From the NCBI RefSeq assembly GCF_002407185.1, contig NZ_CP023563.1, positions 124,001 through 188,000 on the forward strand: 64,000 nucleotides of DNA. Reading direction: 5' to 3'. Of this stretch, positions 1-64,000 are shown piece by piece. The notes below the pieces were generated by a model. That model worked only from the letters and a program-made list of their open reading frames with translations, was not told the origin of the DNA and made no database searches. A program made the position numbers and the translations under genes. Origin of the DNA: Brachybacterium vulturis. Its GTDB lineage: Bacteria > Actinomycetota > Actinomycetes > Actinomycetales > Dermabacteraceae. Numbering within the stretch: position 1 is the stretch's first letter; each line of letters begins with the position of its first letter.

Positions 1-996
1 ACCCCGAGCATGTACCACCTGATGAGCACCATGGACCTCACCGGTGGGGTGCTCTACCCCCAGGGCGGGTTCGCCCGGCTGATCGAGGTGATCGCCCACC
101 TCGCCGAGCGCGAGGGCGTGCGCCTGCGCACCGGCACCCGCGCCACGCGGATCCTCACCGCCCCGCAGCCGGGCCGGCGCCGCCCCCGGGCGGTCGGCGT
201 CGAGATCCAGGAGGCCGACGGGACGGTGCACGAGCTGCCCGCCGACGTGGTCGTCGCGACCGCCGATCTGCATCACGTGGAGACCACCATGCTGCCGCCG
301 GCGCTGCAGACCTACCCGCAGCGCTGGTGGGAGAAGGCCACCTCCGGTCCGGGCGCGGTGCTGCTCATGCTGGGGGTGGGGGGATCCCTGCCCCAGCTGG
401 CCCATCACAGCCTGTTCTTCACCCGGGACTGGAAGGAGAACTTCGGCGCGATCCGTGAGGGCCGTGTCCCCTCCCCGGCCTCGCTCTACGTGTGCCGGCC
501 CTCGGCGACCGATCCCTCGGTCGCCCCGCCCGGGCAGGAGAACCTGTTCGTCCTGGTCCCGATGCCGGCCGAGCCCGGACTGGGGCACGGCGGGATCGAC
601 GGGACGGGATCGAGCGCGGTCGAGGCCATCGCCGACGAGGCCGTCGCACAGATCGCCGCCGGGGCAGGCATCCCCGACCTCGCCGAGCGGGTGGTGGTGC
701 GCCGCACCGTCGGCCCGGAGGAGTTCGCGACCGACCTGCGCACCTGGAAGGGCGGCATGCTGGGCCCCGCGCACACCCTGCGCCAGAGCGCGTTCCTGCG
801 CGCCGGGAACGCCTCGCGGAAGGTCGACTCCCTGCTGTACGCGGGATCCAGCACGATCCCGGGGATCGGCCTGCCGATGTGCCTGATCAGCGCCGAGCTG
901 GTCGCCAAGCGTCTGCGCGGCGACCACTCGGCCGCGCCGCTGCCCGAGCCCGCGTCCGCATCGGCGCCCACCGCGCAGAGCGGGGCGGAGGCATGA
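1..996 (+). CDS. crtI: Phytoene desaturase CrtI, C-terminal part (5' end outside window)
   Basis: Desaturates phytoene to lycopene in carotenoid synthesis; FAD enzyme at the membrane. The reading frame is open to base 1, so the first ATG (10) is probably internal and the N-terminal Rossmann dinucleotide-binding part lies upstream. Visible are the central GGVLYPQGGFARLIE segment and the C-terminal signature YAGSSTIPGIGLPMCLISAEL, where CrtI-type desaturases carry their second FAD-contact motif. The end is intact: the stop TGA (994-996) overlaps the crtYe start as ATGA. A Pro/Ala-rich tail of about 20 residues follows the conserved core. Related amine oxidases are unlikely given the genes downstream. 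Confidence 0.93.
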   Translation, partial: TPSMYHLMSTMDLTGGVLYPQGGFARLIEVIAHLAEREGVRLRTGTRATRILTAPQPGRRRPRAVGVEIQEADGTVHELPADVVVATADLHHVETTMLPPALQTYPQRWWEKATSGPGAVLLMLGVGGSLPQLAHHSLFFTRDWKENFGAIREGRVPSPASLYVCRPSATDPSVAPPGQENLFVLVPMPAEPGLGHGGIDGTGSSAVEAIADEAVAQIAAGAGIPDLAERVVVRRTVGPEEFATDLRTWKGGMLGPAHTLRQSAFLRAGNASRKVDSLLYAGSSTIPGIGLPMCLISAELVAKRLRGDHSAAPLPEPASASAPTAQSGAEA

Positions 997-1349
997 CCTC
1001 GCTGGTGTACCTCCTCGCGCTGCTGATCCCGCTGGTGTGCATGGGTCTGCTGGATCGGCGCTTCCGCCTGGTGCTGTGGCGTGCCCCCCGGCGCGCGGCG
1101 CTCGTGCTGGTGGCGGGGATCGTCCTGTTCCTGCTCTGGGACCTCGCCGCGATCGCTGCCGGCCACTACCGGATGGGGGCGAGCCCGTGGATGACCGGGA
1201 TCCTGCTGGGCCGCGAGCTCCCGCTCGAGGAGCTGGTGTTCATCACCTTCCTCAGCTATCACGCCCTGGTGCTGTGGGGGCTGGTGGACCTGCTGCTGGG
1301 GCGGGTCCGCCGCCGGAGCAGCGTCGGCGACCGGGAGGGGGCACGATGA
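993..1349 (+). CDS. crtYe: C50 carotenoid cyclase subunit, CrtYe/CrtYg type
   Basis: Small membrane subunit (118 aa) of the heterodimeric lycopene/C50 cyclase that closes the rings of flavuxanthin-type precursors. Three hydrophobic helices are seen, and the motif with conserved acidic residues LPLEELVFITFLSYHAL is typical of the lycopene cyclase domain family. Starts by ATGA overlap with crtI and ends by ATGA overlap with the second subunit, so translation is coupled. Sequence reading cannot separate epsilon (decaprenoxanthin) from gamma (sarcinaxanthin) cyclisation. The order Ye-Yf-Eb matches Corynebacterium glutamicum. Confidence 0.88.
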   Translation: MTSLVYLLALLIPLVCMGLLDRRFRLVLWRAPRRAALVLVAGIVLFLLWDLAAIAAGHYRMGASPWMTGILLGRELPLEELVFITFLSYHALVLWGLVDLLLGRVRRRSSVGDREGAR

Positions 1350-1654
1350 GCTACGCCGCCCTGGCCGGGCTGTTCCTGCTGGTGCCTCTCGCGGTCCTGG
1401 TGCTGGCCGTCGTGCGGCGCCGCCCCGGACGCCGCTGGTGGCTGACCACCGCGGTGACGCTCGCGGGGCTGCTGGTGCTCACCGTCGTGTTCGACACGGT
1501 GATGATCGCCACGGACCTGTTCCGCTTCGCCGAGGACGACCTGCTGGGGATCAGGCTCGGCCTGGCCCCGCTGGAGGACCTGGCCTGGCCGCTGGCCGCC
1601 GGGCTGCTGCTGCCCGCGCTGTGGCTGCTGCTGACCCCGCAGGAGGAAGAATGA
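1346..1654 (+). CDS. crtYf: C50 carotenoid cyclase subunit, CrtYf/CrtYh type
   Basis: Second small subunit (102 aa) of the heterodimeric carotenoid cyclase. Three membrane segments; the conserved PLEDLAWPLAAGLLLP motif mirrors the PLEELVF motif of the first subunit, as expected for two halves of one fold. ATG (1346) overlaps the stop of crtYe and its own TGA overlaps the crtEb start at 1651. The AGGAGGAAGA stretch just before 1651 is a strong ribosome binding site for the following gene and encodes this protein's acidic C-terminus. Confidence 0.88.
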   Translation: MSYAALAGLFLLVPLAVLVLAVVRRRPGRRWWLTTAVTLAGLLVLTVVFDTVMIATDLFRFAEDDLLGIRLGLAPLEDLAWPLAAGLLLPALWLLLTPQEEE

Positions 1655-2535
1655 CCGCTGTGAGCACCGCCCCCCGTGCGGCGGCTCAGCTGCTGGGCAC
1701 CTCGCGCCCGCTGAGCTGGGTCAACACCGCCTACCCCTTCGCCGCCGCCTACCTGCTGGCCGGGGGCGGTGTCGATGCGGCCCTGGTGGTGGGCACGCTG
1801 TTCTTCCTCATCCCCTACAACCTGCTGATGTACGGGGTGAACGACGTCTTCGACCACGAGTCCGATCTGCGCAATCCCCGCAAGGGCGGGGTCGAGGGCA
1901 TCGTGCTGGATCGGCGCGTGCACCGGCTCACGCTGTGGTCCGCGGCGCTGACGACGCTGCCCTTCGCGGTGGCGCTGCTGGCGATGGGCGGCGCGGTCTC
2001 CGCACTGGTGCTGCTGGTGGTGCTCGCGGCCGTGGTCGGGTACTCCGCCCCCGGGCTGCGGCTCAAGGAGCGCCCGGGGCTGGACTCGGTGACCTCCTCC
2101 ACCCATTTCGTGGGCCCGGCCGCGTTCGGGCTGGCCCTCGCCGGGGCGCCGCTGGGACTCACCGCGGCGGCGTCTCTGGTGGCGTTCTTCCTGTGGGGCA
2201 TGGCCTCGCACGCCTTCGGCGCGGTCCAGGACGTCCAGCCCGACCGGTACGCCGGCATCGGGTCGATCGCCACCGTGATCGGGGCGGCGCGCACGGTGCG
2301 GCTGTCGCTGGTCCTCTATGCCGCCGCCGGGGCGGTGATGCTGCTGACCGGGTGGCCGGCCGCCCTCGCCGGGCTGCTCGCGCTGCCCTACCTGGTGAGC
2401 ATCTGGCCGTTCCGCGCGCTCAGCGACGATCGGGCGGAGCAGGCCAACCGCGGCTGGCGGCGCTTCCTGTGGCTGAACCTGGTGACGGGGTTCCTGCTCA
2501 CCCAGCTGCTGATCGTGATCGCGCTGATGCGCTGA
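1651..2535 (+). CDS. crtEb: Lycopene elongase, UbiA-family prenyltransferase (CrtEb)
   Basis: Transfers C5 prenyl units to lycopene ends, giving C45/C50 carotenoids; integral membrane UbiA-superfamily enzyme (294 aa). The first Asp-rich motif NDVFDHESD (about residues 63-71) fits the UbiA NDxxDxxxD pattern that binds Mg-diphosphate; the second acidic motif is near DVQPDRYAGIGS. About eight hydrophobic helices. Start at 1651 chosen from the ATGA overlap with crtYf and a strong Shine-Dalgarno. Last visible gene of the operon; carotenoid glycosylation genes are not seen here. Confidence 0.9.
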   Translation: MTAVSTAPRAAAQLLGTSRPLSWVNTAYPFAAAYLLAGGGVDAALVVGTLFFLIPYNLLMYGVNDVFDHESDLRNPRKGGVEGIVLDRRVHRLTLWSAALTTLPFAVALLAMGGAVSALVLLVVLAAVVGYSAPGLRLKERPGLDSVTSSTHFVGPAAFGLALAGAPLGLTAAASLVAFFLWGMASHAFGAVQDVQPDRYAGIGSIATVIGAARTVRLSLVLYAAAGAVMLLTGWPAALAGLLALPYLVSIWPFRALSDDRAEQANRGWRRFLWLNLVTGFLLTQLLIVIALMR

Positions 2536-2654
2536 TCTCGCGCGGGTGCGGAGCCGCTCACCGGGCGGGCCGTGCGCGTCGCCGCTCGGCACGACCGGTG
2601 CGATGCCACGGCAGTGCCGTCGTCCTTCCTGCGTGAAGGGTCCGGCATCGACGG

Positions 2655-4010
2655 TCAGCCGATCATGATCCCGGCGATGGTGGCGCTCATGAGGTTCGCG
2701 AGGGTGCCGGCGAGGATCGCCTTCAGCCCCAGCTGCGCGATCTCGGAGCGCCGCTCGGGAGCGATGCCGCCGAGCCCGCCCAGCAGGATCCCCAGGGAGC
2801 TGAGGTTCGCGAAGCCGGTCAGCGCGAAGCTCGTGATGGCGGCGGTCTTCGGGCTGAAGGTCTCGATCTGCGGTGCGAAGTCGGAGAAGGCCACGAACTC
2901 GTTGACGACCACCTTCTGGCCCACGAAGCTGCCGGCGGCGACCGCCTCGTCCCAGGGCACCCCGATCATCGCCATGATGGGTGCGAACAGCCAGCCCAGG
3001 ATCTGCTCGAAGGTGAGGTCGCCGGCGCCGAACCAGCCGCCGACGAGTCCGATCAGCAGGTTGATCAGGGCGATCAGCGAGATGAAGGCGAGCAGCATGG
3101 CGCCGACGTTCACGGCCAGCTTGAGCCCGTCGGCCGCACCGCCGGCGGCGGCATCGATGACGTTCGCGTACCCGGTGTCCGTCTCCTCGTCCTCGCGGTC
3201 CGGGGCGGGGGCCTCCGCTGCGCTCTCTCCGTCGGCCGTGGCGGTGGTGGTGGTGCCGGTCCCCGCCGCGTCGGCCGATCGCGCGGAGCGCCCGCGGCTG
3301 TCGGCCGTGACGAGCGCGGCCTCCCGCGCCACCGCGTCCGGGTCGTTCTCCGGCACCAGGATCTTGGCCATCAGCAGCGCGCCCGGCGCCGCCATGAAGC
3401 TCGCGGCGATGAGGTACTCCAGCGGCGCGCCCAGGAGCGAGTAGCCCACCAGCACGGAGCCGGCGACGGTGGAGAGGCCGCCCACCATCACCGCGAACAG
3501 GCCGGAGCGGGACAGGCCCTTGACGTAGGGGCGGATCACCAGCGGCGCCTCGGTCTGGCCCACGAAGATGTTCGCGGCGGCGTTGACGGACTCGCCGTAG
3601 CTGGTGCCGAGGGCCTTGCCCAGCGCCCCGCCGAGCCACTGGACCACCTTCGGCAGGATCTTCCAGTGGTAGAGCACTGCGGTCAGCGAGGCGAAGAAGA
3701 CGATCACCGGCAGCACCTGGAGCGCGAAGATGCTGCCCTCGCCCTCCTTCGGCAGCAGCGGCCCGAACAGGAAGGAGATGCCGGCGCCCGAGGTGTCGAT
3801 GACGGCCTGGAAACCGGCGGAGACCTTCTCCAGCACCCACTGGCCCGGTCCCCAGTACAGGACCATCACCCCCAGACCGAGCTGGATCGCGAAAGCACCG
3901 ATCACGGTGCGCAGCCGGATCGCCCTGCGATCGCTGGACAGCGCGACGGCGATGAGAAGGAGCCCGGCCATCCCGCCGATGCCCCACAGCAGGTCGATCA
4001 TCACGCTCAC
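2655..4010 (-). CDS. Concentrative nucleoside transporter, NupC/CNT family
   Basis: Cation-coupled nucleoside importer of the inner membrane (451 aa). Family features are clear: N-terminal membrane pair, the gate segment VNAAANIFVGQTEAPLVIRPY, and the C-terminal SFVGQKVVVNEFVAF and FALTGFANLSSLGILLGGLGG motifs that line the nucleoside and ion sites. Between the AKILVPEND segment and the next helix there is a Ser/Thr/Ala/Glu-rich soluble insert of roughly 60 residues where typical NupC proteins have a short loop. GTG start at 4010; an in-frame ATG three codons later is possible. Monocistronic, convergent with the carotenoid operon. Confidence 0.9.
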   Translation of the reverse strand: MSVMIDLLWGIGGMAGLLLIAVALSSDRRAIRLRTVIGAFAIQLGLGVMVLYWGPGQWVLEKVSAGFQAVIDTSGAGISFLFGPLLPKEGEGSIFALQVLPVIVFFASLTAVLYHWKILPKVVQWLGGALGKALGTSYGESVNAAANIFVGQTEAPLVIRPYVKGLSRSGLFAVMVGGLSTVAGSVLVGYSLLGAPLEYLIAASFMAAPGALLMAKILVPENDPDAVAREAALVTADSRGRSARSADAAGTGTTTTATADGESAAEAPAPDREDEETDTGYANVIDAAAGGAADGLKLAVNVGAMLLAFISLIALINLLIGLVGGWFGAGDLTFEQILGWLFAPIMAMIGVPWDEAVAAGSFVGQKVVVNEFVAFSDFAPQIETFSPKTAAITSFALTGFANLSSLGILLGGLGGIAPERRSEIAQLGLKAILAGTLANLMSATIAGIMIG

Positions 4011-4134
4011 CTCATTGTGGATCGGGAACAGAGCGATGTCGTGCGGGCCAGTCTAGGGGCGAGGCGCGCGGAGGGGCCGAGCAGCTGGACGGCGCGGGGC
4101 CGACGGGTCGCGGGCACCCGACTACGGTGTCCCC

Positions 4135-4557
4135 ATGGATCGAGCCCGGCCGTTGCACGTGCGCGCCTCCGCCGCGGAGGTGCCGGACGAGGCGCTGGTC
4201 GCCGAACTGCGGGAACTGCTCGCCCGGGCCGACGGGGTGGAGGAGCTGGCCGGGCGCATGGCGCTGCTCTCCGACCCGCGGCGCCTGCAGATCCTGTTCT
4301 GCCTGCACGCCCACCCCGGGGTGCGCAGCTCGGACCTCGCCAGCGTGCTCGGCGCGCACGAGTCGACCACCTCGCACGCCCTGGCGGTGCTGCGGGAGGC
4401 CGGCTGGGTGCGGGCCCGGCGGGCGGGCCGCGAGGTGCGGTACGAGCTGGCCGAGGGATCCATCCACGAGCTGCTGCACCAGCTCGGCTCCGCGCACCTG
4501 CCCGGGGTCCATCACCCGGGGGAGCACGCCGGGGAGCCGCCGCACGGCCACGGCTGA
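4135..4557 (+). CDS. ArsR/SmtB-family metal-responsive repressor
   Basis: Winged-helix repressor of 140 aa. Core MALLSDPRRLQILFCLHAHPGVRSSDLASVLGAHESTTSHALAVLREAGWVRARRAGREVRYEL is the ArsR HTH and wing; dimerising helices lie at both ends. The C-terminal tail is His-rich (HHPGEHAGEPPHGHG), suggesting metal sensing at the alpha-5 or tail region. It stands just upstream of, and in the same direction as, a FecCD/FecB/FecE-type importer, with a 20-bp palindrome between them. A TACGGT hexamer ends 6 nt before the ATG, which would give a leaderless mRNA. The metal cannot be named from sequence; zinc, nickel, cobalt or haem/iron are all possible. Confidence 0.85.
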   Translation: MDRARPLHVRASAAEVPDEALVAELRELLARADGVEELAGRMALLSDPRRLQILFCLHAHPGVRSSDLASVLGAHESTTSHALAVLREAGWVRARRAGREVRYELAEGSIHELLHQLGSAHLPGVHHPGEHAGEPPHGHG

Positions 4558-4604
4558 ACCGCTCGCCGACACTCCGCGGCACGCCGCTCTGCGACCCTGC
4601 CGAT

Positions 4605-4624
4605 ACTTGTACCTTTGTGCAAGT
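4605..4624. promoter_or_regulatory. Palindromic operator candidate before the metal-chelate importer
   Basis: ACTTGTAC-N4-GTGCAAGT, seven of eight positions symmetric, placed 17 nt before the permease ATG (4642) and just upstream of its GGAAGGAGG ribosome binding site. This size and placement fit the operator of the adjacent ArsR-type repressor; I cannot exclude another regulator. Confidence 0.55.
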
Positions 4625-4641
4625 GATCGGGAAGGAGGGTC

Positions 4642-5796
4642 ATGACCACCACCCACCGCACCTCCGCGCCGTCGGCTGCTCCGCCGCCGGCCGCCGCATC
4701 GTCGACCGCTGACCCGCTGGCCGCAGCGTCGCCGGCATCCCGCGATCCCCTCGGACTGCGCTCCCGCGCCCGCCGCAGCACCCTGCTCCTCGCCGTGCTC
4801 GGAGGTCTCGTCGCTCTCAGCCTCCTGCTGTGCGTGGGCATCGGCCCGGTCCCGCTCTCCCCCGCGGTCACGCTGCAGGTCATCGCCCATCACCTCGGGC
4901 TCCCGGTCGCCGCGCCCACCGACCCGGCGGCCGAGGCGATCATCTGGTCGGTCCGGGTGCCACGGGTGCTGATGGGGACGGCGGTCGGGGCCTGCCTCGC
5001 GATCAGCGGTGCGGCGCTGCAGGCGATGGTGCGCAACCTGCTGGCCGACCCGTACATCCTCGGCGTCTCCGGCGGCGCCTCCACCGGTGCGGCGGCGGCG
5101 ATCCTGTTCGGCGTGGGTGCGGCGCTGGGCGAGTACGCGCAACCGGTGCTGGCCTTCGTCGGGGCGCTCGCCGCGGCGCTGCTGGTGTTCGTCATCGCGC
5201 GCAGCAACGGACGCGTCACCTCGCTGCGGCTGCTGCTGTCCGGGGTGGCGGTCGGCTACGCGCTCTCCGCAGTGACCAGCCTGCTGATCTTCTCCTCCGA
5301 CTCCGCGGAGGGCTCGCGCTCGGTGATGTTCTGGATGCTGGGCTCGCTGTCCCTGGGCCAGTGGAACGCCTTCCTGGTGATCGCGCTGGTGGCCGGGCTG
5401 CTCGGCACCCTGGTGCTCACCGCCCGGGCCCCGCTGCTGGATGCCCTCGCCGCCGGGGACGGCATCGCCCACGGCCTGGGCATCTCCCCGGACCGCGCCC
5501 GCATCGGACTGCTGGTGGTGGTCTCGCTGTGCACCGCGGCCGCCGTGGCCGGCGCCGGGGCGATCGGCTTCGTGGGCCTGGTGATCCCGCACCTGGCCCG
5601 GCGCCTGGTGGGATCCCGCCACCGGGTCGCGATCCCGGCGAGCGCGCTGCTGGGGGCCGGGTTCCTGGTGTGGGCCGACGTCGTCGCGCGCCTGGTGATG
5701 GCGCCGCGGGAGCTGCCCATCGGGGTGATCACCGCGGCCGTGGGCGCGCCGTTCCTGCTGATCCTGATCCGCCGGATGCAGGCGCGGGAGGGGTGA
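4642..5796 (+). CDS. FecCD-family ABC permease (iron siderophore, haem or cobalamin type)
   Basis: Homodimer-forming membrane subunit (384 aa) of a binding-protein-dependent importer for metal chelates. After a soluble Ala/Pro-rich N-terminus of about 45 residues come roughly ten helices. FecCD hallmarks: VRVPRVLMGTAVGACLAISGAALQAMVRNLLADPYILGVSGGAS and, near the end, GAIGFVGLVIPHLARRLVGSRHR, the loop that contacts the ATPase. First gene of a three-gene transporter (permease, binding protein, ATPase); ribosome binding site GGAAGGAGG. Likely controlled by the palindrome at 4605-4624. Confidence 0.92.
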   Translation: MTTTHRTSAPSAAPPPAAASSTADPLAAASPASRDPLGLRSRARRSTLLLAVLGGLVALSLLLCVGIGPVPLSPAVTLQVIAHHLGLPVAAPTDPAAEAIIWSVRVPRVLMGTAVGACLAISGAALQAMVRNLLADPYILGVSGGASTGAAAAILFGVGAALGEYAQPVLAFVGALAAALLVFVIARSNGRVTSLRLLLSGVAVGYALSAVTSLLIFSSDSAEGSRSVMFWMLGSLSLGQWNAFLVIALVAGLLGTLVLTARAPLLDALAAGDGIAHGLGISPDRARIGLLVVVSLCTAAAVAGAGAIGFVGLVIPHLARRLVGSRHRVAIPASALLGAGFLVWADVVARLVMAPRELPIGVITAAVGAPFLLILIRRMQAREG

Positions 5797-5899
5797 GCCC
5801 GGGGCATCCTCCCGGCTCATCGTCCGGGCTCCGCGCTCCCGGCGCCCCTGTCTCCCGCTCCTCCTCCGCGCTCATCCGCCGTCTCCCGAAGGGCCGACC

Positions 5900-6919
5900 A
5901 TGACCTCCTCCCCCACCCGCCGCACCGTGATGACCTCCCTCCTGGGGGTCCTCGGTCTCGGAGCGACCGCCTGCACCGCCTCCGGCCACGGCGCGCAGGC
6001 GAGCGGCGAGGACGGGGGCTCCGACGAGGGCTTCCCCCTGACCCTCACCGACTGCGACGCCGAGGTGGTCCTCCCGGCGGCGCCCGAGCGGGTGGTGCTC
6101 CTGGACAGCGCCCCGGTGACCACCCTCGCCGGGCTCGGGGTGCTGGACCGGGTCGTCGCCCGCGCCGGCTCCTTCCCGGAGGGCTACTACGACGACGACC
6201 TCACCGGCCGCCTCGCGGGGATCCCGGTGCTCTCCGAGGACATCGACACCACCGGTCACCTGCAGATCAGCCAGGAGGTGGTGATCGCGCAGCGGCCGGA
6301 CCTGGTGCTGGGCCTGCCCGACGGCGTCACCCGCGAGGGGCTGCGCGCCGCCGGCGCCGAGGTGCTGATCCCGCGCTCGTACTGCGGCGGCCTCGAGGAG
6401 CGGGCGCGCTTCGAGATGCTCTTCGAGGAGATCAGCACGTACGGGGCGGTGTTCGACCGCGCGGCCGAGGCCGTGGCACTGGTCGGAGCGCTGCAGGAGC
6501 GGATCGAGACCGCCGCCGCGCTCCCGCTCGGGGTGAGCACCGCGGCGGTGCTGTACGCGAGCGCCGGTGGCGGACCGCTGTACGCCTATGGCGCGCCCTC
6601 GATGGCCACCGCGCAGCTGGACGCCCTGGGGATCGAGAACGTGTTCGCCGGCACCGCGCAGCGGGTGTTCGAGAGCGGGACCGAACCGCTGCTGGCGGCC
6701 GACCCCGACCTGCTCATCGTGCTGCACGAGGGCACCGTCCCCGAGGAGGAGCTGCTCACCGAGCTGCTCGGCAGCAGCCGCCTCGACTCGCTCCGCGCCG
6801 TGCAGGACAGCGCGGTGCTGCCGCTGCTGTTCAACTTCACCGAGCCCGCCTCGCCGCTGATCGTCGACGGGCTCGAACGGATCGGCGACTGGCTGAGCGA
6901 GCAGGAGCAGGCGGGATGA
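5900..6919 (+). CDS. Metal-chelate ABC transporter binding lipoprotein (FecB/BtuF-like)
   Basis: Extracellular ligand-binding protein of 339 aa, class III (BtuF/FhuD) fold. N-terminal signal with TRRTVMTSLLGVLGLGATAC, lipid attachment at Cys25; the Arg pair suggests Tat export. Then an acidic Gly/Asp linker and the two-lobed domain starting PLTLTDCDAEVVLPAAPERVVLLDSAPVTTLAGLGVLDRVVA, typical of the family. Sits 103 bp after the permease, ATGA overlap with the ATPase. Ligand unknown. Confidence 0.88.
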   Translation: MTSSPTRRTVMTSLLGVLGLGATACTASGHGAQASGEDGGSDEGFPLTLTDCDAEVVLPAAPERVVLLDSAPVTTLAGLGVLDRVVARAGSFPEGYYDDDLTGRLAGIPVLSEDIDTTGHLQISQEVVIAQRPDLVLGLPDGVTREGLRAAGAEVLIPRSYCGGLEERARFEMLFEEISTYGAVFDRAAEAVALVGALQERIETAAALPLGVSTAAVLYASAGGGPLYAYGAPSMATAQLDALGIENVFAGTAQRVFESGTEPLLAADPDLLIVLHEGTVPEEELLTELLGSSRLDSLRAVQDSAVLPLLFNFTEPASPLIVDGLERIGDWLSEQEQAG

Positions 6920-7686
6920 GCGAGGTGGTGCTCGAGGCGCGCGGACTCACCCACCGCTTCGGGGCCCTCGAGGTCCTGCAGGGGGTGGACCTGACCGCCC
7001 ACCGGGGCGAGGTGGTGGGGCTGGTGGGCCCCAACGGCAGCGGGAAGACCACCGCGCTGCGGATCCTGCACCGGGACCTGGTGCCCGATGCCGGGCAGGT
7101 GCGGCTCGAGGGCCGGGATCTCGCCACGCTGTCCGGGCGTGAGCGGGCGCGTCACCTCGCGGTGATGGCGCAGGACAGCCCTTCCGAGCTGCCGATCACC
7201 GCGGCCGATGCGGTGATGCTGGGGCGACTGCCCCACCGCGGCGTCTTCGGCGCCACCACCGGCGCCGATGAGCGCCTCGCCGCCGAGGCCCTCGAGCTGG
7301 CCGGCGCCCTGCACCTGGCCCGCCAGGACCTCTCCACCCTCTCCGGCGGCGAGCGCCAGCGGGTGCTGATCGCCCGGGCCCTGGCCCAGCAGCCGCGCCT
7401 GCTGCTGCTCGACGAGCCGACGAACCACCTCGACATCGGCGCCCAGCACCACACCCTCCAGCTGGTGCGCGCGCAGCGCCTGACCACGATCGTGGTGCTG
7501 CATGATCTGAACCTCGCCGCCCGCTACTGCGACCGGGTGGTGGTGCTGGCGGGCGGCCGGATCCAGGCCGACGGACCGCCGTCCGAGGTGCTCGATGAGG
7601 CACTGGTCGGCGAGATGTACGCGGTCGCGGCGGAGCGTCGGACCGCCGCCGACGGGACCGCACAGCTCCTGTTCCGAGGGCTGTAG
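6916..7686 (+). CDS. ATP-binding subunit of the metal-chelate importer (FecE/FhuC-like)
   Basis: Cytoplasmic ATPase, 256 aa, powering the importer encoded just upstream. Walker A GPNGSGKTT (residues 38-46), Q-loop near VMAQDSP, signature LSGGERQR, Walker B LLLLDEPTNHLD, and switch His in VVLHDLNLAARYCD. This is the FhuC/BtuD subgroup. ATGA overlap with the binding-protein gene. Nothing is missing from the importer. Confidence 0.93.
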   Translation: MSEVVLEARGLTHRFGALEVLQGVDLTAHRGEVVGLVGPNGSGKTTALRILHRDLVPDAGQVRLEGRDLATLSGRERARHLAVMAQDSPSELPITAADAVMLGRLPHRGVFGATTGADERLAAEALELAGALHLARQDLSTLSGGERQRVLIARALAQQPRLLLLDEPTNHLDIGAQHHTLQLVRAQRLTTIVVLHDLNLAARYCDRVVVLAGGRIQADGPPSEVLDEALVGEMYAVAAERRTAADGTAQLLFRGL

Positions 7687-7695
7687 ATCTCACCA

Positions 7696-7728
7696 TGGAC
7701 AACACTGTGCGTCACACACTATGGTGTG
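7696..7728 (+). promoter_or_regulatory. padR promoter with overlapping inverted repeat
   Basis: TGGACA (7696-7701), an 18-nt spacer and TATGGT (7720-7725) make a good vegetative promoter; the expected start site falls on or next to the ATG at 7733, so the mRNA would be leaderless. The inverted repeat CACAC-TATG-GTGTG (7715-7728) covers the -10 element and is a candidate autoregulatory PadR operator. Confidence 0.55.
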
Positions 7729-7732
7729 GCGT

Positions 7733-8083
7733 ATGAGCGTTCCTCCCGATCTCCATCTGCAGGAGCTGCGCCGCGGCACCGTGGTGCTGGCATGCCTGCA
7801 GCTGCTGCGCACCCCCGGGTACGGCTACGGCCTGCTCGAGGATCTCGAGCGCCACGGGTTCAGAACCGACGCCAACACGCTCTACCCCCTGCTGCGACGA
7901 CTCGAGAAGCAGGAATTCCTCACCAGCGAGTGGAACACCGACGAGGCCCGGCCGCGGAAGTTCTACCGCACCACACCCGAGGGTGAGCGCCTCGCGAACA
8001 CCCTGACCGCGGAGTGGAGCGTCCTGACCGGCGCGATCCGTTCTCTCACCACCACCGACCCTGTCTCCGGCGAGGAGCACTGA
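7733..8083 (+). CDS. PadR-family transcriptional regulator
   Basis: Winged-helix repressor of the short PadR-s2 type (116 aa). Core LRRGTVVLACLQLLRTPGYGYGLLEDLERHGFRTDANTLYPLLRRLEKQEFLTSEW is diagnostic, followed by PRKFYRTTPEGERL, the wing. ATG 7733 was preferred over an upstream in-frame ATG (7595) because the latter would read through the end of the ATPase gene. One nucleotide separates it from the HAAS-domain gene, a frequent pairing where the repressor controls its own operon and the membrane protein. Confidence 0.88.
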   Translation: MSVPPDLHLQELRRGTVVLACLQLLRTPGYGYGLLEDLERHGFRTDANTLYPLLRRLEKQEFLTSEWNTDEARPRKFYRTTPEGERLANTLTAEWSVLTGAIRSLTTTDPVSGEEH

Positions 8084-8084
8084 C

Positions 8085-9035
8085 ATGCCCGCGACACTCA
8101 CCACCCGCTACATCGACGCCACCGTCCGCTCCCTGCCGACCGAGGTCCAGGAGGACGTCCGCGAGGAGCTCTCCGCCTCCATCGCCGACGCCGTCGAGGC
8201 CCGCCTCGCCCAGGGTGAGGACCCTCGCGCCGCCGAACGCGCCGTCCTCACCGAGCTCGGGGATCCCGCCGTGCTCGCGGCCGGCTACGCCGACCGGCCG
8301 CTCCAGCTGATCGGACCGCGCTACTTCCTCACCTGGCTCCGTCTCCTGCGGCTGGTGCTGATGATCGTCGTGCCCGTCGTCGCGGTCATCGTCGGCCTCG
8401 TCGAGGGCCTCTCCGGCGGCAGCGTCGGCGACGTGATCGGCGAGGTCATCAGCGTCGGCCTCTCCGTCGCCGTCCATATCGCGTTCTGGGTGACCGTGGC
8501 GTTCGCGGTCCTCGAACGCAGCGGCGCGGAGACCGGCCTGACCTGGACCGTGGATCAGCTCCCGGAGCAGCGGAGCACCGGCACCGGCCGGGCGGACCTG
8601 ATCGCCTCGCTGAGCTTCCTGGCCCTGGCGCTCGGCGCCCTCGCCTGGGACCGACTGCGGGGCCTGGCCACCGTGGACGGCGAGACCCTGCAGGCCCTCC
8701 ATCCCGGCCTCTGGTCCGCCGGGATCCTGGTCCTGGTGGCGCTGGTGCTGCTGGAGGCCGCACTCGCCGTGGTGATCTACCGGCGCGGCCGCTGGAGCAT
8801 CGGGACGGCGGTGGCGAACTCCGCGCTCGCGGTGGGCTTCATGAGCTGGTCGCTGACCCTGCTGGGCCGGGAGCAGCTGCTGAACCCGGAACTGCTCGCG
8901 GCCGCCCGCAGTCACGGCGTGGACGCGGAGTCGATGCGGATCCTGGGGATCGCGCTGGTGCTGCTCATCGTGGGCATCGCCCTCTGGGACATCGTCGACG
9001 GCTGGGTGAAGACTGCCCGTGATCGCCGGCGCTGA
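8085..9035 (+). CDS. HAAS/DUF1700-like membrane protein linked to PadR
   Basis: Protein of 316 aa. Residues 1-65 form the helical HAAS (permease prefix) module: RYIDATVRSLPTEVQEDVREELSASIADAVEARLAQGEDPRAAERAVLTELGDPAVLAAGYADRPLQLIGP. The rest is membrane-embedded with about six hydrophobic segments and no enzyme motif. Such proteins are commonly encoded directly after a PadR regulator and are thought to act in signalling or envelope stress. I can assign no reaction. Confidence 0.75.
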   Translation: MPATLTTRYIDATVRSLPTEVQEDVREELSASIADAVEARLAQGEDPRAAERAVLTELGDPAVLAAGYADRPLQLIGPRYFLTWLRLLRLVLMIVVPVVAVIVGLVEGLSGGSVGDVIGEVISVGLSVAVHIAFWVTVAFAVLERSGAETGLTWTVDQLPEQRSTGTGRADLIASLSFLALALGALAWDRLRGLATVDGETLQALHPGLWSAGILVLVALVLLEAALAVVIYRRGRWSIGTAVANSALAVGFMSWSLTLLGREQLLNPELLAAARSHGVDAESMRILGIALVLLIVGIALWDIVDGWVKTARDRRR

Positions 9036-9130
9036 CGCGGTGCGGGGCAGGAGCGGTGGGTGAGCGGACCGTGAGCGGGCCGGCCGCGCCTTCCGCAGGT
9101 GTCCACAGGTGCAGCGGTGACCGCCGGTCC

Positions 9131-9910
9131 TCAGTCCCCGAGGACGTGCCGGGGATGCCAGCCCAGCAGCCGCGCCGCGGAGTCGTCGGCGATCGAGTGG
9201 GCGGCGGCGGTGACGGCGATCGCCTCGTAGGCCCCGCCGCGCTCGCGCCGCAGTGCAGCCATCACCGCCGCCGCCAGATCCTCCGGATGCAGGGAGCTGA
9301 TCGGGGTGCCGTCCTCCAGGGTGTGCAGCACCGGCTCGGCCTGCTCCTGCCGCAGCGGGGTGATCCAGCGGGGCCAGGCCTCGGCGGTGGTCGGGAAGGC
9401 CAGGCGCAGCGAGGTGATGGTCAGCGGCCCCTCCTCCGCCGTGGGCGCGGGGCCGTCGAGGGACAGGCGCAGCGCCTGCTCCGCCAACCGCTTCGAGAGG
9501 CCGTACAGGGCCGTCGCATCCGGGAGGGCCCCGGCCGGGATCGGCACCTCGCCGTATCGGGCGAAGACGTCGAGCGAGCTGATGTGCACGAAGGAGCGCA
9601 GGCCGAGGCGCCGGGAGAGCCGCATGGCCAGCAGTACCGAGCCGACGTTCACCCCGATCGCGGCGGCGGTGCCCGGCAGCTGCTCCGCCTCGCTGCCGTT
9701 CGGGAGCTGGGCGGCCAGATGCACCACGGCCTCGGCGCCCTCGAGAGCAGCGGTGAGCGCGGCGGGATCATCCGCCTCCCCGACCACGTCCCGCACGCCG
9801 GGCAGCGGGGCGGCGCCGCGGTCCAGGACCGTCAGCTCGTGCTCGGCCCGCCAGGCCTCCACCAGGGAGCTGCCGACCCCGCCCTTGCCGCCGATCAGTG
9901 CGATGCGCAT
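9131..9910 (-). CDS. NAD-dependent epimerase/dehydratase family protein
   Basis: Extended short-chain dehydrogenase of 259 aa. N-terminal nucleotide-binding turn MRIALIGGKGGVGSSLVEAW, then VVHLAAQLP, and the active-site-like sequence FVHISSLDVF... with YGLSKRLAEQ, supplying the Tyr-x-x-x-Lys pair. Shorter than sugar-nucleotide epimerases, so the substrate is open. ATG 9910 chosen because the frame upstream is low-complexity shadow sequence. Stands alone, 118 bp upstream of the flavoprotein gene on the same strand. Confidence 0.8.
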   Translation of the reverse strand: MRIALIGGKGGVGSSLVEAWRAEHELTVLDRGAAPLPGVRDVVGEADDPAALTAALEGAEAVVHLAAQLPNGSEAEQLPGTAAAIGVNVGSVLLAMRLSRRLGLRSFVHISSLDVFARYGEVPIPAGALPDATALYGLSKRLAEQALRLSLDGPAPTAEEGPLTITSLRLAFPTTAEAWPRWITPLRQEQAEPVLHTLEDGTPISSLHPEDLAAAVMAALRRERGGAYEAIAVTAAAHSIADDSAARLLGWHPRHVLGD

Positions 9911-10028
9911 GGGGTGATCGTCGCAGAGCCCGGCCATCGGCGCGAGAGATGGGGCACACCCCGAACCGGGTGCCCGCGCCCCCGGCTCCCCGCCAGGACC
10001 CTGACGACCGGGCGCGGGATCGGCGACG

Positions 10029-11093
10029 TCAGGCTGCGACGCGAGCCCGGTGCGCGGCCACCGCGGCGTCGGCGTCGGCCATGACCAGCATCCCGTGGAT
10101 GTGGCCGCCGGCGAGCGCACCGCCGGCGGCCGCGGCCCCGACCTGCGCGCTGGGGTCCGCCGCGTTGCCGGCGACCCACACCCCGGGCACCTCGGTGGCG
10201 CCGGCGCTGCCGGTGGCGATCTTCCGCCCCATCTCGGCGGGCAGGTCCTCGACCTGGAGCCCGAGGTCCTCGAGGCCGTCCAGTCGCGGAAGCATCACGG
10301 TCGCGGTGGTCAGCACGCTGCGGGGCACCAGCTCCCCGCCCACGAGGCGCACTCCGGCGAGGCTGCCCTCAGCGTCCGCGACGATCTCCTCGATCCCGGT
10401 CTCGACGACGGTGACCCCGAGCGCCGTGAAGCGTTCGCGGGTCCCGGGGTCGATCTCGAGCCCCTCGGCCACGAACACGGTGACGTCCTCGGAGAGCGCC
10501 CGGAACATGAGCACCTGGTGGAAGGACATAGCACGGGTCGCGATCACGCCGATGGCCCGGTCGCGCACCTCCCAGCCGTGACAGAAGGGGCAGTGGACGA
10601 GATTCGTGCCCCAGTGCGCGGCCAGGCCCGGGATCTCGGGCAGCTCGTCGCGGATCCCGGTGGCGACCAGGAGTCGGCGAGCGGTGAGGGTGCGTCCGTC
10701 CGCGAGGGTGAGCGTGAAGCGCAGGTCCCCTTCGGCCGACGGGTCGGCGGCGCGGGCCGAGGTGACTTCTCCGGCGACGATCAGGCCACCGTACTGCCGC
10801 ACCTCGGCGCGGCCGCGGGCCAGGTACGTCGCGGGCGCGGTGCCCTCGTTGCCGAGCAGGGCGTGGATGCCCTCGGCAGGGGCGTTGCGGGGCGCGGCGG
10901 AGTCGATGACGACGACGCTGCGGCGGGAGCGGGCGAGCATCAGGGCGCCGCTGAGGCCGGCGGCGCCGCCCCCGATCACGGCGGCGTCGACGACGGTGGC
11001 GGGGAGCGCATCGGTGGTGGCACCGGCCTCGGCGACGGTGGGCACGACGGCGGAATCGTCGGCGGTGGTGGTCTGCGGGTCGATGGTGATCAC
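10029..11093 (-). CDS. Thioredoxin-reductase-like FAD/NAD(P) oxidoreductase
   Basis: Two-dinucleotide-domain flavoprotein of 354 aa. FAD motif DAAVIGGGAAGLSGALMLARSRRSVVVIDS near residues 38-67; the redox-type motif HCPFCHGWEVRD carries a CxxC where thioredoxin reductases have CATC; second nucleotide site around GVIATRAMSFHQVLMF; C-terminal GVWVAGNAADPSAQVGAAAAGG contacts FAD. GTG start at 11093 has GAGAGGA upstream. A 35-residue Thr/Ala-rich N-terminal extension is unusual. Divergent from the XRE-cupin gene, which probably regulates it. Confidence 0.85.
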   Translation of the reverse strand: MITIDPQTTTADDSAVVPTVAEAGATTDALPATVVDAAVIGGGAAGLSGALMLARSRRSVVVIDSAAPRNAPAEGIHALLGNEGTAPATYLARGRAEVRQYGGLIVAGEVTSARAADPSAEGDLRFTLTLADGRTLTARRLLVATGIRDELPEIPGLAAHWGTNLVHCPFCHGWEVRDRAIGVIATRAMSFHQVLMFRALSEDVTVFVAEGLEIDPGTRERFTALGVTVVETGIEEIVADAEGSLAGVRLVGGELVPRSVLTTATVMLPRLDGLEDLGLQVEDLPAEMGRKIATGSAGATEVPGVWVAGNAADPSAQVGAAAAGGALAGGHIHGMLVMADADAAVAAHRARVAA

Positions 11094-11140
11094 GGGTGTC
11101 CTCTCGGTGGGGGCCTCCGACGGGAGGCATGCCCCGACCG

Positions 11141-11170
11141 TAGACACGCCTTGCCGCCAAGGCATAGCCT
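11141..11170 (+). promoter_or_regulatory. XRE-cupin gene promoter with palindrome in the spacer
   Basis: TAGACA (11141-11146), 18-nt spacer, TAGCCT (11165-11170), ATG at 11178, so the mRNA is probably leaderless. The perfect inverted repeat GCCTTG-CCGC-CAAGGC (11148-11163) fills the spacer between -35 and -10, the classic place for a repressor, and lies between the divergent flavoprotein and regulator genes. Confidence 0.6.
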
Positions 11171-11177
11171 CTTGCTC

Positions 11178-11744
11178 ATGACGCAAACTTCTGAGGGTGT
11201 GGACGGCCTGGTGCGCCAACGGCTGCGTGCGCTGCGTCTCGCCCAGGGCCTGTCCCTGGGGGATCTCGCGGCCCGCGCCCATCTCAGCCCCTCCACCCTG
11301 TCGCGCATCGAGAACGGGCAGCGCCGCCTCGCCCTGGACCAGCTGGTGGTGCTCGCCCGCGCCCTGGACACGGGCCTCGACGAGCTCGTGGAGACACAGG
11401 CCGAGGAGGTGGTCTCGAACGCGACCGCGGAGCACGGCACGGACGCGCTGCGCTGGCGGATCCGCCACGCCCCGAACACGGTGATCCTCCGCCGACGGGT
11501 CACCGGGCCGCCGCCGGCGCGGGAACGGATGCGCGCCCATCCCGGCCACGAGTGGCTGGTGGTGCTCTCCGGCACCCTCACCCTGCTGCTGGGCGAACGC
11601 CGCTACCGGGTCACCGAGAACCAGTGCGCCGAATTCGACACCATGCTCCCCCACGCCTTCGGCGCCGAGGGCGGCCCGGTCGATGTGCTGCTCATCGTGG
11701 ACCCCGAGGCACGGCGCGGCCACGAGCACGACGGAGAGGACTGA
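11178..11744 (+). CDS. XRE-family regulator with C-terminal cupin domain
   Basis: Regulator of 188 aa. HTH LRALRLAQGLSLGDLAARAHLSPSTLSRIENGQRRLALDQLVVLARAL occupies residues 12-60; residues 105-180 form a cupin (HPGHEWLVVLSGTLTLLLGERRYRV...LPHAFGAEGGPVDVLLIV), a likely ligand pocket. Divergent from the flavoprotein gene with an 84-bp shared control region. The C-terminus HEHDGED is acidic. The effector is unknown. Confidence 0.88.
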   Translation: MTQTSEGVDGLVRQRLRALRLAQGLSLGDLAARAHLSPSTLSRIENGQRRLALDQLVVLARALDTGLDELVETQAEEVVSNATAEHGTDALRWRIRHAPNTVILRRRVTGPPPARERMRAHPGHEWLVVLSGTLTLLLGERRYRVTENQCAEFDTMLPHAFGAEGGPVDVLLIVDPEARRGHEHDGED

Positions 11745-12268
11745 CGGGACGCAGGACCGGCACCGCAGGAAGGGCCCGCTGCGCGGTGACGCGCCGTGCC
11801 CGAGAGCTCCGGGGAATAATCCCCTGGGCATTGTGGTTGATCCCTGGTAGCGTCCGTCGTGGTCCCGGGTGGTCGAAGCCCGCGATTCGGACCGGCGACC
11901 TCGTCGCCATCCCGGCGGAGAGACCCGCCACCAGGGCGCTGACACCGCCCGCTCGACCACCGCGAGCTTCGCGGCCCAGCGCACTGCCATGACGGCAGCG
12001 CACCGGAGCCCGACTCGCACGGCCTGCGCCCTCGCACCGCCTCCATCCCGCCGACCAGGCGGCCTCCCGTGGAGCATCGCGATCGGTGCGCGCCACCGGC
12101 CCGTCCGCCCCAGCGGATGCGGCCCGGCGATCGTCCGCCCCAGCGGATGCGGCCCGGCGATCGTCCGCCCCAGCGGACCGGTCACCCCCGCGCAGATCGC
12201 GCATCCCGGCATCCCGCCGGCACTCGAACATTCGGTCGGCCCTACGCCGACCTCGAAGGAGAAACACC
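11745..12268. other. 524-bp stretch without a convincing gene
   Basis: All frames here give Arg/Pro/Ala-rich shadow translations with no family resemblance. It contains a perfect inverted repeat GGGGA-ATAA-TCCCC (11811-11824), a 30-bp tandem repeat (12102-12177) and, at its end, the AAGGAG ribosome binding site of the L31 gene. I see no Zur-type AT-rich palindrome although type B L31 genes are often under zinc control. Confidence 0.6.
12102..12177. repeat. 30-bp direct tandem repeat, about 2.5 copies
   Basis: Two exact 30-bp units (12102-12131 and 12132-12161) beginning CGTCCGCCCCAGCGGATG, then the first 16 bases of a third unit before divergence. Located about 90 bp before the L31 gene in non-coding sequence. 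The third copy ends in a different context, consistent with slippage. Confidence 0.9.
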
Positions 12269-12505
12269 ATGCAGCACACCGATCATCGACGTCCCGACCG
12301 CGCACAGCAGCCTCTCGTCGTATTCCGCGACCAGAGCGCAGGCCTGCGCTACCTCACCCGTTCCACCCGCACCTCGGAGCACTCCACCACCTGGGAGGAC
12401 GGGAACATCTACCCCGTCGTCGAGGTGGACCTGTCCTCCGCGGCGCACTTCGCGCGGGAGAGCGGCAAGGGCCGCCACCGCGACCTGGCAGGCACCGCCG
12501 CCTGA
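12269..12505 (+). CDS. rpmE2: 50S ribosomal protein L31 type B, diverged C-terminus
   Basis: Zinc-independent L31 paralogue (78 aa) of the large subunit. The core QPLVVFRDQSAGLRYLTRSTRTSEHSTTWEDGNIYPVVEVDLSS is unmistakable and lacks the zinc-binding CxxC of type A. After VDLSS the family normally continues SHPFYTGK...DTAGRVEKFxxRYG; here it reads AAHFARESGKGRHRDLAGTAA and stops, so the conserved HPF-x-TG segment and basic tail are degraded or lost. AAGGAG lies 8 nt before the ATG. An intact-looking L31 tail is found at 14228-14356, after the monooxygenase gene. Function of this copy is therefore uncertain. Confidence 0.85.
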   Translation: MQHTDHRRPDRAQQPLVVFRDQSAGLRYLTRSTRTSEHSTTWEDGNIYPVVEVDLSSAAHFARESGKGRHRDLAGTAA

Positions 12506-12689
12506 GGCAGCTCCGATCTGCCCGGCGAGCGCGGCACCGGCACTCGGCACCGAGCTCTGCGCGGACAGCACACCCCAGCGAGCCTCGGCGTCCCGGGCGG
12601 TTCGCTCGGCATCGCGGGAGCGCGGCGAGCCATCGGGGTCTACCGTGGCACCAGGAGCGATCCGTCGCCGCGTCGAGAAGAGGCCCGCC

Positions 12690-14228
12690 ATGCCCACCAC
12701 ATCCCCCGGCACCACCGCCGGCCCGCTGGAGACCGAGGTGCTGGTGGTCGGCGCAGGCCCGACCGGGCTGATGGCAGGCCTGGTCCTGCACCGCCGCGGC
12801 GTCGACTCCCTGGTGATCGATGGGAAGAGCGGACCCACCCGGGAGTCGCGGGCGCTCGTGGTCCAGGCCCGCAGCATGGAGATCTACGATCAGCTGGGGC
12901 TCGCCCAGCAGGTGCTCGCCGGCGCCAATCCGGCCCAGCGCATACAGCTCGGACCCGATGCCGCCCCGGGAGTAGATTTCGGCCCCCTGCAGGAGGGGTG
13001 GACGCGGTTTCCCGGTGCACAGGTATTCGAGCAGTCCCTGAACGAGGAGCTGCTCTCGCGGACGCTCGCCGAGGAGGGAGCTCCCGTGCGCTGGGGCCAT
13101 CGCTTCACGGCCCTCGAGACCCCGGCGGATGTCGCGGGTCCCGTCGAGGTGCAGGTCGAGGGCCCCGACGGCCCGCTGCGGATCCGGGCCCGCTGGGTGA
13201 TCGGGGCCGACGGGGCGGGCTCCCCGGTGCGTCACGCCCTGGGCCTCCCCTTCGAGGGGGTCACCGATGAGGCGACCTTCTGCGTCGCGGACCTGCGCGG
13301 CGTGACCGGCTCTCCGGCGAACTCGCTCACGGCCCGCTTCGGGCAGCGGCGGTTCGCGATCACCTTCCCGATGGGCCCGGACGGCCATGTGCGGGTGGTG
13401 TGGTTGCACGGAGAGCGTGAGCCCGCGCAGGAGGAGGCGCTCGCGGGGATGCGCGAGGACCTCGCGATCGCCTACGACAGGGTGGACTGGTTCTCCGCCT
13501 ACCGGGTGCACCATCGTGTGGCCTCGCACTTCCGTCGCGGCCCGACGCTGCTGGCCGGGGACGCCGCGCACGTGCACTCCCCTGTGGGCGGGCAGGGCAT
13601 GAACACCGGCCTGCAGGACGGGCACCACCTGGCCCACCTGCTGGCCGACATCTCCGCCGGGCGCCTCGCCGACTCGGCTCTGGACCGCTTCGAGCGCGAG
13701 CGCCGACCGGTGGCGCTCACCCTGATCAGCGCCACCGACCGCGCCTTCGGTCTGATCGCCCGGCCGGGCCGCGGGACCGGGCTCCTCCGCCGACGGGCCC
13801 GCGACGTCCTGGGCGCCCTGGTCCCACGGCTGCTCGCCACGGAGCTGGGACCGCACGTGGCCGGGCTGCTCGGCCAGTACCGGATCCGCTACCACGCGGT
13901 GCCGAAGGGCGAGCCGTTGCCGCGGTGGGCACGGGAGCGCGCCGTCGGTCTGCGCCTGCCCCCGACCGATGAGAACGCCGAGATGCTGCGGGAGATGAGC
14001 TGGCAGCTGCACACCTACGGGGCCGACGCCGTGCGGCCCGCCGCGGTGGCCGACTGGATCGACGGTCCGTTCGCCTTCTCCCCGGATCCGCGGCGCCGAC
14101 TGCGCACCGACCGCCTCTACCTGGTGCGGCCCGACGGGTATGTCGCGGCGTCCTGGCCCGTCCATGCCGGGGCGGTGGCGACGGCCGATGTGCGGGAGGC
14201 GCTGGCCGCGTACGCGGTGCGAGGCTGA
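12690..14228 (+). CDS. FAD-dependent aromatic monooxygenase-like protein (PHBH family)
   Basis: Group A flavin monooxygenase of 512 aa. Dinucleotide motif EVLVVGAGPTGLMAGLVLHRRGVDSLVID (near residues 12-40), DG motif ARWVIGADGAGSPVRHALG, and GD motif TLLAGDAAHVHSPVGGQGMNTGLQDGHHLAHLL. The C-terminal thioredoxin-like domain typical of phenol hydroxylase relatives appears as RLYLVRPDGYVAASWPVHAG. Such enzymes hydroxylate phenols or polyketides; no partner genes are present. Its stop codon directly abuts the L31 tail fragment, so it appears to lie inside a disrupted L31 locus. Confidence 0.88.
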   Translation: MPTTSPGTTAGPLETEVLVVGAGPTGLMAGLVLHRRGVDSLVIDGKSGPTRESRALVVQARSMEIYDQLGLAQQVLAGANPAQRIQLGPDAAPGVDFGPLQEGWTRFPGAQVFEQSLNEELLSRTLAEEGAPVRWGHRFTALETPADVAGPVEVQVEGPDGPLRIRARWVIGADGAGSPVRHALGLPFEGVTDEATFCVADLRGVTGSPANSLTARFGQRRFAITFPMGPDGHVRVVWLHGEREPAQEEALAGMREDLAIAYDRVDWFSAYRVHHRVASHFRRGPTLLAGDAAHVHSPVGGQGMNTGLQDGHHLAHLLADISAGRLADSALDRFERERRPVALTLISATDRAFGLIARPGRGTGLLRRRARDVLGALVPRLLATELGPHVAGLLGQYRIRYHAVPKGEPLPRWARERAVGLRLPPTDENAEMLREMSWQLHTYGADAVRPAAVADWIDGPFAFSPDPRRRLRTDRLYLVRPDGYVAASWPVHAGAVATADVREALAAYAVRG

Positions 14229-14356
14229 AGCGCTGCGCGGCCTCGCACCCGTTCTGGACCGGGCGCTCCGGCGTGGTCGACACCGCCGGCCACCTGGAGC
14301 GCCTCCGTCGCCGCTACGCGGACACGATCGTCACGCCGCACCGCCTTACGGCCTGA
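14228..14356 (+). pseudogene. C-terminal fragment of a type B ribosomal protein L31
   Basis: A short frame ending with TGA at 14354-14356 encodes KRCAASHPFWTGRSGVVD followed by TAGHLERLRRRYADTIV and a short tail. This matches the C-terminal third of type B L31 (SHPFYTG...VDTxGRxxxFxRRYG). No L31 N-terminus or start lies in frame upstream: the preceding codons belong to the end of the monooxygenase gene. The fragment is therefore untranslated or expressed only by re-initiation. It supplies exactly the part that is degraded in the L31 gene at 12269-12505. Confidence 0.75.
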
Positions 14357-14400
14357 GGTCGCGCCGCTGCGACTCGTTCCGAGACGTGCCCCGCCCTCGC

Positions 14401-15417
14401 TCAGCCGAGCACGGCGGCGAGTCGCGGGGCGACCCGCTCGGCCATCACCCGGTAGCCCTCCGGCGTGGGATGGAGCAGGTCACCGAGCAGGTGCAGCTCC
14501 TTCGCCGTGACGATCTCCGAGCCGTCGATCAGGGTGATCAGCGGGTCGTGCCGCTGCAGCACCGCGACCGCGCGGTGGATCAGTGCGCGGATCTCGCGCT
14601 GATCCAGGCCTGCGCTGTTGGGCTGCTCCTCACGGTGAGGCCCGGCGGTGGTCGGGCTCATGAGCACGATCGGGGCATCCGTCAGGCGCCGCACATGGTC
14701 GACGAACCCGATCACCATCGGCGGCAGGCTCCGCGCGGTGAAGGTGCCCGCCCCGTAGATGTTGGCCCCCAGGCACAGCGTGACCAGGTCCGGGCGGGAC
14801 GCGCCGATGGTCTCGGCGAGTGGCGGATCCAGGTGGCACTGCCCGGATATGCCCAGCGCCGTCAGCTCGAACGAGTTCCGCGCGGCGAGCAGCGCGGGCC
14901 AGGTGCCGGTGGGGCTGACCGCCTGGTTGCACTGGGTGATTGAGCTGCCGTAGACGGTCCATCGCGGTCCGCGCGGTGCGGCCGGCACGCACTCGGTGGC
15001 GCCGTCCAGGACCACCTCGTGCAGCACCGTCGGCGCCGCATGCGGCAGCCACAGCTCCACCCGCGCGGGTCGGCCCGGCAGCTCGACGCGGAAGCTCACG
15101 CGCCCGCGGGCCTCGTGGCTCGCCGCCAGCTCCCCGTCCACCACCACGTCGAGGCTGCAGACGGAGCCCACCGGGGCCTCGCTCGTGGTCAGGGAGACCT
15201 CGAGGGCACTCGCGTCGGTCTCGATCTCGAGCCGCACCCCGTTCGGGATCCGGGCCAGCTCGTCGACCTCGGCGCTCATGATCCGCTCGAGATGCTCGGG
15301 TCGCACCCGCCACGGCTGCTGTCCGTGGGCCGCTGCGGTCCAGGTGGCGGCGCCGTGCCAGGCCTCCGGAAGATCCGCCGGTGAGATCGATCGGCGGGTG
15401 CTGACAGTGCTGGTCAT
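14401..15417 (-). CDS. SGNH/GDSL-family hydrolase with N-terminal beta domain
   Basis: Probable carbohydrate or acyl esterase of 338 aa. An N-terminal jelly-roll-like domain (about residues 1-140) precedes the SGNH fold: block I YGSSITQCNQA with the nucleophile Ser, GISGQCHLDP, block III LCLGANIYG, and block V DLLHPTPEGY with the Asp/His pair. This two-domain layout resembles SGNH_hydro_3-type enzymes. No signal peptide, so probably cytoplasmic. Ends close to, and convergent with, the L31 fragment. Confidence 0.82.
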   Translation of the reverse strand: MTSTVSTRRSISPADLPEAWHGAATWTAAAHGQQPWRVRPEHLERIMSAEVDELARIPNGVRLEIETDASALEVSLTTSEAPVGSVCSLDVVVDGELAASHEARGRVSFRVELPGRPARVELWLPHAAPTVLHEVVLDGATECVPAAPRGPRWTVYGSSITQCNQAVSPTGTWPALLAARNSFELTALGISGQCHLDPPLAETIGASRPDLVTLCLGANIYGAGTFTARSLPPMVIGFVDHVRRLTDAPIVLMSPTTAGPHREEQPNSAGLDQREIRALIHRAVAVLQRHDPLITLIDGSEIVTAKELHLLGDLLHPTPEGYRVMAERVAPRLAAVLG

Positions 15418-15660
15418 CGGGATGACTCCTGGGGCGGCGACGATGCTGCGGGTGAGGACGGGACGCGCCAGATCGTACCGGGCGGCCCGTGCTCATGGCG
15501 TCACGCCGCCGCGGAGCCCGACGACGTGGTCGAGCACTCCGCACGTCCGACCCCTCGGATAGCCTCAGCACCAGCGACGACGAAGCCCGCCGGCGTCCAG
15601 CACCACTGCCCCGCGCCCGTCGCCCCTCACCACCGACCACACGCCGCAGGAGATCGCGCC
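15418..15660. other. 243-bp divergent intergenic region
   Basis: Lies between the SGNH hydrolase (minus) and the DUF4282 gene (plus). It must hold both promoters. I see CAGGAGATCGCGCC before 15661 as the ribosome binding site but no clear operator. Confidence 0.4.
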
Positions 15661-16131
15661 ATGACACAGCCATACAACGGGAACGAGAGCCCCGCACCCA
15701 TCCCGAGCTCGCCCGACTCCGCCTACGGGCCCGATCTCGCCTATGGGCCCCAGTCCGTCGCGGGCTCGACCGCGGCCGCCGGCCATCAAGAGGCCGGATT
15801 CTTCCGCGCCATGTTCGACTTCTCCTTCACTCATTTCATCACGGTGAGGTTCTCGAGCTTCATCTATGTGCTCGCATTCATCGTCGCCGCGCTCTACTGG
15901 GCAGTGCAGGTGATCACCGGAGTTCTGATGGGCCTGGCACTCGGCGCCGACGTCTGGACCGGTGAGCAGGGCTTCAACGCCGTACCGCTGATCCTCGCCA
16001 TCCTCTTCGGGTGGATCCCCTCCGTGATCCTGCTGATCGCCATGCGACTGGGACTGGAGTTCGCCGTCGCCACGGTCCGCACCGCGCAGAACACGAAGCG
16101 CATCGCCGACGCCACGGAGGCAGGTCGCTGA
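15661..16131 (+). CDS. DUF4282 membrane protein
   Basis: Protein of 156 aa. The first 45 residues are polar and Pro/Ser/Tyr-rich (QPYNGNESPAPIPSSPDSAYGPDLAYGP), then the DUF4282 core FFRAMFDFSFTHFITVRFSSFIYVLAFIVAALYW, with two membrane helices (about residues 65-100 and 112-140) and a short polar C-terminus. Role in the family is not known. Start at 15661 has AGGAG upstream; an earlier in-frame ATG at 15526 has a low-complexity leader and is rejected. Confidence 0.8.
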   Translation: MTQPYNGNESPAPIPSSPDSAYGPDLAYGPQSVAGSTAAAGHQEAGFFRAMFDFSFTHFITVRFSSFIYVLAFIVAALYWAVQVITGVLMGLALGADVWTGEQGFNAVPLILAILFGWIPSVILLIAMRLGLEFAVATVRTAQNTKRIADATEAGR

Positions 16132-16214
16132 CGCGAGCCGCCCAGCGGCACGCCGCTGCGACGGGCACCTGATCACCTGGGCGGGCAGGTGCCGCCCGCG
16201 CATAGGGTTCAGGG

Positions 16215-16553
16215 ATGGAGCTGAACCACATCACGGACCGGATCGAGGCGCTCTCCGCGCAGTACGCGGAGCTCTACGGCATCGAGAGGTCCGGGAGCTG
16301 GGCGCTGCTGAAGCTCACCGAGGAGGTCGGGGAGCTCGCGCAGGCACATCTGACCGCGACCGGGCAGAGCCGTGACCGCGGCCTGAGCAATGAGGAGCAG
16401 GAACGGGTGGTGGCGGAGGAGCTGGGCGACGCGCTCGGCATGTGCCTGGTCTACGCCCGCCAGATGGGCATCGACCCCGAGCGGGCGGTCGCCGACAAAT
16501 GGTTCCGGTACGAGCGCAGCACACCGGCGGCCACCGGCCCGTCGGCCCCCTGA
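16215..16553 (+). CDS. MazG-like nucleotide pyrophosphohydrolase
   Basis: All-alpha NTP pyrophosphatase-like protein of 112 aa. The metal-binding ExxE...ExxD pattern is present: LLKLTEEVGELAQAHL in the first helix pair and VVAEELGDALGMCLVYARQMGIDPERAVADKWFRYE in the second. Single-domain size fits house-cleaning enzymes rather than full MazG. TAGGGT (16203-16208) ends 6 nt before the ATG, consistent with a leaderless transcript. Confidence 0.82.
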   Translation: MELNHITDRIEALSAQYAELYGIERSGSWALLKLTEEVGELAQAHLTATGQSRDRGLSNEEQERVVAEELGDALGMCLVYARQMGIDPERAVADKWFRYERSTPAATGPSAP

Positions 16554-16566
16554 ACGGCGGACCCTG

Positions 16567-16980
16567 GTGTTCATCCGTCTCCAGAGCGCCGTCCCGAATC
16601 GTCGCGGTGTGTTCCCGGGCGTCTTCGCGATGGCGAACGGCCTGCGCGACGCCGGACTGCTGAGCCCGACCGATGAGGAACAGGTGCGCCGCTGGAACGC
16701 GCACGGCGAGCGCACCTACACCGACCCCAGCACCGTGCTCGCCGACTGCTATGACCCCGCCGTCAACCCCGGCGCGAGGTCATGGTTCAGGGACGACGCC
16801 ACCGAACTGCTCCAGATGGCGCTGCGGTACACGGAGCTGCTGGACCGCTGCGAGGTGCCCTGGACCCAGCTGCGCACCGCCCGACCGGGGCGCATCGTCT
16901 ACGAGGACCCGGTGCAGGTGGTGGCGGTGCCGTTCACGTATGACGAGCACTGGCCGCTCACTCCGCCGCGAACTGCCTGA
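16567..16980 (+). CDS. Conserved hypothetical protein
   Basis: Acidic protein of 137 aa that resembles a widespread actinobacterial hypothetical family: FIRLQSAVPNRRGVFPGVFAMANGLRDAGLL near the start, a central NPGARSWFRDDATELLQMALRYTELLD helix, and GRIVYEDPVQVVAVPF at the end. No domain of known function recognised. GTG at 16567 with GGCGGA upstream is the likely start, 13 nt after the MazG-like gene, so the two are probably co-transcribed. Its last 23 bp overlap the convergent sulfatase gene. Confidence 0.7.
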   Translation: MFIRLQSAVPNRRGVFPGVFAMANGLRDAGLLSPTDEEQVRRWNAHGERTYTDPSTVLADCYDPAVNPGARSWFRDDATELLQMALRYTELLDRCEVPWTQLRTARPGRIVYEDPVQVVAVPFTYDEHWPLTPPRTA

Positions 16981-18469
16981 CCCACTCGGCTTCGCTGCGC
17001 AGCGGCCTGCCGGGCACCAGCGCCCCGTCGTCGACGAATCCCTCCTCGCGGTCCTCGAGGTGGGCGATCAGCAGCTCACGGTGACGGGCGAGCTCATTCG
17101 CGTGCTCCCCGGCCGCGACCAGGTCGACGCACTCGTAGGGATCCTCACGCAGATCGAACAGCTGTTCGCGCCCGTCGCCGGAGAACCACACGTACTTGTG
17201 GCGCTCGGTGAGGATCCACTGCATGGAATGCCGACCGAGCTGGTGGATCAGGTGCTCGCCCTGCAGGTGGTCGCGCACCGCGGCGCCCTCCGTCACCGTC
17301 CGTCGCACACTGGTGCCGGTCACCGGTGCGGGGATCGGCACCCCGGCCAGGTCCAGCAGGGTGGGCATCACATCGCGCAGCTCCACGATCGCCTCGACGT
17401 CACCGGCCGGGCCCCATTCCTTCCGCAGCCGCGGCGGCAGGTGCAGCAGGAAGGGGATGTGGCTGGAGCCCTCGTAGGCCACGGACTTCCGGTACAGATC
17501 GTGGTCGCCGAGCATCTCGCCGTGGTCGGAGACGAACAGGATCGCGGTGTCCTCGGCGACGCCCTGGTCGCGCAGGGTCTCCATCAGGCGGTTGATCTGG
17601 AAGTCGATGAACTCGATGCTGCCGTAGTAGCCGGCCTTCACCGCGTCGTGCCGCGACCGGGGACGATGCGCGAACTCGGCCTCGTCGTCACCGTCGTGGC
17701 GGAACTGCTCGAACTGTTCGACCCAGTCCCCCATCGGGCGTTCCGGCTGGTCGCGGCGGGAGTACTTGTCCCACAGCCAACCGGGCGGGTCGAAGGGGGC
17801 GTGCGGGCGGTGGAAAGACATGTACAGGAAGAACGGACGAGTGGGGTCCCGCCGGTTCAGGAACTCGAAGGAGGTATCGGCCACCCAACGGGTGGGGTGC
17901 AGCCGCTCCTCCCGCTCCCAGGGCCGGGCCACCATCGAATTGCAGCCCAGTCCCGTGTCCTGGTAGTCGGCAGCCGGATCGCCGGTCTGCGCCCGCAGCC
18001 AGGGCAGGTAGTCGTCGCCGCGGGCCGAGGCACCGCGATACTCTGCTCGGCTGACGTGCAGGTAGCCGTCGTGCAGCTGCACGTCGTCGAAGCCGCAGCG
18101 CGCCCGCTCGGGAAACACGTGCATCTTGCCGACGCCGTAGGTCTGGTACCCGTGCTCCCGCAGGGTGCCCGGCAGCGTGGTCGGGTACGCGTCGGGGAAG
18201 TTGATGCCCTCCCGGTAGCCGTAGCGGCCGTGGGTCTCAGGGCCCGTGCCGGTGAACATGCCCACCCGCGCCGGGATGCAGGTCGGCGTCGAGGAGTAGG
18301 CGCGGGTGAAGCGGTTGCCGCGCCGGGCCAGGGAATCGAGGTACGGGGTGTCGATGTGCTCGTTGCCCGCGCAGCCCATGGCGTCGAACCGCATCTGGTC
18401 CACACAGACCAGCACGAGGTTCGGTCGCCGCGCGGGCTGCGGGGCGGAGTCGGTGCTCGCGGCGCTCAT
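16958..18469 (-). CDS. Type I (formylglycine) sulfatase family hydrolase
   Basis: Alkaline-phosphatase-superfamily sulfatase of 503 aa. NLVLVCVDQMRFDAMGC provides the first metal ligands; the formylglycine motif CIPARVGMFTG fits CxPxR (the canonical Ser is Ala, which is tolerated); later ligands are in FVSDHGEMLGDHDLYRK. No signal peptide, so it may act on imported sulfated sugars, or its target is a phosphonate or phosphate ester. Followed downstream in the same direction-set by a Gfo/Idh dehydrogenase upstream (38-bp gap), and divergent from an Opp/Dpp importer, suggesting joint use of a sulfated or substituted glycan. Confidence 0.87.
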   Translation of the reverse strand: MSAASTDSAPQPARRPNLVLVCVDQMRFDAMGCAGNEHIDTPYLDSLARRGNRFTRAYSSTPTCIPARVGMFTGTGPETHGRYGYREGINFPDAYPTTLPGTLREHGYQTYGVGKMHVFPERARCGFDDVQLHDGYLHVSRAEYRGASARGDDYLPWLRAQTGDPAADYQDTGLGCNSMVARPWEREERLHPTRWVADTSFEFLNRRDPTRPFFLYMSFHRPHAPFDPPGWLWDKYSRRDQPERPMGDWVEQFEQFRHDGDDEAEFAHRPRSRHDAVKAGYYGSIEFIDFQINRLMETLRDQGVAEDTAILFVSDHGEMLGDHDLYRKSVAYEGSSHIPFLLHLPPRLRKEWGPAGDVEAIVELRDVMPTLLDLAGVPIPAPVTGTSVRRTVTEGAAVRDHLQGEHLIHQLGRHSMQWILTERHKYVWFSGDGREQLFDLREDPYECVDLVAAGEHANELARHRELLIAHLEDREEGFVDDGALVPGRPLRSEAEWVRQFAAE

Positions 18470-18507
18470 CGGACCACCCTATGACCGGCTGCGACGGGGC
18501 ATCCGGT

Positions 18508-19680
18508 TCACGCCTGCCCCTCGTCGAAGTAGCGGCGCAGCTCCTCCGGCACGGCCGGGACGTCGTACGGCATCCCACCGTCGCGGATCGACTCCGCGCC
18601 GTACACCCCGGTGGCCACGGCCTCGCGGGCGGCAACGGCGGAGACGTCGGTGATGCCGCCATGGCGCACGAAGGCCAGGAACTCGGCGACCAGGCTGGGA
18701 TCGGCGCCGCCGTGGCCGCCGTCGGCGCGGGCGACCACCTCGACGGCGTCGGGTCGGCCGGGGCCGGAGCGGCGGGACTCCCAGATGTGGATCTGGTCCC
18801 CGCTGCCATCGCCCATGTTCTCGATCCGGCCGGCGTCCCCGATCACCGTGTAGTTGCGGAAGTAATCCGGGGTGAAGTGGCACTGCTGGTAGGAGGCCAG
18901 CACCCCGTTGTCCAACGTCATGTGGAGCATCGAGATGTCCTCGACATCGATGACGGGATTCAGCTCCTTCTGAGCGGTGGGCGGCCAGATGTCCGCGTCG
19001 TACCAGTCACGCATCTGGCGGTCGGAGTTGTCACGGCGGTCGGTGACGTCACCGTAGACGGCGAGATCCCCGATGCCGGAGACGCGGCGGGTGTAGCCGC
19101 CGGCCAGCCAGTGGATCACGTCGATGTCATGGGCGCCCTTCTGCAGCAGCAGGCTCATCGACTTCGCCCGCTCGGCGTGCCAGTCCTTGAAGTAGAAGTC
19201 GCCGCCGGCGCCCACGAAGTGCCGGCACCAGATCGCCCGCACCCGACCGATCCGGCCGGAGTCCACGATCGCCTTCATCTGCCGCACCACCGGCATGTGC
19301 CGCATGTTGTGGCCGATGTACAGCCGCGCCCGCTTCTCCTTCGCCAGCGCCAGCATCGCGTCGGTGTCCTCCACACCGATCGCCATCGGCTTCTCGCAGA
19401 AGGTGGGGATCCCGGCCCCGAGGGTCTGCAGCGCGACCGCGGCGTGCGCGAAGTCCGGCGTCAGGATCATCACCGCGTCGACGTCGTGATGGGACAGCAG
19501 CTCCTCAACGGTGCCGACGATCGGGATGTCCTCACCGAACGCCTCCCGGGCATTCACCTTCCCCCGCTCACCGGGATCGGCGACGACCGTGACCGCAGAG
19601 CCCTCCCCGGGCTGGTGGGCATGAGTGGCGAGGTAGTGGCGCGCGCCGAAACCGATGACGCCGATCCTGAGGTCTTCCAT
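18508..19680 (-). CDS. Gfo/Idh/MocA-family NAD-dependent sugar oxidoreductase
   Basis: Dehydrogenase of 390 aa. N-terminal Rossmann fold LRIGVIGFGARHYLATHAH, family motif GIPTFCEKPMAI with the catalytic-site Lys of EKP, and KGAHDIDVIHWLAGG with the conserved Asp/His pair in the C-terminal beta domain. The insert VTDRRDNSDRQMRDWYDADIWPPTAQ is long. Transcribed with the sulfatase and divergent from the Dpp-type importer; likely oxidises the imported sugar. Confidence 0.88.
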   Translation of the reverse strand: MEDLRIGVIGFGARHYLATHAHQPGEGSAVTVVADPGERGKVNAREAFGEDIPIVGTVEELLSHHDVDAVMILTPDFAHAAVALQTLGAGIPTFCEKPMAIGVEDTDAMLALAKEKRARLYIGHNMRHMPVVRQMKAIVDSGRIGRVRAIWCRHFVGAGGDFYFKDWHAERAKSMSLLLQKGAHDIDVIHWLAGGYTRRVSGIGDLAVYGDVTDRRDNSDRQMRDWYDADIWPPTAQKELNPVIDVEDISMLHMTLDNGVLASYQQCHFTPDYFRNYTVIGDAGRIENMGDGSGDQIHIWESRRSGPGRPDAVEVVARADGGHGGADPSLVAEFLAFVRHGGITDVSAVAAREAVATGVYGAESIRDGGMPYDVPAVPEELRRYFDEGQA

Positions 19681-19776
19681 GAGGTTCCTTCCTGAGGGCT
19701 GAGACGCCGCACTCTCCGCCCATCAGCGGTGACGACGACTCCTGAGCGTGACACGGACTGCTGTGCCCGCCCCAGA

Positions 19777-19792
19777 TGTAAAGCGTTTTACG
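19777..19792. promoter_or_regulatory. LacI-type operator candidate 1 (sulfatase/importer divergent region)
   Basis: TGTAAAGC-GTTTTACG, imperfect palindrome centred on CG, typical of LacI/GalR-family operators. Nearly the same site (TGTAAAACGTCTTACG) precedes the GH35 gene at 27771-27786. Confidence 0.65.
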
Positions 19793-19850
19793 AGAGCCTA
19801 ACCCATGCCCCTCCTCGTACCGAGGGCCCGGCGTCCACGAGAAGAGCGCA

Positions 19851-19866
19851 TGTAAACCGATTCACG
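19851..19866. promoter_or_regulatory. LacI-type operator candidate 2
   Basis: TGTAAACC-GATTCACG, a weaker relative of the box at 19777, again centred on CG. A third degenerate relative, CGTGAACCGTTTAGCA, lies at 19885-19900. The spacing of 74 and 34 bp could allow looping or cooperative binding before the importer gene at 19975. Confidence 0.45.
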
Positions 19867-19974
19867 ACGAGGTGCTACAGTCCGCGTGAACCGTTTAGCA
19901 GAGGCGTCGATGACGCTCTCCGATGCCCTGCCGTGGCGGGAGACGACCGACATCGAGACGCCAACGGAGGCACC

Positions 19975-21051
19975 GTGAGCGATACCCAGAAGGTCGTGCC
20001 GAGCACCCCGGCAACGATCTCCCCCGCACCACTGCCCAAGCGGGCGCGAGGCCGCGGCGGTTCCTTCCTGCTGCAGCGGGCCGGCTTCTACGTCGTGACC
20101 GCCTGGGTGGCCCTCACACTGAACTTCCTGATCCCCCGCTTCATGCCGGGGGATCCTGCGCAGGCCCTCGCTCTGCAGATCACCAGACAGACCGGCGCCC
20201 AGCTCACCCCGGAGATGCTCGACTCGATCCGGACCCTGTACGGAGACCCGAACACCAATCTGCTCGAGCAGTACGTCTCCTACCTCGGGAGCATCGTCAC
20301 CGGTGACTTCGGCATCGCCGTCTCCCGCTATCCGACCCCGGTGCTCGACCTGATCCTCGCCGCCCTGCCCTGGACACTGTTCCTGGTCGGAGTGAGCACG
20401 ATCGTGGCCTGGGTGGTCGGCACGGGGCTCGGCATCATCGTCGGCTATCGTCCCGGCGGGAAGCTGGACAACTGGCTCACGCCGATCTCCCAGTTCTTCT
20501 CGTCGATGCCTTCGTTCTGGGTCGCCCTGGTCTGCTTGTGGATCTTCGCGCTGACGCTGGGGCTCTTCCCCTCCTCCGGCGGCTACGACCCCAGTGTGCC
20601 CTTCGAGATCACCAACTTCTGGTTCCTCGTCTCCGTCCTCCAGTACGGAGCACTGCCGATCCTGACCTCGATCTTCGTCGGCTTCGCCGGGTGGCTGTTC
20701 GCGATGCGCAACATGATGGTCACCACCGTCAGCGAGGACTACGTGACCCTGGCGCGTGCAGAAGGACTCAGCAATCGCCGCGTGACCTTCCGCTACGCCG
20801 CGCGCAACGCGATGCTCCCCAACGTCACCGGCCTGGCCACCTCGATCGGCGCGATCCTGGGCGGCGTGGTGCTGACCGAGATCGTGTACACCTACCCCGG
20901 CATGGGCTACCTGCTCTTCAACGCGATCACCACCAAGGACTACCCGCTGATGCAGGCCATCTTCTTGATGATCGTGCTCGCCGTGCTGATCGCGAACTTC
21001 ATCGCGGACTCGCTGTACGTCCTCCTTGACCCCCGCACCAGGGAGAGCTGA
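19975..21051 (+). CDS. Opp/Dpp-family ABC permease, DppB type
   Basis: First membrane subunit (358 aa) of a peptide/oligosaccharide importer. Six helices after a soluble Pro/Lys-rich N-terminus; NFLIPRFMPGDPAQAL is the family N-terminal motif, and DYVTLARAEGLSNRRVTFRYAARNAMLPNVTG is the EAA loop that docks the ATPases. GTG start with GGAGG upstream. Heads a five-gene unit (permease, permease, ATPase, ATPase, binding protein). Confidence 0.92.
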   Translation: MSDTQKVVPSTPATISPAPLPKRARGRGGSFLLQRAGFYVVTAWVALTLNFLIPRFMPGDPAQALALQITRQTGAQLTPEMLDSIRTLYGDPNTNLLEQYVSYLGSIVTGDFGIAVSRYPTPVLDLILAALPWTLFLVGVSTIVAWVVGTGLGIIVGYRPGGKLDNWLTPISQFFSSMPSFWVALVCLWIFALTLGLFPSSGGYDPSVPFEITNFWFLVSVLQYGALPILTSIFVGFAGWLFAMRNMMVTTVSEDYVTLARAEGLSNRRVTFRYAARNAMLPNVTGLATSIGAILGGVVLTEIVYTYPGMGYLLFNAITTKDYPLMQAIFLMIVLAVLIANFIADSLYVLLDPRTRES

Positions 21052-21052
21052 C

Positions 21053-21970
21053 ATGAGACGACTCCTGAACAACCGCAAGTTCGCCGTCGGGATGATCATC
21101 TCGCTCTTCTTCCTGGTGGTCGCGCTGCTCGGCCCCTGGGTCGTCACGGCCATCATGCAGGTCGATCCGCGAGGCATCGACTACGACGCGATCTCCGCAC
21201 CCCCGTCGGCGCAGCATCTGCTGGGCACGAACCATGTGGGACAGGACGTGCTGGCCCAGCTGATCATCGGTGCCCGCGGTTCGGTGACCGTCGGGCTGCT
21301 GTCCGGCATCATCGCCACGGTCATCGCCGTGCTGGTGGGCACCACTGCCGGCTACCTGGGCGGGGTTCCCGACAAGGCCATCAATGCCGTGGTCAACGTG
21401 CTGATGACCCTGCCCGGCTTCGCGCTGCTGTTCATCATCGCGGGCTACGTGCAGGAGGCCGGGATCCTGCTGATCGCGGTGGTGATCGGCCTGCTCGAAT
21501 GGCCCGGTGGTGCCCGCTCCATCCGCGCCCAGACCATGAGCCTGCGCAATCGTGATTTCACCAGCGCGCTGCGCACCGTCGGCGAATCCACTCCCCGCAT
21601 CATCGCTGTCGAAGTGGTGCCGCACCTGGGCGGCGTCATCTCCTCCATGTTCCTCAAGGCCGTCGTCGCCGGCATCTTCATGGAAGCGTCCCTGGCCTTC
21701 CTGGGCCTGGGCTCCACCAGCGAGATCACCTGGGGAACGATGGTCAGCCAGGCACAGACCGGCGGCGCGATCCTGCGCGGCCATTGGTGGTTCTTCCTCC
21801 CGCCCGGCCTGGCCATCGCGCTGATCGGATTCGCCACCGCGATGATCAACTTCGGCCTGGACGAGATCACCAACCCGCAGCTGAACGCTCGCCTGAACGC
21901 ACGCACCCGCCAGTTCAACCGCGAGCAGCGACGCCGCCGCGCACTGGCCGAGGCAGGAGGCCCCGCATGA
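21053..21970 (+). CDS. Opp/Dpp-family ABC permease, DppC type
   Basis: Second membrane subunit, 305 aa. Motifs: HLLGTNHVGQDVLAQLIIGARGSVTVGLLSGIIA and the EAA loop RSIRAQTMSLRNRDFTSALRTVGESTPRIIAVEVVPHLGG. Start one nucleotide after the previous stop; ATGA overlap with the next gene. The N-terminus is short compared with DppC of enterobacteria. Confidence 0.92.
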   Translation: MRRLLNNRKFAVGMIISLFFLVVALLGPWVVTAIMQVDPRGIDYDAISAPPSAQHLLGTNHVGQDVLAQLIIGARGSVTVGLLSGIIATVIAVLVGTTAGYLGGVPDKAINAVVNVLMTLPGFALLFIIAGYVQEAGILLIAVVIGLLEWPGGARSIRAQTMSLRNRDFTSALRTVGESTPRIIAVEVVPHLGGVISSMFLKAVVAGIFMEASLAFLGLGSTSEITWGTMVSQAQTGGAILRGHWWFFLPPGLAIALIGFATAMINFGLDEITNPQLNARLNARTRQFNREQRRRRALAEAGGPA

Positions 21971-23028
21971 GCATCACCCCCACCCCACCCAGCACGGCAG
22001 AGGACGTGCTGCTGGAGATCCGCGACCTGGACGTGCTGTACCTCGGGACCGAGGACTCCGCGAACGTCAAGGCGTGCTCGGACATCAACCTGGCCGTGCG
22101 CCGCGGAGAGATCCTCGGCATCGCCGGCGAGAGCGCCTCGGGCAAGTCCACCCTGCTCAACGCCATGACCCGTCTGCAGCAGGCCCCCGCGGTCACCTCG
22201 CGGGGCAGCGTGATCTTCCATGAGCATCCCGGCGCGGACGGCGTCGATCTGGTCGGCTGCGACGACCGGGCGATGCAGCGGTTCCGCTGGTCGGACATCT
22301 CCATCGTGATGCAGTCCGCGATGGCCTGTCTGAACCCGGTCATCCGCCTGCGGGACCAGTTCTTCGACGTGCTGCGCGCGCACGACCGGAGCCTGGGCCG
22401 GGCCCGGCTGCAGGACCGCGCCGCCGAGCTGCTGCAGATGGTCGGCATCATGCCGGATGCGCTGAACAAGTATCCGCACGAGCTGTCCGGCGGCATGCGC
22501 CAGCGAGCGCTGATCGCGCTGTCCCTGGCCTGCGATCCGGATCTGATCGTGATGGACGAGCCCACCACCGCCGTCGACGTGGTCATGCAGCGCCAGATCC
22601 TCAACCAGATCCTGCGGCTGCAGCAGGAGCTCGGCTTCGCGGTCGTCTTCGTCACCCACGATCTCTCCCTGCTGCTGGAGATGGCGGACCGGATCGCCAT
22701 CATGTACGGCGGCCGGATCGTGGAGGTCGCCGACGGCTCCACCATCTCCGAGAACCCCCAGCACCCCTACACCCGAGGACTGCGCGAGGCGTTCCCGTCC
22801 CTGGTCTCCGAACGCGGCAAGCGTCATGGCATCCCCGGCTCCCCGCCCGATCTGCGCCGCCTCCCCAGCGGCTGCGCCTTCAACCCCCGGTGCACCGAGG
22901 CCATCGAGCTGTGCTCGCAGGTGCGCCCGGAACTGACCGTGCTGCCCGACTCGATCGCCGCCTGCCACGTTCGACGCATGGAGGCCGATGACATCGCCGC
23001 ACACACCATCCTCGAGGAGGCCCGATGA
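21967..23028 (+). CDS. Opp/Dpp-family ATPase, DppD type
   Basis: Cytoplasmic ATPase of 353 aa. Walker A GESASGKST, Q-loop around VMQSAMACLNPV, signature LSGGMRQR, Walker B LIVMDEPTTAVD, switch His in FVTHDLS. The C-terminal oligopeptide-transporter domain with four Cys (CAFNPRCTEAIELC ... CHV), seen in DppD/OppD and often an Fe-S site, is present. Flanked by ATGA overlaps on both sides. Confidence 0.93.
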   Translation: MSITPTPPSTAEDVLLEIRDLDVLYLGTEDSANVKACSDINLAVRRGEILGIAGESASGKSTLLNAMTRLQQAPAVTSRGSVIFHEHPGADGVDLVGCDDRAMQRFRWSDISIVMQSAMACLNPVIRLRDQFFDVLRAHDRSLGRARLQDRAAELLQMVGIMPDALNKYPHELSGGMRQRALIALSLACDPDLIVMDEPTTAVDVVMQRQILNQILRLQQELGFAVVFVTHDLSLLLEMADRIAIMYGGRIVEVADGSTISENPQHPYTRGLREAFPSLVSERGKRHGIPGSPPDLRRLPSGCAFNPRCTEAIELCSQVRPELTVLPDSIAACHVRRMEADDIAAHTILEEAR

Positions 23029-24110
23029 GCGTGGACCAGGCCGATCCCGCAGCTCCCGACCGGACGGACGCCGCCGGCCCCAGCGTGCTGCGCGCCGAGA
23101 ACGTCTCGGTGGTCTTCGACGGCAAGGACAACTCCGGCCGCAAGGTGGAGATCCACGCGTGCCGCGAAGTGGACGTGGACCTGCGCCGCGGCGAGATCGT
23201 CGCCCTGGTCGGTGAGTCCGGCTCCGGCAAGTCGACCTTGGCCCGAGCGTTCTCGCTGGTGCATCCGCCGACGGCCGGCCAGATCCTGCTGGACGGCGAG
23301 CCGATCGGCGGCCGCACCCGCCGGCGTCCCTTCTACAAGCGGGTCCAGCTGATCTACCAGGACCCCTTCGCCTCGCTGAACTCCCTGAAGTCGATCCGGC
23401 ACATCCTGGGCCGGGTGGTGAAGATCCACACCCCGGGCCTGTCGCGCAGAGCGGTCGAGGCACGCACCCTCGAGCTCCTCGAGCTGGTGAGCCTGACCCC
23501 GGCGGAGGATTACATCGACCGGTTCCCCAGCTCCCTGTCGGGAGGGCAGCGCCAGCGGGTCTCGATCGCTCGTGCCCTCGCGGTGGATCCGGACGTGCTG
23601 CTGGCGGACGAGCCCACCTCGATGCTGGATGTGTCCATCCGCCTGGACGTGCTGAACCTGCTCGACGAGATCCGTCGCGAGCGCGGAGTGGCGATCCTGT
23701 ACATCACCCACGACATCGCCAGCGCCCGCTACATCTCCGACCGCATGGCGGTGATGTACTCCGGCGAGCTGGTCGAGACCGGGCCGACGGAGGACGTCGT
23801 CGCCCACCCCAAGCACCCCTACACCCGGCTCCTCATCGAGTCCGCACCCGATCCCTCACGGCGTCGGGACAGCGCATCGGCCGAGTTCGAGGAGACCTCC
23901 CTGGGAGAGCCCGCGGACCCGGCGCAGGAGATCGCCGGCTGCAGGTTCCAGGCACGCTGCCCGTTCGTGATGGCGCGCTGCCGACAGGAGGCCCCACCCC
24001 TGCTGACCACGGCCACCCAGCATGCACGGTGCTGGCTGTTCGACGACGACGCGGACGACACCGCAGACACCATCCGGGCCACCGGGGCCCACCCCTCGAA
24101 GGAGAGCTGA
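23025..24110 (+). CDS. Opp/Dpp-family ATPase, DppF type
   Basis: Second ATPase, 361 aa. Walker A GESGSGKST, signature LSGGQRQR, Walker B VLLADEPTSMLD, His in YITHDIA. C-terminal Cys cluster CRFQARCPFVMARC ... CWL. Forms the heterodimeric motor with the DppD-type subunit. One base separates it from the binding-protein gene. Confidence 0.93.
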   Translation: MSVDQADPAAPDRTDAAGPSVLRAENVSVVFDGKDNSGRKVEIHACREVDVDLRRGEIVALVGESGSGKSTLARAFSLVHPPTAGQILLDGEPIGGRTRRRPFYKRVQLIYQDPFASLNSLKSIRHILGRVVKIHTPGLSRRAVEARTLELLELVSLTPAEDYIDRFPSSLSGGQRQRVSIARALAVDPDVLLADEPTSMLDVSIRLDVLNLLDEIRRERGVAILYITHDIASARYISDRMAVMYSGELVETGPTEDVVAHPKHPYTRLLIESAPDPSRRRDSASAEFEETSLGEPADPAQEIAGCRFQARCPFVMARCRQEAPPLLTTATQHARCWLFDDDADDTADTIRATGAHPSKES

Positions 24111-24111
24111 C

Positions 24112-25776
24112 ATGACCCGTTTCACCCGACGTACCTTCGCCGCGGGAAGCGCCGCCACGCTGACCGCTGCGGCACTGGCCGCCTGCAGCTTCGACCGCGG
24201 CACGGGCGGCGGCGAGGGGGAGGACGCCCCCCGCGACATCCACTGGCTGGGCTGGGGAGGCACCACCTGGAACCAGAACTTCAATCTGTTCTCCCCCACG
24301 GGCGTGAATGTCACTCCCGGGACCTCCTTCGTGTACGAGCCGCTGCTGCGTGTGGACCGCTCCACCGCCGGTGAGTTGCTTCCCCATCTCGCGGAGTCCT
24401 GGGAGTTCAACGACGAGGGCACCGAGCTGACCTTCACCCTGGTCAGCGATGTCACCTGGTCCGACGGCGAACCGTTCACCGCGGGCGACGTGAAGTTCAC
24501 CTGGGACCTGGTGCTGGCCGGGAAGACCCCGAACTCCTACCCCTTCGCCTCCGTCGAGGCGCCCGATGACCAGACCGTCGTGGTCACCTACGACGAACCC
24601 AGCTTCGCCGACCTGGTGGGCTTCGCCACCCGACAGATCGTCCCGGAGCACGTCTGGGCCGAGCAGGACGTCCGCACCTGGACGAACCCCGAGCCCGTGG
24701 GCACCGGGCCCGGCGTGCTCGCCAGCTTCTCCCCGCAGCAGATCGCCTTCGACCTGCGCGAGGACTACTGGGGCGGCGCTCCGAGCGGCCCGAACAAGCT
24801 GTTCATGCACGCCGTCACCGGCGATGCCGCGAAGCAGCAGCTCATCGACGGCACCCTCGATGTGGGCGGCACGGGGTGGGAGAACGCCGACGAGGAGTTC
24901 GTGGCGCTGGACCCGGAGAACAACGTCTACACCTTCTTCCCCGTCGGCACCGCGGACGGCCTGATCTTCAACACGACGCAGGCTCCCTACGACGACGTCC
25001 ATGTGCGTCGTGCGCTGCGGGCCGCCGTGGATCTGGCGATCGCGGCCGAGGTCGCCGCGGTCGGGTACAGCGTCCCGACCTTCGCGGGCCTGGATGCGAC
25101 CGTCTTCTCCGAGATGCTCGCCGAGGACCAGGAGCAGAGCCAGGACATCGAGTACGCGAAGGCGCAGCTCGAGGAGGGAGGCTGGACCGTCACGGAGGCA
25201 GGCAAGCTGGAGAAGGACGGCGAGACCTATGAGCTGCGCTACGACGTCTACCAGCCCTACGCCGAGTGGGTGACCACCGGGCAGATCCTGGCCGACCAGT
25301 GGAACGAGACCCTCGGCTTGACGGTGGCGGTGAACAAGATGGCCGACGCACCGTTCACGGAGGCCAGCTCCATCGGCGACTTCGGGATGCTGTCGTACTC
25401 CCCCTTCGGCGGCAGCATGCCGTACGACATGTTCGCGACCATGAGCGATCTCCAGTTCACGCCGATCAGCGAGCAGGCGATCTGGAACTACGGTCGATTC
25501 CAGAACGAGGAGTACGACGAACTCGTCCACGAACTCGGCTCGATCCCTGCGGGCGAGGACGCCGAGCGCAGTCGTGAACTGATCATCCGCATCCAGGAGA
25601 TCCTCACCGAGGAGGCGCCGTTCATCGCGACCGCGACCGCCGGTTGGAAGCTCGTCGCAAATGAGCAGAACTGGACCGGGTATCCCACGGTCGAGGGGGG
25701 CTTCGACTACGGCCCCAATGGCACGGTGCCCGCTGACGGGATCCTGACGGTCATGAATCTCGAACCCAACAGCTGA
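24112..25776 (+). CDS. Family 5 extracellular binding lipoprotein, probably for oligosaccharides
   Basis: Large binding protein, 554 aa. Tat-type lipoprotein signal FTRRTFAAGSAATLTAAALAAC with Cys25. The family 5 pattern follows: TSFVYEPLLRVDR...LLPHLAESWEF and TFTLVSDVTWSDGEPFTAGDVKFTWDLV. Enzyme neighbours (sulfatase, Gfo/Idh, GH35) and no peptidase in the unit suggest an oligosaccharide rather than peptides, as known for cellobiose/mannobiose systems of Thermotoga; this is inference. Confidence 0.88.
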   Translation: MTRFTRRTFAAGSAATLTAAALAACSFDRGTGGGEGEDAPRDIHWLGWGGTTWNQNFNLFSPTGVNVTPGTSFVYEPLLRVDRSTAGELLPHLAESWEFNDEGTELTFTLVSDVTWSDGEPFTAGDVKFTWDLVLAGKTPNSYPFASVEAPDDQTVVVTYDEPSFADLVGFATRQIVPEHVWAEQDVRTWTNPEPVGTGPGVLASFSPQQIAFDLREDYWGGAPSGPNKLFMHAVTGDAAKQQLIDGTLDVGGTGWENADEEFVALDPENNVYTFFPVGTADGLIFNTTQAPYDDVHVRRALRAAVDLAIAAEVAAVGYSVPTFAGLDATVFSEMLAEDQEQSQDIEYAKAQLEEGGWTVTEAGKLEKDGETYELRYDVYQPYAEWVTTGQILADQWNETLGLTVAVNKMADAPFTEASSIGDFGMLSYSPFGGSMPYDMFATMSDLQFTPISEQAIWNYGRFQNEEYDELVHELGSIPAGEDAERSRELIIRIQEILTEEAPFIATATAGWKLVANEQNWTGYPTVEGGFDYGPNGTVPADGILTVMNLEPNS

Positions 25777-25785
25777 GCTCGGCCA

Positions 25786-25839
25786 CGACGCAGACGGGCG
25801 GCTCCAGGACTACGGTCCCGGGGCCGCCCGTCGGCGTCG
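25786..25839. terminator. Bidirectional terminator hairpin with UACG tetraloop
   Basis: Arms of 25 nt (25786-25810 and 25815-25839) pair at 22 positions plus one G-U, closing on C(TACG)G, a UNCG-class tetraloop. It sits between the convergent binding-protein and GH35 genes, 9 bp after one stop and 18 bp from the other. There is no T tract, as is common in high-GC actinobacteria. Confidence 0.8.
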
Positions 25840-25857
25840 GCAGCGGAGCGGTGAGGC

Positions 25858-27753
25858 TCAGACCCCCGGCGTCACGAACACGTGCTCCGTCACCAGCGCG
25901 AGCGCGGTCGGCCGCTTCTCGAGGTCCAGCAGCAGCACCTCGTTGCGGCCCGCGCGGACCAGCGGCGCCGGCACGTACAGGCTCTGCTGGGGCCCGATGT
26001 TCCAGTACCGGCCCACGCAGAAGCCGTTGACATAGGCGACTCCGTGCCCGGCGGCGGAGACATCGAGGAAGGTGTCCGTGGGCGCCTCCGCCTCGAAGGA
26101 CGCCCCCACCAGCACGGGCAGCGCGTCGCTGTCGCTGTCGGCGGCGAGCGCGGGCGCTCCCTCCAGCAGTGCGGCCAGCTCCTGCCCCATCTCCTCGAGC
26201 GGCCAGGCGTCGGCCTCCCAGTCGTTGAGGTAGCGGATGGTCTGCCAGACCCCGCCGAGGATGCCCTTGCGCTCTCCGAGCCGGGGGCCGAAGTTCACCC
26301 GGCCCAGGTTCTCCACCAGGATCTCCACGCGCACGGTGCGGTGACCGCCGTCCGGCAGCAGCCGGTCGGCGAAGGGCGTGAGCTCGACGGTGGCCGGATC
26401 GGTGGCGTCGGTGCGCTCCGCGTGCGGGACGTCGGCCTGCGCCGGGTCCAGCCCGGTGGCCCCGACATACACCCCGTCGACGTACACCCAGGCACGGTCG
26501 TGCAGGTCGTAGAGCTTCAGGGGGGAGATCTCGGTGCGGCCCTCACGCTCGGCGGCCGCGATCTCGATCTCGCGGGACAGGCGCAGCAGCCCGCGCTCCA
26601 GCCCGAGGTCCTCGAAGGCGGGCGGGGTCGGGTGCACCTCGGCAGGGCGGGTGAAGCGCTCGGTGGCGCGCAGGGAGGCGACCTTCTCGATCGCGACCTC
26701 GCCCGCCGGGAGGGTCGCCGGGTGGTCGGCGATGCCCAGCTGCGCGAGATGCTCCTCGTACGCCGGCAGGTCGCGGTGCGCTGCGATGACCTCGCGGAAG
26801 GCGCGGAACTTCTCGGTGAGCGCGCCGTTCTCGGCGATCGGGGCGTCGTAGTCGTAGCTGGTGGTGGTGGGCTGCAGCGTGCCGTCGTGGTTGGCGCCGG
26901 CCTGCATGCCGAAGTTGGTGCCGCCGTGGGCCATGTAGAAGTTCACGCTCATGCCGCTGTTCAGCATGTCGGAGAGCTCGCCGGCCGCGTCGCCGCCGGT
27001 GCGCTCGTGGTGCTGCTCGCCCCAGTGGTCGAACCAGCCGTTCCAGAACTCCATGCACATCTGCGGCTGGGCGGGCAGCTCGCGCTCGGCCATCGCGAGC
27101 ACCTCGAGGGTGCGGGAGCCGAAGTTGACGGTGCCCAGCGCCCCCTCGACGGTGCCGCCGGTCAGCCACATCCGGGCCGGGCCGTCGGAGGTCACCAGCA
27201 GCTCCTCGATGCCGCGGGCGAGGAGGCCGTCGCGCAGGTGCGCGAGATAGGCCTTGTCATCGCCGAAGCTGCCGTACTCGTTCTCCACCTGCACCATCAC
27301 CACGTTGCCGCCGCGCGCGGCCTGCCGCTCGGCGATCACCGGGATCAGCTGGTCGAACCAGGCGTCGACCAGCTGCAGGTACGGGGCGTTGCGATTGCGC
27401 AGGCGCAGGTTGCGGTCGGCGAGGATCCAGCCGGGGAAGCCGCCGTTCTCCCATTCGGCGCAGATGTAGGGGCCGGGGCGCACGATCGCATCGAGCCCCT
27501 CCTCCGCAGCGATGTCGAGGAAGCGACCGAGATCCGCGATGCCCTCGAAGGTGGTGACGTCCTGCGCGGGCTGGTGCACGTTCCAGGCCACGTAGGTCTC
27601 CACCGTGTTGCAGCCCATCGCGACCAGGCGGCGCAGGCGGTCGCGCCACTGCTGGGGATGGACCCGGAAGTAGTGGAGCGCACCGGAGATCACCAGGTGC
27701 GGATCCCCCGCACGGAGGAATCCGTCAGGGGTGGGGCGGAGCAGGGCGGTCAT
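25858..27753 (-). CDS. GH35 beta-galactosidase
   Basis: Retaining beta-galactosidase of 631 aa, no signal peptide, so cytoplasmic. Family start LVISGALHYFRVHPQQWRDRLRRLVAMGCNTVETYVAWNVHQP; acid/base Glu159 in QVENEYGSFG; nucleophile Glu235 in CMEFWNGWFDHWG. The C-terminal half holds beta-sandwich domains. Start ATG 27753 has AAAGGA 9 nt upstream; it is preferred over an ATG six codons before that lacks one. A LacI-type operator lies 18 bp upstream. Same strand as, and 106 bp after, the serpin gene, so possibly the last gene of the sugar-importer operon. Confidence 0.92.
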   Translation of the reverse strand: MTALLRPTPDGFLRAGDPHLVISGALHYFRVHPQQWRDRLRRLVAMGCNTVETYVAWNVHQPAQDVTTFEGIADLGRFLDIAAEEGLDAIVRPGPYICAEWENGGFPGWILADRNLRLRNRNAPYLQLVDAWFDQLIPVIAERQAARGGNVVMVQVENEYGSFGDDKAYLAHLRDGLLARGIEELLVTSDGPARMWLTGGTVEGALGTVNFGSRTLEVLAMAERELPAQPQMCMEFWNGWFDHWGEQHHERTGGDAAGELSDMLNSGMSVNFYMAHGGTNFGMQAGANHDGTLQPTTTSYDYDAPIAENGALTEKFRAFREVIAAHRDLPAYEEHLAQLGIADHPATLPAGEVAIEKVASLRATERFTRPAEVHPTPPAFEDLGLERGLLRLSREIEIAAAEREGRTEISPLKLYDLHDRAWVYVDGVYVGATGLDPAQADVPHAERTDATDPATVELTPFADRLLPDGGHRTVRVEILVENLGRVNFGPRLGERKGILGGVWQTIRYLNDWEADAWPLEEMGQELAALLEGAPALAADSDSDALPVLVGASFEAEAPTDTFLDVSAAGHGVAYVNGFCVGRYWNIGPQQSLYVPAPLVRAGRNEVLLLDLEKRPTALALVTEHVFVTPGV

Positions 27754-27770
27754 CGTCGGATGTCCTTTCA

Positions 27771-27786
27771 TGTAAAACGTCTTACG
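27771..27786. promoter_or_regulatory. LacI-type operator candidate before GH35
   Basis: TGTAAAAC-GTCTTACG, 16-bp imperfect palindrome centred on CG, immediately before the GH35 ribosome binding site. Shares TGTAAA and TTACG with the site at 19777-19792, suggesting one regulator for both transcription units. Confidence 0.65.
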
Positions 27787-27859
27787 CCAGTGTGTCAGGT
27801 GTTCGGGCGCGGGGCGCACCCGTCCGGGCGCACCCTGCCCCGAGGCGCTCGGCGGTCGG

Positions 27860-29218
27860 TCAACGGGTCTGCGTGGGGTCGCCGATCCAGCCGACGACGA
27901 GCGGAGCGAGCGTGGTCCGCTCATAGGCGACCACCAGGAACGGCGAGTCCAGCACCAGCTCGTGCTCGGGCACCTGGGCAGAGGTCTCGGCGACCATCAC
28001 GGCGGTCGCGGCGGCGGCCTCCATCCCGTTCTCGTCGACGGTGAGGACCGCCTTCTGCAGCACCTCATCGATCACCAGGTCCTTCGTCCCGGTGACCCCG
28101 GAGAAGTCGGCCGCATCGGAGAACGCCTCGGTCATGCCGAGGCCCTCCAGGAGGTCCTTCAGCGAGGCCCCCCAGTCGATGTCGAAGGCGGGGACGCCCA
28201 GCTGGGTTGTCACCTCGGAGGCCTCGAGCCCGGCCAGCAGGGCGCCGAGACCGGAACCGCCCCCGGTGGCCGCCTCCGACCAGCCCTCGAGCACCTCGGC
28301 GAGGCCCCCCGCGGGCTGCACGAGGGCGAGGGCGAGATCGCCTCCGTAGGTGTCCAGGGAGGTCGCCCGGCACACCTCGTCCTCGTACCAGGTGCCGGTG
28401 GCGCCCTGGAGCATCTCCACGCCGAGCTCCTCGCCCTCGGCCGTGGTGAAGGAGCCGTCGGCCGTCGTCAGCTCCTCCTGCCAGGCGGCTTTCAGGTGCA
28501 GGGCGTTGACCAGCACCAGGCGAGTGCTCGCCGTCAGGGTGCCCTCGGGGATCAGCTCCTCGATGAGGTCCTCCGTGGACTCGGCGACCCAGCCGTTGAT
28601 CTCCTCGCGGGCCGCTTCGCGCTCGGCGTCGTCGGTGAAGTCCGCCTCGAAGACCCCGCTGCCGAACCAGGTGGCGAGGTCCTCGAGGAAGGACTGCTGG
28701 ACCTCGAATCCCTCCTGCAGCCAGGTCCCGTTCACGAGCGAGGCGCGGGCCGGCTCGGGCGATTCCTCGTCGTCCTGCTCCCGCTCCTCGTCGCCGACGG
28801 CGGCCAGCAGCTGGGAGAGCGTGTTCGCCGTCGCGGCGAGGTCCTCCATCCGCCCGCCGAGCACCTCCTCCATCTGGGTGCGGGTCGCGCCGCCCGCCCC
28901 CATCCCGATCATGGTGAGCGCGATCTGTGCGGACAGCGGCGCACAGACGGCGTTGACCTCCTCGCGATCGATCGCCCCGAGCATCCGCGCGGTGAAGGGA
29001 GTGACGAGCTCACCGGCATCCTCCACGGGTCCCGGCTCGGCGCGCGGCAGCTCGGCCGAGAGATCCGGCGCGGCACCGCCGCCCTCGCCCTCCGCCCCGC
29101 ACGAGGTGAGCCCGGCGACCACCAGCGGCAGGGTCGCCGCCGCCGAGAGCGCCGTGCGACGGCGGAGCGGGACGCGATGATCGTCGACCCCGCACGGACG
29201 GGGAAGCGTCGGTCTCAC
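27860..29218 (-). CDS. Serpin-family protease inhibitor, secreted lipoprotein
   Basis: Serpin of 452 aa. A Tat-like lipoprotein signal (LRRRTALSAAATLPLVVAGLTSC, Cys40) anchors it outside the cell. Serpin marks: VNAVCAPLSAQIALTMIGMGAGGATRTQMEEVLG, SLVNGTWLQEGF, TRLVLVNALHLKAAWQEEL, the shutter and breach regions, the hinge DENGMEAAAATAVM of the reactive-centre loop, and the C-terminal DSPFLVVAYERTTLAPLVVGWIGDP. The Ala-rich hinge suggests a true inhibitor; P1 probably lies near MVAETSAQ but is not certain. GTG start overlaps the stop of the sugar permease (GTGA), so it is translationally coupled to transport. An acidic insert (GDEEREQDDEESPEP) is unusual. Confidence 0.88.
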   Translation of the reverse strand: MRPTLPRPCGVDDHRVPLRRRTALSAAATLPLVVAGLTSCGAEGEGGGAAPDLSAELPRAEPGPVEDAGELVTPFTARMLGAIDREEVNAVCAPLSAQIALTMIGMGAGGATRTQMEEVLGGRMEDLAATANTLSQLLAAVGDEEREQDDEESPEPARASLVNGTWLQEGFEVQQSFLEDLATWFGSGVFEADFTDDAEREAAREEINGWVAESTEDLIEELIPEGTLTASTRLVLVNALHLKAAWQEELTTADGSFTTAEGEELGVEMLQGATGTWYEDEVCRATSLDTYGGDLALALVQPAGGLAEVLEGWSEAATGGGSGLGALLAGLEASEVTTQLGVPAFDIDWGASLKDLLEGLGMTEAFSDAADFSGVTGTKDLVIDEVLQKAVLTVDENGMEAAAATAVMVAETSAQVPEHELVLDSPFLVVAYERTTLAPLVVGWIGDPTQTR

Positions 29219-30186
29219 CCCTTGACCGACCCCTCCGTCAGCCCGCCGCGCCAGAAGCGCTGCAGGACCAGGATGAGGATCGCCAGCGGGATCACCGACA
29301 GCAGCGCGCCACCGGTGGTGAGCTGGTAGAACTCGGGCAGCCGGTCCGTCTGGGCCCGCCAGTTGTCCAGGCCCAGCGTGATCGGGTAGAGCTTCTCGTC
29401 GGCCAGCATGACCAGCGGGAGCATGTAGTTGTTCCAGATCGCGACGAACTGGAACAGCAGGATGGTCACGATCGCCGGGGTCAGCTGCGGCAGTGCGAGG
29501 CGGTGGAACAGGCCCAGCTCCCCCACCCCGTCGATCCGGCCGGCCTCGAGCAGCTCATCGGGCACCGCGGCGCTCGCGTAGATCGAGGCCAGGAACAGCC
29601 CGAAGGGGCTCACCAGCGAGGGGATCAGCACGGACCAGTAGGTGTTGGTGATCCCGATCGAGCTGAACAGGAAGAACAACGGCAGCGCGATGGCGGTGCC
29701 GGGCACCAGCACTCCTCCCAGGACCAGCACGTAGACGAAGCGCCTGCCCGGGAAGCGGTACTTGGCCAGGGCGTACCCCGCAGCGGTCGCGAAGTAGGTG
29801 GCGAGCACGGAGCCCAGGCCCGCGTACAGGATGGAGTTCAGTCCCCAGCGCGGGAAGATCCCGCCGTTGGCGCTGAGCACGGCCTTGAGGTTCTCCCACA
29901 GCTGGAAGCTCTCGCCGAACCAGAAGCCGTTGGTGCCGAAGAGGTCCTCGGTGGACTTGGTGGCGTTGATGAGCACCCAGTAGACGGGGACCAGGAAGTA
30001 CAGCGCCACGATGACGAGGATCGCGGTGATCAGGATGGTGGTCGTCGGTTTCCGTCCTGCGTCGCGCGCGCCGGTCCGGCTCTCCTGCGCGGCGTTCTTC
30101 ACGGCCTTCGCGGACTTCGCGGGCTTCGCAGCCTTGCGACGCCCGGCGGGTGCAGTGGTGTCGGGGGTGGGGTGTGAGGTGCTCAT
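29215..30186 (-). CDS. CUT1 sugar ABC permease, MalG type
   Basis: Second membrane subunit (323 aa) of a carbohydrate importer. Long Lys/Ala-rich soluble N-terminus (about 45 residues, AAKPAKSAKAVKNA) before six helices; EAA loop LLEAGRIDGVGELGLFHRLALPQLTPA; typical C-terminus WRGGLTEGSVKG. ATGA overlap with the upstream permease gene and GTGA overlap with the serpin gene. No ATPase gene in the operon. Confidence 0.92.
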   Translation of the reverse strand: MSTSHPTPDTTAPAGRRKAAKPAKSAKAVKNAAQESRTGARDAGRKPTTTILITAILVIVALYFLVPVYWVLINATKSTEDLFGTNGFWFGESFQLWENLKAVLSANGGIFPRWGLNSILYAGLGSVLATYFATAAGYALAKYRFPGRRFVYVLVLGGVLVPGTAIALPLFFLFSSIGITNTYWSVLIPSLVSPFGLFLASIYASAAVPDELLEAGRIDGVGELGLFHRLALPQLTPAIVTILLFQFVAIWNNYMLPLVMLADEKLYPITLGLDNWRAQTDRLPEFYQLTTGGALLSVIPLAILILVLQRFWRGGLTEGSVKG

Positions 30187-31067
30187 CGGCGCTTCTCCAT
30201 CCAGGAGGAGACTCCCAGCGCGACCGCCGAGAGGAGGAAGGCGGAGACCGCGATGATCACGGCCTGGGCGGCCGCCATGCCGATGTCGTTGTACTGGAAC
30301 GCATAGGCATAGGCGGACATGTTCGGGGTGTACTCCGAGGTGATCCCGGCGCTCATGGACTGCATCAGCCGCGGCTCGGCGAACAGCTGCAGGGTGCCGA
30401 TGATCGAGAAGATCACCGTGAGCATCACCGCCGGGCGGATCAGCGGCAGCTGGATCGCGGTGGCCACCCGGATCGAGCCGGCCCCGTCGATCTTCGCGGC
30501 CTCGTACAGCTCACCGGGGATCGACTTGAGCTGAGCGATGATGATGAGCATGTTGTAGCCGGTGTAGGTCCAGGTCACGATGTTCGCGATCGACCACAGC
30601 ACCATGTTCGGGCCCAGGAAGTCGATCGGCAGGCCCACCAGCTCCAGCACGTCCACGATCGGGCTGAGCCCGGGGATGTACAGGAACGACCACAGGATCG
30701 TGGCGATCACGCCGGGGATCCCGTAGGGCAGGAAGTAGGTGGCGCGGAAGAAGCCCGGCCACTTGGCGTTCGCGCTCTCCAGCAGCAGCGCGAGGATCAC
30801 CGCGGCCACGATCATCACGGTCACCTGGACGACGCCGAACAGGACCATGCGCCCGATCGACTCGACGAAGTTCGCGTTCGACAGGGCCTTGAGGTAGTTC
30901 TCGAAGCCGGCGAAGGTGTTGGTGATGCCGTCCTCGCCGAGCAGGCCGTGACGCTCGACGGAGTTGAACGAGTACCCGATCGCCATGATGATCGGCACGA
31001 TCATGGTGCCGAGGAAGACGATCAGGAAGGGTGCCAGCAGCACCCAGGGAGCTGTTCTGGACCTCAT
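30183..31067 (-). CDS. CUT1 sugar ABC permease, MalF type
   Basis: First membrane subunit, 294 aa, six helices. EAA loop LYEAAKIDGAGSIRVATAIQLPLIRPA. Starts by ATGA overlap with the binding-protein gene and ends the same way into the second permease, so subunit ratios are probably kept by coupling. N-terminus MRSRTAPWVLLAPFLIVFLG is short and typical. Confidence 0.92.
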   Translation of the reverse strand: MRSRTAPWVLLAPFLIVFLGTMIVPIIMAIGYSFNSVERHGLLGEDGITNTFAGFENYLKALSNANFVESIGRMVLFGVVQVTVMIVAAVILALLLESANAKWPGFFRATYFLPYGIPGVIATILWSFLYIPGLSPIVDVLELVGLPIDFLGPNMVLWSIANIVTWTYTGYNMLIIIAQLKSIPGELYEAAKIDGAGSIRVATAIQLPLIRPAVMLTVIFSIIGTLQLFAEPRLMQSMSAGITSEYTPNMSAYAYAFQYNDIGMAAAQAVIIAVSAFLLSAVALGVSSWMEKRR

Positions 31068-32398
31068 CGTGCCTCCTCCGCGTTCAGTCCCATGTCGCGC
31101 ATGATCTGCACGATCCGCCTCTGCGTCTGCGGGAGCATGTCCACCAGCGGGACCTCCCCGGTGACGGCGGTGGTCATGCCGTCACCGACCATCGCCGCAG
31201 CGCGCTGCATCATCGGCGCCCAGGTCCATTCGAGGTTCTGCCCCTCCGCCATCGGCAGGATGACCTCCTGGTTGTAGTCCTGCCCCGAGAAGAACTCGGA
31301 GGGCTCCAGGCGCGCCTCGCCGATGTAGTCCTCGGCGGGCGACCAGCCGATGCCGGAATACTTGATCATGGCGTCGATCCCCTCGGGGTCCGTGCACATC
31401 CAGGTGATGAATTCGAGCGCCTCGGCGGGATGCTCGCTCGTGGACAGGACCGCGGCGGCCGATCCGCCGTGACCGCCGGAGGCGTATCCGTCGGGCCAGG
31501 TCGGCATCGGGGCCACGGCCCACTTGCCGTCAGCGCCGGGCACGGACTTGATGAGCGCGTCGGACCAGGAGCCGCTGATGGTGGCGAGCACATCGCCCTC
31601 ACCGGCCGCGGCCATCCACGGCGTGGAGAACGCGCCGTAGCCGGTGCCGATGATGTCAGCGGCGAAGATCTCGTCCCAGAACTCGGCGACCCGCATGGAG
31701 GCGTCGCCGGTCATGTCGACGATCCAGCCGTCGTCCTCGGGCCGGAACCACACGGCGCCGGACTGCATCATCCAGGAGATGAGGTAGGAGCCGTCGGACG
31801 GGTCCAGGGTGATCAGGCTCTTGCCGGCCTCCGAGACGGCCTCGGCGGTCTCGCGGAACTCCTGCCACGTGGCCGGGGCCTGCAGCCCCAGCTCCTCCTC
31901 GAGGACCTGGCGGTTGTAGAAGGTGGCGACGGGCCCGGTGTCCTGCGGGACCGCCCAGTAGGACTCGCCGACCTTCACCTGGCTGAGCGCCCCGGGATCG
32001 AAGGCGTCGGCCTGCTCGGCGAGGCCGTAGCGGGTCAGCTCCGTCAGCGCGCCGGCAAGGGCGAACTCAGGGACCTGGCGCAGCTCGATCTGGGCGATGT
32101 CGGGACCGCCGCCCGCGGAGACCGCGGAGAGGATCTTGGCATAGCCGCCGCTGTTCCCGCTGGGGATCCAGGTGGTCTCGACCCGGATCCGGTCCTGCTT
32201 CTGGTTGAAGATGTCGGCGACCTTCTGCAGGTCCTTCAACCAGGCCCAGTAGCTCAGGGTCACGGGACCATCGCTGGGCGGGATGGTCGCGTCGTCGTTG
32301 ATGTTGCCCGGATTCGGCGGTGCGCAGGCGGTCAGGCCGGCGAGCACCCCCGCTCCGGTGCCGGCCAATGCGGCGCGCCGGGTGGGACGTGGCTTCAT
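31064..32398 (-). CDS. Sugar-binding lipoprotein of the serpin/GH35 transport operon
   Basis: Family 1 extracellular binding protein of 444 aa. Tat-type signal PTRRAALAGTGAGVLAGLTAC with Cys25; mature core begins VTLSYWAWLKDLQKVADIFNQKQDRIRVETTWIPSG and AVSAGGGPDIAQIELRQ, typical of CUT1 binding proteins. Galactosidases of families GH35 and GH42 nearby suggest galactosides as ligands (inference). A perfect CG-centred palindrome lies 77 bp upstream. Confidence 0.9.
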   Translation of the reverse strand: MKPRPTRRAALAGTGAGVLAGLTACAPPNPGNINDDATIPPSDGPVTLSYWAWLKDLQKVADIFNQKQDRIRVETTWIPSGNSGGYAKILSAVSAGGGPDIAQIELRQVPEFALAGALTELTRYGLAEQADAFDPGALSQVKVGESYWAVPQDTGPVATFYNRQVLEEELGLQAPATWQEFRETAEAVSEAGKSLITLDPSDGSYLISWMMQSGAVWFRPEDDGWIVDMTGDASMRVAEFWDEIFAADIIGTGYGAFSTPWMAAAGEGDVLATISGSWSDALIKSVPGADGKWAVAPMPTWPDGYASGGHGGSAAAVLSTSEHPAEALEFITWMCTDPEGIDAMIKYSGIGWSPAEDYIGEARLEPSEFFSGQDYNQEVILPMAEGQNLEWTWAPMMQRAAAMVGDGMTTAVTGEVPLVDMLPQTQRRIVQIMRDMGLNAEEAR

Positions 32399-32760
32399 CG
32401 CTGGTACGTCGTCCTTCCTCGTCGTCGAGTACTGCGTGCCGACTCCGCTGCGACGCGTGAGCGCAGCATCGGGCCGTGAACGTTCACGCGAGGTGATGCT
32501 ACGCGATGATCCGGCCGCTGCCCAGACCCGGTCCCTCTGCGGAGCCGACGTCCCGGTCCTGCACGGCACGAGCTGTCCGGCCGCCACCTGCCACCGGCGC
32601 ACCCGCGACGACCGGATCGGTGCTCGCCAGGGGTGCGCGCTGCGGCAGTTCTCTGCGGTGGTAGCGTGATCGCACGTCGGTACAGTTGCCGCACGCCTCG
32701 TCCAGGGTGCTGCACACCCATCGAGGCTTCCCTCCTCATTCCCCCAGGAGAACGTCTCCT
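32399..32760. other. 362-bp divergent control region
   Basis: Between the sugar-binding protein (minus) and the sodium:solute symporter (plus). Contains the perfect palindrome at 32475-32488. On the symporter side, TACAGT (32681-32686) could be a -10 element, and CAGGAGAAC precedes the symporter ATG. No gene-like frame is seen. Confidence 0.5.
32475..32488. promoter_or_regulatory. Perfect 14-bp LacI-type palindrome
   Basis: CGTGAACGTTCACG, fully symmetric about CG, 77 bp before the sugar-binding-protein ATG. Differs from the TGTAAA-type boxes at 19777 and 27771, so a different LacI-family repressor is likely. Confidence 0.65.
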
Positions 32761-34458
32761 ATGGTCGACATCCGCCTCGACGCCCAATGGGTCGACTACG
32801 CGATCATCGCGTTGTACTTCGTCTTCGTCCTCGGTGTGGGCTGGTACGCCAAGCGCGGCATCTCCACCTCCATCGAGTTCTTCCTCTCCGGCCGCTCGCT
32901 GCCCGCCTGGGTCACCGGCCTCGCCTTCATCTCGGCCAACCTCGGCGCGGTCGAGATCATGGGCATGTCCGCCACCGGCGCCGAGCTCGGCATGCCGACC
33001 ATGCACTACTTCTGGATCGGCGCCGTCCCGGCGATGCTGTTCCTGGGCGTGGTGATGATGCCCTTCTACTACGGCTCCAAGGTGCGCTCCGTCCCGGAGT
33101 TCATGCGCATGCGCTTCGGCGCCAGCGCGCACCTGGTCAACGCCATCAGCTTCGCCGTCGCCCAGCTGCTGATCGCCGGTGTGAACCTGTACCTGCTGGC
33201 GTTGATCGTCCATCGCCTGCTGGGGTGGCCGCAGTGGGTGGGCCTCGTCGTCGCCTCGGCGTTCGTGCTGTTCTACATCACGGTCGGCGGCCTCTCCGCC
33301 GCGATCTACAACGAGGTGCTGCAGTTCTTCGTGATCGTCGCGGCGCTGCTGCCCCTGACCCTCATCGGCCTGCACCGCGTGGGCGGCTGGAGCGGCATGA
33401 AGGAGCGCATCACCGATGACGGGATGCTCGGTGCGGAACAGCTGCACACCTGGCCCGGCACGGCGCTGTCCGGTTTCGACAGTCCCGTGCTGTCCGTGAT
33501 CGGAATCGTCTTCGGTCTCGGCTTCGTGCTCTCCTTCGGCTACTGGACCACGAACTTCGTCGAGGTCCAGCGTGCGATGGCCAGCAAGTCCATCACCGCC
33601 TCCCGGATGACACCGATCATCGGTGCCTTCCCGAAGATGTTCATCCCCTTCATCGTGATCATCCCCGGCATGATCGCCGCCGTGCTGGTGGGCCAGCTGA
33701 CGGAGTTCAAGCAGCTCGACTTCGCGGGGGACGCCGCCGGTGCCGCCGCGACCGGCGTCACCTACAACGATGCCCTGCTGCTGCTGATGCGGGAGGTGCT
33801 GCCCAACGGTCTGCTGGGCGTCGCGATCGCGGGCCTGCTGGCAGCGTTCATGGCCGGTATGGCCGCGAACATCTCGGCCTTCAACACGGTGGTCAGCTAC
33901 GACCTCTACCAGCAGTACGTGAAGAAGGACGCGCCCGATCACCACTACACGGTGGTGGGGCGGATCGCGACGGCCGCGGCCTGCGTGATCGCGATCTTCA
34001 CGGCACTCATCGCCGGGCAGTTCTCCAACCTGATGGACTACCTCCAGACCCTGTTCGGCTTCTTCAACGCGCCGCTGTTCGCGACCTTCATCCTGGGCAT
34101 GTTCTGGAAGCGGATGACCCCGGCCGCGGGCTGGACCGGCCTGGTGGCGGGCACCCTGTCCGCCATGGCGCTGTGGGGTTCGTCGACGTTCTTCCATCTC
34201 TTCGAGCTGCCCGGCCAGGGGCTCGCCTTCATGGCCGCCGCGACTGCGTTCGTCGTCGACATCGTCGTCTCCGTCGTGGTCACCCAGTTCACCGCCCCGA
34301 AGCCCGTCCACGAGCTGAAGGGCCTGGTCTACTCGGAGACCCCGAAGGCCGATCTGGTCGATCCCGAGGAGAAGGGCATGCCGTTCTGGCGCCGGCCCGT
34401 CCCGATGGCCGGCATCGCCCTGGTCCTCGTCATCGCCCTGAACTTCCTCTTCGTCTAA
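32761..34458 (+). CDS. Sodium:solute symporter, SSS/SGLT family
   Basis: Integral membrane symporter of 565 aa with about 13-14 helices. Family marks: WVTGLAFISANLGAVEIMGMSATGAELGMPTMHYFWIGAVPAM and the sodium-site region YITVGGLSAAIYNEVLQFFVI; VSYDLYQQYVKKDAPDHHY marks the cytoplasmic loop. Resembles the SGLT-like sugar or inositol branch rather than proline (PutP) carriers. CAGGAGAAC before ATG 32761. Ten bases before the small membrane-protein gene. Confidence 0.9.
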   Translation: MVDIRLDAQWVDYAIIALYFVFVLGVGWYAKRGISTSIEFFLSGRSLPAWVTGLAFISANLGAVEIMGMSATGAELGMPTMHYFWIGAVPAMLFLGVVMMPFYYGSKVRSVPEFMRMRFGASAHLVNAISFAVAQLLIAGVNLYLLALIVHRLLGWPQWVGLVVASAFVLFYITVGGLSAAIYNEVLQFFVIVAALLPLTLIGLHRVGGWSGMKERITDDGMLGAEQLHTWPGTALSGFDSPVLSVIGIVFGLGFVLSFGYWTTNFVEVQRAMASKSITASRMTPIIGAFPKMFIPFIVIIPGMIAAVLVGQLTEFKQLDFAGDAAGAAATGVTYNDALLLLMREVLPNGLLGVAIAGLLAAFMAGMAANISAFNTVVSYDLYQQYVKKDAPDHHYTVVGRIATAAACVIAIFTALIAGQFSNLMDYLQTLFGFFNAPLFATFILGMFWKRMTPAAGWTGLVAGTLSAMALWGSSTFFHLFELPGQGLAFMAAATAFVVDIVVSVVVTQFTAPKPVHELKGLVYSETPKADLVDPEEKGMPFWRRPVPMAGIALVLVIALNFLFV

Positions 34459-34468
34459 GGAGCTCGCC

Positions 34469-34801
34469 ATGACCCCCACCTCCAAGGAATCCCCCGAGGG
34501 CGCGAGCGCGGTGCCCGAGTCGGCGCACATCGAGACCGCCGGCGCCTTCGACATCCGCAATTTCATCGGCACCCTGCTGGGCCTGTTCGGCCTCATCCTG
34601 CTCGCCATGGGCCTGTTCGCCTTCGACGACGGCGCCGCCACCAAGACCGACGGTCTCAACGCCAATCTCTGGGCGGGCATGGGCATGGTGATCGTGGCCA
34701 TCGCGTTCCTGGTCTGGACCAAGGTTGACCCGATCCGCATGGTCGTCCGCGAGAACGAGGAGGGCGCGGACGAGCCGCGCGATATCTCGCCGCTGGACTG
34801 A
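34469..34801 (+). CDS. Small two-helix membrane protein paired with the symporter
   Basis: Protein of 110 aa: polar N-terminus, AGAFDIRNFIGTLLGLFGLILLAMGLFAF (helix 1), a short DDGAATKTDGLNANLW loop, GMGMVIVAIAFLVWTKVDPIR (helix 2), acidic C-terminus. Family not recognised by name. The 10-bp spacing to the symporter, own AAGGAG site and a terminator directly after make a two-gene operon, so an accessory or stability role for the carrier is plausible but not shown. Confidence 0.75.
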   Translation: MTPTSKESPEGASAVPESAHIETAGAFDIRNFIGTLLGLFGLILLAMGLFAFDDGAATKTDGLNANLWAGMGMVIVAIAFLVWTKVDPIRMVVRENEEGADEPRDISPLD

Positions 34802-34820
34802 TCCGCCGGCGACCCCTCCG

Positions 34821-34866
34821 CGAATCCCTCGCTCTGCACCCGCAACGGTGCGGAGCGGGGGATTCG
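34821..34866. terminator. Strong terminator hairpin after the symporter operon
   Basis: 20-nt arms (34821-34840 and 34847-34866), 18 Watson-Crick pairs plus two G-U pairs, loop CGCAAC, starting 20 bp after the small-protein stop. No T tract. Confidence 0.8.
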
Positions 34867-34957
34867 GTGCACCCCGGGGGTGCCCTGGTGCCGCATCCTG
34901 TGGACAGGGGCCTCGCATAGCATCGACGTCGACGCCGGACCCGACGAAGGAGCACGA

Positions 34958-36463
34958 GTGAACGCCGAACCCACCACCCCCTCCCCCGACAGCACGACGA
35001 GCGCTGCTGACCCGGTCGCCGAGAAGCCCGAGGACCACCTGGTCACCACGCTGCACTCGCTGTCCCTGCCCGACGGGGCGCTCGACTACACGGCCACCGC
35101 CGGCACCGTGGTGCTGACGGAGGAGCCCGAGGGCGAGGAGTACGGGCGGGGCGCCGCCCACGCGGAGCTGTTCTCCGTCTCCTACGTCGCCCAGGGCACC
35201 GATGCGGCCGAGCGACCGGTGATGTTCGCCTTCAACGGCGGGCCGGGCGCCTCGACGGTATGGCTGCACCTGGGGCTGCTGGGACCGCGCCGGGTGGACT
35301 CGGGGGATGCGGGAGCCCCGGCCGCTGCCCCGCACCGGCTGCTGGACAACCACGAGACGATCCTCCAGGACGCGGACCTGGTGGTGGTCGACGCGATGAC
35401 CACGGGCTACTCCCGACCCGCCCCCGGCCAGAAGCCGAACCGCCATCACGGGCTGGCGGAGGACCGCGACCTGATCACCGCCTTCGTCATCGACTGGCTC
35501 ACCCGCCACCAGCGCTGGACCTCGCCGCTCTACCTGGCCGGGGAGTCCTACGGCACCACCCGGGCCTCCGCCGTGGCCGCGCATCTCATGGACCGCTACT
35601 ACGTGGCCGTCGCCGGGATCGCACTGATCTCCCCGGTGCTCGACTTCGGCACCCTCCGCTTCCATGCCGGCAACGACCGCCCCTACCTCCACTACCTGCC
35701 CACCTATGCCGCGATCGCCCACGCGCACGGCAAGCACTCCGGCCGGATGCTGCAGGACGTGGTCGACGAGGCCGAGGCCTTCACCGAACAGGAGTACCCG
35801 GCGCTGCTGGCTGCCGGGCTGCGGCTCACCCCGGAGCAGAAGCAGGAGGCCGCCGCACGTATCGGCGCCCTGATCGGGGTGGATCCGCAGTGGGTGGAGC
35901 GCGCCGATCTGCGGATCGAGCACATGGCCTTCCTCGCCGAGCTGCTGCGCCAGGAGGGGCTGGTCACCGGGCGCATCGACGGTCGCTTCACCGCACCGGC
36001 CGGGGACGGCAATGCCCCGCGGATGGAGACCGACCCCTCGATCGACCAGCTCGCCCCCGCCTACACCGCCACGATCAACCAGTACCTGCGCGGGGAGCTG
36101 GAGTTCTCCAGCGACGTGGTCTACGAGATCATGTCCGGCCGGGTGCATCCGTGGAGCTACAAGGACTTCGAGAACCGCTCGGTGGAGGTCGCCTCGGACC
36201 TCGCCCGGCTGCTGCGCAAGTCCCCGCACACCAAGGTGCTGGTCTCCCACGGCTATCACGACGCGGCGACCCCGTTCCACGCCAGCGAGCACGTGCTCGC
36301 CCAGCTCGCGATCCCGCGCGAGGACTACGGCGAGCGGATCCGCATCGAGTACTACGAGGCCGGGCACATGATGTACTGCCACGAGCCCAGCCGGCTCGCG
36401 CTCTCGCAGCACCTCAGCGAGTTCGTCACCGGTGCGGAGGGAGCCCAGGACGAGCTGGGGTGA
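34958..36463 (+). CDS. S10-family serine carboxypeptidase-like protein
   Basis: Alpha/beta hydrolase of 501 aa. FAFNGGPGASTVWLHLGLLGPRR forms the oxyanion hole, LYLAGESYGTTRASAVA holds the nucleophile Ser, SHGYHDAATPFHASE the Asp, and EAGHMMYCHEPSR the His. No signal peptide, so it is cytoplasmic, unlike vacuolar or secreted S10 enzymes of eukaryotes. GTG start at 34958 with GAAGGAG upstream. Neighbours (symporter, galactosidase) do not explain its substrate. Confidence 0.88.
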   Translation: MNAEPTTPSPDSTTSAADPVAEKPEDHLVTTLHSLSLPDGALDYTATAGTVVLTEEPEGEEYGRGAAHAELFSVSYVAQGTDAAERPVMFAFNGGPGASTVWLHLGLLGPRRVDSGDAGAPAAAPHRLLDNHETILQDADLVVVDAMTTGYSRPAPGQKPNRHHGLAEDRDLITAFVIDWLTRHQRWTSPLYLAGESYGTTRASAVAAHLMDRYYVAVAGIALISPVLDFGTLRFHAGNDRPYLHYLPTYAAIAHAHGKHSGRMLQDVVDEAEAFTEQEYPALLAAGLRLTPEQKQEAAARIGALIGVDPQWVERADLRIEHMAFLAELLRQEGLVTGRIDGRFTAPAGDGNAPRMETDPSIDQLAPAYTATINQYLRGELEFSSDVVYEIMSGRVHPWSYKDFENRSVEVASDLARLLRKSPHTKVLVSHGYHDAATPFHASEHVLAQLAIPREDYGERIRIEYYEAGHMMYCHEPSRLALSQHLSEFVTGAEGAQDELG

Positions 36464-36611
36464 CCGGCACGGTCCCTGCCCACCGGCCTGCGTCGAGCGG
36501 CCCCTCGGGGGCGAGCGGCGCCGGTCGGGATCGGAGCACCGGGATCGCGTGTCCTCAGCGGTCGGGCGGTGACTTGCCTCGCTCTGCGCTGACGTGCAAA
36601 GGTCTCGCCTC

Positions 36612-38669
36612 ATGACCAGTGATCGATTCCCCTCCTCCCGTCCCGACGTGCGGGAATCCACCGATGCTCGACCCCCGCAGACCCGTCCCTCATGGCCGCT
36701 CGGCCTGGATGGCCTCGCGTACGGCGGTGACTACAACCCCGAGCAGTGGACCCGCGAGACCTGGGTCGAGGACGTGCGCCTGATGCGGGAGGCCGGAGTG
36801 AACCTGGTGAGCATCGGGATGTTCTCCTGGGCGAGCATCGAGCCGCGCCAGGGCGAGTTCCACTGGGAATGGCTCGATGAGATCTTCGAACTGCTGCACG
36901 AGGCCGGGATCCGGATCGACCTGGGCACCCCCACCGCCGCTCCCCCGGCCTGGTTCTTCCGCGCGCATCCGGAATCGCGCGTGGTCGACCGAGCGGGCCG
37001 GTCCCTCGGGCCCGGGTCGCGGGGCATGGCCTGTCCGTCGTCCCCGGCGTACCGTTCGGCGGCCACCGGCATCACCCGAGCGCTGGCCGAGCGCTACGGG
37101 GACCATCCCGCGCTCGCGCTCTGGCACGTCCACAACGAGTACGGCGCGCCCGTCGGAGAGAGCTTCTCGACCTTCGCGCAGGATGCGTTCCGCCACTGGG
37201 CGCTGCGGCGCCACGGCTCGCTCGAGGCGGTCAACTCCGCCTGGGGGACCGCCTTCTGGGGCCAGAGCTTCGGCGTCCCCGAAGAGATCCACGCCCCGCT
37301 GCCCACCCCCTCGGTGCACAACCCCTCGCTCGCACTGGACTGGCGTCGCTTCAGCTCCGAGCAGATCCTGGAGTGCTTCCGCGCCGAGCGCGACGTCCTG
37401 CACGAGCTCGCGCCCCATATCCCGGTGACCACGAATTTCATGGCGCACACCTGCCGGAACATCGACCTGTGGAAGTGGGCCGACGAGGTCGACGTGGTCT
37501 CCAACGACCACTACCTGATCGCCTCCGACGACCGGAACTTCGTCGAGCTCGCCCTCGATGCCGACCTCGCGCGCTCCATCGCCCGGGGCCGTCCGTGGAT
37601 GCTCATGGAGCATTCCACCTCCGGGGTGAACTGGCAGGGTCGCAACGTCGCCAAGCAGCCCGGGGAGATGGCCCGCAACTCCCTGTCCCATGTGGGCCGG
37701 GGCGCCGATGCCGTGATGTTCTTCCAGTGGCGAGCCTCCCGCAAGGGCGCCGAGAAGTTCCATTCGGCGATGCTTCCGCATGCGGGCACGAACTCCCGGA
37801 TCTGGCGCGAGGTCCGCGAACTCGGCACACAGCTGGAGGGCCTGGCGGGGATCCGCGGCACGCGAGTGCGGGCCGACGTCGCGATCCTCTGGGACTGGGA
37901 GTCCCACTGGGCGCAGGACCTCCCCTGGCGACCCGCGGACGACCTGAGCCACCGCGCCCAGATCCAGACCTGGTACGAGCGGCTGTGGCGCGATCACCTC
38001 GCAGCCGACTTCGCGCACCCGGAGGACGACCTGAGCGGGTACCGCCTGGTGCTCGCGCCGGCCTCCTACCTCCTCACCGATGCCGCGGCGGCGAAGCTCG
38101 CCGCGTACGTGCGCGAGGGCGGGAACCTCGTCGTCGGACCCTTCTCAGGCGTCGTCGATGCAGAGGACGGAGTGCGCGAGGGCGGGCTGAACGCCTCGCT
38201 GGCACCGGTGCTCGGTGTCGAGGTGCACGAATTCTGCCCGCTGAGAAAGGGGGACGACGCACGGATCGTCCTCGGCGGGCACTCCGTGCGTGCGCGCCTC
38301 TGGTGCGAGGATCTGCAGCTGCGCGGGGCGGAGCCGATCGGCAGCTACGCCGATGGGCCGGTGTCCGGGGGCGTCGCTGCGACGCAGCACACATACGGCC
38401 AGGGCACGGCCTGGTATCTCGCCTCCGATCTCGACGTCGTGGACCTCTCCGTCCTGTTCAGCGAGCCGTACTGCGCCGCGGGACTCGCGCCGAGAGAGCT
38501 TCCCGAGGATGTCGAGCTGCTCGAGCGCATCGGGGAGGACGGCACCCGTCATCTGATCGCGCTCAACCACACCGCTGAGGACCAGGCGCTGCCCGCTGGG
38601 GACCACGGCACCGTGTCGGTGCCGGCGCACGGCGTCGCGACCTCCCGCCGTCCGCGAGTCGGGGCATGA
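36612..38669 (+). CDS. GH42 beta-galactosidase
   Basis: Cytoplasmic beta-galactosidase of 685 aa. TIM barrel starts GLAYGGDYNPEQWTRETWVEDVRLMREAGVNLVSIGMFSWASIEP; acid/base Glu176 in WHVHNEYG; nucleophile Glu333 in LMEHSTSGVNW; trimerisation and C-terminal domains follow (FFQWRASRKGAEKFHSAMLPHAG). An ATG at 36612 is chosen; a GTG six codons earlier is possible. With GH35 and two importers it forms a galactoside-use region. No operator palindrome seen upstream. Confidence 0.92.
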   Translation: MTSDRFPSSRPDVRESTDARPPQTRPSWPLGLDGLAYGGDYNPEQWTRETWVEDVRLMREAGVNLVSIGMFSWASIEPRQGEFHWEWLDEIFELLHEAGIRIDLGTPTAAPPAWFFRAHPESRVVDRAGRSLGPGSRGMACPSSPAYRSAATGITRALAERYGDHPALALWHVHNEYGAPVGESFSTFAQDAFRHWALRRHGSLEAVNSAWGTAFWGQSFGVPEEIHAPLPTPSVHNPSLALDWRRFSSEQILECFRAERDVLHELAPHIPVTTNFMAHTCRNIDLWKWADEVDVVSNDHYLIASDDRNFVELALDADLARSIARGRPWMLMEHSTSGVNWQGRNVAKQPGEMARNSLSHVGRGADAVMFFQWRASRKGAEKFHSAMLPHAGTNSRIWREVRELGTQLEGLAGIRGTRVRADVAILWDWESHWAQDLPWRPADDLSHRAQIQTWYERLWRDHLAADFAHPEDDLSGYRLVLAPASYLLTDAAAAKLAAYVREGGNLVVGPFSGVVDAEDGVREGGLNASLAPVLGVEVHEFCPLRKGDDARIVLGGHSVRARLWCEDLQLRGAEPIGSYADGPVSGGVAATQHTYGQGTAWYLASDLDVVDLSVLFSEPYCAAGLAPRELPEDVELLERIGEDGTRHLIALNHTAEDQALPAGDHGTVSVPAHGVATSRRPRVGA

Positions 38670-38773
38670 GCGCGGGCCTCGCGTCCTCGCCGCTGCCAGG
38701 AGCCGCACCGGCGAGTCCGCTCCCGCAACCGGGGGACTGCCCACCGGATCCGGGGCGCCCTCCCCGGCGGGCG

Positions 38774-38790
38774 CAGTCCGTGATGGACTG
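38774..38790. promoter_or_regulatory. Short inverted repeat next to the GH15 start
   Basis: CAGTCC-GTGAT-GGACTG ends 5 nt before the ATG at 38796, where no Shine-Dalgarno is visible. It may be an operator or a small hairpin limiting initiation. Confidence 0.35.
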
Positions 38791-38795
38791 TCCCC

Positions 38796-40670
38796 ATGTC
38801 GAGCCCGCTCATCGAAGATCATGCCCTGCTGTCCGACCAGCGCGCCTCCGCGCTCGTGACCCGGGAAGGAGACGTCGATTGGCTGTGCCTGCCCCGCTTC
38901 GACTCCGATGCCCTGTTCTGCTCCCTGCTGGGCACCGAGGAGAACGGGCACTGGTCGCTGCGGATCACGGACGGCGAGGTGCTCTCCCGCCGCTACCTGC
39001 CGGGCACCATGGTGCTCGAGACGGTGTGGCGCTCCCCCACCGGGACCGCCACGGTCACCGAGTTCATGCCGGTCAGCGGCGAGGGCGGGGACTCCGGTAC
39101 CACCGGTGGCGCGCTCTCCGCCACCACCGGCGGCTCCCGCGCCCGCAGCGCGACCTCCCTGGCCGGGGACATCGATGACCTCGCCGAACTGGTGCGCACC
39201 GTCGAGTGCGTCGAGGGCGAGGTCGAGGTGGTCCAGGAGCTGAAGATCCGCTTCGAGTACGGGCAGGCCGCGCCCTGGGTGCGCCGCGGCGAGGACCAGG
39301 CCGGCGACCCCGTGCTGATCGCGGTCGCCGGCGGCGACGGGGTCGCCCTGCACGGCCCCGCGCTGAGCGCGAACGGCCGCTCCCACCACGGTCGCCACCC
39401 CCTGAGCGCCGGCGAGACCGCCTCGTGGGTGCTGACCTGGTTCCCGTCCTGGCAGCCGGTCCCGGCGACCCCGGATATCGAGGCCTCGCTGGCCGCCACG
39501 GTGGCCGAATGGTCCGGCTGGCTGGGGCAGGTACGGGTCGAGCAGGAGTACGCCGTACCCGTGACCCGCTCCCTGCTGGTGCTGCGCGCTCTCACCCACC
39601 GCCGCACCGGTGGCATCGTGGCGGCCCCGACCACCAGCCTCCCCGAGGACTTCGGCGGGGTGCGCAACTGGGACTACCGCTTCTGCTGGCTGCGGGACGC
39701 CGCGCTCTCCCTCGAGGCGCTGCTCGCCCACGGCCACGTCGATGCCGCCCAGACCTGGCGCCGCTGGCTGCTGCGCGCGATCGCCGGCGACCCCGAGCGG
39801 CTGCAGATCATGTACTCGATCACCGGCGACCGGAACCTGCTCGAGCGGGAGCTGGAGCACCTGCCCGGCTACGAGGGTTCGGTGCCGGTGCGGGTCGGGA
39901 ACGGCGCCGCCGGCCAGTACCAGGCGGACGTCGTGGGTGAGGTGATGATCGCGCTGGCGGCGATGCGCGACGCCGGTCTGGAGGAGACCCGCTGGTCGTG
40001 GCCGCTGCAGAAGGCGCTGCTGCGCTATACCGAGGACCACATCGATGACCCCGATCAGGGCATCTGGGAGATGCGCGGCGATCCGGCGTACTTCACGCAC
40101 GGCCGGGTGATGGTGTGGGCGACCTTCGACCGTGCGATCCGGGCGGTCCGCGAGCACGGGCTGCCCGCCTCCGAGGAGGAGGTCTCCCGCTGGCAGCAGC
40201 TGCGGGACCAGGTGCGCGAGGAGGTCATGACCCGCGGGGTCGGGACCGACGGCGCCTTCACCCAGACCTACGGCTCCACGGAGGTCGACGCCTCCCTGCT
40301 CCAGATCCCGCACACCGGCTTCCTGCCGGCCGACGACCCGCACATGCTCGCCACCGTGACCCGCATCGAGCAGGACCTGCGCACCGCGGACGGACTGGTC
40401 CTGCGCTACCGCACGCAGGGGCAGGACGGTCTGCCCGGCGACGAGCACCCCTTCCTGGTGTGCTGCTTCTGGCTGGTCGAGCAGTACGCCGCCTCGGGGC
40501 GCCGGGAGGAGGCCGGGGCGCTGATGGATCAGCTGCTCGCCTGTGGCAACGATCTGGACCTGTTCGCGGAGGAGTTCGACGGGGGTGCGGGCAGGATGGC
40601 CGGCAACTTCCCGCAGGCCTTCAGCCACCTGGGCCTGATCCGCGCGGTCGACGCCCTCACCGCCTGCTGA
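38796..40670 (+). CDS. GH15 glucoamylase/trehalase-like hydrolase
   Basis: Inverting alpha-glucosidase-family enzyme of 624 aa, no signal peptide. N-terminal beta-sandwich begins IEDHALLSDQRASALVTREGDVDWLCLPRFDSDALFCSLLG; the (alpha/alpha)6 barrel includes EDFGGVRNWDYRFCWLRDAALSL; catalytic Glu candidates lie in DQGIWEMRG and LFAEEFDGGAGRMAGNFPQAFSHLGLI. Actinobacterial members of this subgroup hydrolyse trehalose; alpha-glucans remain possible. An insert GGDSGTTGGALSATTGGS interrupts the N-terminal domain. Confidence 0.88.
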   Translation: MSSPLIEDHALLSDQRASALVTREGDVDWLCLPRFDSDALFCSLLGTEENGHWSLRITDGEVLSRRYLPGTMVLETVWRSPTGTATVTEFMPVSGEGGDSGTTGGALSATTGGSRARSATSLAGDIDDLAELVRTVECVEGEVEVVQELKIRFEYGQAAPWVRRGEDQAGDPVLIAVAGGDGVALHGPALSANGRSHHGRHPLSAGETASWVLTWFPSWQPVPATPDIEASLAATVAEWSGWLGQVRVEQEYAVPVTRSLLVLRALTHRRTGGIVAAPTTSLPEDFGGVRNWDYRFCWLRDAALSLEALLAHGHVDAAQTWRRWLLRAIAGDPERLQIMYSITGDRNLLERELEHLPGYEGSVPVRVGNGAAGQYQADVVGEVMIALAAMRDAGLEETRWSWPLQKALLRYTEDHIDDPDQGIWEMRGDPAYFTHGRVMVWATFDRAIRAVREHGLPASEEEVSRWQQLRDQVREEVMTRGVGTDGAFTQTYGSTEVDASLLQIPHTGFLPADDPHMLATVTRIEQDLRTADGLVLRYRTQGQDGLPGDEHPFLVCCFWLVEQYAASGRREEAGALMDQLLACGNDLDLFAEEFDGGAGRMAGNFPQAFSHLGLIRAVDALTAC

Positions 40671-40945
40671 GCCCGCCGCCGTGGCCGGCGGAGACGCCGG
40701 TCACGTCGCAGGTCACGACGAGGTCGCGGTCCGGTGGCGCCGTCGGGGCCGGTGGGTGAACACCGGAGGTCGCGCCGGTGTCCGTCCGGGGACGGGGCGG
40801 CGATCCGGTGCCGTCCGCGCGGCAGCCCGCGCCCCCTGCACATCTCCATGAGCAGGGATGATGGCACGACGCTGGGTGGAGCGCGGGCCCGGTCCCGAGA
40901 AGGTCACGGAATCGCCCCGATTCTGCGGACCTCGCTCCCGACGAG
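40671..40945. other. Intergenic region with hairpins and a palindrome
   Basis: Holds a small hairpin right after the GH15 stop (CCGCCG...CGGCGG, 40673-40691), a 7-bp perfect hairpin (40760-40781) that could terminate transcription, and the inverted repeat GAATCG-CCC-CGATTC (40909-40923) shortly before the importer start. Confidence 0.45.
40909..40923. promoter_or_regulatory. Inverted repeat before the ugp-like operon
   Basis: GAATCG-CCC-CGATTC, perfect 6-bp arms, 22 nt before ATG 40946. Its half-site GAATCG also occurs in the repeated site at 47693-47720. Confidence 0.5.
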
Positions 40946-41908
40946 ATGGCCACGCGTACTGTGACCCTCGTGACGTCCCCCGCTATTCCCGGTCTCGAGA
41001 GATCGGCCTCCGACCAGGAGCCGATCAAGCGGTCCCGCGCGCTCAACTGGCGGCATATCGGCTTGGCCACCGCGCTGATCCTGCCGAACATGATCCTGCT
41101 GGGCGTGTTCACCTACCGCCCGCTGATCGACAACTTCCGCATCTCGTTCTTCAACTGGAACATCTCGTCCCCGACGATGACGTTCATCGGCTTCGGCAAC
41201 TACGTCGAGTGGTTCACCGATGACACCAGCTGGCAGATCGCCCGCAACACGGCGATCTTCACCCTCGTGGCGGTGGTCGGCTCGATGGCGATCGGGCTGG
41301 CGCTGGCGATGCTGCTGGATCAGCATCTGCGGGGTCGTGGCCTGGTGCGGACCATCGTGTTCGCGCCGTATGTCATCGCCGGCGCGGCGATCGGCGTCGC
41401 CTTCCAGTTCGTCTTCGATCCCGGCTACGGTCTGATCCAGGCGGTGCTGGACTGGGTCGGTCTGGACTCCCCGCACTTCTACCAGCATTCCGGCTGGGCG
41501 CTGTTCATGATCACCACCACCTACGTGTGGAAGAACCTCGGCTACACCTTCGTGATCTACCTGGCGGCCCTGCAGGGGCGGCGCAAGGACCTCGACGAGG
41601 CGGCGGAGATCGACGGCACCCCGGCCTGGCGGAAGTTCTGGCGGGTCACCCTCCCGCAGCTCAAGGGCACCACGTTCTTCCTGTCCGTCACGGTGCTGCT
41701 GAACTCGTTCACGGTGTTCGACATCATCCAGGTGATGACCCAGGGCGGTCCCTTCGGCACCGGCACCTCGACCCTGATCTACCAGGTCTACCAGGAGACC
41801 TTCGTGAACAATCGAGCTGGCTACGGCGCCGCGGTCGCCACGATCATGTTCCTCGTCATCCTGGTGATCACGCTCGTCCAGGTGAAGCTCCAGGACACGC
41901 AGGATTGA
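40946..41908 (+). CDS. ugpA: CUT1 ABC permease, UgpA-like
   Basis: First membrane subunit, 320 aa, six helices. FAPYVIAGAAIGVAFQFVFDPGYGLIQAVLDWVGL and the EAA loop LDEAAEIDGTPAWRKFWRVTLPQLKGTTFF resemble UgpA of sn-glycerol-3-phosphate importers, and the gene order A-E-B-C agrees. The substrate may still be a sugar or glycerophosphodiester. A start some codons later (GTG in ACTGTGACCCTC) is possible. Confidence 0.82.
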   Translation: MATRTVTLVTSPAIPGLERSASDQEPIKRSRALNWRHIGLATALILPNMILLGVFTYRPLIDNFRISFFNWNISSPTMTFIGFGNYVEWFTDDTSWQIARNTAIFTLVAVVGSMAIGLALAMLLDQHLRGRGLVRTIVFAPYVIAGAAIGVAFQFVFDPGYGLIQAVLDWVGLDSPHFYQHSGWALFMITTTYVWKNLGYTFVIYLAALQGRRKDLDEAAEIDGTPAWRKFWRVTLPQLKGTTFFLSVTVLLNSFTVFDIIQVMTQGGPFGTGTSTLIYQVYQETFVNNRAGYGAAVATIMFLVILVITLVQVKLQDTQD

Positions 41909-41933
41909 CCAGGCCAGGAGGGAGGGAGAACCC

Positions 41934-42878
41934 ATGACCATGACCGACGACACCACGCCCGTCCTCCCGCCCGTGCCCGGGACGGGCCCCGAGGACGCGC
42001 CCGAGCTCACCCCCGCGCAGAGGAAACGGGCCGGTTCCCGGCACCAGGCCTTCGAGGGCGGGACGGGCGGGAAGCTCCTCGGCTATGCCGGGATGGTGGC
42101 CGCCGTGCTGCTGTTCTTCGTGCCGCTGTACTTCATCGCGATCACCTCGCTGAAGAACCACGGTGACATCTACTCGGACCCCATCACGTGGCTCCCGAAT
42201 CCGTTCGTGCCGGAGAACTACTCCTATGTGCTCTCCGAGGTGCGCTTCGACCGCTACCTGCGCAACTCGATCATCATCACCTCGATCCTCACCGTGATCG
42301 AGGTGAGCCTGGGCGTGATGTGCGCCTACGGCTTCTCGTTCCTGCGCTTCCCCGGCCGGAACCTGCTGTTCCTGCTGGTGATCGCCTCGCTGATGGTGCC
42401 CAACCAGGTCACCGTGATCTCGAACTACGCGCTGGTGGCGAGCTGGGGGTGGCGCAACACCTTCCAGGGCATCATCGTGCCGCTGGCCGCGGTCGCCTTC
42501 GGCACCTTCCTGATGCGCAACCACTTCCTGTCCCTGCCGAAGGAGGTCATGGAGGCCGCCGAGCTCGACGGCACCGGGTTCTTCCGGACCCTGTTCCGGG
42601 TGGTGCTGCCGATGTCCTGGCCCACCCTGATCGCCTTCACGCTGATCACGGTGGTCAACGAGTGGAACCAGTACCTGTGGCCGTTCCTGATGTCGGACAC
42701 CGACAAGGTCGCGCCGCTGCCCATCGGTCTGACCCAGCTGCAGGACAACGAGGGGCTGACCAACTGGGGCCCGGTGATGGCCGGCACCGTCCTGACCGCC
42801 GTCCCCATGCTCATCGTGTTCCTGATCCTGCAGAAGCAGATGATCAAGGGCCTCACCGCCGGGGCCGTGAAGGGCTGA
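41934..42878 (+). CDS. ugpE: CUT1 ABC permease, UgpE-like
   Basis: Second membrane subunit, 314 aa. Soluble N-terminus of about 45 residues, then six helices; EAA loop VMEAAELDGTGFFRTLFRVVLPMSWPTLIAFTLITVVNEWNQYLWPF, close to UgpE. C-terminus KQMIKGLTAGAVKG is standard. Very strong ribosome binding site (GGAGGGAGGGAG) 25 bp after the first permease. Confidence 0.82.
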   Translation: MTMTDDTTPVLPPVPGTGPEDAPELTPAQRKRAGSRHQAFEGGTGGKLLGYAGMVAAVLLFFVPLYFIAITSLKNHGDIYSDPITWLPNPFVPENYSYVLSEVRFDRYLRNSIIITSILTVIEVSLGVMCAYGFSFLRFPGRNLLFLLVIASLMVPNQVTVISNYALVASWGWRNTFQGIIVPLAAVAFGTFLMRNHFLSLPKEVMEAAELDGTGFFRTLFRVVLPMSWPTLIAFTLITVVNEWNQYLWPFLMSDTDKVAPLPIGLTQLQDNEGLTNWGPVMAGTVLTAVPMLIVFLILQKQMIKGLTAGAVKG

Positions 42879-42974
42879 GCGCCCGTCGCCACCCCGCTGT
42901 CCCCCCTCCCCGTCCCGGTCGGTTCGCGCCGGCCGCTCCCCTCCCCCGCAGCACCTCACGAAATGGAGATCGAC

Positions 42975-44279
42975 ATGGCATTCTCACGACGCTCACTTCT
43001 CGGTATGGCCGGCGCCGGCTCGGCAGCGCTGGCGCTCGGAGCCTGCGCCGGCGGCTCCACCTCCGCCGGGGGCGGCGGGGGCGAGGAGGGTGACGGCACC
43101 CTCCAGTTCTGGTCCAACCACCCCGGCAGCTCGAAGGATGTCGAGCAGGCGATCATCGATCTGTGGAACGAGGAGAACCCCGACACCCCGGCGAAGCTCA
43201 TCGACGGCGGCGCCGACTACGAGGAGCTGGGGCAGAAGTTCAACGCGGCCCTGGCCGGCGGCGGGCTGCCGGACCTGATCGTCGCCTCGGACGTCACCTG
43301 GTTCAACTTCGCCTTCACCGGCGCGACCACGCCGCTGGACGACCTGTGGACCGAGGCCGGGGTCGACTCCGACGACCTCGTGGACACCCTGCGCGAGGAC
43401 TACGCCTTCGACGGCAAGCACTACGGCATGCCGTACTCCCGCTCCACCACGCTGATGTACTTCAACACCGACGCGATGTCCGCGGCGGGACTGCCCACCG
43501 ATCGCGGCCCGGAGACCTGGGAGGAGTTCGCCCAGTGGGCTCCGAAGATCATGGAGGCCAACGGCGGCAAGCCGGCGCTCGTCGTGCCCGACGGCTCCAA
43601 CTACCTCGACTGGTACTTCCAGGGCATGATCTGGACCTTCGGCGGCGCCTACTCGGAGGAGTGGACCCCGACGTTCACCGAGCAGGGGTCGATCGACGCG
43701 GCGACGTTCCTGCAGGAGCAGGTCGCGGCGGGCCATATCCAGATCGCGCAGGATGCCAACAACACCTTCGCCATCGGCAACGCCTCGGGTCTGCTGCAGT
43801 CCACCGGCTCGCTCGGCGGGCTCAACGACTCGGCGGAGTTCCCCTTCCACACCACCTATCTGCCCGGGCCCACGCCCGGCGCCTGCACCGGTGGCGCGGG
43901 GATCGCGATCCCGGACGGCATCAGCGACGAGCGCAAGCTCACCGCGATGAAGTTCGCCGACTTCCTCACCAACACCGAGAACACCATCACCTTCAGCCAG
44001 GCCACCGGCTACATGCCGGTGCGGAAGTCCGCGATGGAGGATCCCGAGGAGGCGAAGTACCTCGAGGAGAACCCGAACGCGATGACCGCGATCCGGCAGC
44101 TGAACGAGAACACGGCGCCGCAGGACTACGCCCGGGTGTTCGTCTCCGGCGGCGGCCAGCGCATCGGCGCCGGCCTGGACCGGATCGCGATCGCCGGGGA
44201 GGACGTGGCGGCGGTGATGGAGGACCTGCAGACCGAGACGCAGGAGGTCATCGACCGGGACATCACGCCCAACCTGTGA
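42975..44279 (+). CDS. ugpB: Family 1 binding lipoprotein, UgpB-like
   Basis: Extracellular binding protein, 434 aa from ATG 42975 (GGAGA 6 nt upstream; an ATG four codons earlier overlaps that site). Tat-type lipoprotein signal FSRRSLLGMAGAGSAALALGAC, Cys24. UgpB-like stretches: LDDLWTEAGV, PYSRSTTLMYFNTDAM, ATGYMPVRKSAMEDPEEAKYLEENPNAMTAIRQLNENTAPQDYARV. Between the permeases and ATPase genes, as in ugpAEBC-type clusters. Confidence 0.8.
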   Translation: MAFSRRSLLGMAGAGSAALALGACAGGSTSAGGGGGEEGDGTLQFWSNHPGSSKDVEQAIIDLWNEENPDTPAKLIDGGADYEELGQKFNAALAGGGLPDLIVASDVTWFNFAFTGATTPLDDLWTEAGVDSDDLVDTLREDYAFDGKHYGMPYSRSTTLMYFNTDAMSAAGLPTDRGPETWEEFAQWAPKIMEANGGKPALVVPDGSNYLDWYFQGMIWTFGGAYSEEWTPTFTEQGSIDAATFLQEQVAAGHIQIAQDANNTFAIGNASGLLQSTGSLGGLNDSAEFPFHTTYLPGPTPGACTGGAGIAIPDGISDERKLTAMKFADFLTNTENTITFSQATGYMPVRKSAMEDPEEAKYLEENPNAMTAIRQLNENTAPQDYARVFVSGGGQRIGAGLDRIAIAGEDVAAVMEDLQTETQEVIDRDITPNL

Positions 44280-44317
44280 TCGCCCGACCGACCCCCTGAA
44301 GGAGCACGAGGAACACC

Positions 44318-45457
44318 ATGGCCATCGTCGAGTACCAGCAGGCCTCCCGCATCTACGATCCCTCCCGCCCGCCGGCGGTCAACCGGGTCTCGCTCACCGT
44401 CACCGACGGCGAGTTCCTGGTGCTGGTGGGACCCTCGGGCAGCGGGAAGTCCACGGCGATGCGGATGCTCGCCGGTCTCGAGCCGATCGACGAGGGCTCC
44501 GTCCTCATCGACGACGTCGACGTCAGCGAGCTGCGCGCCCGGGACCGCGACGTGGCCATGGTGTTCCAGTCCTATGCCCTCTACCCGAACATGACGGCGC
44601 GGCAGAACATGGCCTTCGCCCTGCAGAACCTCAAGCTGCCGAAGGCGGAGATCGACCAGCAGGTCCAGCGTGCCGCGGCGATGCTCGAGCTCGAGCCGCT
44701 GCTGGACAAGAAGCCCTCGCAGATGTCCGGCGGCCAGCGCCAGCGGGTGGCGATGGGCCGCTCCATCGTGCGCAATCCCAAGGTGTTCTGCATGGACGAG
44801 CCGCTGTCGAACCTGGATGCGAAGCTGCGGGTCTCCACCCGCGCCCAGATCGGCTCCCTGCAGCGGGAGCTCGGCGTGACCACGGTCTACGTCACCCACG
44901 ACCAGACCGAGGCGATGACCATGGGCGACCGGGTCGCGGTGCTCAAGGAGGGGGTCCTGCAGCAGGTCGACGAGCCGACCCACCTGTACGAGCACCCCGG
45001 CAACACCTTCGTCGCCGGGTTCATCGGCTCCCCGGCGATGACCCTGATCGACGGTGCCACCGTCACCTCCGACGGCCGGGCCCAGCTGGGCCCGGGCCAC
45101 GGCATGGACCTCGGCCTGCCGCGGGAGCACGTCGCGAAGACCACCGACCAGGTGATCGTGGGCGTGCGGCCCGAGAGCTGGGAGATCGTCGGCGGCGCCG
45201 ACGGTGCGTCCGATGGGCAGGAGAGCCTGCCGCTGACGGTGCGACTGGTCGAGAAGCTCGGTGGGGAGGCGTTCCTGCACTGCCACGCCCGGGAGACCGA
45301 GTCGATGACCGCCGCCGTGCGCGGTCACCAGCTGGTGCTGCGCCTGGACCACGGCTTCAAGGACATCGCACCGGACTCCACGATCCACGTGCGGCCCAAG
45401 CCCGGCTCCAGCATGTTCTTCCACCCCGAGAACGAGATCAACCTCGAATATCTCTGA
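44318..45457 (+). CDS. ugpC: CUT1 ABC ATPase, UgpC/MsmK/MalK type
   Basis: ATPase of 379 aa. Walker A GPSGSGKST, Q-loop VFQSYALYPNM, signature MSGGQRQR, Walker B VFCMDEPLSNLDAKLR, His in YVTHDQTEAMTMGDR, followed by the OB-fold regulatory domain (VIVGVRPESWEIVGG...LEYL). The only CUT1-type ATPase gene in the window, while two further CUT1 importers lack one, so it may energise several. 3' end overlaps the convergent beta-lactamase-like frame. Confidence 0.93.
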   Translation: MAIVEYQQASRIYDPSRPPAVNRVSLTVTDGEFLVLVGPSGSGKSTAMRMLAGLEPIDEGSVLIDDVDVSELRARDRDVAMVFQSYALYPNMTARQNMAFALQNLKLPKAEIDQQVQRAAAMLELEPLLDKKPSQMSGGQRQRVAMGRSIVRNPKVFCMDEPLSNLDAKLRVSTRAQIGSLQRELGVTTVYVTHDQTEAMTMGDRVAVLKEGVLQQVDEPTHLYEHPGNTFVAGFIGSPAMTLIDGATVTSDGRAQLGPGHGMDLGLPREHVAKTTDQVIVGVRPESWEIVGGADGASDGQESLPLTVRLVEKLGGEAFLHCHARETESMTAAVRGHQLVLRLDHGFKDIAPDSTIHVRPKPGSSMFFHPENEINLEYL

Positions 45458-46434
45458 GAGGGGTGGTCGGGTAGTGGACCCCACGCGACCTCTGCGGAGA
45501 TATCGGCATAGTGATCGCCCACAGTCCAGTACCCGACCATCCCCACCGCAGCGACCAGACCCCGGACCGGACGTTCACGGAGGTCGAGATCGAGGTACGG
45601 CACAGGATGGCGAGCGTATGGTGCATCGAATCTGGATCTCGGTGGCGCCGAGGCCGCAGGGGCGTCCGACGGGCGGTGACCGCACCGGAACCGCCTAGGC
45701 TCTGCCCCCGTCATCACCGCGAGCACGCGCAGATCCCGCCCCTCCGGGTCGCCGATGAAGGCGACGTCGTGGCGGTACCCGTCCACCCAGCCGGATTTCG
45801 AGCCCCACCGGACGCCCTCCCGCAGAGCGGTGCCGATCACCGGGATCCGCTGCGCGTGCAGCGCCTCCCGCACGAGGGCCACCGAGCTCGCGGGCAGCGG
45901 CGGGGTCAGGCCGTCCGACGTCACGAGGGCGCGCATCGTCAGCGCGAGATCCGCGGCGCTGGTCTCATTGGTCGCCCCGGTCCGCAGCCCGGCCGCGTCC
46001 CCGATCAGGCGTTCCACGCGGGTCGCCCGCAGCCCGAGTCCGGCGATCGTCGCCGCGATCGCGTCCAGGCCCACCAGTTCGATGACCTGGTCGGTGGCCT
46101 CGTTGCTGGAGCGATCGATCATCCGCCGCAGCAGCTCCCGCACCTCGACGGGGGCACCCTCAGCGGGATGCGTGGGGTCGAGGTGGTCGCCGCCGAGGGT
46201 GAAGGCGGCGCCGTTCGCCCCGGTGAAGCTGCGCGTGGCGGGAATGCTCGCCGACAGGTCGAGCCTCCCCTCGCCCGCCTCCCGCAGCGCCGCCAGCAGC
46301 ACGTGGAGCTTGATGGTGCTGGCCGCGTAGTAGGGACGATCGGCGCCCTGCGCGTGGAGCACCGATCCGTGGACGTCCAGCAGGCAGTGGGAGACGGTGA
46401 TCTCCTCGGGCGCAGCGGCGGTGGGGAGCGACAT
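45325..46434 (-). CDS. Class A beta-lactamase-like serine hydrolase with altered C-terminus
   Basis: Penicillin-interacting fold without signal peptide. SxxK at Ser39/Lys42 (ASTIKLHVLLAAL), SSN of RMIDRSSNEATDQV, and KSG of RWGSKSGWVDGYRHDVAFIGDPEGRDLRVLAVMTGA. After LAVMTGA (about residue 235) the family normally adds a last helix of some 20 residues; here about 130 unrelated residues follow, through the inverted repeat at 45460-45544 and 133 bp into the ATPase gene on the other strand. The true 3' end was probably replaced or frameshifted. A cytoplasmic location makes antibiotic resistance unlikely. Confidence 0.65.
   Translation of the reverse strand: MSLPTAAAPEEITVSHCLLDVHGSVLHAQGADRPYYAASTIKLHVLLAALREAGEGRLDLSASIPATRSFTGANGAAFTLGGDHLDPTHPAEGAPVEVRELLRRMIDRSSNEATDQVIELVGLDAIAATIAGLGLRATRVERLIGDAAGLRTGATNETSAADLALTMRALVTSDGLTPPLPASSVALVREALHAQRIPVIGTALREGVRWGSKSGWVDGYRHDVAFIGDPEGRDLRVLAVMTGAEPRRFRCGHRPSDAPAASAPPRSRFDAPYARHPVPYLDLDLRERPVRGLVAAVGMVGYWTVGDHYADISAEVAWGPLPDHPSQRYSRLISFSGWKNMLEPGLGRTWIVESGAMSLKPWSRRSTSW
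45460..45544. repeat. Long imperfect inverted repeat between convergent genes
   Basis: Arms 45460-45479 and 45524-45544 pair over 20 nt with one bulge and one mismatch, enclosing 44 nt. It starts 2 bp after the ugpC stop and may act as its terminator, but the size and sequence also fit an inserted palindromic element. Confidence 0.6.
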
Positions 46435-46581
46435 GATCCGACCCTACGACGCCCGGCCTCCGGCCCCGGCCGGGGCCGGGAACTATCATTACCGCATCCG
46501 GCGCCTCGGCCCTGGCTCTGTGCACGGCCCGCAGCGCCGAGCACACGGCCCCGGCCACCGCCCCCGATCTGGAGTCGTCCC

Positions 46582-47610
46582 ATGCCGCGGAAGTCCTCCC
46601 GCCCGACCGTCGCCACCATCGCGCGGGACCTCGGCATCTCCCCCGCGACGGTGAGCTACGCCCTGAACGACAAGCCCGGGGTGAGTGCGGCGATGCGCGA
46701 ACGGGTGCTCGACCATGCCGCCGCCGTGGGCTGGACCCCGCACTCCGGGGCACAGGCCCTGCGCCGCGGCCGCAGCGGGAACATCGGACTGGTGGTGGTG
46801 CGCGATCCGGAGGAGCTCTCCCGCGAACCCTTCTACTCGGCGGTCACCGCAGGCATCGAGGCGGCGACCAGCGCCCATGGCTTCGAGCTGCTGATCCGCT
46901 TCGTGCACGGCGGACCCGACGACGAGGTCGACGTCTTCCGCGCCTGGTCACATCAGCGGCGCGTCGACGGGGTGGTGCTGCTGGACCTCGCCGAGGACGA
47001 CCACCGCCCGCCGGTGCTGGAGGCCCTGTCGCTGGACTTCGCGGTGCTCGGCCACTACTCGGGCCCCGAGGACTTCGTGAAGGTGACGACCGCGGAGGCG
47101 GACGACGCCGTCACCGTGATCGACCATCTCCTCGAGCGCGGCTATGACGGCTGCCTCCAGTTCACGGGCCCGTTCGAGTATGCGCACGAGGGACGCCGCC
47201 GTGAGCTGCTCGCGCAGCTGTGCGCGGAGCGCGGCATCGCGCATATGCACATCCCCGGCACCTACACGGTCGACTCCGGCTACCGCGCCTTCCAGGCAGC
47301 CGACCTGTCGCTCAGCACCCGCCCGGCGGTGGTCACCTCGAGCGATCTGATCGCCGTGGGGGCGCTGCGCGCCGCCGCCGTGCAGGGGATCGACGTCCCG
47401 CGCGACCTCGGCCTGGTGAGCTGGGACGACTCGCTGATCACCGAGGCCACCTCCCCGAGCATCACCGCCCTCAGCCGTCGCCCCTTCGACATGGGTCGCT
47501 CCGCGGGCGACCTGCTGGTGCAGAAGATCGACGGGCGGATCCCCGGCGGCACGGTCCTCGAGAACGCCCCCGCGGCGCTGATCCCGAGAGGCTCGACCGC
47601 CCGCGGCTGA
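46582..47610 (+). CDS. LacI-family transcriptional regulator
   Basis: Repressor of 342 aa. HTH TVATIARDLGISPATVSYALNDKPGVSAAMRERVLDHAAAVGWTPHSGAQALRRGRSGNIGLVV (residues 8-70, with hinge helix), then the periplasmic-binding-like effector domain: VDGVVLLDLAEDD, RPAVVTSSDLIAVGALRAAAVQGIDVPRDLGLVSWDDS. ATG 46582 with GGAG at -11. Directly upstream of a CUT1 importer with a repeated CG-centred site at its promoter, its probable target. Confidence 0.9.
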   Translation: MPRKSSRPTVATIARDLGISPATVSYALNDKPGVSAAMRERVLDHAAAVGWTPHSGAQALRRGRSGNIGLVVVRDPEELSREPFYSAVTAGIEAATSAHGFELLIRFVHGGPDDEVDVFRAWSHQRRVDGVVLLDLAEDDHRPPVLEALSLDFAVLGHYSGPEDFVKVTTAEADDAVTVIDHLLERGYDGCLQFTGPFEYAHEGRRRELLAQLCAERGIAHMHIPGTYTVDSGYRAFQAADLSLSTRPAVVTSSDLIAVGALRAAAVQGIDVPRDLGLVSWDDSLITEATSPSITALSRRPFDMGRSAGDLLVQKIDGRIPGGTVLENAPAALIPRGSTARG

Positions 47611-47659
47611 GTCCCGGCGCGGCCGAGCCCGTCGAGAGGCGACTGCCGACCTCTGCCCA

Positions 47660-47720
47660 TTGACATTCCCGTCGGGCTCCTCCCATAATTGCCGAATCGA
47701 TTAAGTTCGAATCGATTAAG
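47660..47720 (+). promoter_or_regulatory. Promoter and double operator of the 47811 sugar operon
   Basis: TTGACA (47660-47665), 18-nt spacer, CATAAT (47684-47689): a near-consensus vegetative promoter. Directly after it, CGAATCGATTAAG occurs twice with 15-bp period (47693-47705, 47708-47720), each copy holding the CG-centred palindrome AATCGATT. Placement over the start site fits repression by the adjacent LacI protein. Confidence 0.75.
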
Positions 47721-47810
47721 CTCGGCCGTCCCCGACGGCCGGAGCGGCAGTTCCCCTCACTGTCCCCTCTGCGACCGCTCACTGATGACGGCGCACCAAG
47801 GAGTCCCCCG

Positions 47811-49121
47811 ATGCGACGCCGCACACTTCTGTCCGCCGCCCCTCTCGCCGCCGTGACCGCAGCCGGCCTCGCCGCCTGCGGTTCCGGCTCGGGCGGCGGC
47901 GGTTCCAACGACTCGCCCGACTCGCTCACCTACTGGGCCTCGAACCAGGGCACCAGCCTCGAGAACGACAAGAAGGTGCTCACGCCCGTCCTGGAGAGGT
48001 TCACCGAGGAGACCGGCATCGAGGTGTCCCTCGAGGTCATCGGCTGGTCCGACCTGCAGACCCGCATCCAGACCGCGATCACCTCCGGGCAGGGCCCGGA
48101 CGTGCTGAACATCGGCAACACCTGGGGCGTGAGCCTGCAGGCCACCGGTGGTCTGATGGAGCTGGGCGATGCCGAGTTCGAGGCGCTCGGCGGGCGGGAC
48201 CGCTACGTCCCGGCCGCCCTGGCCACCGGCGGCGCGGAGGGCACCGACCCCACCTCGATCCCGCTGTACGGCCTGGCCCACGGCATGTACTACAACGTGC
48301 AGATGTTCGAGGACGCCGGCATCGAGCCGCCCACCTCCTGGGAGGAGATGGTCGAGGCCGCGAAGGCGCTCACCGACCCCGAGGCCGACGTGTACGGCAT
48401 GTCGCTCGCAGCGGGCTCGTACACCGAGAACAACCACTTCGCCTTCATCAACGCCACCCAGAACGGGGCCTCCCTCAACAGCTCCGACGGGAAGCCCACC
48501 TTCACCGAGGACGGCGTGGTCGACGGCATCCTGCGCTACCTGGACCTGATGCAGGAGCACCAGGTGGTCAACCCCTCCAACGCACAGTTCGACAACGGCA
48601 CCAAGTCCGTCACCGCCTTCGCCAACAAGCAGGCGGCGATGATCATCAACCAGAACAACGCCCACGCCACCATCGAGTCCCAGGGCATGACGCCCGAGGA
48701 GTTCAAGGCCGTGCCCTTCCCGGCCCCGGCCGCTGCGGTGGACGACTGCGCCTCCCACCTGGCCGGCATCAACCTCGCCGCGATGGTGGACACCGACAAC
48801 CGCGACGGCGCCCTCGCCTTCATGAAGTTCATGACCTCCCCGGAGACGCAGGCCGAGCTCGGCGCGCCCTTCGCCTCCCTGCCCGTGCTGGTGGACGGCG
48901 AGCCCACCTTCACCGAGAACACCGAACAGGCGGACATGTTCATGGAGATCTACTCCGAGCGCTCCGCGCCGCTGCCGCTGGTGCCGTGGGAGGACCAGTT
49001 CGAGACCACCGTCGGACAGGCGATGAACGGGATGTTCGCGACCATCGCCACCGGCGGCACGGTCACCCGTGAGGACGTCATGACCGCCATGCAGACGGCC
49101 CAGGACTCGATCCGGGCCTGA
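47811..49121 (+). CDS. CUT1 sugar-binding lipoprotein
   Basis: Family 1 binding protein of 436 aa. Signal RRRTLLSAAPLAAVTAAGLAAC with lipid Cys23, Gly/Ser linker, then LTYWASNQGTSLENDKKVLTPVLERFTEETGIEVSLEVIGWSDLQTRIQTAITSGQGPDVLNIGNTW. First gene of a unit with two permeases, a TIM-barrel isomerase and a dehydrogenase. The ligand is unknown; catabolic neighbours suggest a monosaccharide or cyclitol. Confidence 0.9.
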   Translation: MRRRTLLSAAPLAAVTAAGLAACGSGSGGGGSNDSPDSLTYWASNQGTSLENDKKVLTPVLERFTEETGIEVSLEVIGWSDLQTRIQTAITSGQGPDVLNIGNTWGVSLQATGGLMELGDAEFEALGGRDRYVPAALATGGAEGTDPTSIPLYGLAHGMYYNVQMFEDAGIEPPTSWEEMVEAAKALTDPEADVYGMSLAAGSYTENNHFAFINATQNGASLNSSDGKPTFTEDGVVDGILRYLDLMQEHQVVNPSNAQFDNGTKSVTAFANKQAAMIINQNNAHATIESQGMTPEEFKAVPFPAPAAAVDDCASHLAGINLAAMVDTDNRDGALAFMKFMTSPETQAELGAPFASLPVLVDGEPTFTENTEQADMFMEIYSERSAPLPLVPWEDQFETTVGQAMNGMFATIATGGTVTREDVMTAMQTAQDSIRA

Positions 49122-49207
49122 GCGCACGAGGACCGACGGGCGGGAGCAGCCCGCTCCCGTCCCGTCGGCCGCTCCGTCCCGCGCCTCCCCTGCCCCGAAG
49201 GACCCCC

Positions 49208-50182
49208 ATGACCCTCTCCACCCGCCCCCGGACCTCGGCGCCCGCCTCGCGCCCCGATCCCCCGGCGCCGCGCCGCCCCCGTCGCAGCTGGTTCCCGTAC
49301 CTGATCCTGCTGCCCGCAGTGATCCTGGAAGTGCTGATCCACCTCATCCCGATGATGACCGGCTTCTGGATGAGCTTCGTCGAGCTCACCAAGTTCTTCA
49401 TCCGCCGCTGGACGGAGGCCCCCTTCGCGGGGCTGGAGAACTACCGGATCGCCGTCGACCTGAACACCCCGGTCGGCCAGGAGCTGCTGAACTCCTTCCT
49501 GGTCACCGTCGGCTTCACCGTGCTGGTGGTGGGGCTGAGCTGGGGTCTGGGCATGGCGGCGGCCGTCGCCCTGCAGCGCCCCTTCCGCGGGCGCGGCGTG
49601 TTCCGCACCCTGTTCCTGATCCCCTACGCCCTGCCGCTGTACGCCGCGGTGATCACCTGGAACTTCATGCTCCAGCGCGACACCGGGGTCATCAACCACC
49701 TCCTGGTCGAGCAGCTGGGCCTGCTCGAGGACGCCCCGTTCTGGCTGATCGGCGACAACGCCTTCGTCTCCGTGGTGGTGGTCGCGGTCTGGCGCATGTG
49801 GCCCTTCGCGTTCCTGATGTTCATGGCCGGGCTGCAGTCCATCCCCGGCGAGCTCTACGAGGCCAGCGCCATGGACGGTGCCACCCCGCTGCGGCAGTGG
49901 CGCGCCGTCACCCTGCCGATGCTCGCCCCGGTCAACCAGACCATGCTGCTGGTGATGTTCCTGTGGGTGTTCAACGACTTCAACACCCCGTACATCCTGT
50001 TCGGCACCGCCCAGCCCCCGGCCGGCGACCTCATCAGCTTCCACATCTACAACGCCTCGTTCCTGTCCTGGGACTTCGGCGTGGGCAGCGCGATGAGCGT
50101 CCTGCTGCTGCTGTTCCTGCTGGTGGTGTCCCTGCTCTACCTGTACTTCACCCAGTGGAGGAAGGAGTCCTCCCATGCGTGA
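49208..50182 (+). CDS. CUT1 sugar ABC permease, MalF type
   Basis: First permease, 324 aa. Pro/Arg-rich N-terminus, six helices, EAA loop LYEASAMDGATPLRQWRAVTLPMLAPVNQTMLL. Its 3' end overlaps the second permease gene by 8 nt. Confidence 0.92.
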   Translation: MTLSTRPRTSAPASRPDPPAPRRPRRSWFPYLILLPAVILEVLIHLIPMMTGFWMSFVELTKFFIRRWTEAPFAGLENYRIAVDLNTPVGQELLNSFLVTVGFTVLVVGLSWGLGMAAAVALQRPFRGRGVFRTLFLIPYALPLYAAVITWNFMLQRDTGVINHLLVEQLGLLEDAPFWLIGDNAFVSVVVVAVWRMWPFAFLMFMAGLQSIPGELYEASAMDGATPLRQWRAVTLPMLAPVNQTMLLVMFLWVFNDFNTPYILFGTAQPPAGDLISFHIYNASFLSWDFGVGSAMSVLLLLFLLVVSLLYLYFTQWRKESSHA

Positions 50183-51014
50183 GACCCTCGGCGAGAAGAT
50201 CTTCCGCATCGTCGTGCTCGTGGGCCTCGGCCTGTTCGTGGTGCTGCCGCTGTACGTCATGATCACCACCAGCCTCAAGCCGCTCGGCGACGTCCAGGCC
50301 GGGTTCTCCTGGTGGCCCAGCCGCGTGACCTTCGGGCCGTTCATCGAGATGTGGTCCACCGTGCCGCTGGCGCGGTACTTCATGAACTCGCTCGTGGTCA
50401 CCTCGGTGGCGACGCTGTGCAGCGTGGTGGTGGCGATCTTCGCCGCCTATGCCGTCTCCCGCTGGCGGTTCCGCGGCCGCAGCACGTTCATGACCACGGT
50501 GCTGTCCACCCAGATGTTCCCCGGTGTGCTGTTCCTGCTGCCGCTGTACCTGATCTTCGTCAACATCGACACCACCTTCGGCGTTCCGTTGGTGGGCACC
50601 CGCATCGGCCTGATCATCACCTACCTGACCTTCTCCCTGCCCTTCTCCATCTGGATGCTCGCCGGCTACTTCGACGGCATCCCCCGGGAGCTGGACCAGG
50701 CGGGCAAGGTCGACGGCGCCGGCAACCTCACCATCCTGCTGCGGATCATCCTGCCCGCCGCCCGTCCCGGCATCGTGGCGGTCGCGATCTACGCCTTCAT
50801 GACGGCCTGGGGCGAGGTGCTGTTCGCCTCCGTGCTCACCACGGAGGACACCCGCACCCTGGCCGTGGGCCTGCGGCAGTACGCCACCCAGACCAACGTC
50901 TACTGGAACCAGGTCCTCGCCGCCTCGATCGCGGTGTCGATCCCGGTGGTGGGCGGCTTCTTGATGATGCAGAAGAACTTCGTCGCCGGCCTCACCGCCG
51001 GCGCCGTGAAATGA
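50175..51014 (+). CDS. CUT1 sugar ABC permease, MalG type
   Basis: Second permease, 279 aa, six helices. EAA loop LDQAGKVDGAGNLTILLRIILPAARPGIVAVAIYAFMTAWGEVLFA; C-terminus FVAGLTAGAVK. The start lies inside the previous gene after AGGAAGGAG. No ATPase gene follows, so an external one (for example 44318-45457) is needed. Confidence 0.92.
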   Translation: MRETLGEKIFRIVVLVGLGLFVVLPLYVMITTSLKPLGDVQAGFSWWPSRVTFGPFIEMWSTVPLARYFMNSLVVTSVATLCSVVVAIFAAYAVSRWRFRGRSTFMTTVLSTQMFPGVLFLLPLYLIFVNIDTTFGVPLVGTRIGLIITYLTFSLPFSIWMLAGYFDGIPRELDQAGKVDGAGNLTILLRIILPAARPGIVAVAIYAFMTAWGEVLFASVLTTEDTRTLAVGLRQYATQTNVYWNQVLAASIAVSIPVVGGFLMMQKNFVAGLTAGAVK

Positions 51015-51052
51015 TCCCACCACTTCTCCCCGCCCACCGCGAAAGGACCCCG

Positions 51053-51787
51053 ATGGAGATCTCCGTCCAGATGTACAGCGTGCGCGAGTCGCTCGCGACC
51101 GACGTCCAGGCCACCGTGCAGCGCCTGGTCGAGCTCGGACTCACCCACGCCGAGCCGTACCACCTGCTGGAATACCGCGACGAGCTGGTGCGCGCCCGCG
51201 AGCAGTTCCCGATCGACTTCCCCAGCGCCCACCAGTCGTTCCTCGGCGAGGTGGACTTCCCCGCCGTGCTCGAGGCCGCCCAGGCGGTGGGGGTGCAGTA
51301 CCTCGTGGATCCGTTCTGGAATCCGGAGGACTGGACCGACGCCGAGAAGGTCCGCGCACTGGCCGACACGCTCAACCAGCGGGCCGCGGAAGCCGCCGAG
51401 GCGGGGATCCGCGTCGGCTACCACAACCACCATTTCGAGCTCGCCTCGCAGCTGGGCGGACGCACCGCTCTCGAGGTCTTCGCGGAGGCGCTGGACCCGC
51501 AGGTGGTCCTCGAGGTCGACACCTACTGGGCGGCCGTCGGCGGGGCCGAGGTGCCCGCACTGCTGGGCCGCCTCGGCGAGCGGGTGCAGCTGGTCCATCT
51601 CAAGGACGGCGACCTGTCCACGGATCCCGCCGCCCAGCTCCCCCTCGGCACCGGGGCGATGCCCCTGGCCGAGACGCTGCAGGCCGCTTCCGGCGCCGCC
51701 TACGGAGTGATCGAGTTCGACGACTACGCGGGCGACATGTTCGAGGGCATCGCGGCGTCGGTCGCCCACCTGCGCTCCGTCCTCTGA
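51053..51787 (+). CDS. Sugar phosphate isomerase/epimerase family TIM-barrel protein
   Basis: AP-endonuclease-2-like TIM barrel of 244 aa. VQMYSVRESLATDVQATVQRLVELGLTHAEPY at the start, metal-site residues in GYHNHHFELA, VLEVDTYWAAVGG, VHLKDGD and the final Glu in GVIEFDDY. Such enzymes isomerise or epimerise keto-sugars or inosose. GAAAGGA before ATG 51053. Fits a catabolic step for the sugar brought in by the preceding importer. Confidence 0.87.
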   Translation: MEISVQMYSVRESLATDVQATVQRLVELGLTHAEPYHLLEYRDELVRAREQFPIDFPSAHQSFLGEVDFPAVLEAAQAVGVQYLVDPFWNPEDWTDAEKVRALADTLNQRAAEAAEAGIRVGYHNHHFELASQLGGRTALEVFAEALDPQVVLEVDTYWAAVGGAEVPALLGRLGERVQLVHLKDGDLSTDPAAQLPLGTGAMPLAETLQAASGAAYGVIEFDDYAGDMFEGIAASVAHLRSVL

Positions 51788-51855
51788 CCTCACGCGGACC
51801 GGCCCTCCCGGGCCCGCACCCCGCGCTTCGCACCCCACCCTCGAAGGACACCCCC

Positions 51856-52989
51856 ATGACCTCTCAGACCCCGACCGGTCCCGTCGGCGTCGGCCTCATC
51901 GGCGCCGGCACCATCTCCACCCAGTACCTCACCCACCTCACCTCCTTCCCGGACCTCACCGTGCACATCGTCGGCGACCTGGTCCCCGAGGCCGCCGCGG
52001 CCCGCGCCGAGGAGTTCGGCGTCCCCGCCTCCGGCACCGCCCAGGACGTGCTGGACCACCCCGAGGTGGAGATCGTGGTCAACCTGACCATCCCCACCGC
52101 CCATGCCGAGGTCTCCCGCGCGATCGTCGCGGCCGGCAAGCACGTGTGGACCGAGAAGCCGATCACCACCGACCCGGCCGATGCGAAGGCCCTGCTCGCG
52201 GCGGCCGAGGAGGCCGGGGTGCGGGTGGGCGGCGCGCCCGACACCGTGCTCGGCGCCGGCATCCAGACCGCGCTGCGCACCCTGCGCGAGGGCGGGGTCG
52301 GCGCCCCGGCCAGCGCCCTGACCCTGTTCCAGTCCCCGGGCCCCGAGTCCTGGCACCCCAATCCCGCCTTCCTCTTCCAGGAGGGTGCCGGCCCGCTGTA
52401 CGACATCGCCCCCTACTACGCGACCACCCTGGTGCTCGCCCTGGGCCCCGTGGCCTCGGTCAGCGCCGTCGGCTCGACGGCGCGCGAGCAGCGCACCATC
52501 GGCTCCGGCCCCCTGGCCGGGGAGGTCTTCGACGTCACCGTGCCCACGCAGGTCGCGGCGCTGCTGCGCTTCGCCTCAGGTCAGAACGCGACCGTGCTGC
52601 TGAGCTTCGACTCCCCGCACACGCGCGCCGGCTTCGTCGAGGTGTACGGCACCGAGGCGACGCTCGCCTTCCCCGATCCCAACGTCTTCGACGGCGACTC
52701 GGCCCTGACCGCCTACCGCGGCGAGGAGCCGACCGCGGTGCCCGCTGCGGGCGCCACCACCGGGCGCGGCCTGGGCGTGCTGGAGATGGCGCGTGCGCTC
52801 CGCGCCGGGGTGCCCCACCGTGCGCAGGGCGAGGTCGCCGCCCACGTCCTGGACATCATGGTGGGCATCGAGACCGCGATCGCCGAGGACTCGATCGTGC
52901 GGATCGATTCGCGCTTCACGGAGGTCGAGCCGATGCCGGCCGACTTCGACCCCTTCGCCGCGACGCTGGCGCCGGTGCCTGCCCGGTGA
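51856..52989 (+). CDS. Gfo/Idh/MocA-family oxidoreductase
   Basis: NAD-dependent sugar dehydrogenase-like protein of 377 aa. Rossmann start VGVGLIGAGTISTQYLTHLTSFP; GKHVWTEKPITTDPADAKALL with the EKP Lys; GAGPLYDIAPYYATTLVLALGPV in place of the usual D-x-x-x-H helix. 68 bp after the isomerase gene, same operon. An isomerase plus Gfo/Idh pair resembles inositol or keto-sugar catabolism. Confidence 0.88.
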   Translation: MTSQTPTGPVGVGLIGAGTISTQYLTHLTSFPDLTVHIVGDLVPEAAAARAEEFGVPASGTAQDVLDHPEVEIVVNLTIPTAHAEVSRAIVAAGKHVWTEKPITTDPADAKALLAAAEEAGVRVGGAPDTVLGAGIQTALRTLREGGVGAPASALTLFQSPGPESWHPNPAFLFQEGAGPLYDIAPYYATTLVLALGPVASVSAVGSTAREQRTIGSGPLAGEVFDVTVPTQVAALLRFASGQNATVLLSFDSPHTRAGFVEVYGTEATLAFPDPNVFDGDSALTAYRGEEPTAVPAAGATTGRGLGVLEMARALRAGVPHRAQGEVAAHVLDIMVGIETAIAEDSIVRIDSRFTEVEPMPADFDPFAATLAPVPAR

Positions 52990-53070
52990 GCCACCGGGGC
53001 GGGGTTCTGCGTAGTCTGAGCCCACGCCCCGGTGTCCGTGCCGGGGGAAGATCCTTCCCGAGGAGGCCCG

Positions 53071-54027
53071 ATGCCCGCTGCCCGCGACGTCAGCCTGATC
53101 GTGAGCGTCGCGCGCCTGTACTACGACCAGGGGCTGTCGCAGTCACAGATCGCCGCCGAGCTGAACCTGTCCCGCTCGAACGTCTCCCGGATCCTCTCCC
53201 AGGCCAAGGAGCGAGGGATCGTGGAGGTCATCATCCATGACCCCGCCGGACCACCCGTCCGGGTGGCCTCCCTCGAACAGCAGCTCCAGGCGGCGTACGG
53301 GCTGGGCGATGTGCATGTGGTCGCAGCGACCCGCTCCTCGGCGCCCGAGATGACGGCCCGGCAGGGTGCCCTCGTGTTCACCCAGCGGCTGGCAGGGGTG
53401 CGCCGGGTCGGGGTCTCGTGGGGGCAGGCGGTCCAGAGCGTCATCGATCACCTGGAGCAGCAGCGGCTGCGCCCGGTACCGGAGCTCTTCCCCCTGGTAG
53501 GGGGGCTCAGCGCTCTCGATCAGCTGGCGTCCGGGGAATCCGTGCTGCGTGTGCTGTCCGCAAAGCTCGAGGCCCGGGCGCACACCCTGTATGCCCCGGC
53601 GGTGCTGGAGTCCGCCGAGACCGTGCGGAGCCTGCGCACCGAGTCGACCATCGCCTCGGTGCTCGAGGCGGCGGCCGCGGTCGAGCTGGCCCTGGTGGGC
53701 ATCGGCTCGGTGGGCGTGCACTCCTCGCTGCACATCGTCGAGCGGATGAAGCTCACCGACGCCGAGAAGCGCACCTTCGCCAAGCAGCATCCGGTGGGCG
53801 ACATCTGCGCCCGCCTGGTCGACGCCGACGGCCGTCCGGTGGGCGCTCCGGCGGAGGACCGTGTGCTCGCGGTGACCTTCGCGGAGCTGCGCGCGATCCC
53901 CGAGGTGGTCGGGGTCGTGTTCGGTGTGGAGAAGGCTCCGGGGGTCAGCGGTGTGCTGCGCAGCGGGGCGCTGGACACCGTCGTGCTGGATGAGCACCTC
54001 GCCCGGGAGCTGCTCTCCACGGTCTGA
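53071..54027 (+). CDS. SorC/DeoR-like sugar-binding transcriptional regulator
   Basis: Regulator of 318 aa. N-terminal HTH SVARLYYDQGLSQSQIAAELNLSRSNVSRILSQAKERGIVEVIIHDP (residues 12-57), then the SorC effector domain: RRVGVSWGQAVQSVIDHL, LFPLVGGLSALDQL, VELALVGIGSVGVHSSL, HPVGDICARLVDADG. SorC members sense phosphorylated sugars. AGGAGG before ATG 53071. It converges on the 11-gene PTS/dehydrogenase cluster and is its most likely regulator, although distant from that promoter. Confidence 0.9.
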   Translation: MPAARDVSLIVSVARLYYDQGLSQSQIAAELNLSRSNVSRILSQAKERGIVEVIIHDPAGPPVRVASLEQQLQAAYGLGDVHVVAATRSSAPEMTARQGALVFTQRLAGVRRVGVSWGQAVQSVIDHLEQQRLRPVPELFPLVGGLSALDQLASGESVLRVLSAKLEARAHTLYAPAVLESAETVRSLRTESTIASVLEAAAAVELALVGIGSVGVHSSLHIVERMKLTDAEKRTFAKQHPVGDICARLVDADGRPVGAPAEDRVLAVTFAELRAIPEVVGVVFGVEKAPGVSGVLRSGALDTVVLDEHLARELLSTV

Positions 54028-54078
54028 GCGGGCCTGCCGCAGGCGCGCTCCCCCGGCGGGCGGCGCGTCGCCGGCTGC

Positions 54079-54603
54079 TCACCCGGCCAGCCAGTCCCGG
54101 GCGCGACGCTCGAGGTCCGCGTCGTCGCTCGCGGCGAGCATCGCGCGCACGGCGTCGGGCTCCTGCAGCCGTGCCACCAGGTTCTGCAGCGCCGACAGCT
54201 GGCTGGTGGCATCGGCGAGCACGAGCATGATGATCAGCTCCGCCCAGATGGTGCGCTCTCCGGAGGAGCCGATCTCGCCGAACGCGACCGGCTCCTCCGG
54301 GACCGCGACGGCGAACCCCGGGGTGATCACGTGCTCGGGGTCGGTGTGCGGGATCGCCGCGGGCACGAGCGTGGGCAGGCCCGTGGGGTGCTTCTCCTCG
54401 CGCAGCAGCACGGCCGCTTCGAAGGAGTCGGTGACCGCACCGATCTCCCGCAGGCGCGCCGAGAGGGCCCGCAGAGCGGCGGGGGCATCATCCGCCTCGA
54501 GGCCGAGGAGCGCGGCGCCCGGCAGGATGCTCGCCTGCGGCGCAGCAGCGTCCTCGTCCGCGGCCGCGGCGTTCCCGCTCTGAGCGGTGCTGTCCTCGTT
54601 CAT
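54079..54603 (-). CDS. gatA: PTS IIA component, fructose/galactitol (EIIA-2) type
   Basis: Phosphocarrier of 174 aa receiving phosphate from HPr. Ala-rich N-terminus of 25 residues, then FEAAVLLREEKHPTGLPTLVPAAIPHTDPEHVITPGFAVAVPEEPV with the phospho-site His86 in IPHTD. ATGA overlap with the IIC gene. Last gene of the cluster. Galactitol as the substrate is not implied. Confidence 0.87.
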   Translation of the reverse strand: MNEDSTAQSGNAAAADEDAAAPQASILPGAALLGLEADDAPAALRALSARLREIGAVTDSFEAAVLLREEKHPTGLPTLVPAAIPHTDPEHVITPGFAVAVPEEPVAFGEIGSSGERTIWAELIIMLVLADATSQLSALQNLVARLQEPDAVRAMLAASDDADLERRARDWLAG

Positions 54604-56024
54604 GCTCCTGCTCCGTCCCGCGCCGCGGCGCCGTCCGTGGTCTCCGCCGCGAGTGCGCGACGGTCCCGGGCCTTCATCGCGAAGCGGATCGCGACCACCC
54701 CGGCCAGGCACAGCACGGCCGTGGCGAGCACGCCGACGGTCCCGAGCTCGGCACCGGCGAAGAACAGGCCGGTCAGCGGGTTCGCCCCGTCGACCAGCGA
54801 GGAGATCGTCGCCTGTCCGTCCTCGAGGGCGAAGCCCGATTCCACCGCGATCTGGGTGAAGGTGGGGGCGATCCAGGTGGCGATGAACAGACCGGCACCG
54901 ATCAGGATGCCACCACCGATCACCGAGCGCACGATGTTGCCGCGGAAGATCGGGACCATCACGGCGACGATGAACGGGATGGTGGCGAGGTCCACCAGCG
55001 GCAGCACCCTGTTGCCGGCCGGTGCGAGGATCACTGCGATCAGCAGCGTGATCGGCACCAGCAGCAGCGAGGTCGCGATCACCGAGGGCTGGCCGACGGC
55101 GATCGCGGAGTCAAGGCCGATGTAGAAGGTCCGCCCCGGGAACCGCTTCTGCACGAAGGTGCGGGCGGCCTCGGAGATCGGCATCAGCCCCTCCATCAGG
55201 ATCGCCACCATCCGCGGCAGCAGGAACATCGCGGCGGCGAGCGAGATCGCGAGGGTGAGGATCGCGGTGGAGTCCTCGGCCGGAGCGTCGAAGCCGTAGC
55301 CGAGGATGCCGATCAGCACGCCCAGGATCAGGCCCATCATGAGGGTCTCGCCGAACAGTCCGAAGCGCTTCTGGATCGCCTCCGGGGTCGCGTCGAGCCT
55401 GCGGAGCCCGGGGATCGCGTCGAACACCTTATTCATCGGGATGGCGAGCAGCCCGTACGGGGCGGAGGTCCCGTGAGGGAAGGAGATCTCCGGCAGCTGG
55501 AAGTACTTCTGCACGATCGGGGCGGTGAGGTCGGCCATGGCGAGGATCAGGGCCAGGTGCACCGCGGCGCTCAGCAGACCCAGCAGGTAGTTCCCCGTGA
55601 CGGCGCCGACCAGCGCCCCGATCATCGCGCTGTGCCAGTAGTTCCACAGGTCGATGTCGAAGGTGCGGGTGAGCCCCGTCAGCAGCAGCACCACATTGAC
55701 CACCAGGCCCAGCGGGATGATCATCGCTCCGATCGAGGAGCCGAAGGCGATCGCGGCCGAGGACGGCCATCCGACGTCCACCACGTCCAGGCTCACGCCG
55801 AGCCCTTCGGCCATCCCGGTGGCCGCCGGGGCCACCTGCGCTGCGAGCAGGCCGATCACCAGGTTGATGCCGATGAAGCCGATGCCGATGGTGACCCCGG
55901 CACGGAAGGACTTGCCCAGTCTCAGGCCGAGCAGCAGACCGAACAGCGTGATGATGACCGGCAGGACCACGGAGGGGCCCAGCGTGTTGAGATAGCTCGA
56001 GATGGGTGCGAGGAAGGACTCCAT
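54600..56024 (-). CDS. gatC: PTS IIC component, galactitol (GatC) type
   Basis: Membrane channel subunit of 474 aa. GPSVVLPVIITLFGLLLGLRLGKSFRAGVTIGIGFIGINLVIGLL, DVGWPSSAAIAFGSSIGAMIIPLG and FDIDLWNYWHSAMIGALV are GatC-type. About eleven helices and an Ala/Arg-rich cytoplasmic tail. Overlaps the IIA gene by ATGA; 46 bp after the IIB gene. The GatC family also carries ribitol, arabitol and other polyols. Confidence 0.9.
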   Translation of the reverse strand: MESFLAPISSYLNTLGPSVVLPVIITLFGLLLGLRLGKSFRAGVTIGIGFIGINLVIGLLAAQVAPAATGMAEGLGVSLDVVDVGWPSSAAIAFGSSIGAMIIPLGLVVNVVLLLTGLTRTFDIDLWNYWHSAMIGALVGAVTGNYLLGLLSAAVHLALILAMADLTAPIVQKYFQLPEISFPHGTSAPYGLLAIPMNKVFDAIPGLRRLDATPEAIQKRFGLFGETLMMGLILGVLIGILGYGFDAPAEDSTAILTLAISLAAAMFLLPRMVAILMEGLMPISEAARTFVQKRFPGRTFYIGLDSAIAVGQPSVIATSLLLVPITLLIAVILAPAGNRVLPLVDLATIPFIVAVMVPIFRGNIVRSVIGGGILIGAGLFIATWIAPTFTQIAVESGFALEDGQATISSLVDGANPLTGLFFAGAELGTVGVLATAVLCLAGVVAIRFAMKARDRRALAAETTDGAAARDGAGA

Positions 56025-56070
56025 GATGCTCTCCTTTGAGCGTGGAGGGATGGGAAGGGCCGAGGCCAGG

Positions 56071-56346
56071 TCAGCTCAGGGCTCGGGAGATCTCGTCGAG
56101 CACCTCGTCCTGACCCATGCCGGTCAGCAACGGCAGCGCCCGGATCACGGGCACGGTCACCGAGGCGGGAACATCGGTGGTGGCCACGATGAGATCGGCG
56201 TCGACGTCACCGCCGACGAGGTCCATGACCTTGCCCTGAGCGACGGTCGCCCCGATGCCCTTCTCGGCGAGGTGGTCTCGCACCTTGGCGGCGACGACGG
56301 TGGAGGTCGCGACGCCCGTGCCGCAGATGATGAGGACCTTCTTCAT
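56071..56346 (-). CDS. gatB: PTS IIB component, galactitol (GatB) type
   Basis: Phosphotransfer protein of 91 aa. P-loop-like active site KKVLIICGTGVATSTVVAAKV with phospho-Cys8; the rest (KVMDLVGGDVDADLIVATTDV) matches the GatB fold. 49 bp after the E2 gene and before IIC. Completes a three-protein galactitol-class PTS with the IIA and IIC genes. Confidence 0.9.
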   Translation of the reverse strand: MKKVLIICGTGVATSTVVAAKVRDHLAEKGIGATVAQGKVMDLVGGDVDADLIVATTDVPASVTVPVIRALPLLTGMGQDEVLDEISRALS

Positions 56347-56395
56347 GGCTGCTCCTGGAGGATCGAGGGTGGGGTGATCGGTCGATTCTGTGTGC

Positions 56396-57736
56396 TCACA
56401 GCGCCAGCCGCAATGGATCGTCCAGCAGTTCCTGGATCTCCTGGAGCGCCCGGGCGGCGTCGGCGCCGTCGGCCACCCGGTGGTCGATGGACAACCCGAG
56501 CTCACAGCTCATCCGTCCGGTCACGGTGCCGTCCTGCTCCACCACGGGAGCGAAGCCGACGGTGCCGATGCTGAGCGCCGTCGCCTGCGGCGGGGTGATC
56601 AGCGCATTGAACCGGTCCACGCCCATCCCGCCGAGATTCGAGACGGTGCCGGTGGCGGGTCCGAACAGGGAGGGGTCCACGGTCCCCGCCTTGGCGGAGG
56701 CGCCGATCTCGCGGATCTGGGCATCCAGCGCCCGGACGCTCTGCAGATCCGGTTCGCGCACCACCGGCACGAGCAGGCCTCCTGGGGTGTCCACGGCCAG
56801 GACCACATCCACGCTGGGGTTCCGCTTCACCCCGTCACCGGCCCAGGACCCGTTCAGCTGCGGGGTGGCCCGCAGCAGCAGTGCGTAGGCGCGCACCAGC
56901 AGGGTGGTCCAGCTGATGCCCTTCAGCACGCCGGTGCGGGCGCGGGCGGCGGTGGACAGGTCCATCGTCCGGAAGGCCGTGAACTGCGGGATCAGCGGGG
57001 TGGTGGCCATCGCACGCGCCGTGAGCTGACGGGTGCGACGGTCCCGGGCCGAGCCCAGCAGCTCCTCGGGAGCGGCATCGACCACGGGTGCGGCGAGCGC
57101 CGCTGCAGTGCTCTCATCGGCGGTCGATGCGGGGGCGGCCGACGGGGCGGACGGGGCCTTCTGGTCGGAGACGCGCTGGGCGTCGGTCGCGGCGATCGCC
57201 TCCTTGACGTCCTTGACGCGGACCGTGCCGTGAGGGCCGGTCGGGGTGAGCGCGCGCAGGTCCAGTCCATGGTCCTTGGCGAGCTTTCGCGCCAGCGGCA
57301 CCGTCGGCGGCATCGGGCCCTCGGGCCCGGAGGCCGGTGCGACCGTCTCGGCGGGCTCGTCGGAACCGCCGGAGCCTGTCGTGCCCGTGGTCCGTGCGGC
57401 CTGGGCAGAGGTGTCCGTCGTACCGGGGCTCCCCTCGGCCGCGGCGCCCGCGTCCCCACCGTCGCCGGCGAAGAGGTCACCGAGCAGATCCTCCTCCTCG
57501 GAGGTGACCAGTGCGATGTGGTCGCCGACGGCGACGACGTCGCCCTCGGCGTGCAGCAGCTTCGCGACCACCCCGGCGGCCGGGGACTCGACCTCCATGT
57601 CGACCTTGTCGGTCATCACCACCGCGACCACGTCGCCCTTGGCGATCTCATCGCCCTCGGCGACCTGCCATTCGGTGATCGTGCCCTCGTCCATGGTCAT
57701 GGACATCTTGGGCATCGTCAGCGGGATCTCGGCCAT
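56396..57736 (-). CDS. 2-oxoacid dehydrogenase E2 (dihydrolipoyl acyltransferase)
   Basis: E2 core subunit of 446 aa. One lipoyl domain (residues 1-78, lipoyl Lys44 in MTDKVDME), Ala/Thr/Ser-rich linker, E1/E3-binding domain VPLARKLAKDHGLDLRALTPTGPHGTVRVKDVKEAI (about 145-185), second flexible linker, acyltransferase domain ending in the active site SIDHRVADGADAARAL. It forms with E1alpha and E1beta an acetoin- or pyruvate-dehydrogenase-like complex. No E3 gene nearby, so it must use the housekeeping dihydrolipoyl dehydrogenase. 3 bp after E1beta. Confidence 0.9.
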   Translation of the reverse strand: MAEIPLTMPKMSMTMDEGTITEWQVAEGDEIAKGDVVAVVMTDKVDMEVESPAAGVVAKLLHAEGDVVAVGDHIALVTSEEEDLLGDLFAGDGGDAGAAAEGSPGTTDTSAQAARTTGTTGSGGSDEPAETVAPASGPEGPMPPTVPLARKLAKDHGLDLRALTPTGPHGTVRVKDVKEAIAATDAQRVSDQKAPSAPSAAPASTADESTAAALAAPVVDAAPEELLGSARDRRTRQLTARAMATTPLIPQFTAFRTMDLSTAARARTGVLKGISWTTLLVRAYALLLRATPQLNGSWAGDGVKRNPSVDVVLAVDTPGGLLVPVVREPDLQSVRALDAQIREIGASAKAGTVDPSLFGPATGTVSNLGGMGVDRFNALITPPQATALSIGTVGFAPVVEQDGTVTGRMSCELGLSIDHRVADGADAARALQEIQELLDDPLRLAL

Positions 57737-57739
57737 GGC

Positions 57740-58729
57740 TCACCACTCCTTCACGAGCGCGGCGGCTTCGCGGACGATGTCGTCCACCTGCGGGACCGCG
57801 GCCTTCTCGAGCTCAGGGTTGTAGGGGATGGGGATGTCGAGGCCGCAGAGCCGCTTCACCGGTGCCTGCAGGTGCCCGAAGGCGGAGGACTCCACGATCG
57901 ACGCGGCGATCTCCCCCATGAATCCGCCGAAGCGCACGGACTCCTGGACCAACAGGGCGCGGCCCGTGCGGGTGACGCTGTCGACGATGAGCGGCAGGTC
58001 CAGGGGCTTGAGCGTGCGGGGATCGATGACCTCCGCGCTGATGCCGTCCTGGGCCAGGGATCCGGCCGCCTCCAGGGAGCGCTGCACCTGGACGCCGGTG
58101 GCGACGATGGTCAGGTCGGTCCCCTCCCGCTCGATCTTCCCGACCCCCAGGCGTCCGACCTCGAACGTCTCGGGCACCTCGTAGGTCTGCTTGTAGAGCA
58201 GCTTGTGCTCGAGCACCATCACGGGGTTCGGATCCTCGAGCGCTGCCAGCAGCAGCTCGGCGGCGTCGCGCGCGTTCGAGGGCATGACCACCTTGATGCC
58301 CGGGACGCAGGTGAACCAGGCCTCCAGGGACTGCGAGTGCTGGGCGGCGGCGCCGGTGCCCGAGCCGCCGGGGGCACGGATCACCAGCGGGACGTTCGCC
58401 TGCCCGCCCACCATGAAGTGGAGCTTCGCGGCCTGGTTGGCGATCTGGTCCATCGCCTGGGCGGTGAAGTCGGAGAACTGGATCTCGACGATGGGCCGCA
58501 TGCCGGTGATCGCGGCGCCGACGCCCATCCCGACGATCCCGAGCTCGGAGATCGTGGTGTCCCGCACCCGCTCCGGGCCGAAGCGGTCGATGAGGTCGTT
58601 CTCGACCCCGAAGGCGCCGCCGTACAGGCCCACGTCCTCCCCCATCAGGAAGACCCGCTCATCGGCGGTCATCGCCTGGGCCATCGCCTCGCGGATGGCC
58701 TCGGAGTACGTCATCTCACGGGTGCTCAT
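57740..58729 (-). CDS. 2-oxoacid dehydrogenase E1 component, beta subunit
   Basis: Thiamine-diphosphate E1 beta of 329 aa. [99 protein letters not shown] and the transketolase C domain [18 protein letters not shown]...[11 protein letters not shown] are all intact. Closest in style to acetoin dehydrogenase and pyruvate dehydrogenase beta chains. Overlaps the E1alpha gene by ATGA. Confidence 0.92.
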
Positions 58730-59826
58730 CGTCCTGCCTCCGCATCGTCAGTGGTCGCGCCGGCGGTCAGGGCCGTCTCGGCATCACGGGTGTCGGTGGC
58801 GTCCACGGCCGAGGGGGCGTAGACGGCGTCCAGCAGCGCGGCGGGATCCGGGTCCTCGCCCTGGGTGCCGAAGACGACCGCCTCACGGATCGCGGTGCGC
58901 GCATCCGCCTGCAGCGCATCGAGCTGGTCCTGGTCGAGGATCCCGGCCTCCAGCAGGTGATGGGCGAAGGCGGCGATCGGGTCCTTCTCCTTCCACTCGG
59001 CGATCTCCTCCTTGGAGCGGTACCGGTTCTTGTCCGACTTGGAGTGGCCGCGCCAGCGGTAGGTCACCGCCTCGACGAAGCTCGGCCCCTCCCCCGCCCG
59101 GGCCCGGTCGATCGCCCGTCCGGTGGCGTCGGCGACGGCGTGGACGTCGTTGCCGTCGACGCTCTCGCCGGGGATGCCATAGCCGATCGCCTTCACCGCG
59201 AGGTTCTCGACCTTGAACGCCTTGTGCGAGGACATCGACATGCCGTACTGGTTGTTCTCGCAGACGAACACCACCGGCAGGTTCCACATGGAGGCGAGGG
59301 TGAGCGCCTCGTGCCAGGCGCCCTCACCCACGGCGCCGTCGCCGTGGAAGCAGACCGCGACCCGTCCGTTGCCGGTGAGCTGGTTGGTCAGCCCCGCCCC
59401 GGCGGCGATCGGGACACCGCCGGCGACGATGCCGTTGGCGCCGAGGTTGCCGGTGGCGACGTCGGCGATGTGCATGGAGCCGCCGCGGCCGCGGCAGTAG
59501 CCGTTGTCCTTGGCCAGCAGCTCAGCCATCATCCTGCCGAGGTCGGCACCGCGGGCGATGCAGTGCCCGTGGCCGCGGTGGGTGGAGGTGATCTGGTCAC
59601 CCTCCTCGAGGTTCAGGCAGGTCCCGGTGGGGACGGCTTCCATCCCGATGGACAGGTGCATGGTCCCGTGCATCATGCCGCGGCCGTAGAGGTCCTCGAC
59701 GGCCTCCTCGAACAGGCGGATCCGCCACATGGTCGCGAGCGCCTCGCCCGCGGTCCCCGGGTCGGAGAGCAGGGCATCGGGGCCGGGGCCGGCGGCGGTG
59801 GACTCACCGGTGGTGGGCGTGCTCAT
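58726..59826 (-). CDS. 2-oxoacid dehydrogenase E1 component, alpha subunit
   Basis: E1 alpha of 366 aa. Thiamine-diphosphate motif [36 protein letters not shown]; catalytic and phosphorylation-loop-like regions [50 protein letters not shown]. Acetoin dehydrogenase alpha-like. N- and C-terminal tails are Thr/Ala/Asp-rich. Overlaps the oxidoreductase gene before it and E1beta after it by ATGA, so expression is tightly coupled. Confidence 0.92.
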
Positions 59827-61124
59827 CGGATCACTCCTTGCGCGATCATCGCGTCCTGCATCCGGCGCATCGCGACCAGCGGCCGCGACTCGTCGAGGAG
59901 GACGTCGTCGTAGGTCAGGGCCTGCCCGGCCGGGACGTCCCGGACCAGGGTCGAGGTGGCGGCGAGGGCGATCGGCAGCAGCTGCTCCTGGCGGGTCTGC
60001 GCCGCGTCGTAGGCGGTGCCGTGCAGGTGGTGCCCGCCGATCCCCTCGAGGACGGTGCCGTCGGAGAGGTCGGACTTGGCGGTGGCGATGACATCGGCGG
60101 TCCACGCGGTGGCGGCGAACGACGGCCGACGATCCAGCACCGCCTCGCCGATCGACAGCGGTGCCTCGACCGAGGCGAGGTGGAAGGGACGGTAGAGCTG
60201 GAAGTGGTTCCCCTCCCCCGGCAGGCGCAGGTAGTGCAGCTCCTCGGTGACCACCTCGCTGTCGGAACGCACCACGACGAACACCCCGGGGGCGACGTCC
60301 CCGGTCACGTACTCGACCACCGGCCCATCGGAGGTGACGATCCCGCCCTCGGCCACCGGGCGCAGCGTCCTGGCGAGCCCGTCGAGGTCCACGGCCGCGC
60401 CGTGCATGCCCGGGGTCTCGATCGAGTAGCCGGTGGCGTTGGCGAGCGCGGCCATCTCGATCTGGGTCTTGGTGCCGTCGGTGAAGGAGGTGAGCATCTT
60501 GGGATTCATGCCCTTGCGCTCGGCCTCCTCGGCCACGTCCTCGGGGACGTCGGTGGGGCGCATCGGGTTGTTCTTGCCCTTGCCCGCCACGACCACCTCG
60601 AGCCCGAGGTCCGTCGCGTACTCGACGAGCTTGAGGCATTCGACGGGTTCGTCGCCGCGGCACACCGTGTACACGGCGCTGCCGGAGGCTGCCGTCCGTG
60701 CCAGCAGCAGTCCCACGGTCACATCGGCCTCGACGGTCATCAGCGCGACGTCCGTGCCGGCGAGGATGCAGGACAGCGCCACCTGCGCGGCCACGTCCGG
60801 GATCCCCGAGACCTCGACGACGATGTCCAGCGGGAGTTCGGCCAGGCGCAGCCCGTCGTCCAACACCGCGGCGCGACCGGAGGTGATGACCTCGGCGGCG
60901 TGCTCGATGCTGGTGGCTCGTTCGACGTCGCTGCGGCCGGCCCCGGCGAGCGCTGCCTCGGCACGGTCGATCGCGACGTCGGCGACGGCCGCGACCACCA
61001 TCCCCCGGGCGCGGTGGACCTGAGCGACCAGGCCCGAGCCCATCTGCCCGGCACCGACGATGCCGACCCGCACGGGGCGGCCGAGCGCGGCCTCACGCTC
61101 GATCAGACGCTGCGAGTAGCTCAT
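59823..61124 (-). CDS. Homoserine-dehydrogenase-like oxidoreductase with C-terminal SAF domain (COG4091-like)
   Basis: NAD(P)-dependent oxidoreductase of 433 aa. Rossmann fold VRVGIVGAGQMGSGLVAQVHRARGMVVAAVAD; central VCRGDEPVECLKLVEYATDLGLEVVVAGKGKNNPMRPTDVPE and KGMNPKMLTSFTDGTKTQIEMAALANATGYSIETPGMHG, highly typical of the family; SAF-like segment near the end (VRDVPAGQALTYDDVLLDESRPLVAMRRMQD). Often mislabelled flagellar FlgA because of the SAF part. It occupies the place where sorbitol-6-phosphate dehydrogenase would stand in an srl operon, so it is the candidate enzyme oxidising the PTS product. Flanked by ATGA overlaps. Confidence 0.85.
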   Translation of the reverse strand: MSYSQRLIEREAALGRPVRVGIVGAGQMGSGLVAQVHRARGMVVAAVADVAIDRAEAALAGAGRSDVERATSIEHAAEVITSGRAAVLDDGLRLAELPLDIVVEVSGIPDVAAQVALSCILAGTDVALMTVEADVTVGLLLARTAASGSAVYTVCRGDEPVECLKLVEYATDLGLEVVVAGKGKNNPMRPTDVPEDVAEEAERKGMNPKMLTSFTDGTKTQIEMAALANATGYSIETPGMHGAAVDLDGLARTLRPVAEGGIVTSDGPVVEYVTGDVAPGVFVVVRSDSEVVTEELHYLRLPGEGNHFQLYRPFHLASVEAPLSIGEAVLDRRPSFAATAWTADVIATAKSDLSDGTVLEGIGGHHLHGTAYDAAQTRQEQLLPIALAATSTLVRDVPAGQALTYDDVLLDESRPLVAMRRMQDAMIAQGVIR

Positions 61125-61555
61125 GCCGGGGTTCCTTCCGCAGTGGCTGTGCGGGGGCTGCGCGCACGGAGGGAGCGGGTGGGCCTGGTGGTCTCGCGGA
61201 ACTGCGCGGTGGCCTGCTCCAGGGCCGTGACCATGTGCTTGCTGGTGGCCCTCTCGAGCGCGCCCTTGAGATTGCCCTCGAGGAAGCGGGTGCGGCGGAA
61301 CCGGGCGAGCACCGTCGAGCCCTGCATGGTGCGGGCCTCGAGGATGCGACGGGTGGTGGCGTCGACGGCGAGGATCACCACGCAGCCGCGCAGGAAGCCC
61401 TTGCCGCGGCCGGAGACGACCACGATGCCGTTGCGGTCGTGGGCATCCGCGAGCTCGCGGATCGCGCCGACGTACGCGCGGTGCTGCTGATAGCTGAACG
61501 CGAAGGACAGGACGATCGCGAAGATCAGCAGTGCGATGAATCCGAGCTGGTCCAT
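61121..61555 (-). CDS. gutM: Glucitol operon activator-like protein GutM
   Basis: Membrane-anchored protein of 144 aa. One N-terminal helix LGFIALLIFAIVLSFAFSYQQHRAYV and the GutM core VVVSGRGKGFLRGCVVILAVDATTRRILEARTMQGSTVLARFRRTRFLEG. In Escherichia coli GutM aids srl expression; its mechanism is unclear and it may act with the transporter. ATGA overlap with the oxidoreductase gene. Confidence 0.87.
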   Translation of the reverse strand: MDQLGFIALLIFAIVLSFAFSYQQHRAYVGAIRELADAHDRNGIVVVSGRGKGFLRGCVVILAVDATTRRILEARTMQGSTVLARFRRTRFLEGNLKGALERATSKHMVTALEQATAQFRETTRPTRSLRARSPRTATAEGTPA

Positions 61556-61590
61556 GAGGTGCTCCTCGGGAGAAGGGAGAGTAGGGATGG

Positions 61591-61968
61591 TCAGGCCGAG
61601 CGCAGGATGATCTGCTCCCCCGCGGCGGGCGGAGCGGCTGGGACGGCGTCGCCGCGCACGTGCACGGCGCCCGGCAGCAGCGTCTGGTCCACGGAGTTGA
61701 GGTAGAGGACCACGTGTCCGAGCTCGCGCAGGTTCTCGGTGGCCTTCTCCCCCACCTCGTCCACCGGGTACTGGCGACCGGCGACCTCGAAGACATCCCC
61801 CACCCGGATCTCCCGACCCGGTGCGCCGGCAGGGGTGTGGACGACGGAGACGTCGGCCAGGGCCGGCGGCACGGGCTCGGCGAACAGGATCATCACCCCG
61901 GCGTCGAACATCTCCTGCGCATCGATGCCGATACGGGTGACGGTGGTGGTCCAGAGGGGGGTGCTCAC
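61591..61968 (-). CDS. srlB: PTS IIA component, glucitol/sorbitol type
   Basis: Phosphocarrier of 125 aa. TTTVTRIGIDAQEMFDAGVMILFAEPVPPALADVSVVHTPAG with phospho-site His44, and YPVDEVGEKATENLRELGHVVLYLNSVDQTLLPGAVHVRG, a very close match to SrlB. GTG start, 44 bp after the IIBC gene. Confidence 0.92.
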   Translation of the reverse strand: MSTPLWTTTVTRIGIDAQEMFDAGVMILFAEPVPPALADVSVVHTPAGAPGREIRVGDVFEVAGRQYPVDEVGEKATENLRELGHVVLYLNSVDQTLLPGAVHVRGDAVPAAPPAAGEQIILRSA

Positions 61969-62012
61969 AGCGGGGCGCTCCTTGCGGGTCGGAAGAGGTC
62001 GGTGGGGTCCGG

Positions 62013-63071
62013 TCAGTTGACGAGGAAGCCCGCGAAGTACGCGATGATCACCGCGATCGGTGAGGTGATCAGGCGGGAGAAGAGCACGGCGGGCACACCC
62101 ACCGAGACCGTCTCCGGCTTCGCTTCTCCGAGGGACAGGCCGACGGGGATGAAGTCACAGCCGACCTGGCCGTTGATCGCGAACAGGGTGGGCAGCGCGT
62201 ACTGGACGGGCAGGTTGCCCGCCGCGATCTGGGTGCCCATGAGCACGCCGACGACCTGGGCGATCGCGGCGCCGGGGCCGAGGATCGGGGACAGGATCGG
62301 GATCGCGGTGATCACGCCCAGCAGGATCAGACCCAGCGGGTTGCCGACCAGCGGGGTGACCAGCTGGGCGATGCCCTCGGAGATCCCGGTGTAGGTGACG
62401 ATGCCGATCAGCAGCGACACGTAGGCCATGAACGGAATGATCGTCTGCAGGCACAGCTGCACGGCCTGGCGCCCGGAGGAGAGCAGGGTGTTGATCAGAT
62501 AGCCGATGACCCCGCCGAACTTCACCACCACGCCGGTGAATCCGCCCATGCCGCCGGATGCCATCGCGGCTCCGGTCTGCTCGATCCGCTCCTGCTTGGA
62601 CGGCAGGGTCTTGGGATCGGTGGCGGTCGCCCCGTCGGTGCCGGCACCTGCCGCTCCGGCGGCTCCGGCGGTGGTGGCCGCAGCCGTCGCCGCCTGGTCG
62701 GAGTCCAGGAGCTCGACGTCCGCCGGCGCCACCGCGGAGACGAAGATGTCCGCCGTGATGAACTGGGCCAGCGGGCCCGAGGGCTCCCCGGCGTACACGT
62801 CGACGGTGGGGATCCGCTTCTTGGGGTAGACGCCGATGCGGGCGGTGCCGCCGCAGTTGATCACGGCGACCATGACCTTGTCGTCCTCGACGTGGTTCGT
62901 GAACCCGTCCACCGCGGTGGCGCCGGTCAGCTCCGCGATGCGGGCCGCGACCGGGTGGATTCCGCCGTTGGTGACGGAGAGGACGACGTCCTTGGTCTCA
63001 GTGGGGGTCAGGGTGAGTCCGTCGCCCCAGCCACCACGACCCCGACGGACGTGGACGCTGCGAGCGCTCAT
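62013..63071 (-). CDS. srlE: PTS IIB-IIC2 component, glucitol/sorbitol type
   Basis: Subunit of 352 aa. N-terminal IIB domain with phospho-Cys in VINCGGTARIGVYPKKRIPTVDVYAGEPSGPL; an Ala/Gly/Thr-rich linker of 35 residues (ATAAATTAGAAGAAGAGTDG); then membrane part YINTLL-like YLINTLLSSGRQAVQLCLQTIIPFMAYVSLLIGIVTYTG and GPGAAIAQVVGVLMG...NGQVGCDFIPVGLSLGEAKPETVSVGVPAVL. Overlaps the IIC gene by ATGA. Confidence 0.92.
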   Translation of the reverse strand: MSARSVHVRRGRGGWGDGLTLTPTETKDVVLSVTNGGIHPVAARIAELTGATAVDGFTNHVEDDKVMVAVINCGGTARIGVYPKKRIPTVDVYAGEPSGPLAQFITADIFVSAVAPADVELLDSDQAATAAATTAGAAGAAGAGTDGATATDPKTLPSKQERIEQTGAAMASGGMGGFTGVVVKFGGVIGYLINTLLSSGRQAVQLCLQTIIPFMAYVSLLIGIVTYTGISEGIAQLVTPLVGNPLGLILLGVITAIPILSPILGPGAAIAQVVGVLMGTQIAAGNLPVQYALPTLFAINGQVGCDFIPVGLSLGEAKPETVSVGVPAVLFSRLITSPIAVIIAYFAGFLVN

Positions 63072-63754
63072 CGCAGGCCTCCCTGGATGGTGCCGGCCGC
63101 GTAGTCCTCGTCGAACTGGTCGAACTTCTCGCGGTCGGGGCCGCGGCGGATCATCACCTCGGTGATCCACTGGGTGACGATGCCGCGGATCAGGATGACC
63201 ACGATGCCGACCAGGAAGTACATGACGGCGAGCTTCGCGTAGGCCTCGGGGTTGATCGCCAGCACACCGGCGCTGACGCCGGCCCACACGAAGATCTCCC
63301 CCGCATTGGCGTGCGGGAAGAAGCTGGTGACCGGGTGGACGAACGAGACGGCGGAGTCGTAGAACGCCGGCTTCTGTCGTTCGGGCAGGAATCGACCGAA
63401 CGTGTAGCACATCGGGTTGGTGAGCATGATGACGGCGAGGATCGGCATCACCGTGTACCGGGTGAGCGCGTACTTCCCGGACCAGCGCACGGCGCGGGTC
63501 ACCCGTTCCTCACCGATCCAGGTGGTGACCGCGTACATCGCGGTGAGCAGAACGATCAGCAGCGGCAAGATCCCGGTGAAGAGTCCGGTGAAGCTCTCCG
63601 CCGCGGCCTGGAAGAGGCCGATGAAGTGCTCGGCGGCCCAGGTGATCGCCTTCATCACCGGGTTGTCGGCACCGACTGCGGGAGCGGGATCGGCGAGGAT
63701 CACACCTCCCGCGAGCTGTTGGCTGTCGAGCCCTGCAAGGGCTGTGACGGTCAT
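63068..63754 (-). CDS. srlA: PTS IIC component, glucitol/sorbitol type
   Basis: First gene of the cluster, membrane protein of 228 aa. Conserved SrlA stretches: AAEHFIGLFQAAAESFTGLFTGILPLLIVLLTAMYAV, YTVMPILAVIMLTNPMCYTFGRFLPERQKPAFYDSAVSFVHPVTSFFPHANAGEIFVWAGVSAG. GAAGGAGATT before ATG 63754; an in-frame start at 63835 would add a polar leader and is rejected. The region upstream carries two inverted repeats. Confidence 0.92.
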   Translation of the reverse strand: MTVTALAGLDSQQLAGGVILADPAPAVGADNPVMKAITWAAEHFIGLFQAAAESFTGLFTGILPLLIVLLTAMYAVTTWIGEERVTRAVRWSGKYALTRYTVMPILAVIMLTNPMCYTFGRFLPERQKPAFYDSAVSFVHPVTSFFPHANAGEIFVWAGVSAGVLAINPEAYAKLAVMYFLVGIVVILIRGIVTQWITEVMIRRGPDREKFDQFDEDYAAGTIQGGLR

Positions 63755-64000
63755 GGTGAATCTCCTTCGATCCACGCAGCACCCCTCGGAGACCGAGGGC
63801 CGCTGCTCGTTTCGGGGAAGGTGCCGACCGGCCACGGACCTCCGGTTGTCACCTTCGTGACTATCTTTCGCACATCAGTGTGCACACGCCCATCATGGTG
63901 CCCTGGCTCACAGGATGAAGCAAGTGTTACGACAAGAAGTCACGAATGTGAAGATAAGCCACGCGTCATGAGCCTCAGCAGTGGCCCGTGCAATGGGCTC
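63755..64000. promoter_or_regulatory. Control region of the PTS/dehydrogenase cluster
   Basis: Contains GTCAC-CTTC-GTGAC (63848-63861) and the perfect palindrome GTGTGCACAC (63878-63887), about 100-130 bp upstream of the srlA start. TTCGTGAC recurs inverted near 63940, beside an AT-richer AAGATAAG stretch. These are candidate SorC-family sites. I cannot fix the -10/-35 with certainty. No gene is seen between 63755 and the window end. Confidence 0.5.

Follow-up and report, generated by a model that had tools for sequence, protein, structure and literature searches.

An eleven-gene operon of Brachybacterium vulturis joins two PTS permeases to a type II DXP reductoisomerase and an E1/E2 complex, and probably serves catabolism of 2-C-methyl-D-erythritol

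The window, meaning the whole 64,000-nucleotide stretch of Brachybacterium vulturis DNA that was analysed, contains one minus-strand run of eleven genes at 54079-63754, with spacing of -4, 44, 35, -4, -4, -4, 3, 49, 46 and -4 bp. The initial annotation had described these genes and their ATGA overlaps or gaps under 50 bp, and profile searches confirmed both placement and families. The eleven genes, linked by 4-base overlaps or gaps below 50 bp, form one operon. A TGA stop and a purine-rich upstream stretch were common to all eleven, and a promoter and terminator scan, which listed no site of either kind on the minus strand, was uninformative. The genes and the neighbouring regulator are as follows.

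63068..63754, minus: SrlA-like IIC, glucitol-class PTS (PF03608, E 3.7e-70; NF049923, 199.8 bits, cut-off 150)
62013..63071, minus: SrlE-like IIBC, glucitol-class PTS (PF03612 and PF07663; NF049924, 418.3 bits, cut-off 400)
61591..61968, minus: SrlB-like IIA (PF03829, E 5.6e-27; NCBIfam IIA models matched below cut-offs)
61121..61555, minus: GutM-like protein (PF06923, E 8e-14)
59823..61124, minus: DXR type II (DRL), proposed MEP to DXP oxidoreductase (PF21135, E 2.3e-58; PDB 3upl/3upy, E 3.6e-85; equivalents of K191, K193, T229, H250 and R320)
58726..59826, minus: E1 alpha, proposed DXP-cleaving (PF00676, E 1.3e-81; groups with DRL-linked E1s; K262 in the GHS-K-SD loop)
57740..58729, minus: E1 beta (PF02779 and PF02780; dxs model 78.1 bits, far under the cut-off of 465.95)
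56396..57736, minus: E2 acyltransferase with one lipoyl domain and an E3-binding domain (PF00198, PF00364, PF02817)
56071..56346, minus: GatB-like IIB (PF02302, E 7.7e-12; galactitol IIB model 40 bits, below cut-off 95)
54600..56024, minus: GatC-like IIC (PF03611, EIIC-GAT, E 8.8e-85, 285.6 bits)
54079..54603, minus: GatA-like IIA, galactitol/fructose-like (galactitol IIA model 59 bits, below cut-off 139)
53032..54027, plus: convergent open reading frame for a sugar-binding transcriptional regulator, presumably of SorC type (homologues near DRL are annotated "sugar-binding transcriptional regulator")

The glucitol-class set was complete, with members of the SrlA, SrlE, SrlB and GutM families (SrlB by Pfam only); the true start of the SrlA-like IIC may sit about 33 codons further in. 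The galactitol-class set consisted of an EIIC-GAT permease with IIA and IIB, of which the latter two matched the galactitol models below cut-off. The cluster thus has the permease families and GutM of the glucitol (srlAEBD-gutM) and galactitol (gat) operons, but unlike those operons it has no sorbitol-6-phosphate or galactitol-1-phosphate dehydrogenase (no short-chain dehydrogenase such as SrlD was found among the eleven genes by Pfam and NCBIfam profiles), and both permeases stand around a DRL-E1-E2 core. Genes for E3 (lipoyl dehydrogenase) and for PTS enzyme I were found in the B. vulturis genome.

By sequence comparison, the fifth protein is DXR type II (DRL), an alternative DXP reductoisomerase. 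It scored 197 bits against PF21135 (DRL_cat, cut-off 27), and its residues 10-429 aligned to PDB 3upl (E 3.6e-85) over nearly the full length. The alignment gave K, K, T, R and H as the equivalents of K191, K193, T229, R320 and H250, so the protein belongs to the same family as the Brucella enzyme (PDB 3upl/3upy) with the anchoring residues kept; according to extracts of the DXR-II survey, K191, K193 and T229 anchor the substrate and T229 is absolutely conserved in DXR-II (Carretero-Paulet et al. 2013, PMC3847144). Other DXR-II positions were altered (G121A, E174K, F178Y, Y322F and V351T). These functional-divergence or interface positions also vary among linked DRL relatives. The initial annotation had called the protein a homoserine-dehydrogenase-like SAF protein, which falls short of its identity as the DXR-II/DRL oxidoreductase. 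No Pfam match to a SAF domain was found at E <= 0.001, and the C-terminal part still aligned to 3upl. The same extracts state that the SAF domain is present in most DXR-II (PMC3847144). In an arbitrarily rooted tree, the cluster DRL fell on the 64-row side of the Brucella enzyme (100/99), which also holds DLO1-like and S229 rows, while the rows judged DLO2-like by residue 229 fell outside it. The T229-type rows did not form one clade, since DLO1-like and S229 rows branch among them at forks that are weak or open. The identification as DXR type II makes the likely intermediates, MEP and DXP, nameable and the pathway readable.

In a sample drawn evenly from the phylum, neighbours were counted within 12 kb of 17 T229-type DRL loci and 25 other members of the PF21135 family, and Srl and/or E1 lay beside 15 of the 17 (16/18 with B. 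vulturis) versus 0/25. Among 80 named DRL loci, 65 had Srl and/or E1, 47 had both and 15 had neither; Srl was present in 61 and Gat IIC in 12. The whole set including both PTS was also carried by a plasmid of the alphaproteobacterium Pseudoroseomonas, and Brachybacterium phenoliresistens had the same eleven genes. DXR-II with the Srl PTS and/or E1/E2 recurred in four phyla, in varying gene order and with different import modules: Priestia kept DRL and E1/E2 with an MFS transporter and an FGGY kinase as import module, in Sinorhizobium an ABC importer and a sugar kinase adjoined DRL-E1-E1-E2-LpdA, and another cluster had a MIP-like channel (read by eye) with FGGY-like kinases beside DRL and E1/E2. 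Rhizobial DRLs that share 70-73% identity with the solved Brucella enzyme adjoined E1 as well. As the core set recurs across phyla, chance adjacency is rejected. The initial annotation had proposed a gene-neighbourhood search, and the linkage of Srl, E1/E2 and Gat did recur beyond B. vulturis across phyla; it had also allowed that the two PTS sets might be unlinked in all relatives, but both were linked together with E1/E2 in 8/80 loci besides the Pseudoroseomonas plasmid, though most relatives have Srl without Gat. T229 was no strict marker of linkage among the 80 loci, because all six Ala-229 loci had Srl and one Ser locus (L141) had E1. The S229 group of the phylum sample, several of which lie on short contigs, had Srl, E1 or IspD nearby in 0/18. 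In place of E1/E2, some Srl and DRL clusters had TIM, YjbQ and, in most cases, a class II aldolase, and this variant is not explained by the MEP to DXP chemistry proposed below. A homologue of the regulator stood beside DRL in 58 of the 80 loci, and the regulator at 53032..54027 probably controls the cluster.

The E1/E2 genes might have been the housekeeping pyruvate dehydrogenase, but this was rejected. The cluster E1 alpha stayed under the cut-offs of the PDH E1 alpha equivalog models (352.5 bits vs 393.85 and 250.7 vs 411.35), three other E1-beta-type loci with 42-50% identity were found in the genome, and the DRL-linked E1s grouped, with moderate support, apart from the genome's E1 paralogues as well as from two acetoin references (Thermus acoA, chosen by annotation, and an Enterococcus cluster with a 2,3-butanediol dehydrogenase). 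The cluster E1 beta passed the subfamily model NF006667 (363.4 vs 321). All 70 E1 alphas that share a stretch with DRL had K (68) or R (2) in the GHS-K-SD motif, while this loop position was V, E, M or T in the two acetoin references, in human PDH and in four paralogues. K/R at 262 was also seen in a C. difficile plasmid E1 without a nearby DRL. Like the cluster, acetoin dehydrogenase (AcoAB with E2 and E3) combines E1 alpha/beta with a lipoyl E2, and it too splits an acyloin, yielding acetyl-CoA and an aldehyde; however, the linked E1s group apart, the loop has K/R and no acetoin or butanediol genes are in the cluster. Acetoin was considered as the substrate and rejected on the missing acetoin genes and the separate grouping of the E1s. 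Existing annotations label members of the DRL-linked subfamily pyruvate, 2-oxoacid or acetoin dehydrogenase.

We propose that the operon probably serves to catabolise 2-C-methyl-D-erythritol and another substrate related to it, and that in some relatives it would also serve salvage. The first three steps of this pathway, for which substrates, direction and E1 specificity are inferred from the gene set, are likely as follows. The glucitol-class PTS would import 2-C-methyl-D-erythritol and deliver MEP, DXR-II would run in reverse and oxidise MEP to DXP, and E1 alpha/beta would use thiamin diphosphate to split the acyloin DXP into glyceraldehyde 3-phosphate and an acetyl unit, which would pass via the E2 lipoamide to CoA, with the genome's lipoyl dehydrogenase as E3. 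DXP is an acyloin like acetoin, and the E1/E2 complex resembles acetoin dehydrogenase. E1 variants of E. coli PDH, which form DXP in vivo (PMC3424233), offer a mechanistic precedent. The DXR equilibrium favours MEP, which means that reverse flow would need the pull of E1/E2; no paper on the direction of this equilibrium was found in open-licence PubMed Central. In a fourth step the galactitol-class PTS would bring a second substrate into the same trunk, and the regulator may sense a pathway intermediate. Our first guess for this substrate, a tentative one, is 1-deoxy-D-xylulose, which would yield DXP directly, and the second guess is another methyltetritol. The initial outline of two PTS imports, oxidation and cleavage to acyl-CoA fits this evidence but had missed DXR-II and hence MEP and DXP, and its polyol substrates are supported for the Srl branch.

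Isoprenoid genes of the DRL-bearing genomes bear on the direction of the enzyme. Extracts of the survey describe DXR-II as isoprenoid biosynthetic and redundant with DXR-I (PMC3847144), whereas the cluster DRL lies in a sugar-PTS operon of a genome with DXR-I and is proposed to act in reverse. In the B. vulturis genome, DXR-I and IspG are present along with a DXS-like gene that scores below the model cut-off, and HMG-CoA reductase gave no match; DRL as its isoprenoid enzyme was rejected on account of DXR-I and IspG. Six of 40 DRL-bearing genomes, including Brachybacterium phenoliresistens, had HMG-CoA reductase and no IspG, DXR-I or DXS over cut-off; in these, isoprenoid synthesis therefore cannot be the task of DXR-II. 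IspD, which uses MEP, was near DRL in 36/80 named loci, which points to MEP as the shared metabolite; two Amycolatopsis genomes had an additional IspD-like copy at another site. In five actinobacteria with small genomes, DRL stands next to IspD; these had IspG and DXS and lacked DXR-I, a sign that DRL has true DXR activity in their lineage.

It is unlikely that the operon acts instead on another polyol (apiitol, 2-methylthreitol or an erythritol-like compound), with an analogous oxidation-rearrangement by DRL and cleavage of the ketose phosphate to another acyl-CoA. PTS substrates are not readable from sequence, the cluster DRL and the Brucella enzyme differ at a number of functional-divergence sites, and one relative joins DRL and E1/E2 to FGGY-like kinases and a GlpD-like dehydrogenase, but the nearby MEP-specific IspD and the five DXR-I-less actinobacteria speak against it, and with acetoin and pyruvate enzymes as relatives of this E1/E2, acetyl is the most economical choice of acyl unit. 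In erythritol catabolism, the kinase EryA and the dehydrogenase EryB act in turn. The methylerythritol pathway is alike in that a polyol is phosphorylated and then oxidised, as the relative with kinases and GlpD-like dehydrogenase illustrates, and unlike in that DXR-II and E1/E2 cleavage would replace the isomerases leading to erythrose 4-phosphate.

A mainly salvaging role is quite improbable; here imported methylerythritol would go through MEP to IspD, DRL would only give DXP for thiamin and pyridoxal phosphate, and E1/E2 would be a surplus valve. The IspD linkage agrees with it, and in actinobacterial genomes grouped by hand, DXS over cut-off was absent from 8/13 chosen Srl and DRL genomes, mostly of small-genome lineages, versus 0/10 with DRL and IspD without Srl (Fisher p 0.003). 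But when thirteen further Srl, DRL and IspD genomes (Kocuria, Cryobacterium, Klenkia, Amycolatopsis and others), all with DXS, were added, the counts became 8/26 vs 0/10 (p 0.08), so the tracking of DXS loss with the Srl PTS, seen in the restricted set, weakens on the full count. Salvage also misfits B. vulturis, which has MEP enzymes of its own and whose cluster lacks IspD, and the six genomes without IspG.

Still less probable is a biosynthetic cluster in which E1 replaces DXS by making DXP from pyruvate and glyceraldehyde 3-phosphate and DRL reduces DXP to MEP. Extracts of one report state that E. coli PDH E1 variants produce DXP in vivo and cite purified PDH as producing 1-deoxyxylulose (PMC3424233), and the weak E1 beta match to the dxs model, the frequent IspD and the relatives without DXS over cut-off go the same way. 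However, E1 as a DXS substitute was considered and thought unlikely: it leaves no place for the E2/E3 oxidative acyl-transfer chain or the sugar importers, B. vulturis has DXR-I, IspG and the DXS-like gene, six DRL genomes have HMG-CoA reductase and no IspG, and three loci in genomes without DXS over cut-off (L101, L104 and L107) had no E1 on the fetched stretch. Unrelated adjacent operons with an ordinary 2-oxoacid dehydrogenase can practically be dismissed, for although the Gat set is missing from most relatives, the 4-bp overlaps, the recurrence of Srl, DRL and E1/E2 in different orders across phyla and the grouping of the linked E1s oppose them.

No description of methylerythritol or deoxyxylulose catabolism was found in open-licence PubMed Central among the matches listed. 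Plants contain glycosides of methylerythritol, and isoprene in the air gives rise to 2-methyltetrols, so methylerythritol could be a common substrate. A wider reading, possible but on the whole doubtful, is that DXR-II is primarily catabolic and was recruited later in the lineages where it is biosynthetic, that free methylerythritol (with deoxyxylulose) is a nutrient found widely in the environment, which bacteria of several phyla take up and either burn to acetyl-CoA and glyceraldehyde 3-phosphate or feed to IspD, and that some streamlined actinobacteria have lost DXS and DXR-I and depend on imported methylerythritol for all isoprenoids. The weaker DXS pattern on the full count makes this reading slightly less likely. 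Extracts of the 2013 survey ask how DXR-II evolved in strains already holding DXR-I, and report DXR-II activity for bacteria in which no other MEP-pathway enzymes were found or which have the mevalonate route only (PMC3847144). A catabolic DXR-II, if true, would answer both. It would also add a means of breaking down a branched C5 polyol by going back through the entry reactions of isoprenoid synthesis, would give the DRL-linked E1/E2 subfamily its substrate and would suggest methylerythritol as a shared nutrient.

Eleven minus-strand open reading frames at 54079-63754, namely SrlA, SrlE, SrlB, GutM, DRL, E1 alpha, E1 beta, E2, GatB, GatC and GatA, were borne out as proposed in the initial annotation, with five 4-bp overlaps at the junctions and remaining gaps of 3 to 49 bp. 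The fifth protein was a different matter. It had been read as a homoserine-dehydrogenase-like SAF protein, but its central domain is DRL_cat in Pfam (197 bits against a cut-off of 27), which is the domain of type II DXP reductoisomerase (DXR-II, here DRL). A sequence scan of the operon, of a kind that gives little proof, found no minus-strand promoter or terminator. The operon and the regulator next to it are as follows:

54079-63754, minus strand, eleven-gene operon of a glucitol-class PTS (Srl), DRL, E1/E2 and a galactitol-class PTS (Gat)
53032-54027, plus strand, SorC-type regulator, convergent with the operon

The single 3.8-Mb contig of the genome contains one lipoamide dehydrogenase and one PTS enzyme I over the model cut-offs, and both E3 and enzyme I are missing from the cluster. 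Adjoining the operon on the plus strand (49208-52989), the translations read like two paired ABC permeases for sugars, an isomerase/epimerase of sugar phosphates and an oxidoreductase of the Gfo/Idh type. Upstream of the operon, just past the window end (about 10346-12537 of L050, a locus fetched with its surroundings), there were a NUDIX-hydrolase-like frame, another frame of GatA type and another SorC-type gene, this one divergent; the GatA/SorC pair was also present in locus L055.

The only PDB relatives of the window DRL at E <= 0.001 were 3upl (E 3.6e-85 over residues 10-429) and 3upy, and the identity to the Brucella chain was 37%. PMC3847144 names 3upy as the Brucella DXR-II and splits the family in two: DXR-II, where activity is proven for eleven members, and DLO1/DLO2, where the four members tested did not complement. 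According to the same paper, Lys191, Lys193 and Thr229 anchor the inhibitor and presumably also the substrate, and Thr229 is absolutely conserved across DXR-II. By sequence comparison, the equivalents of all three residues were kept in the window DRL, as were those of H250 and R320, and it deviated from Brucella at G121, E174, F178, Y322 and V351. A 74-row tree placed it with Brucella, but also with DLO1-like and S229 rows, opposite the DLO2-like rows (judged by residue 229) across a branch with 100/99 support, so the tree by itself is no proof of DXR-II membership.

The reaction of DXR is the interconversion of DXP and MEP, and MEP is 2-C-methyl-D-erythritol, a branched C5 polyol, with a phosphate at its terminus. 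Glucitol-class PTSs yield polyol phosphates, while DXP is an acyloin, and acyloins are cleaved by acetoin dehydrogenase-type E1/E2 complexes. We propose that the glucitol-class PTS probably turns imported 2-C-methyl-D-erythritol into MEP, that DRL would oxidize MEP to DXP, and that E1/E2 would cleave DXP to glyceraldehyde 3-phosphate and acetyl-CoA. No dehydrogenase other than DRL was found among the operon genes, which fits DRL as the sole oxidation before E1. For the Gat-class PTS, 1-deoxyxylulose as substrate would be a guess. The E1 chemistry has a precedent, because E. coli PDH E1 mutants yield enough DXP to replace DXS in vivo according to PMC3424233, where purified PDH is also cited as forming 1-deoxyxylulose from pyruvate and glyceraldehyde.

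The nearest PDB relative of both E1 alpha and E1 beta was human PDH, and in the model search E1 alpha did not reach the PDH equivalog cut-offs. In a 33-row tree, 25 E1s linked to DRL, from Actinomycetota, Bacillota, Chloroflexota, Pseudomonadota and one Methylomirabilota assembly, grouped together with moderate support (87/93). Four paralogues, two acetoin references and the E1 of a Rubrobacter plasmid were outside this group, which also took in one C. difficile plasmid E1 without DRL nearby. Among 70 non-independent rows in which E1 and DRL share a stretch, with no more than 9.3 kb between their centres, the residue matching position 262 of the window E1 alpha, in the motif GHS-K-SD, was K in 68 and R in 2, and it was K in the C. 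difficile plasmid E1 too; it was M in human PDH, T in the paralogues of the window's genome, E in two other paralogues, and V and E in the acetoin references. We suggest that K/R262 may help to hold the phosphate of DXP. The C. difficile plasmid (L205, 5992-11912) carried E1 alpha/beta with linked-type residues, E2, a lipoyl dehydrogenase and a sugar-binding regulator.

Linkage of DRL with Srl and E1 was then counted within 12 kb in three samples, which overlap and contain some identical genomes, and whose rows are not independent. An even phylum sample of 246 genomes had the family in 41 (44 matches), and the surroundings of 42 matches were fetched beside the window, one weak match being omitted. 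T229-type members (K191/K193/T229) had Srl in 14/17, E1 in 15/17 and either in 15/17, versus 0/25 with Srl or E1 for the other members (18 Ser229 and 7 of other type, some on short contigs). Twelve of 47 genomes in the own-family sample had the family (19 match rows), and 12 loci were examined beside the window after three weaker genes (six rows) were omitted: Srl was found in 7/7 and E1 in 4/7 of the T229-type loci, versus 0/5 with Srl or E1 for the other loci. Ser229 DRLs of small-genome actinobacteria (L030, L156-L160, L163-L170, L175, L178, L180, L181) had no Srl, E1 or IspD nearby.

The named-genome scan gave 580 confirmed places, and the best 80 of them, by record title mostly Actinomycetota, Bacillota and Chloroflexota with a few candidate phyla, had Srl in 61, E1 in 51, both in 47, either in 65 and neither in 15. 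A SorC-type gene was present in 58/80, enzyme I in 23/80, E3 in 10/80 and Gat IIC in 12/80, and Srl, E1 and Gat recurred together in 8/80. Gene order was reshuffled among these 80. T229 is a non-strict mark here: six rows had Ala229 (Srl 6/6, E1 5/6) and one, L141, had Ser229 with E1.

The gene set was also found in another phylum, on a Pseudoroseomonas plasmid (Alphaproteobacteria) with enzyme I, Srl IIA/IIB/IIC, GutM, DRL, E1 alpha, E1 beta, E2, Gat-type IIC/IIA/IIB and a sugar-binding regulator. DRL and E1/E2 are constant here and the import module is variable, with MFS, ABC, and channel-plus-kinase versions. A Priestia plasmid had E1/E1/E2/E3, regulator, MFS transporter, regulator, DRL and FGGY kinase; a Sinorhizobium americanum plasmid had regulator, DRL, E1 alpha, E1 beta, E2 and LpdA adjoining an ABC sugar transporter and sugar kinase; Aminobacter had DRL-E1-E1-E2. 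A Rubrobacter-like genome (L162, 2422-17677) had another, almost identical DRL copy together with E1/E2; its neighbours were two FGGY-like kinases, a glycerol-1-phosphate-dehydrogenase-like gene and, as read by eye, a MIP-like channel and a GlpD-like gene. The rhizobial DRLs were 70-73% identical to the Brucella enzyme, and one came from S. fredii NGR234, presumably the same gene as the NGR234 DXR-II tabulated in PMC3847144.

Some loci fall outside the proposed chemistry. Seven (L053, L056, L057, L073, L075, L140, L148) had Srl and DRL with TIM-like and YjbQ genes, no linked E1/E2 and, in 6/7, a class II aldolase; a Ligilactobacillus megaplasmid had DRL, Srl, GutM, a sugar-binding regulator, fructose-6-phosphate aldolase and transketolase; a Listeria record had DRL, GutM and Srl. 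In such loci the DRL product may be put to other uses.

MEP is the substrate used by IspD and would be the metabolite common to both enzymes, and IspD lay within 12 kb of DRL in 36 of the best 80 of 580 named places. TIGR00453 was the best model for 3/3 IspD representatives scanned; two narrowly passed its cut-off and the third fell short (146.6 of 181.3 bits). Many of these loci represent one situation, with the cluster inserted at carD-ispD-ispF-cysS; in Amycolatopsis and Pseudonocardia IspD directly follows E2, and it is upstream of the Srl genes in one Chloroflexota and one Actinomarina locus. In two Amycolatopsis genomes an additional IspD-like gene lay at another site (178 and 167 bits, just short of the cut-off). 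The window's own genome had two IspD-like genes remote from the cluster, G000:C1:3306826-3307494 and G000:C1:1231440-1232087 (162 and 152 bits, both below cut-off).

A biosynthetic role of DRL was weighed in 40 genomes (the own genome and 39 holding named loci), of which 21, the own included, had DXR-I and 34 had IspG. The six IspG-less genomes (B. phenoliresistens, Sediminivirga luteola, Terrimesophilobacter mesophilus, two Anaerolineales and Virgibacillus oceani) lacked DXR-I as well as any DXS above the cut-off in the model search, and they were exactly the 6/16 tested genomes with HMG-CoA reductase, which had no match in the own genome. Five of them had Srl, DRL and E1/E2 and one Srl and DRL, B. 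phenoliresistens having the full eleven-gene set; their DXR-II cannot serve the MEP pathway. In five small-genome actinobacteria (L097, L099, L100, L103, L106), where DRL adjoins IspD without Srl, DRL is probably the biosynthetic DXR, because IspG and DXS are present there and DXR-I is missing.

A DXS survey of 64 genome rows, with own-family and Rubrobacter-like genomes left out of the comparison, found DXS missing over cut-off in 8/13 picked Srl+DRL actinobacteria (mostly small genomes, two without IspD on the fetched stretch) versus 0/10 with DRL and IspD but no Srl (Fisher p 0.003), the small-genome rows being mostly metagenome assemblies with relatives counted separately. IspG was present in 9/9 tested among these 23. 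The pattern is weaker than at first sight: 13 further, mostly larger Srl+DRL+IspD genomes all had DXS, and pooling gave 8/26 versus 0/10 (p 0.08). Among L101, L104, L105, L107, L111 and related small-genome actinobacteria, several had Srl and DRL beside IspD with no DXS over cut-off, and the four tested for DXR-I lacked it and had IspG.

Among the matches listed in open-licence PubMed Central full text, we recognised no description of methylerythritol or deoxyxylulose catabolism, nor of DXR-II inside a PTS operon. The types of part are already known; their combination appears new, as does the proposed backward use of the isoprenoid entry step. There is a hint that imported methylerythritol could replace DXS in some lineages, and genomes of the L101, L104, L105, L107 and L111 type may possibly depend on it.
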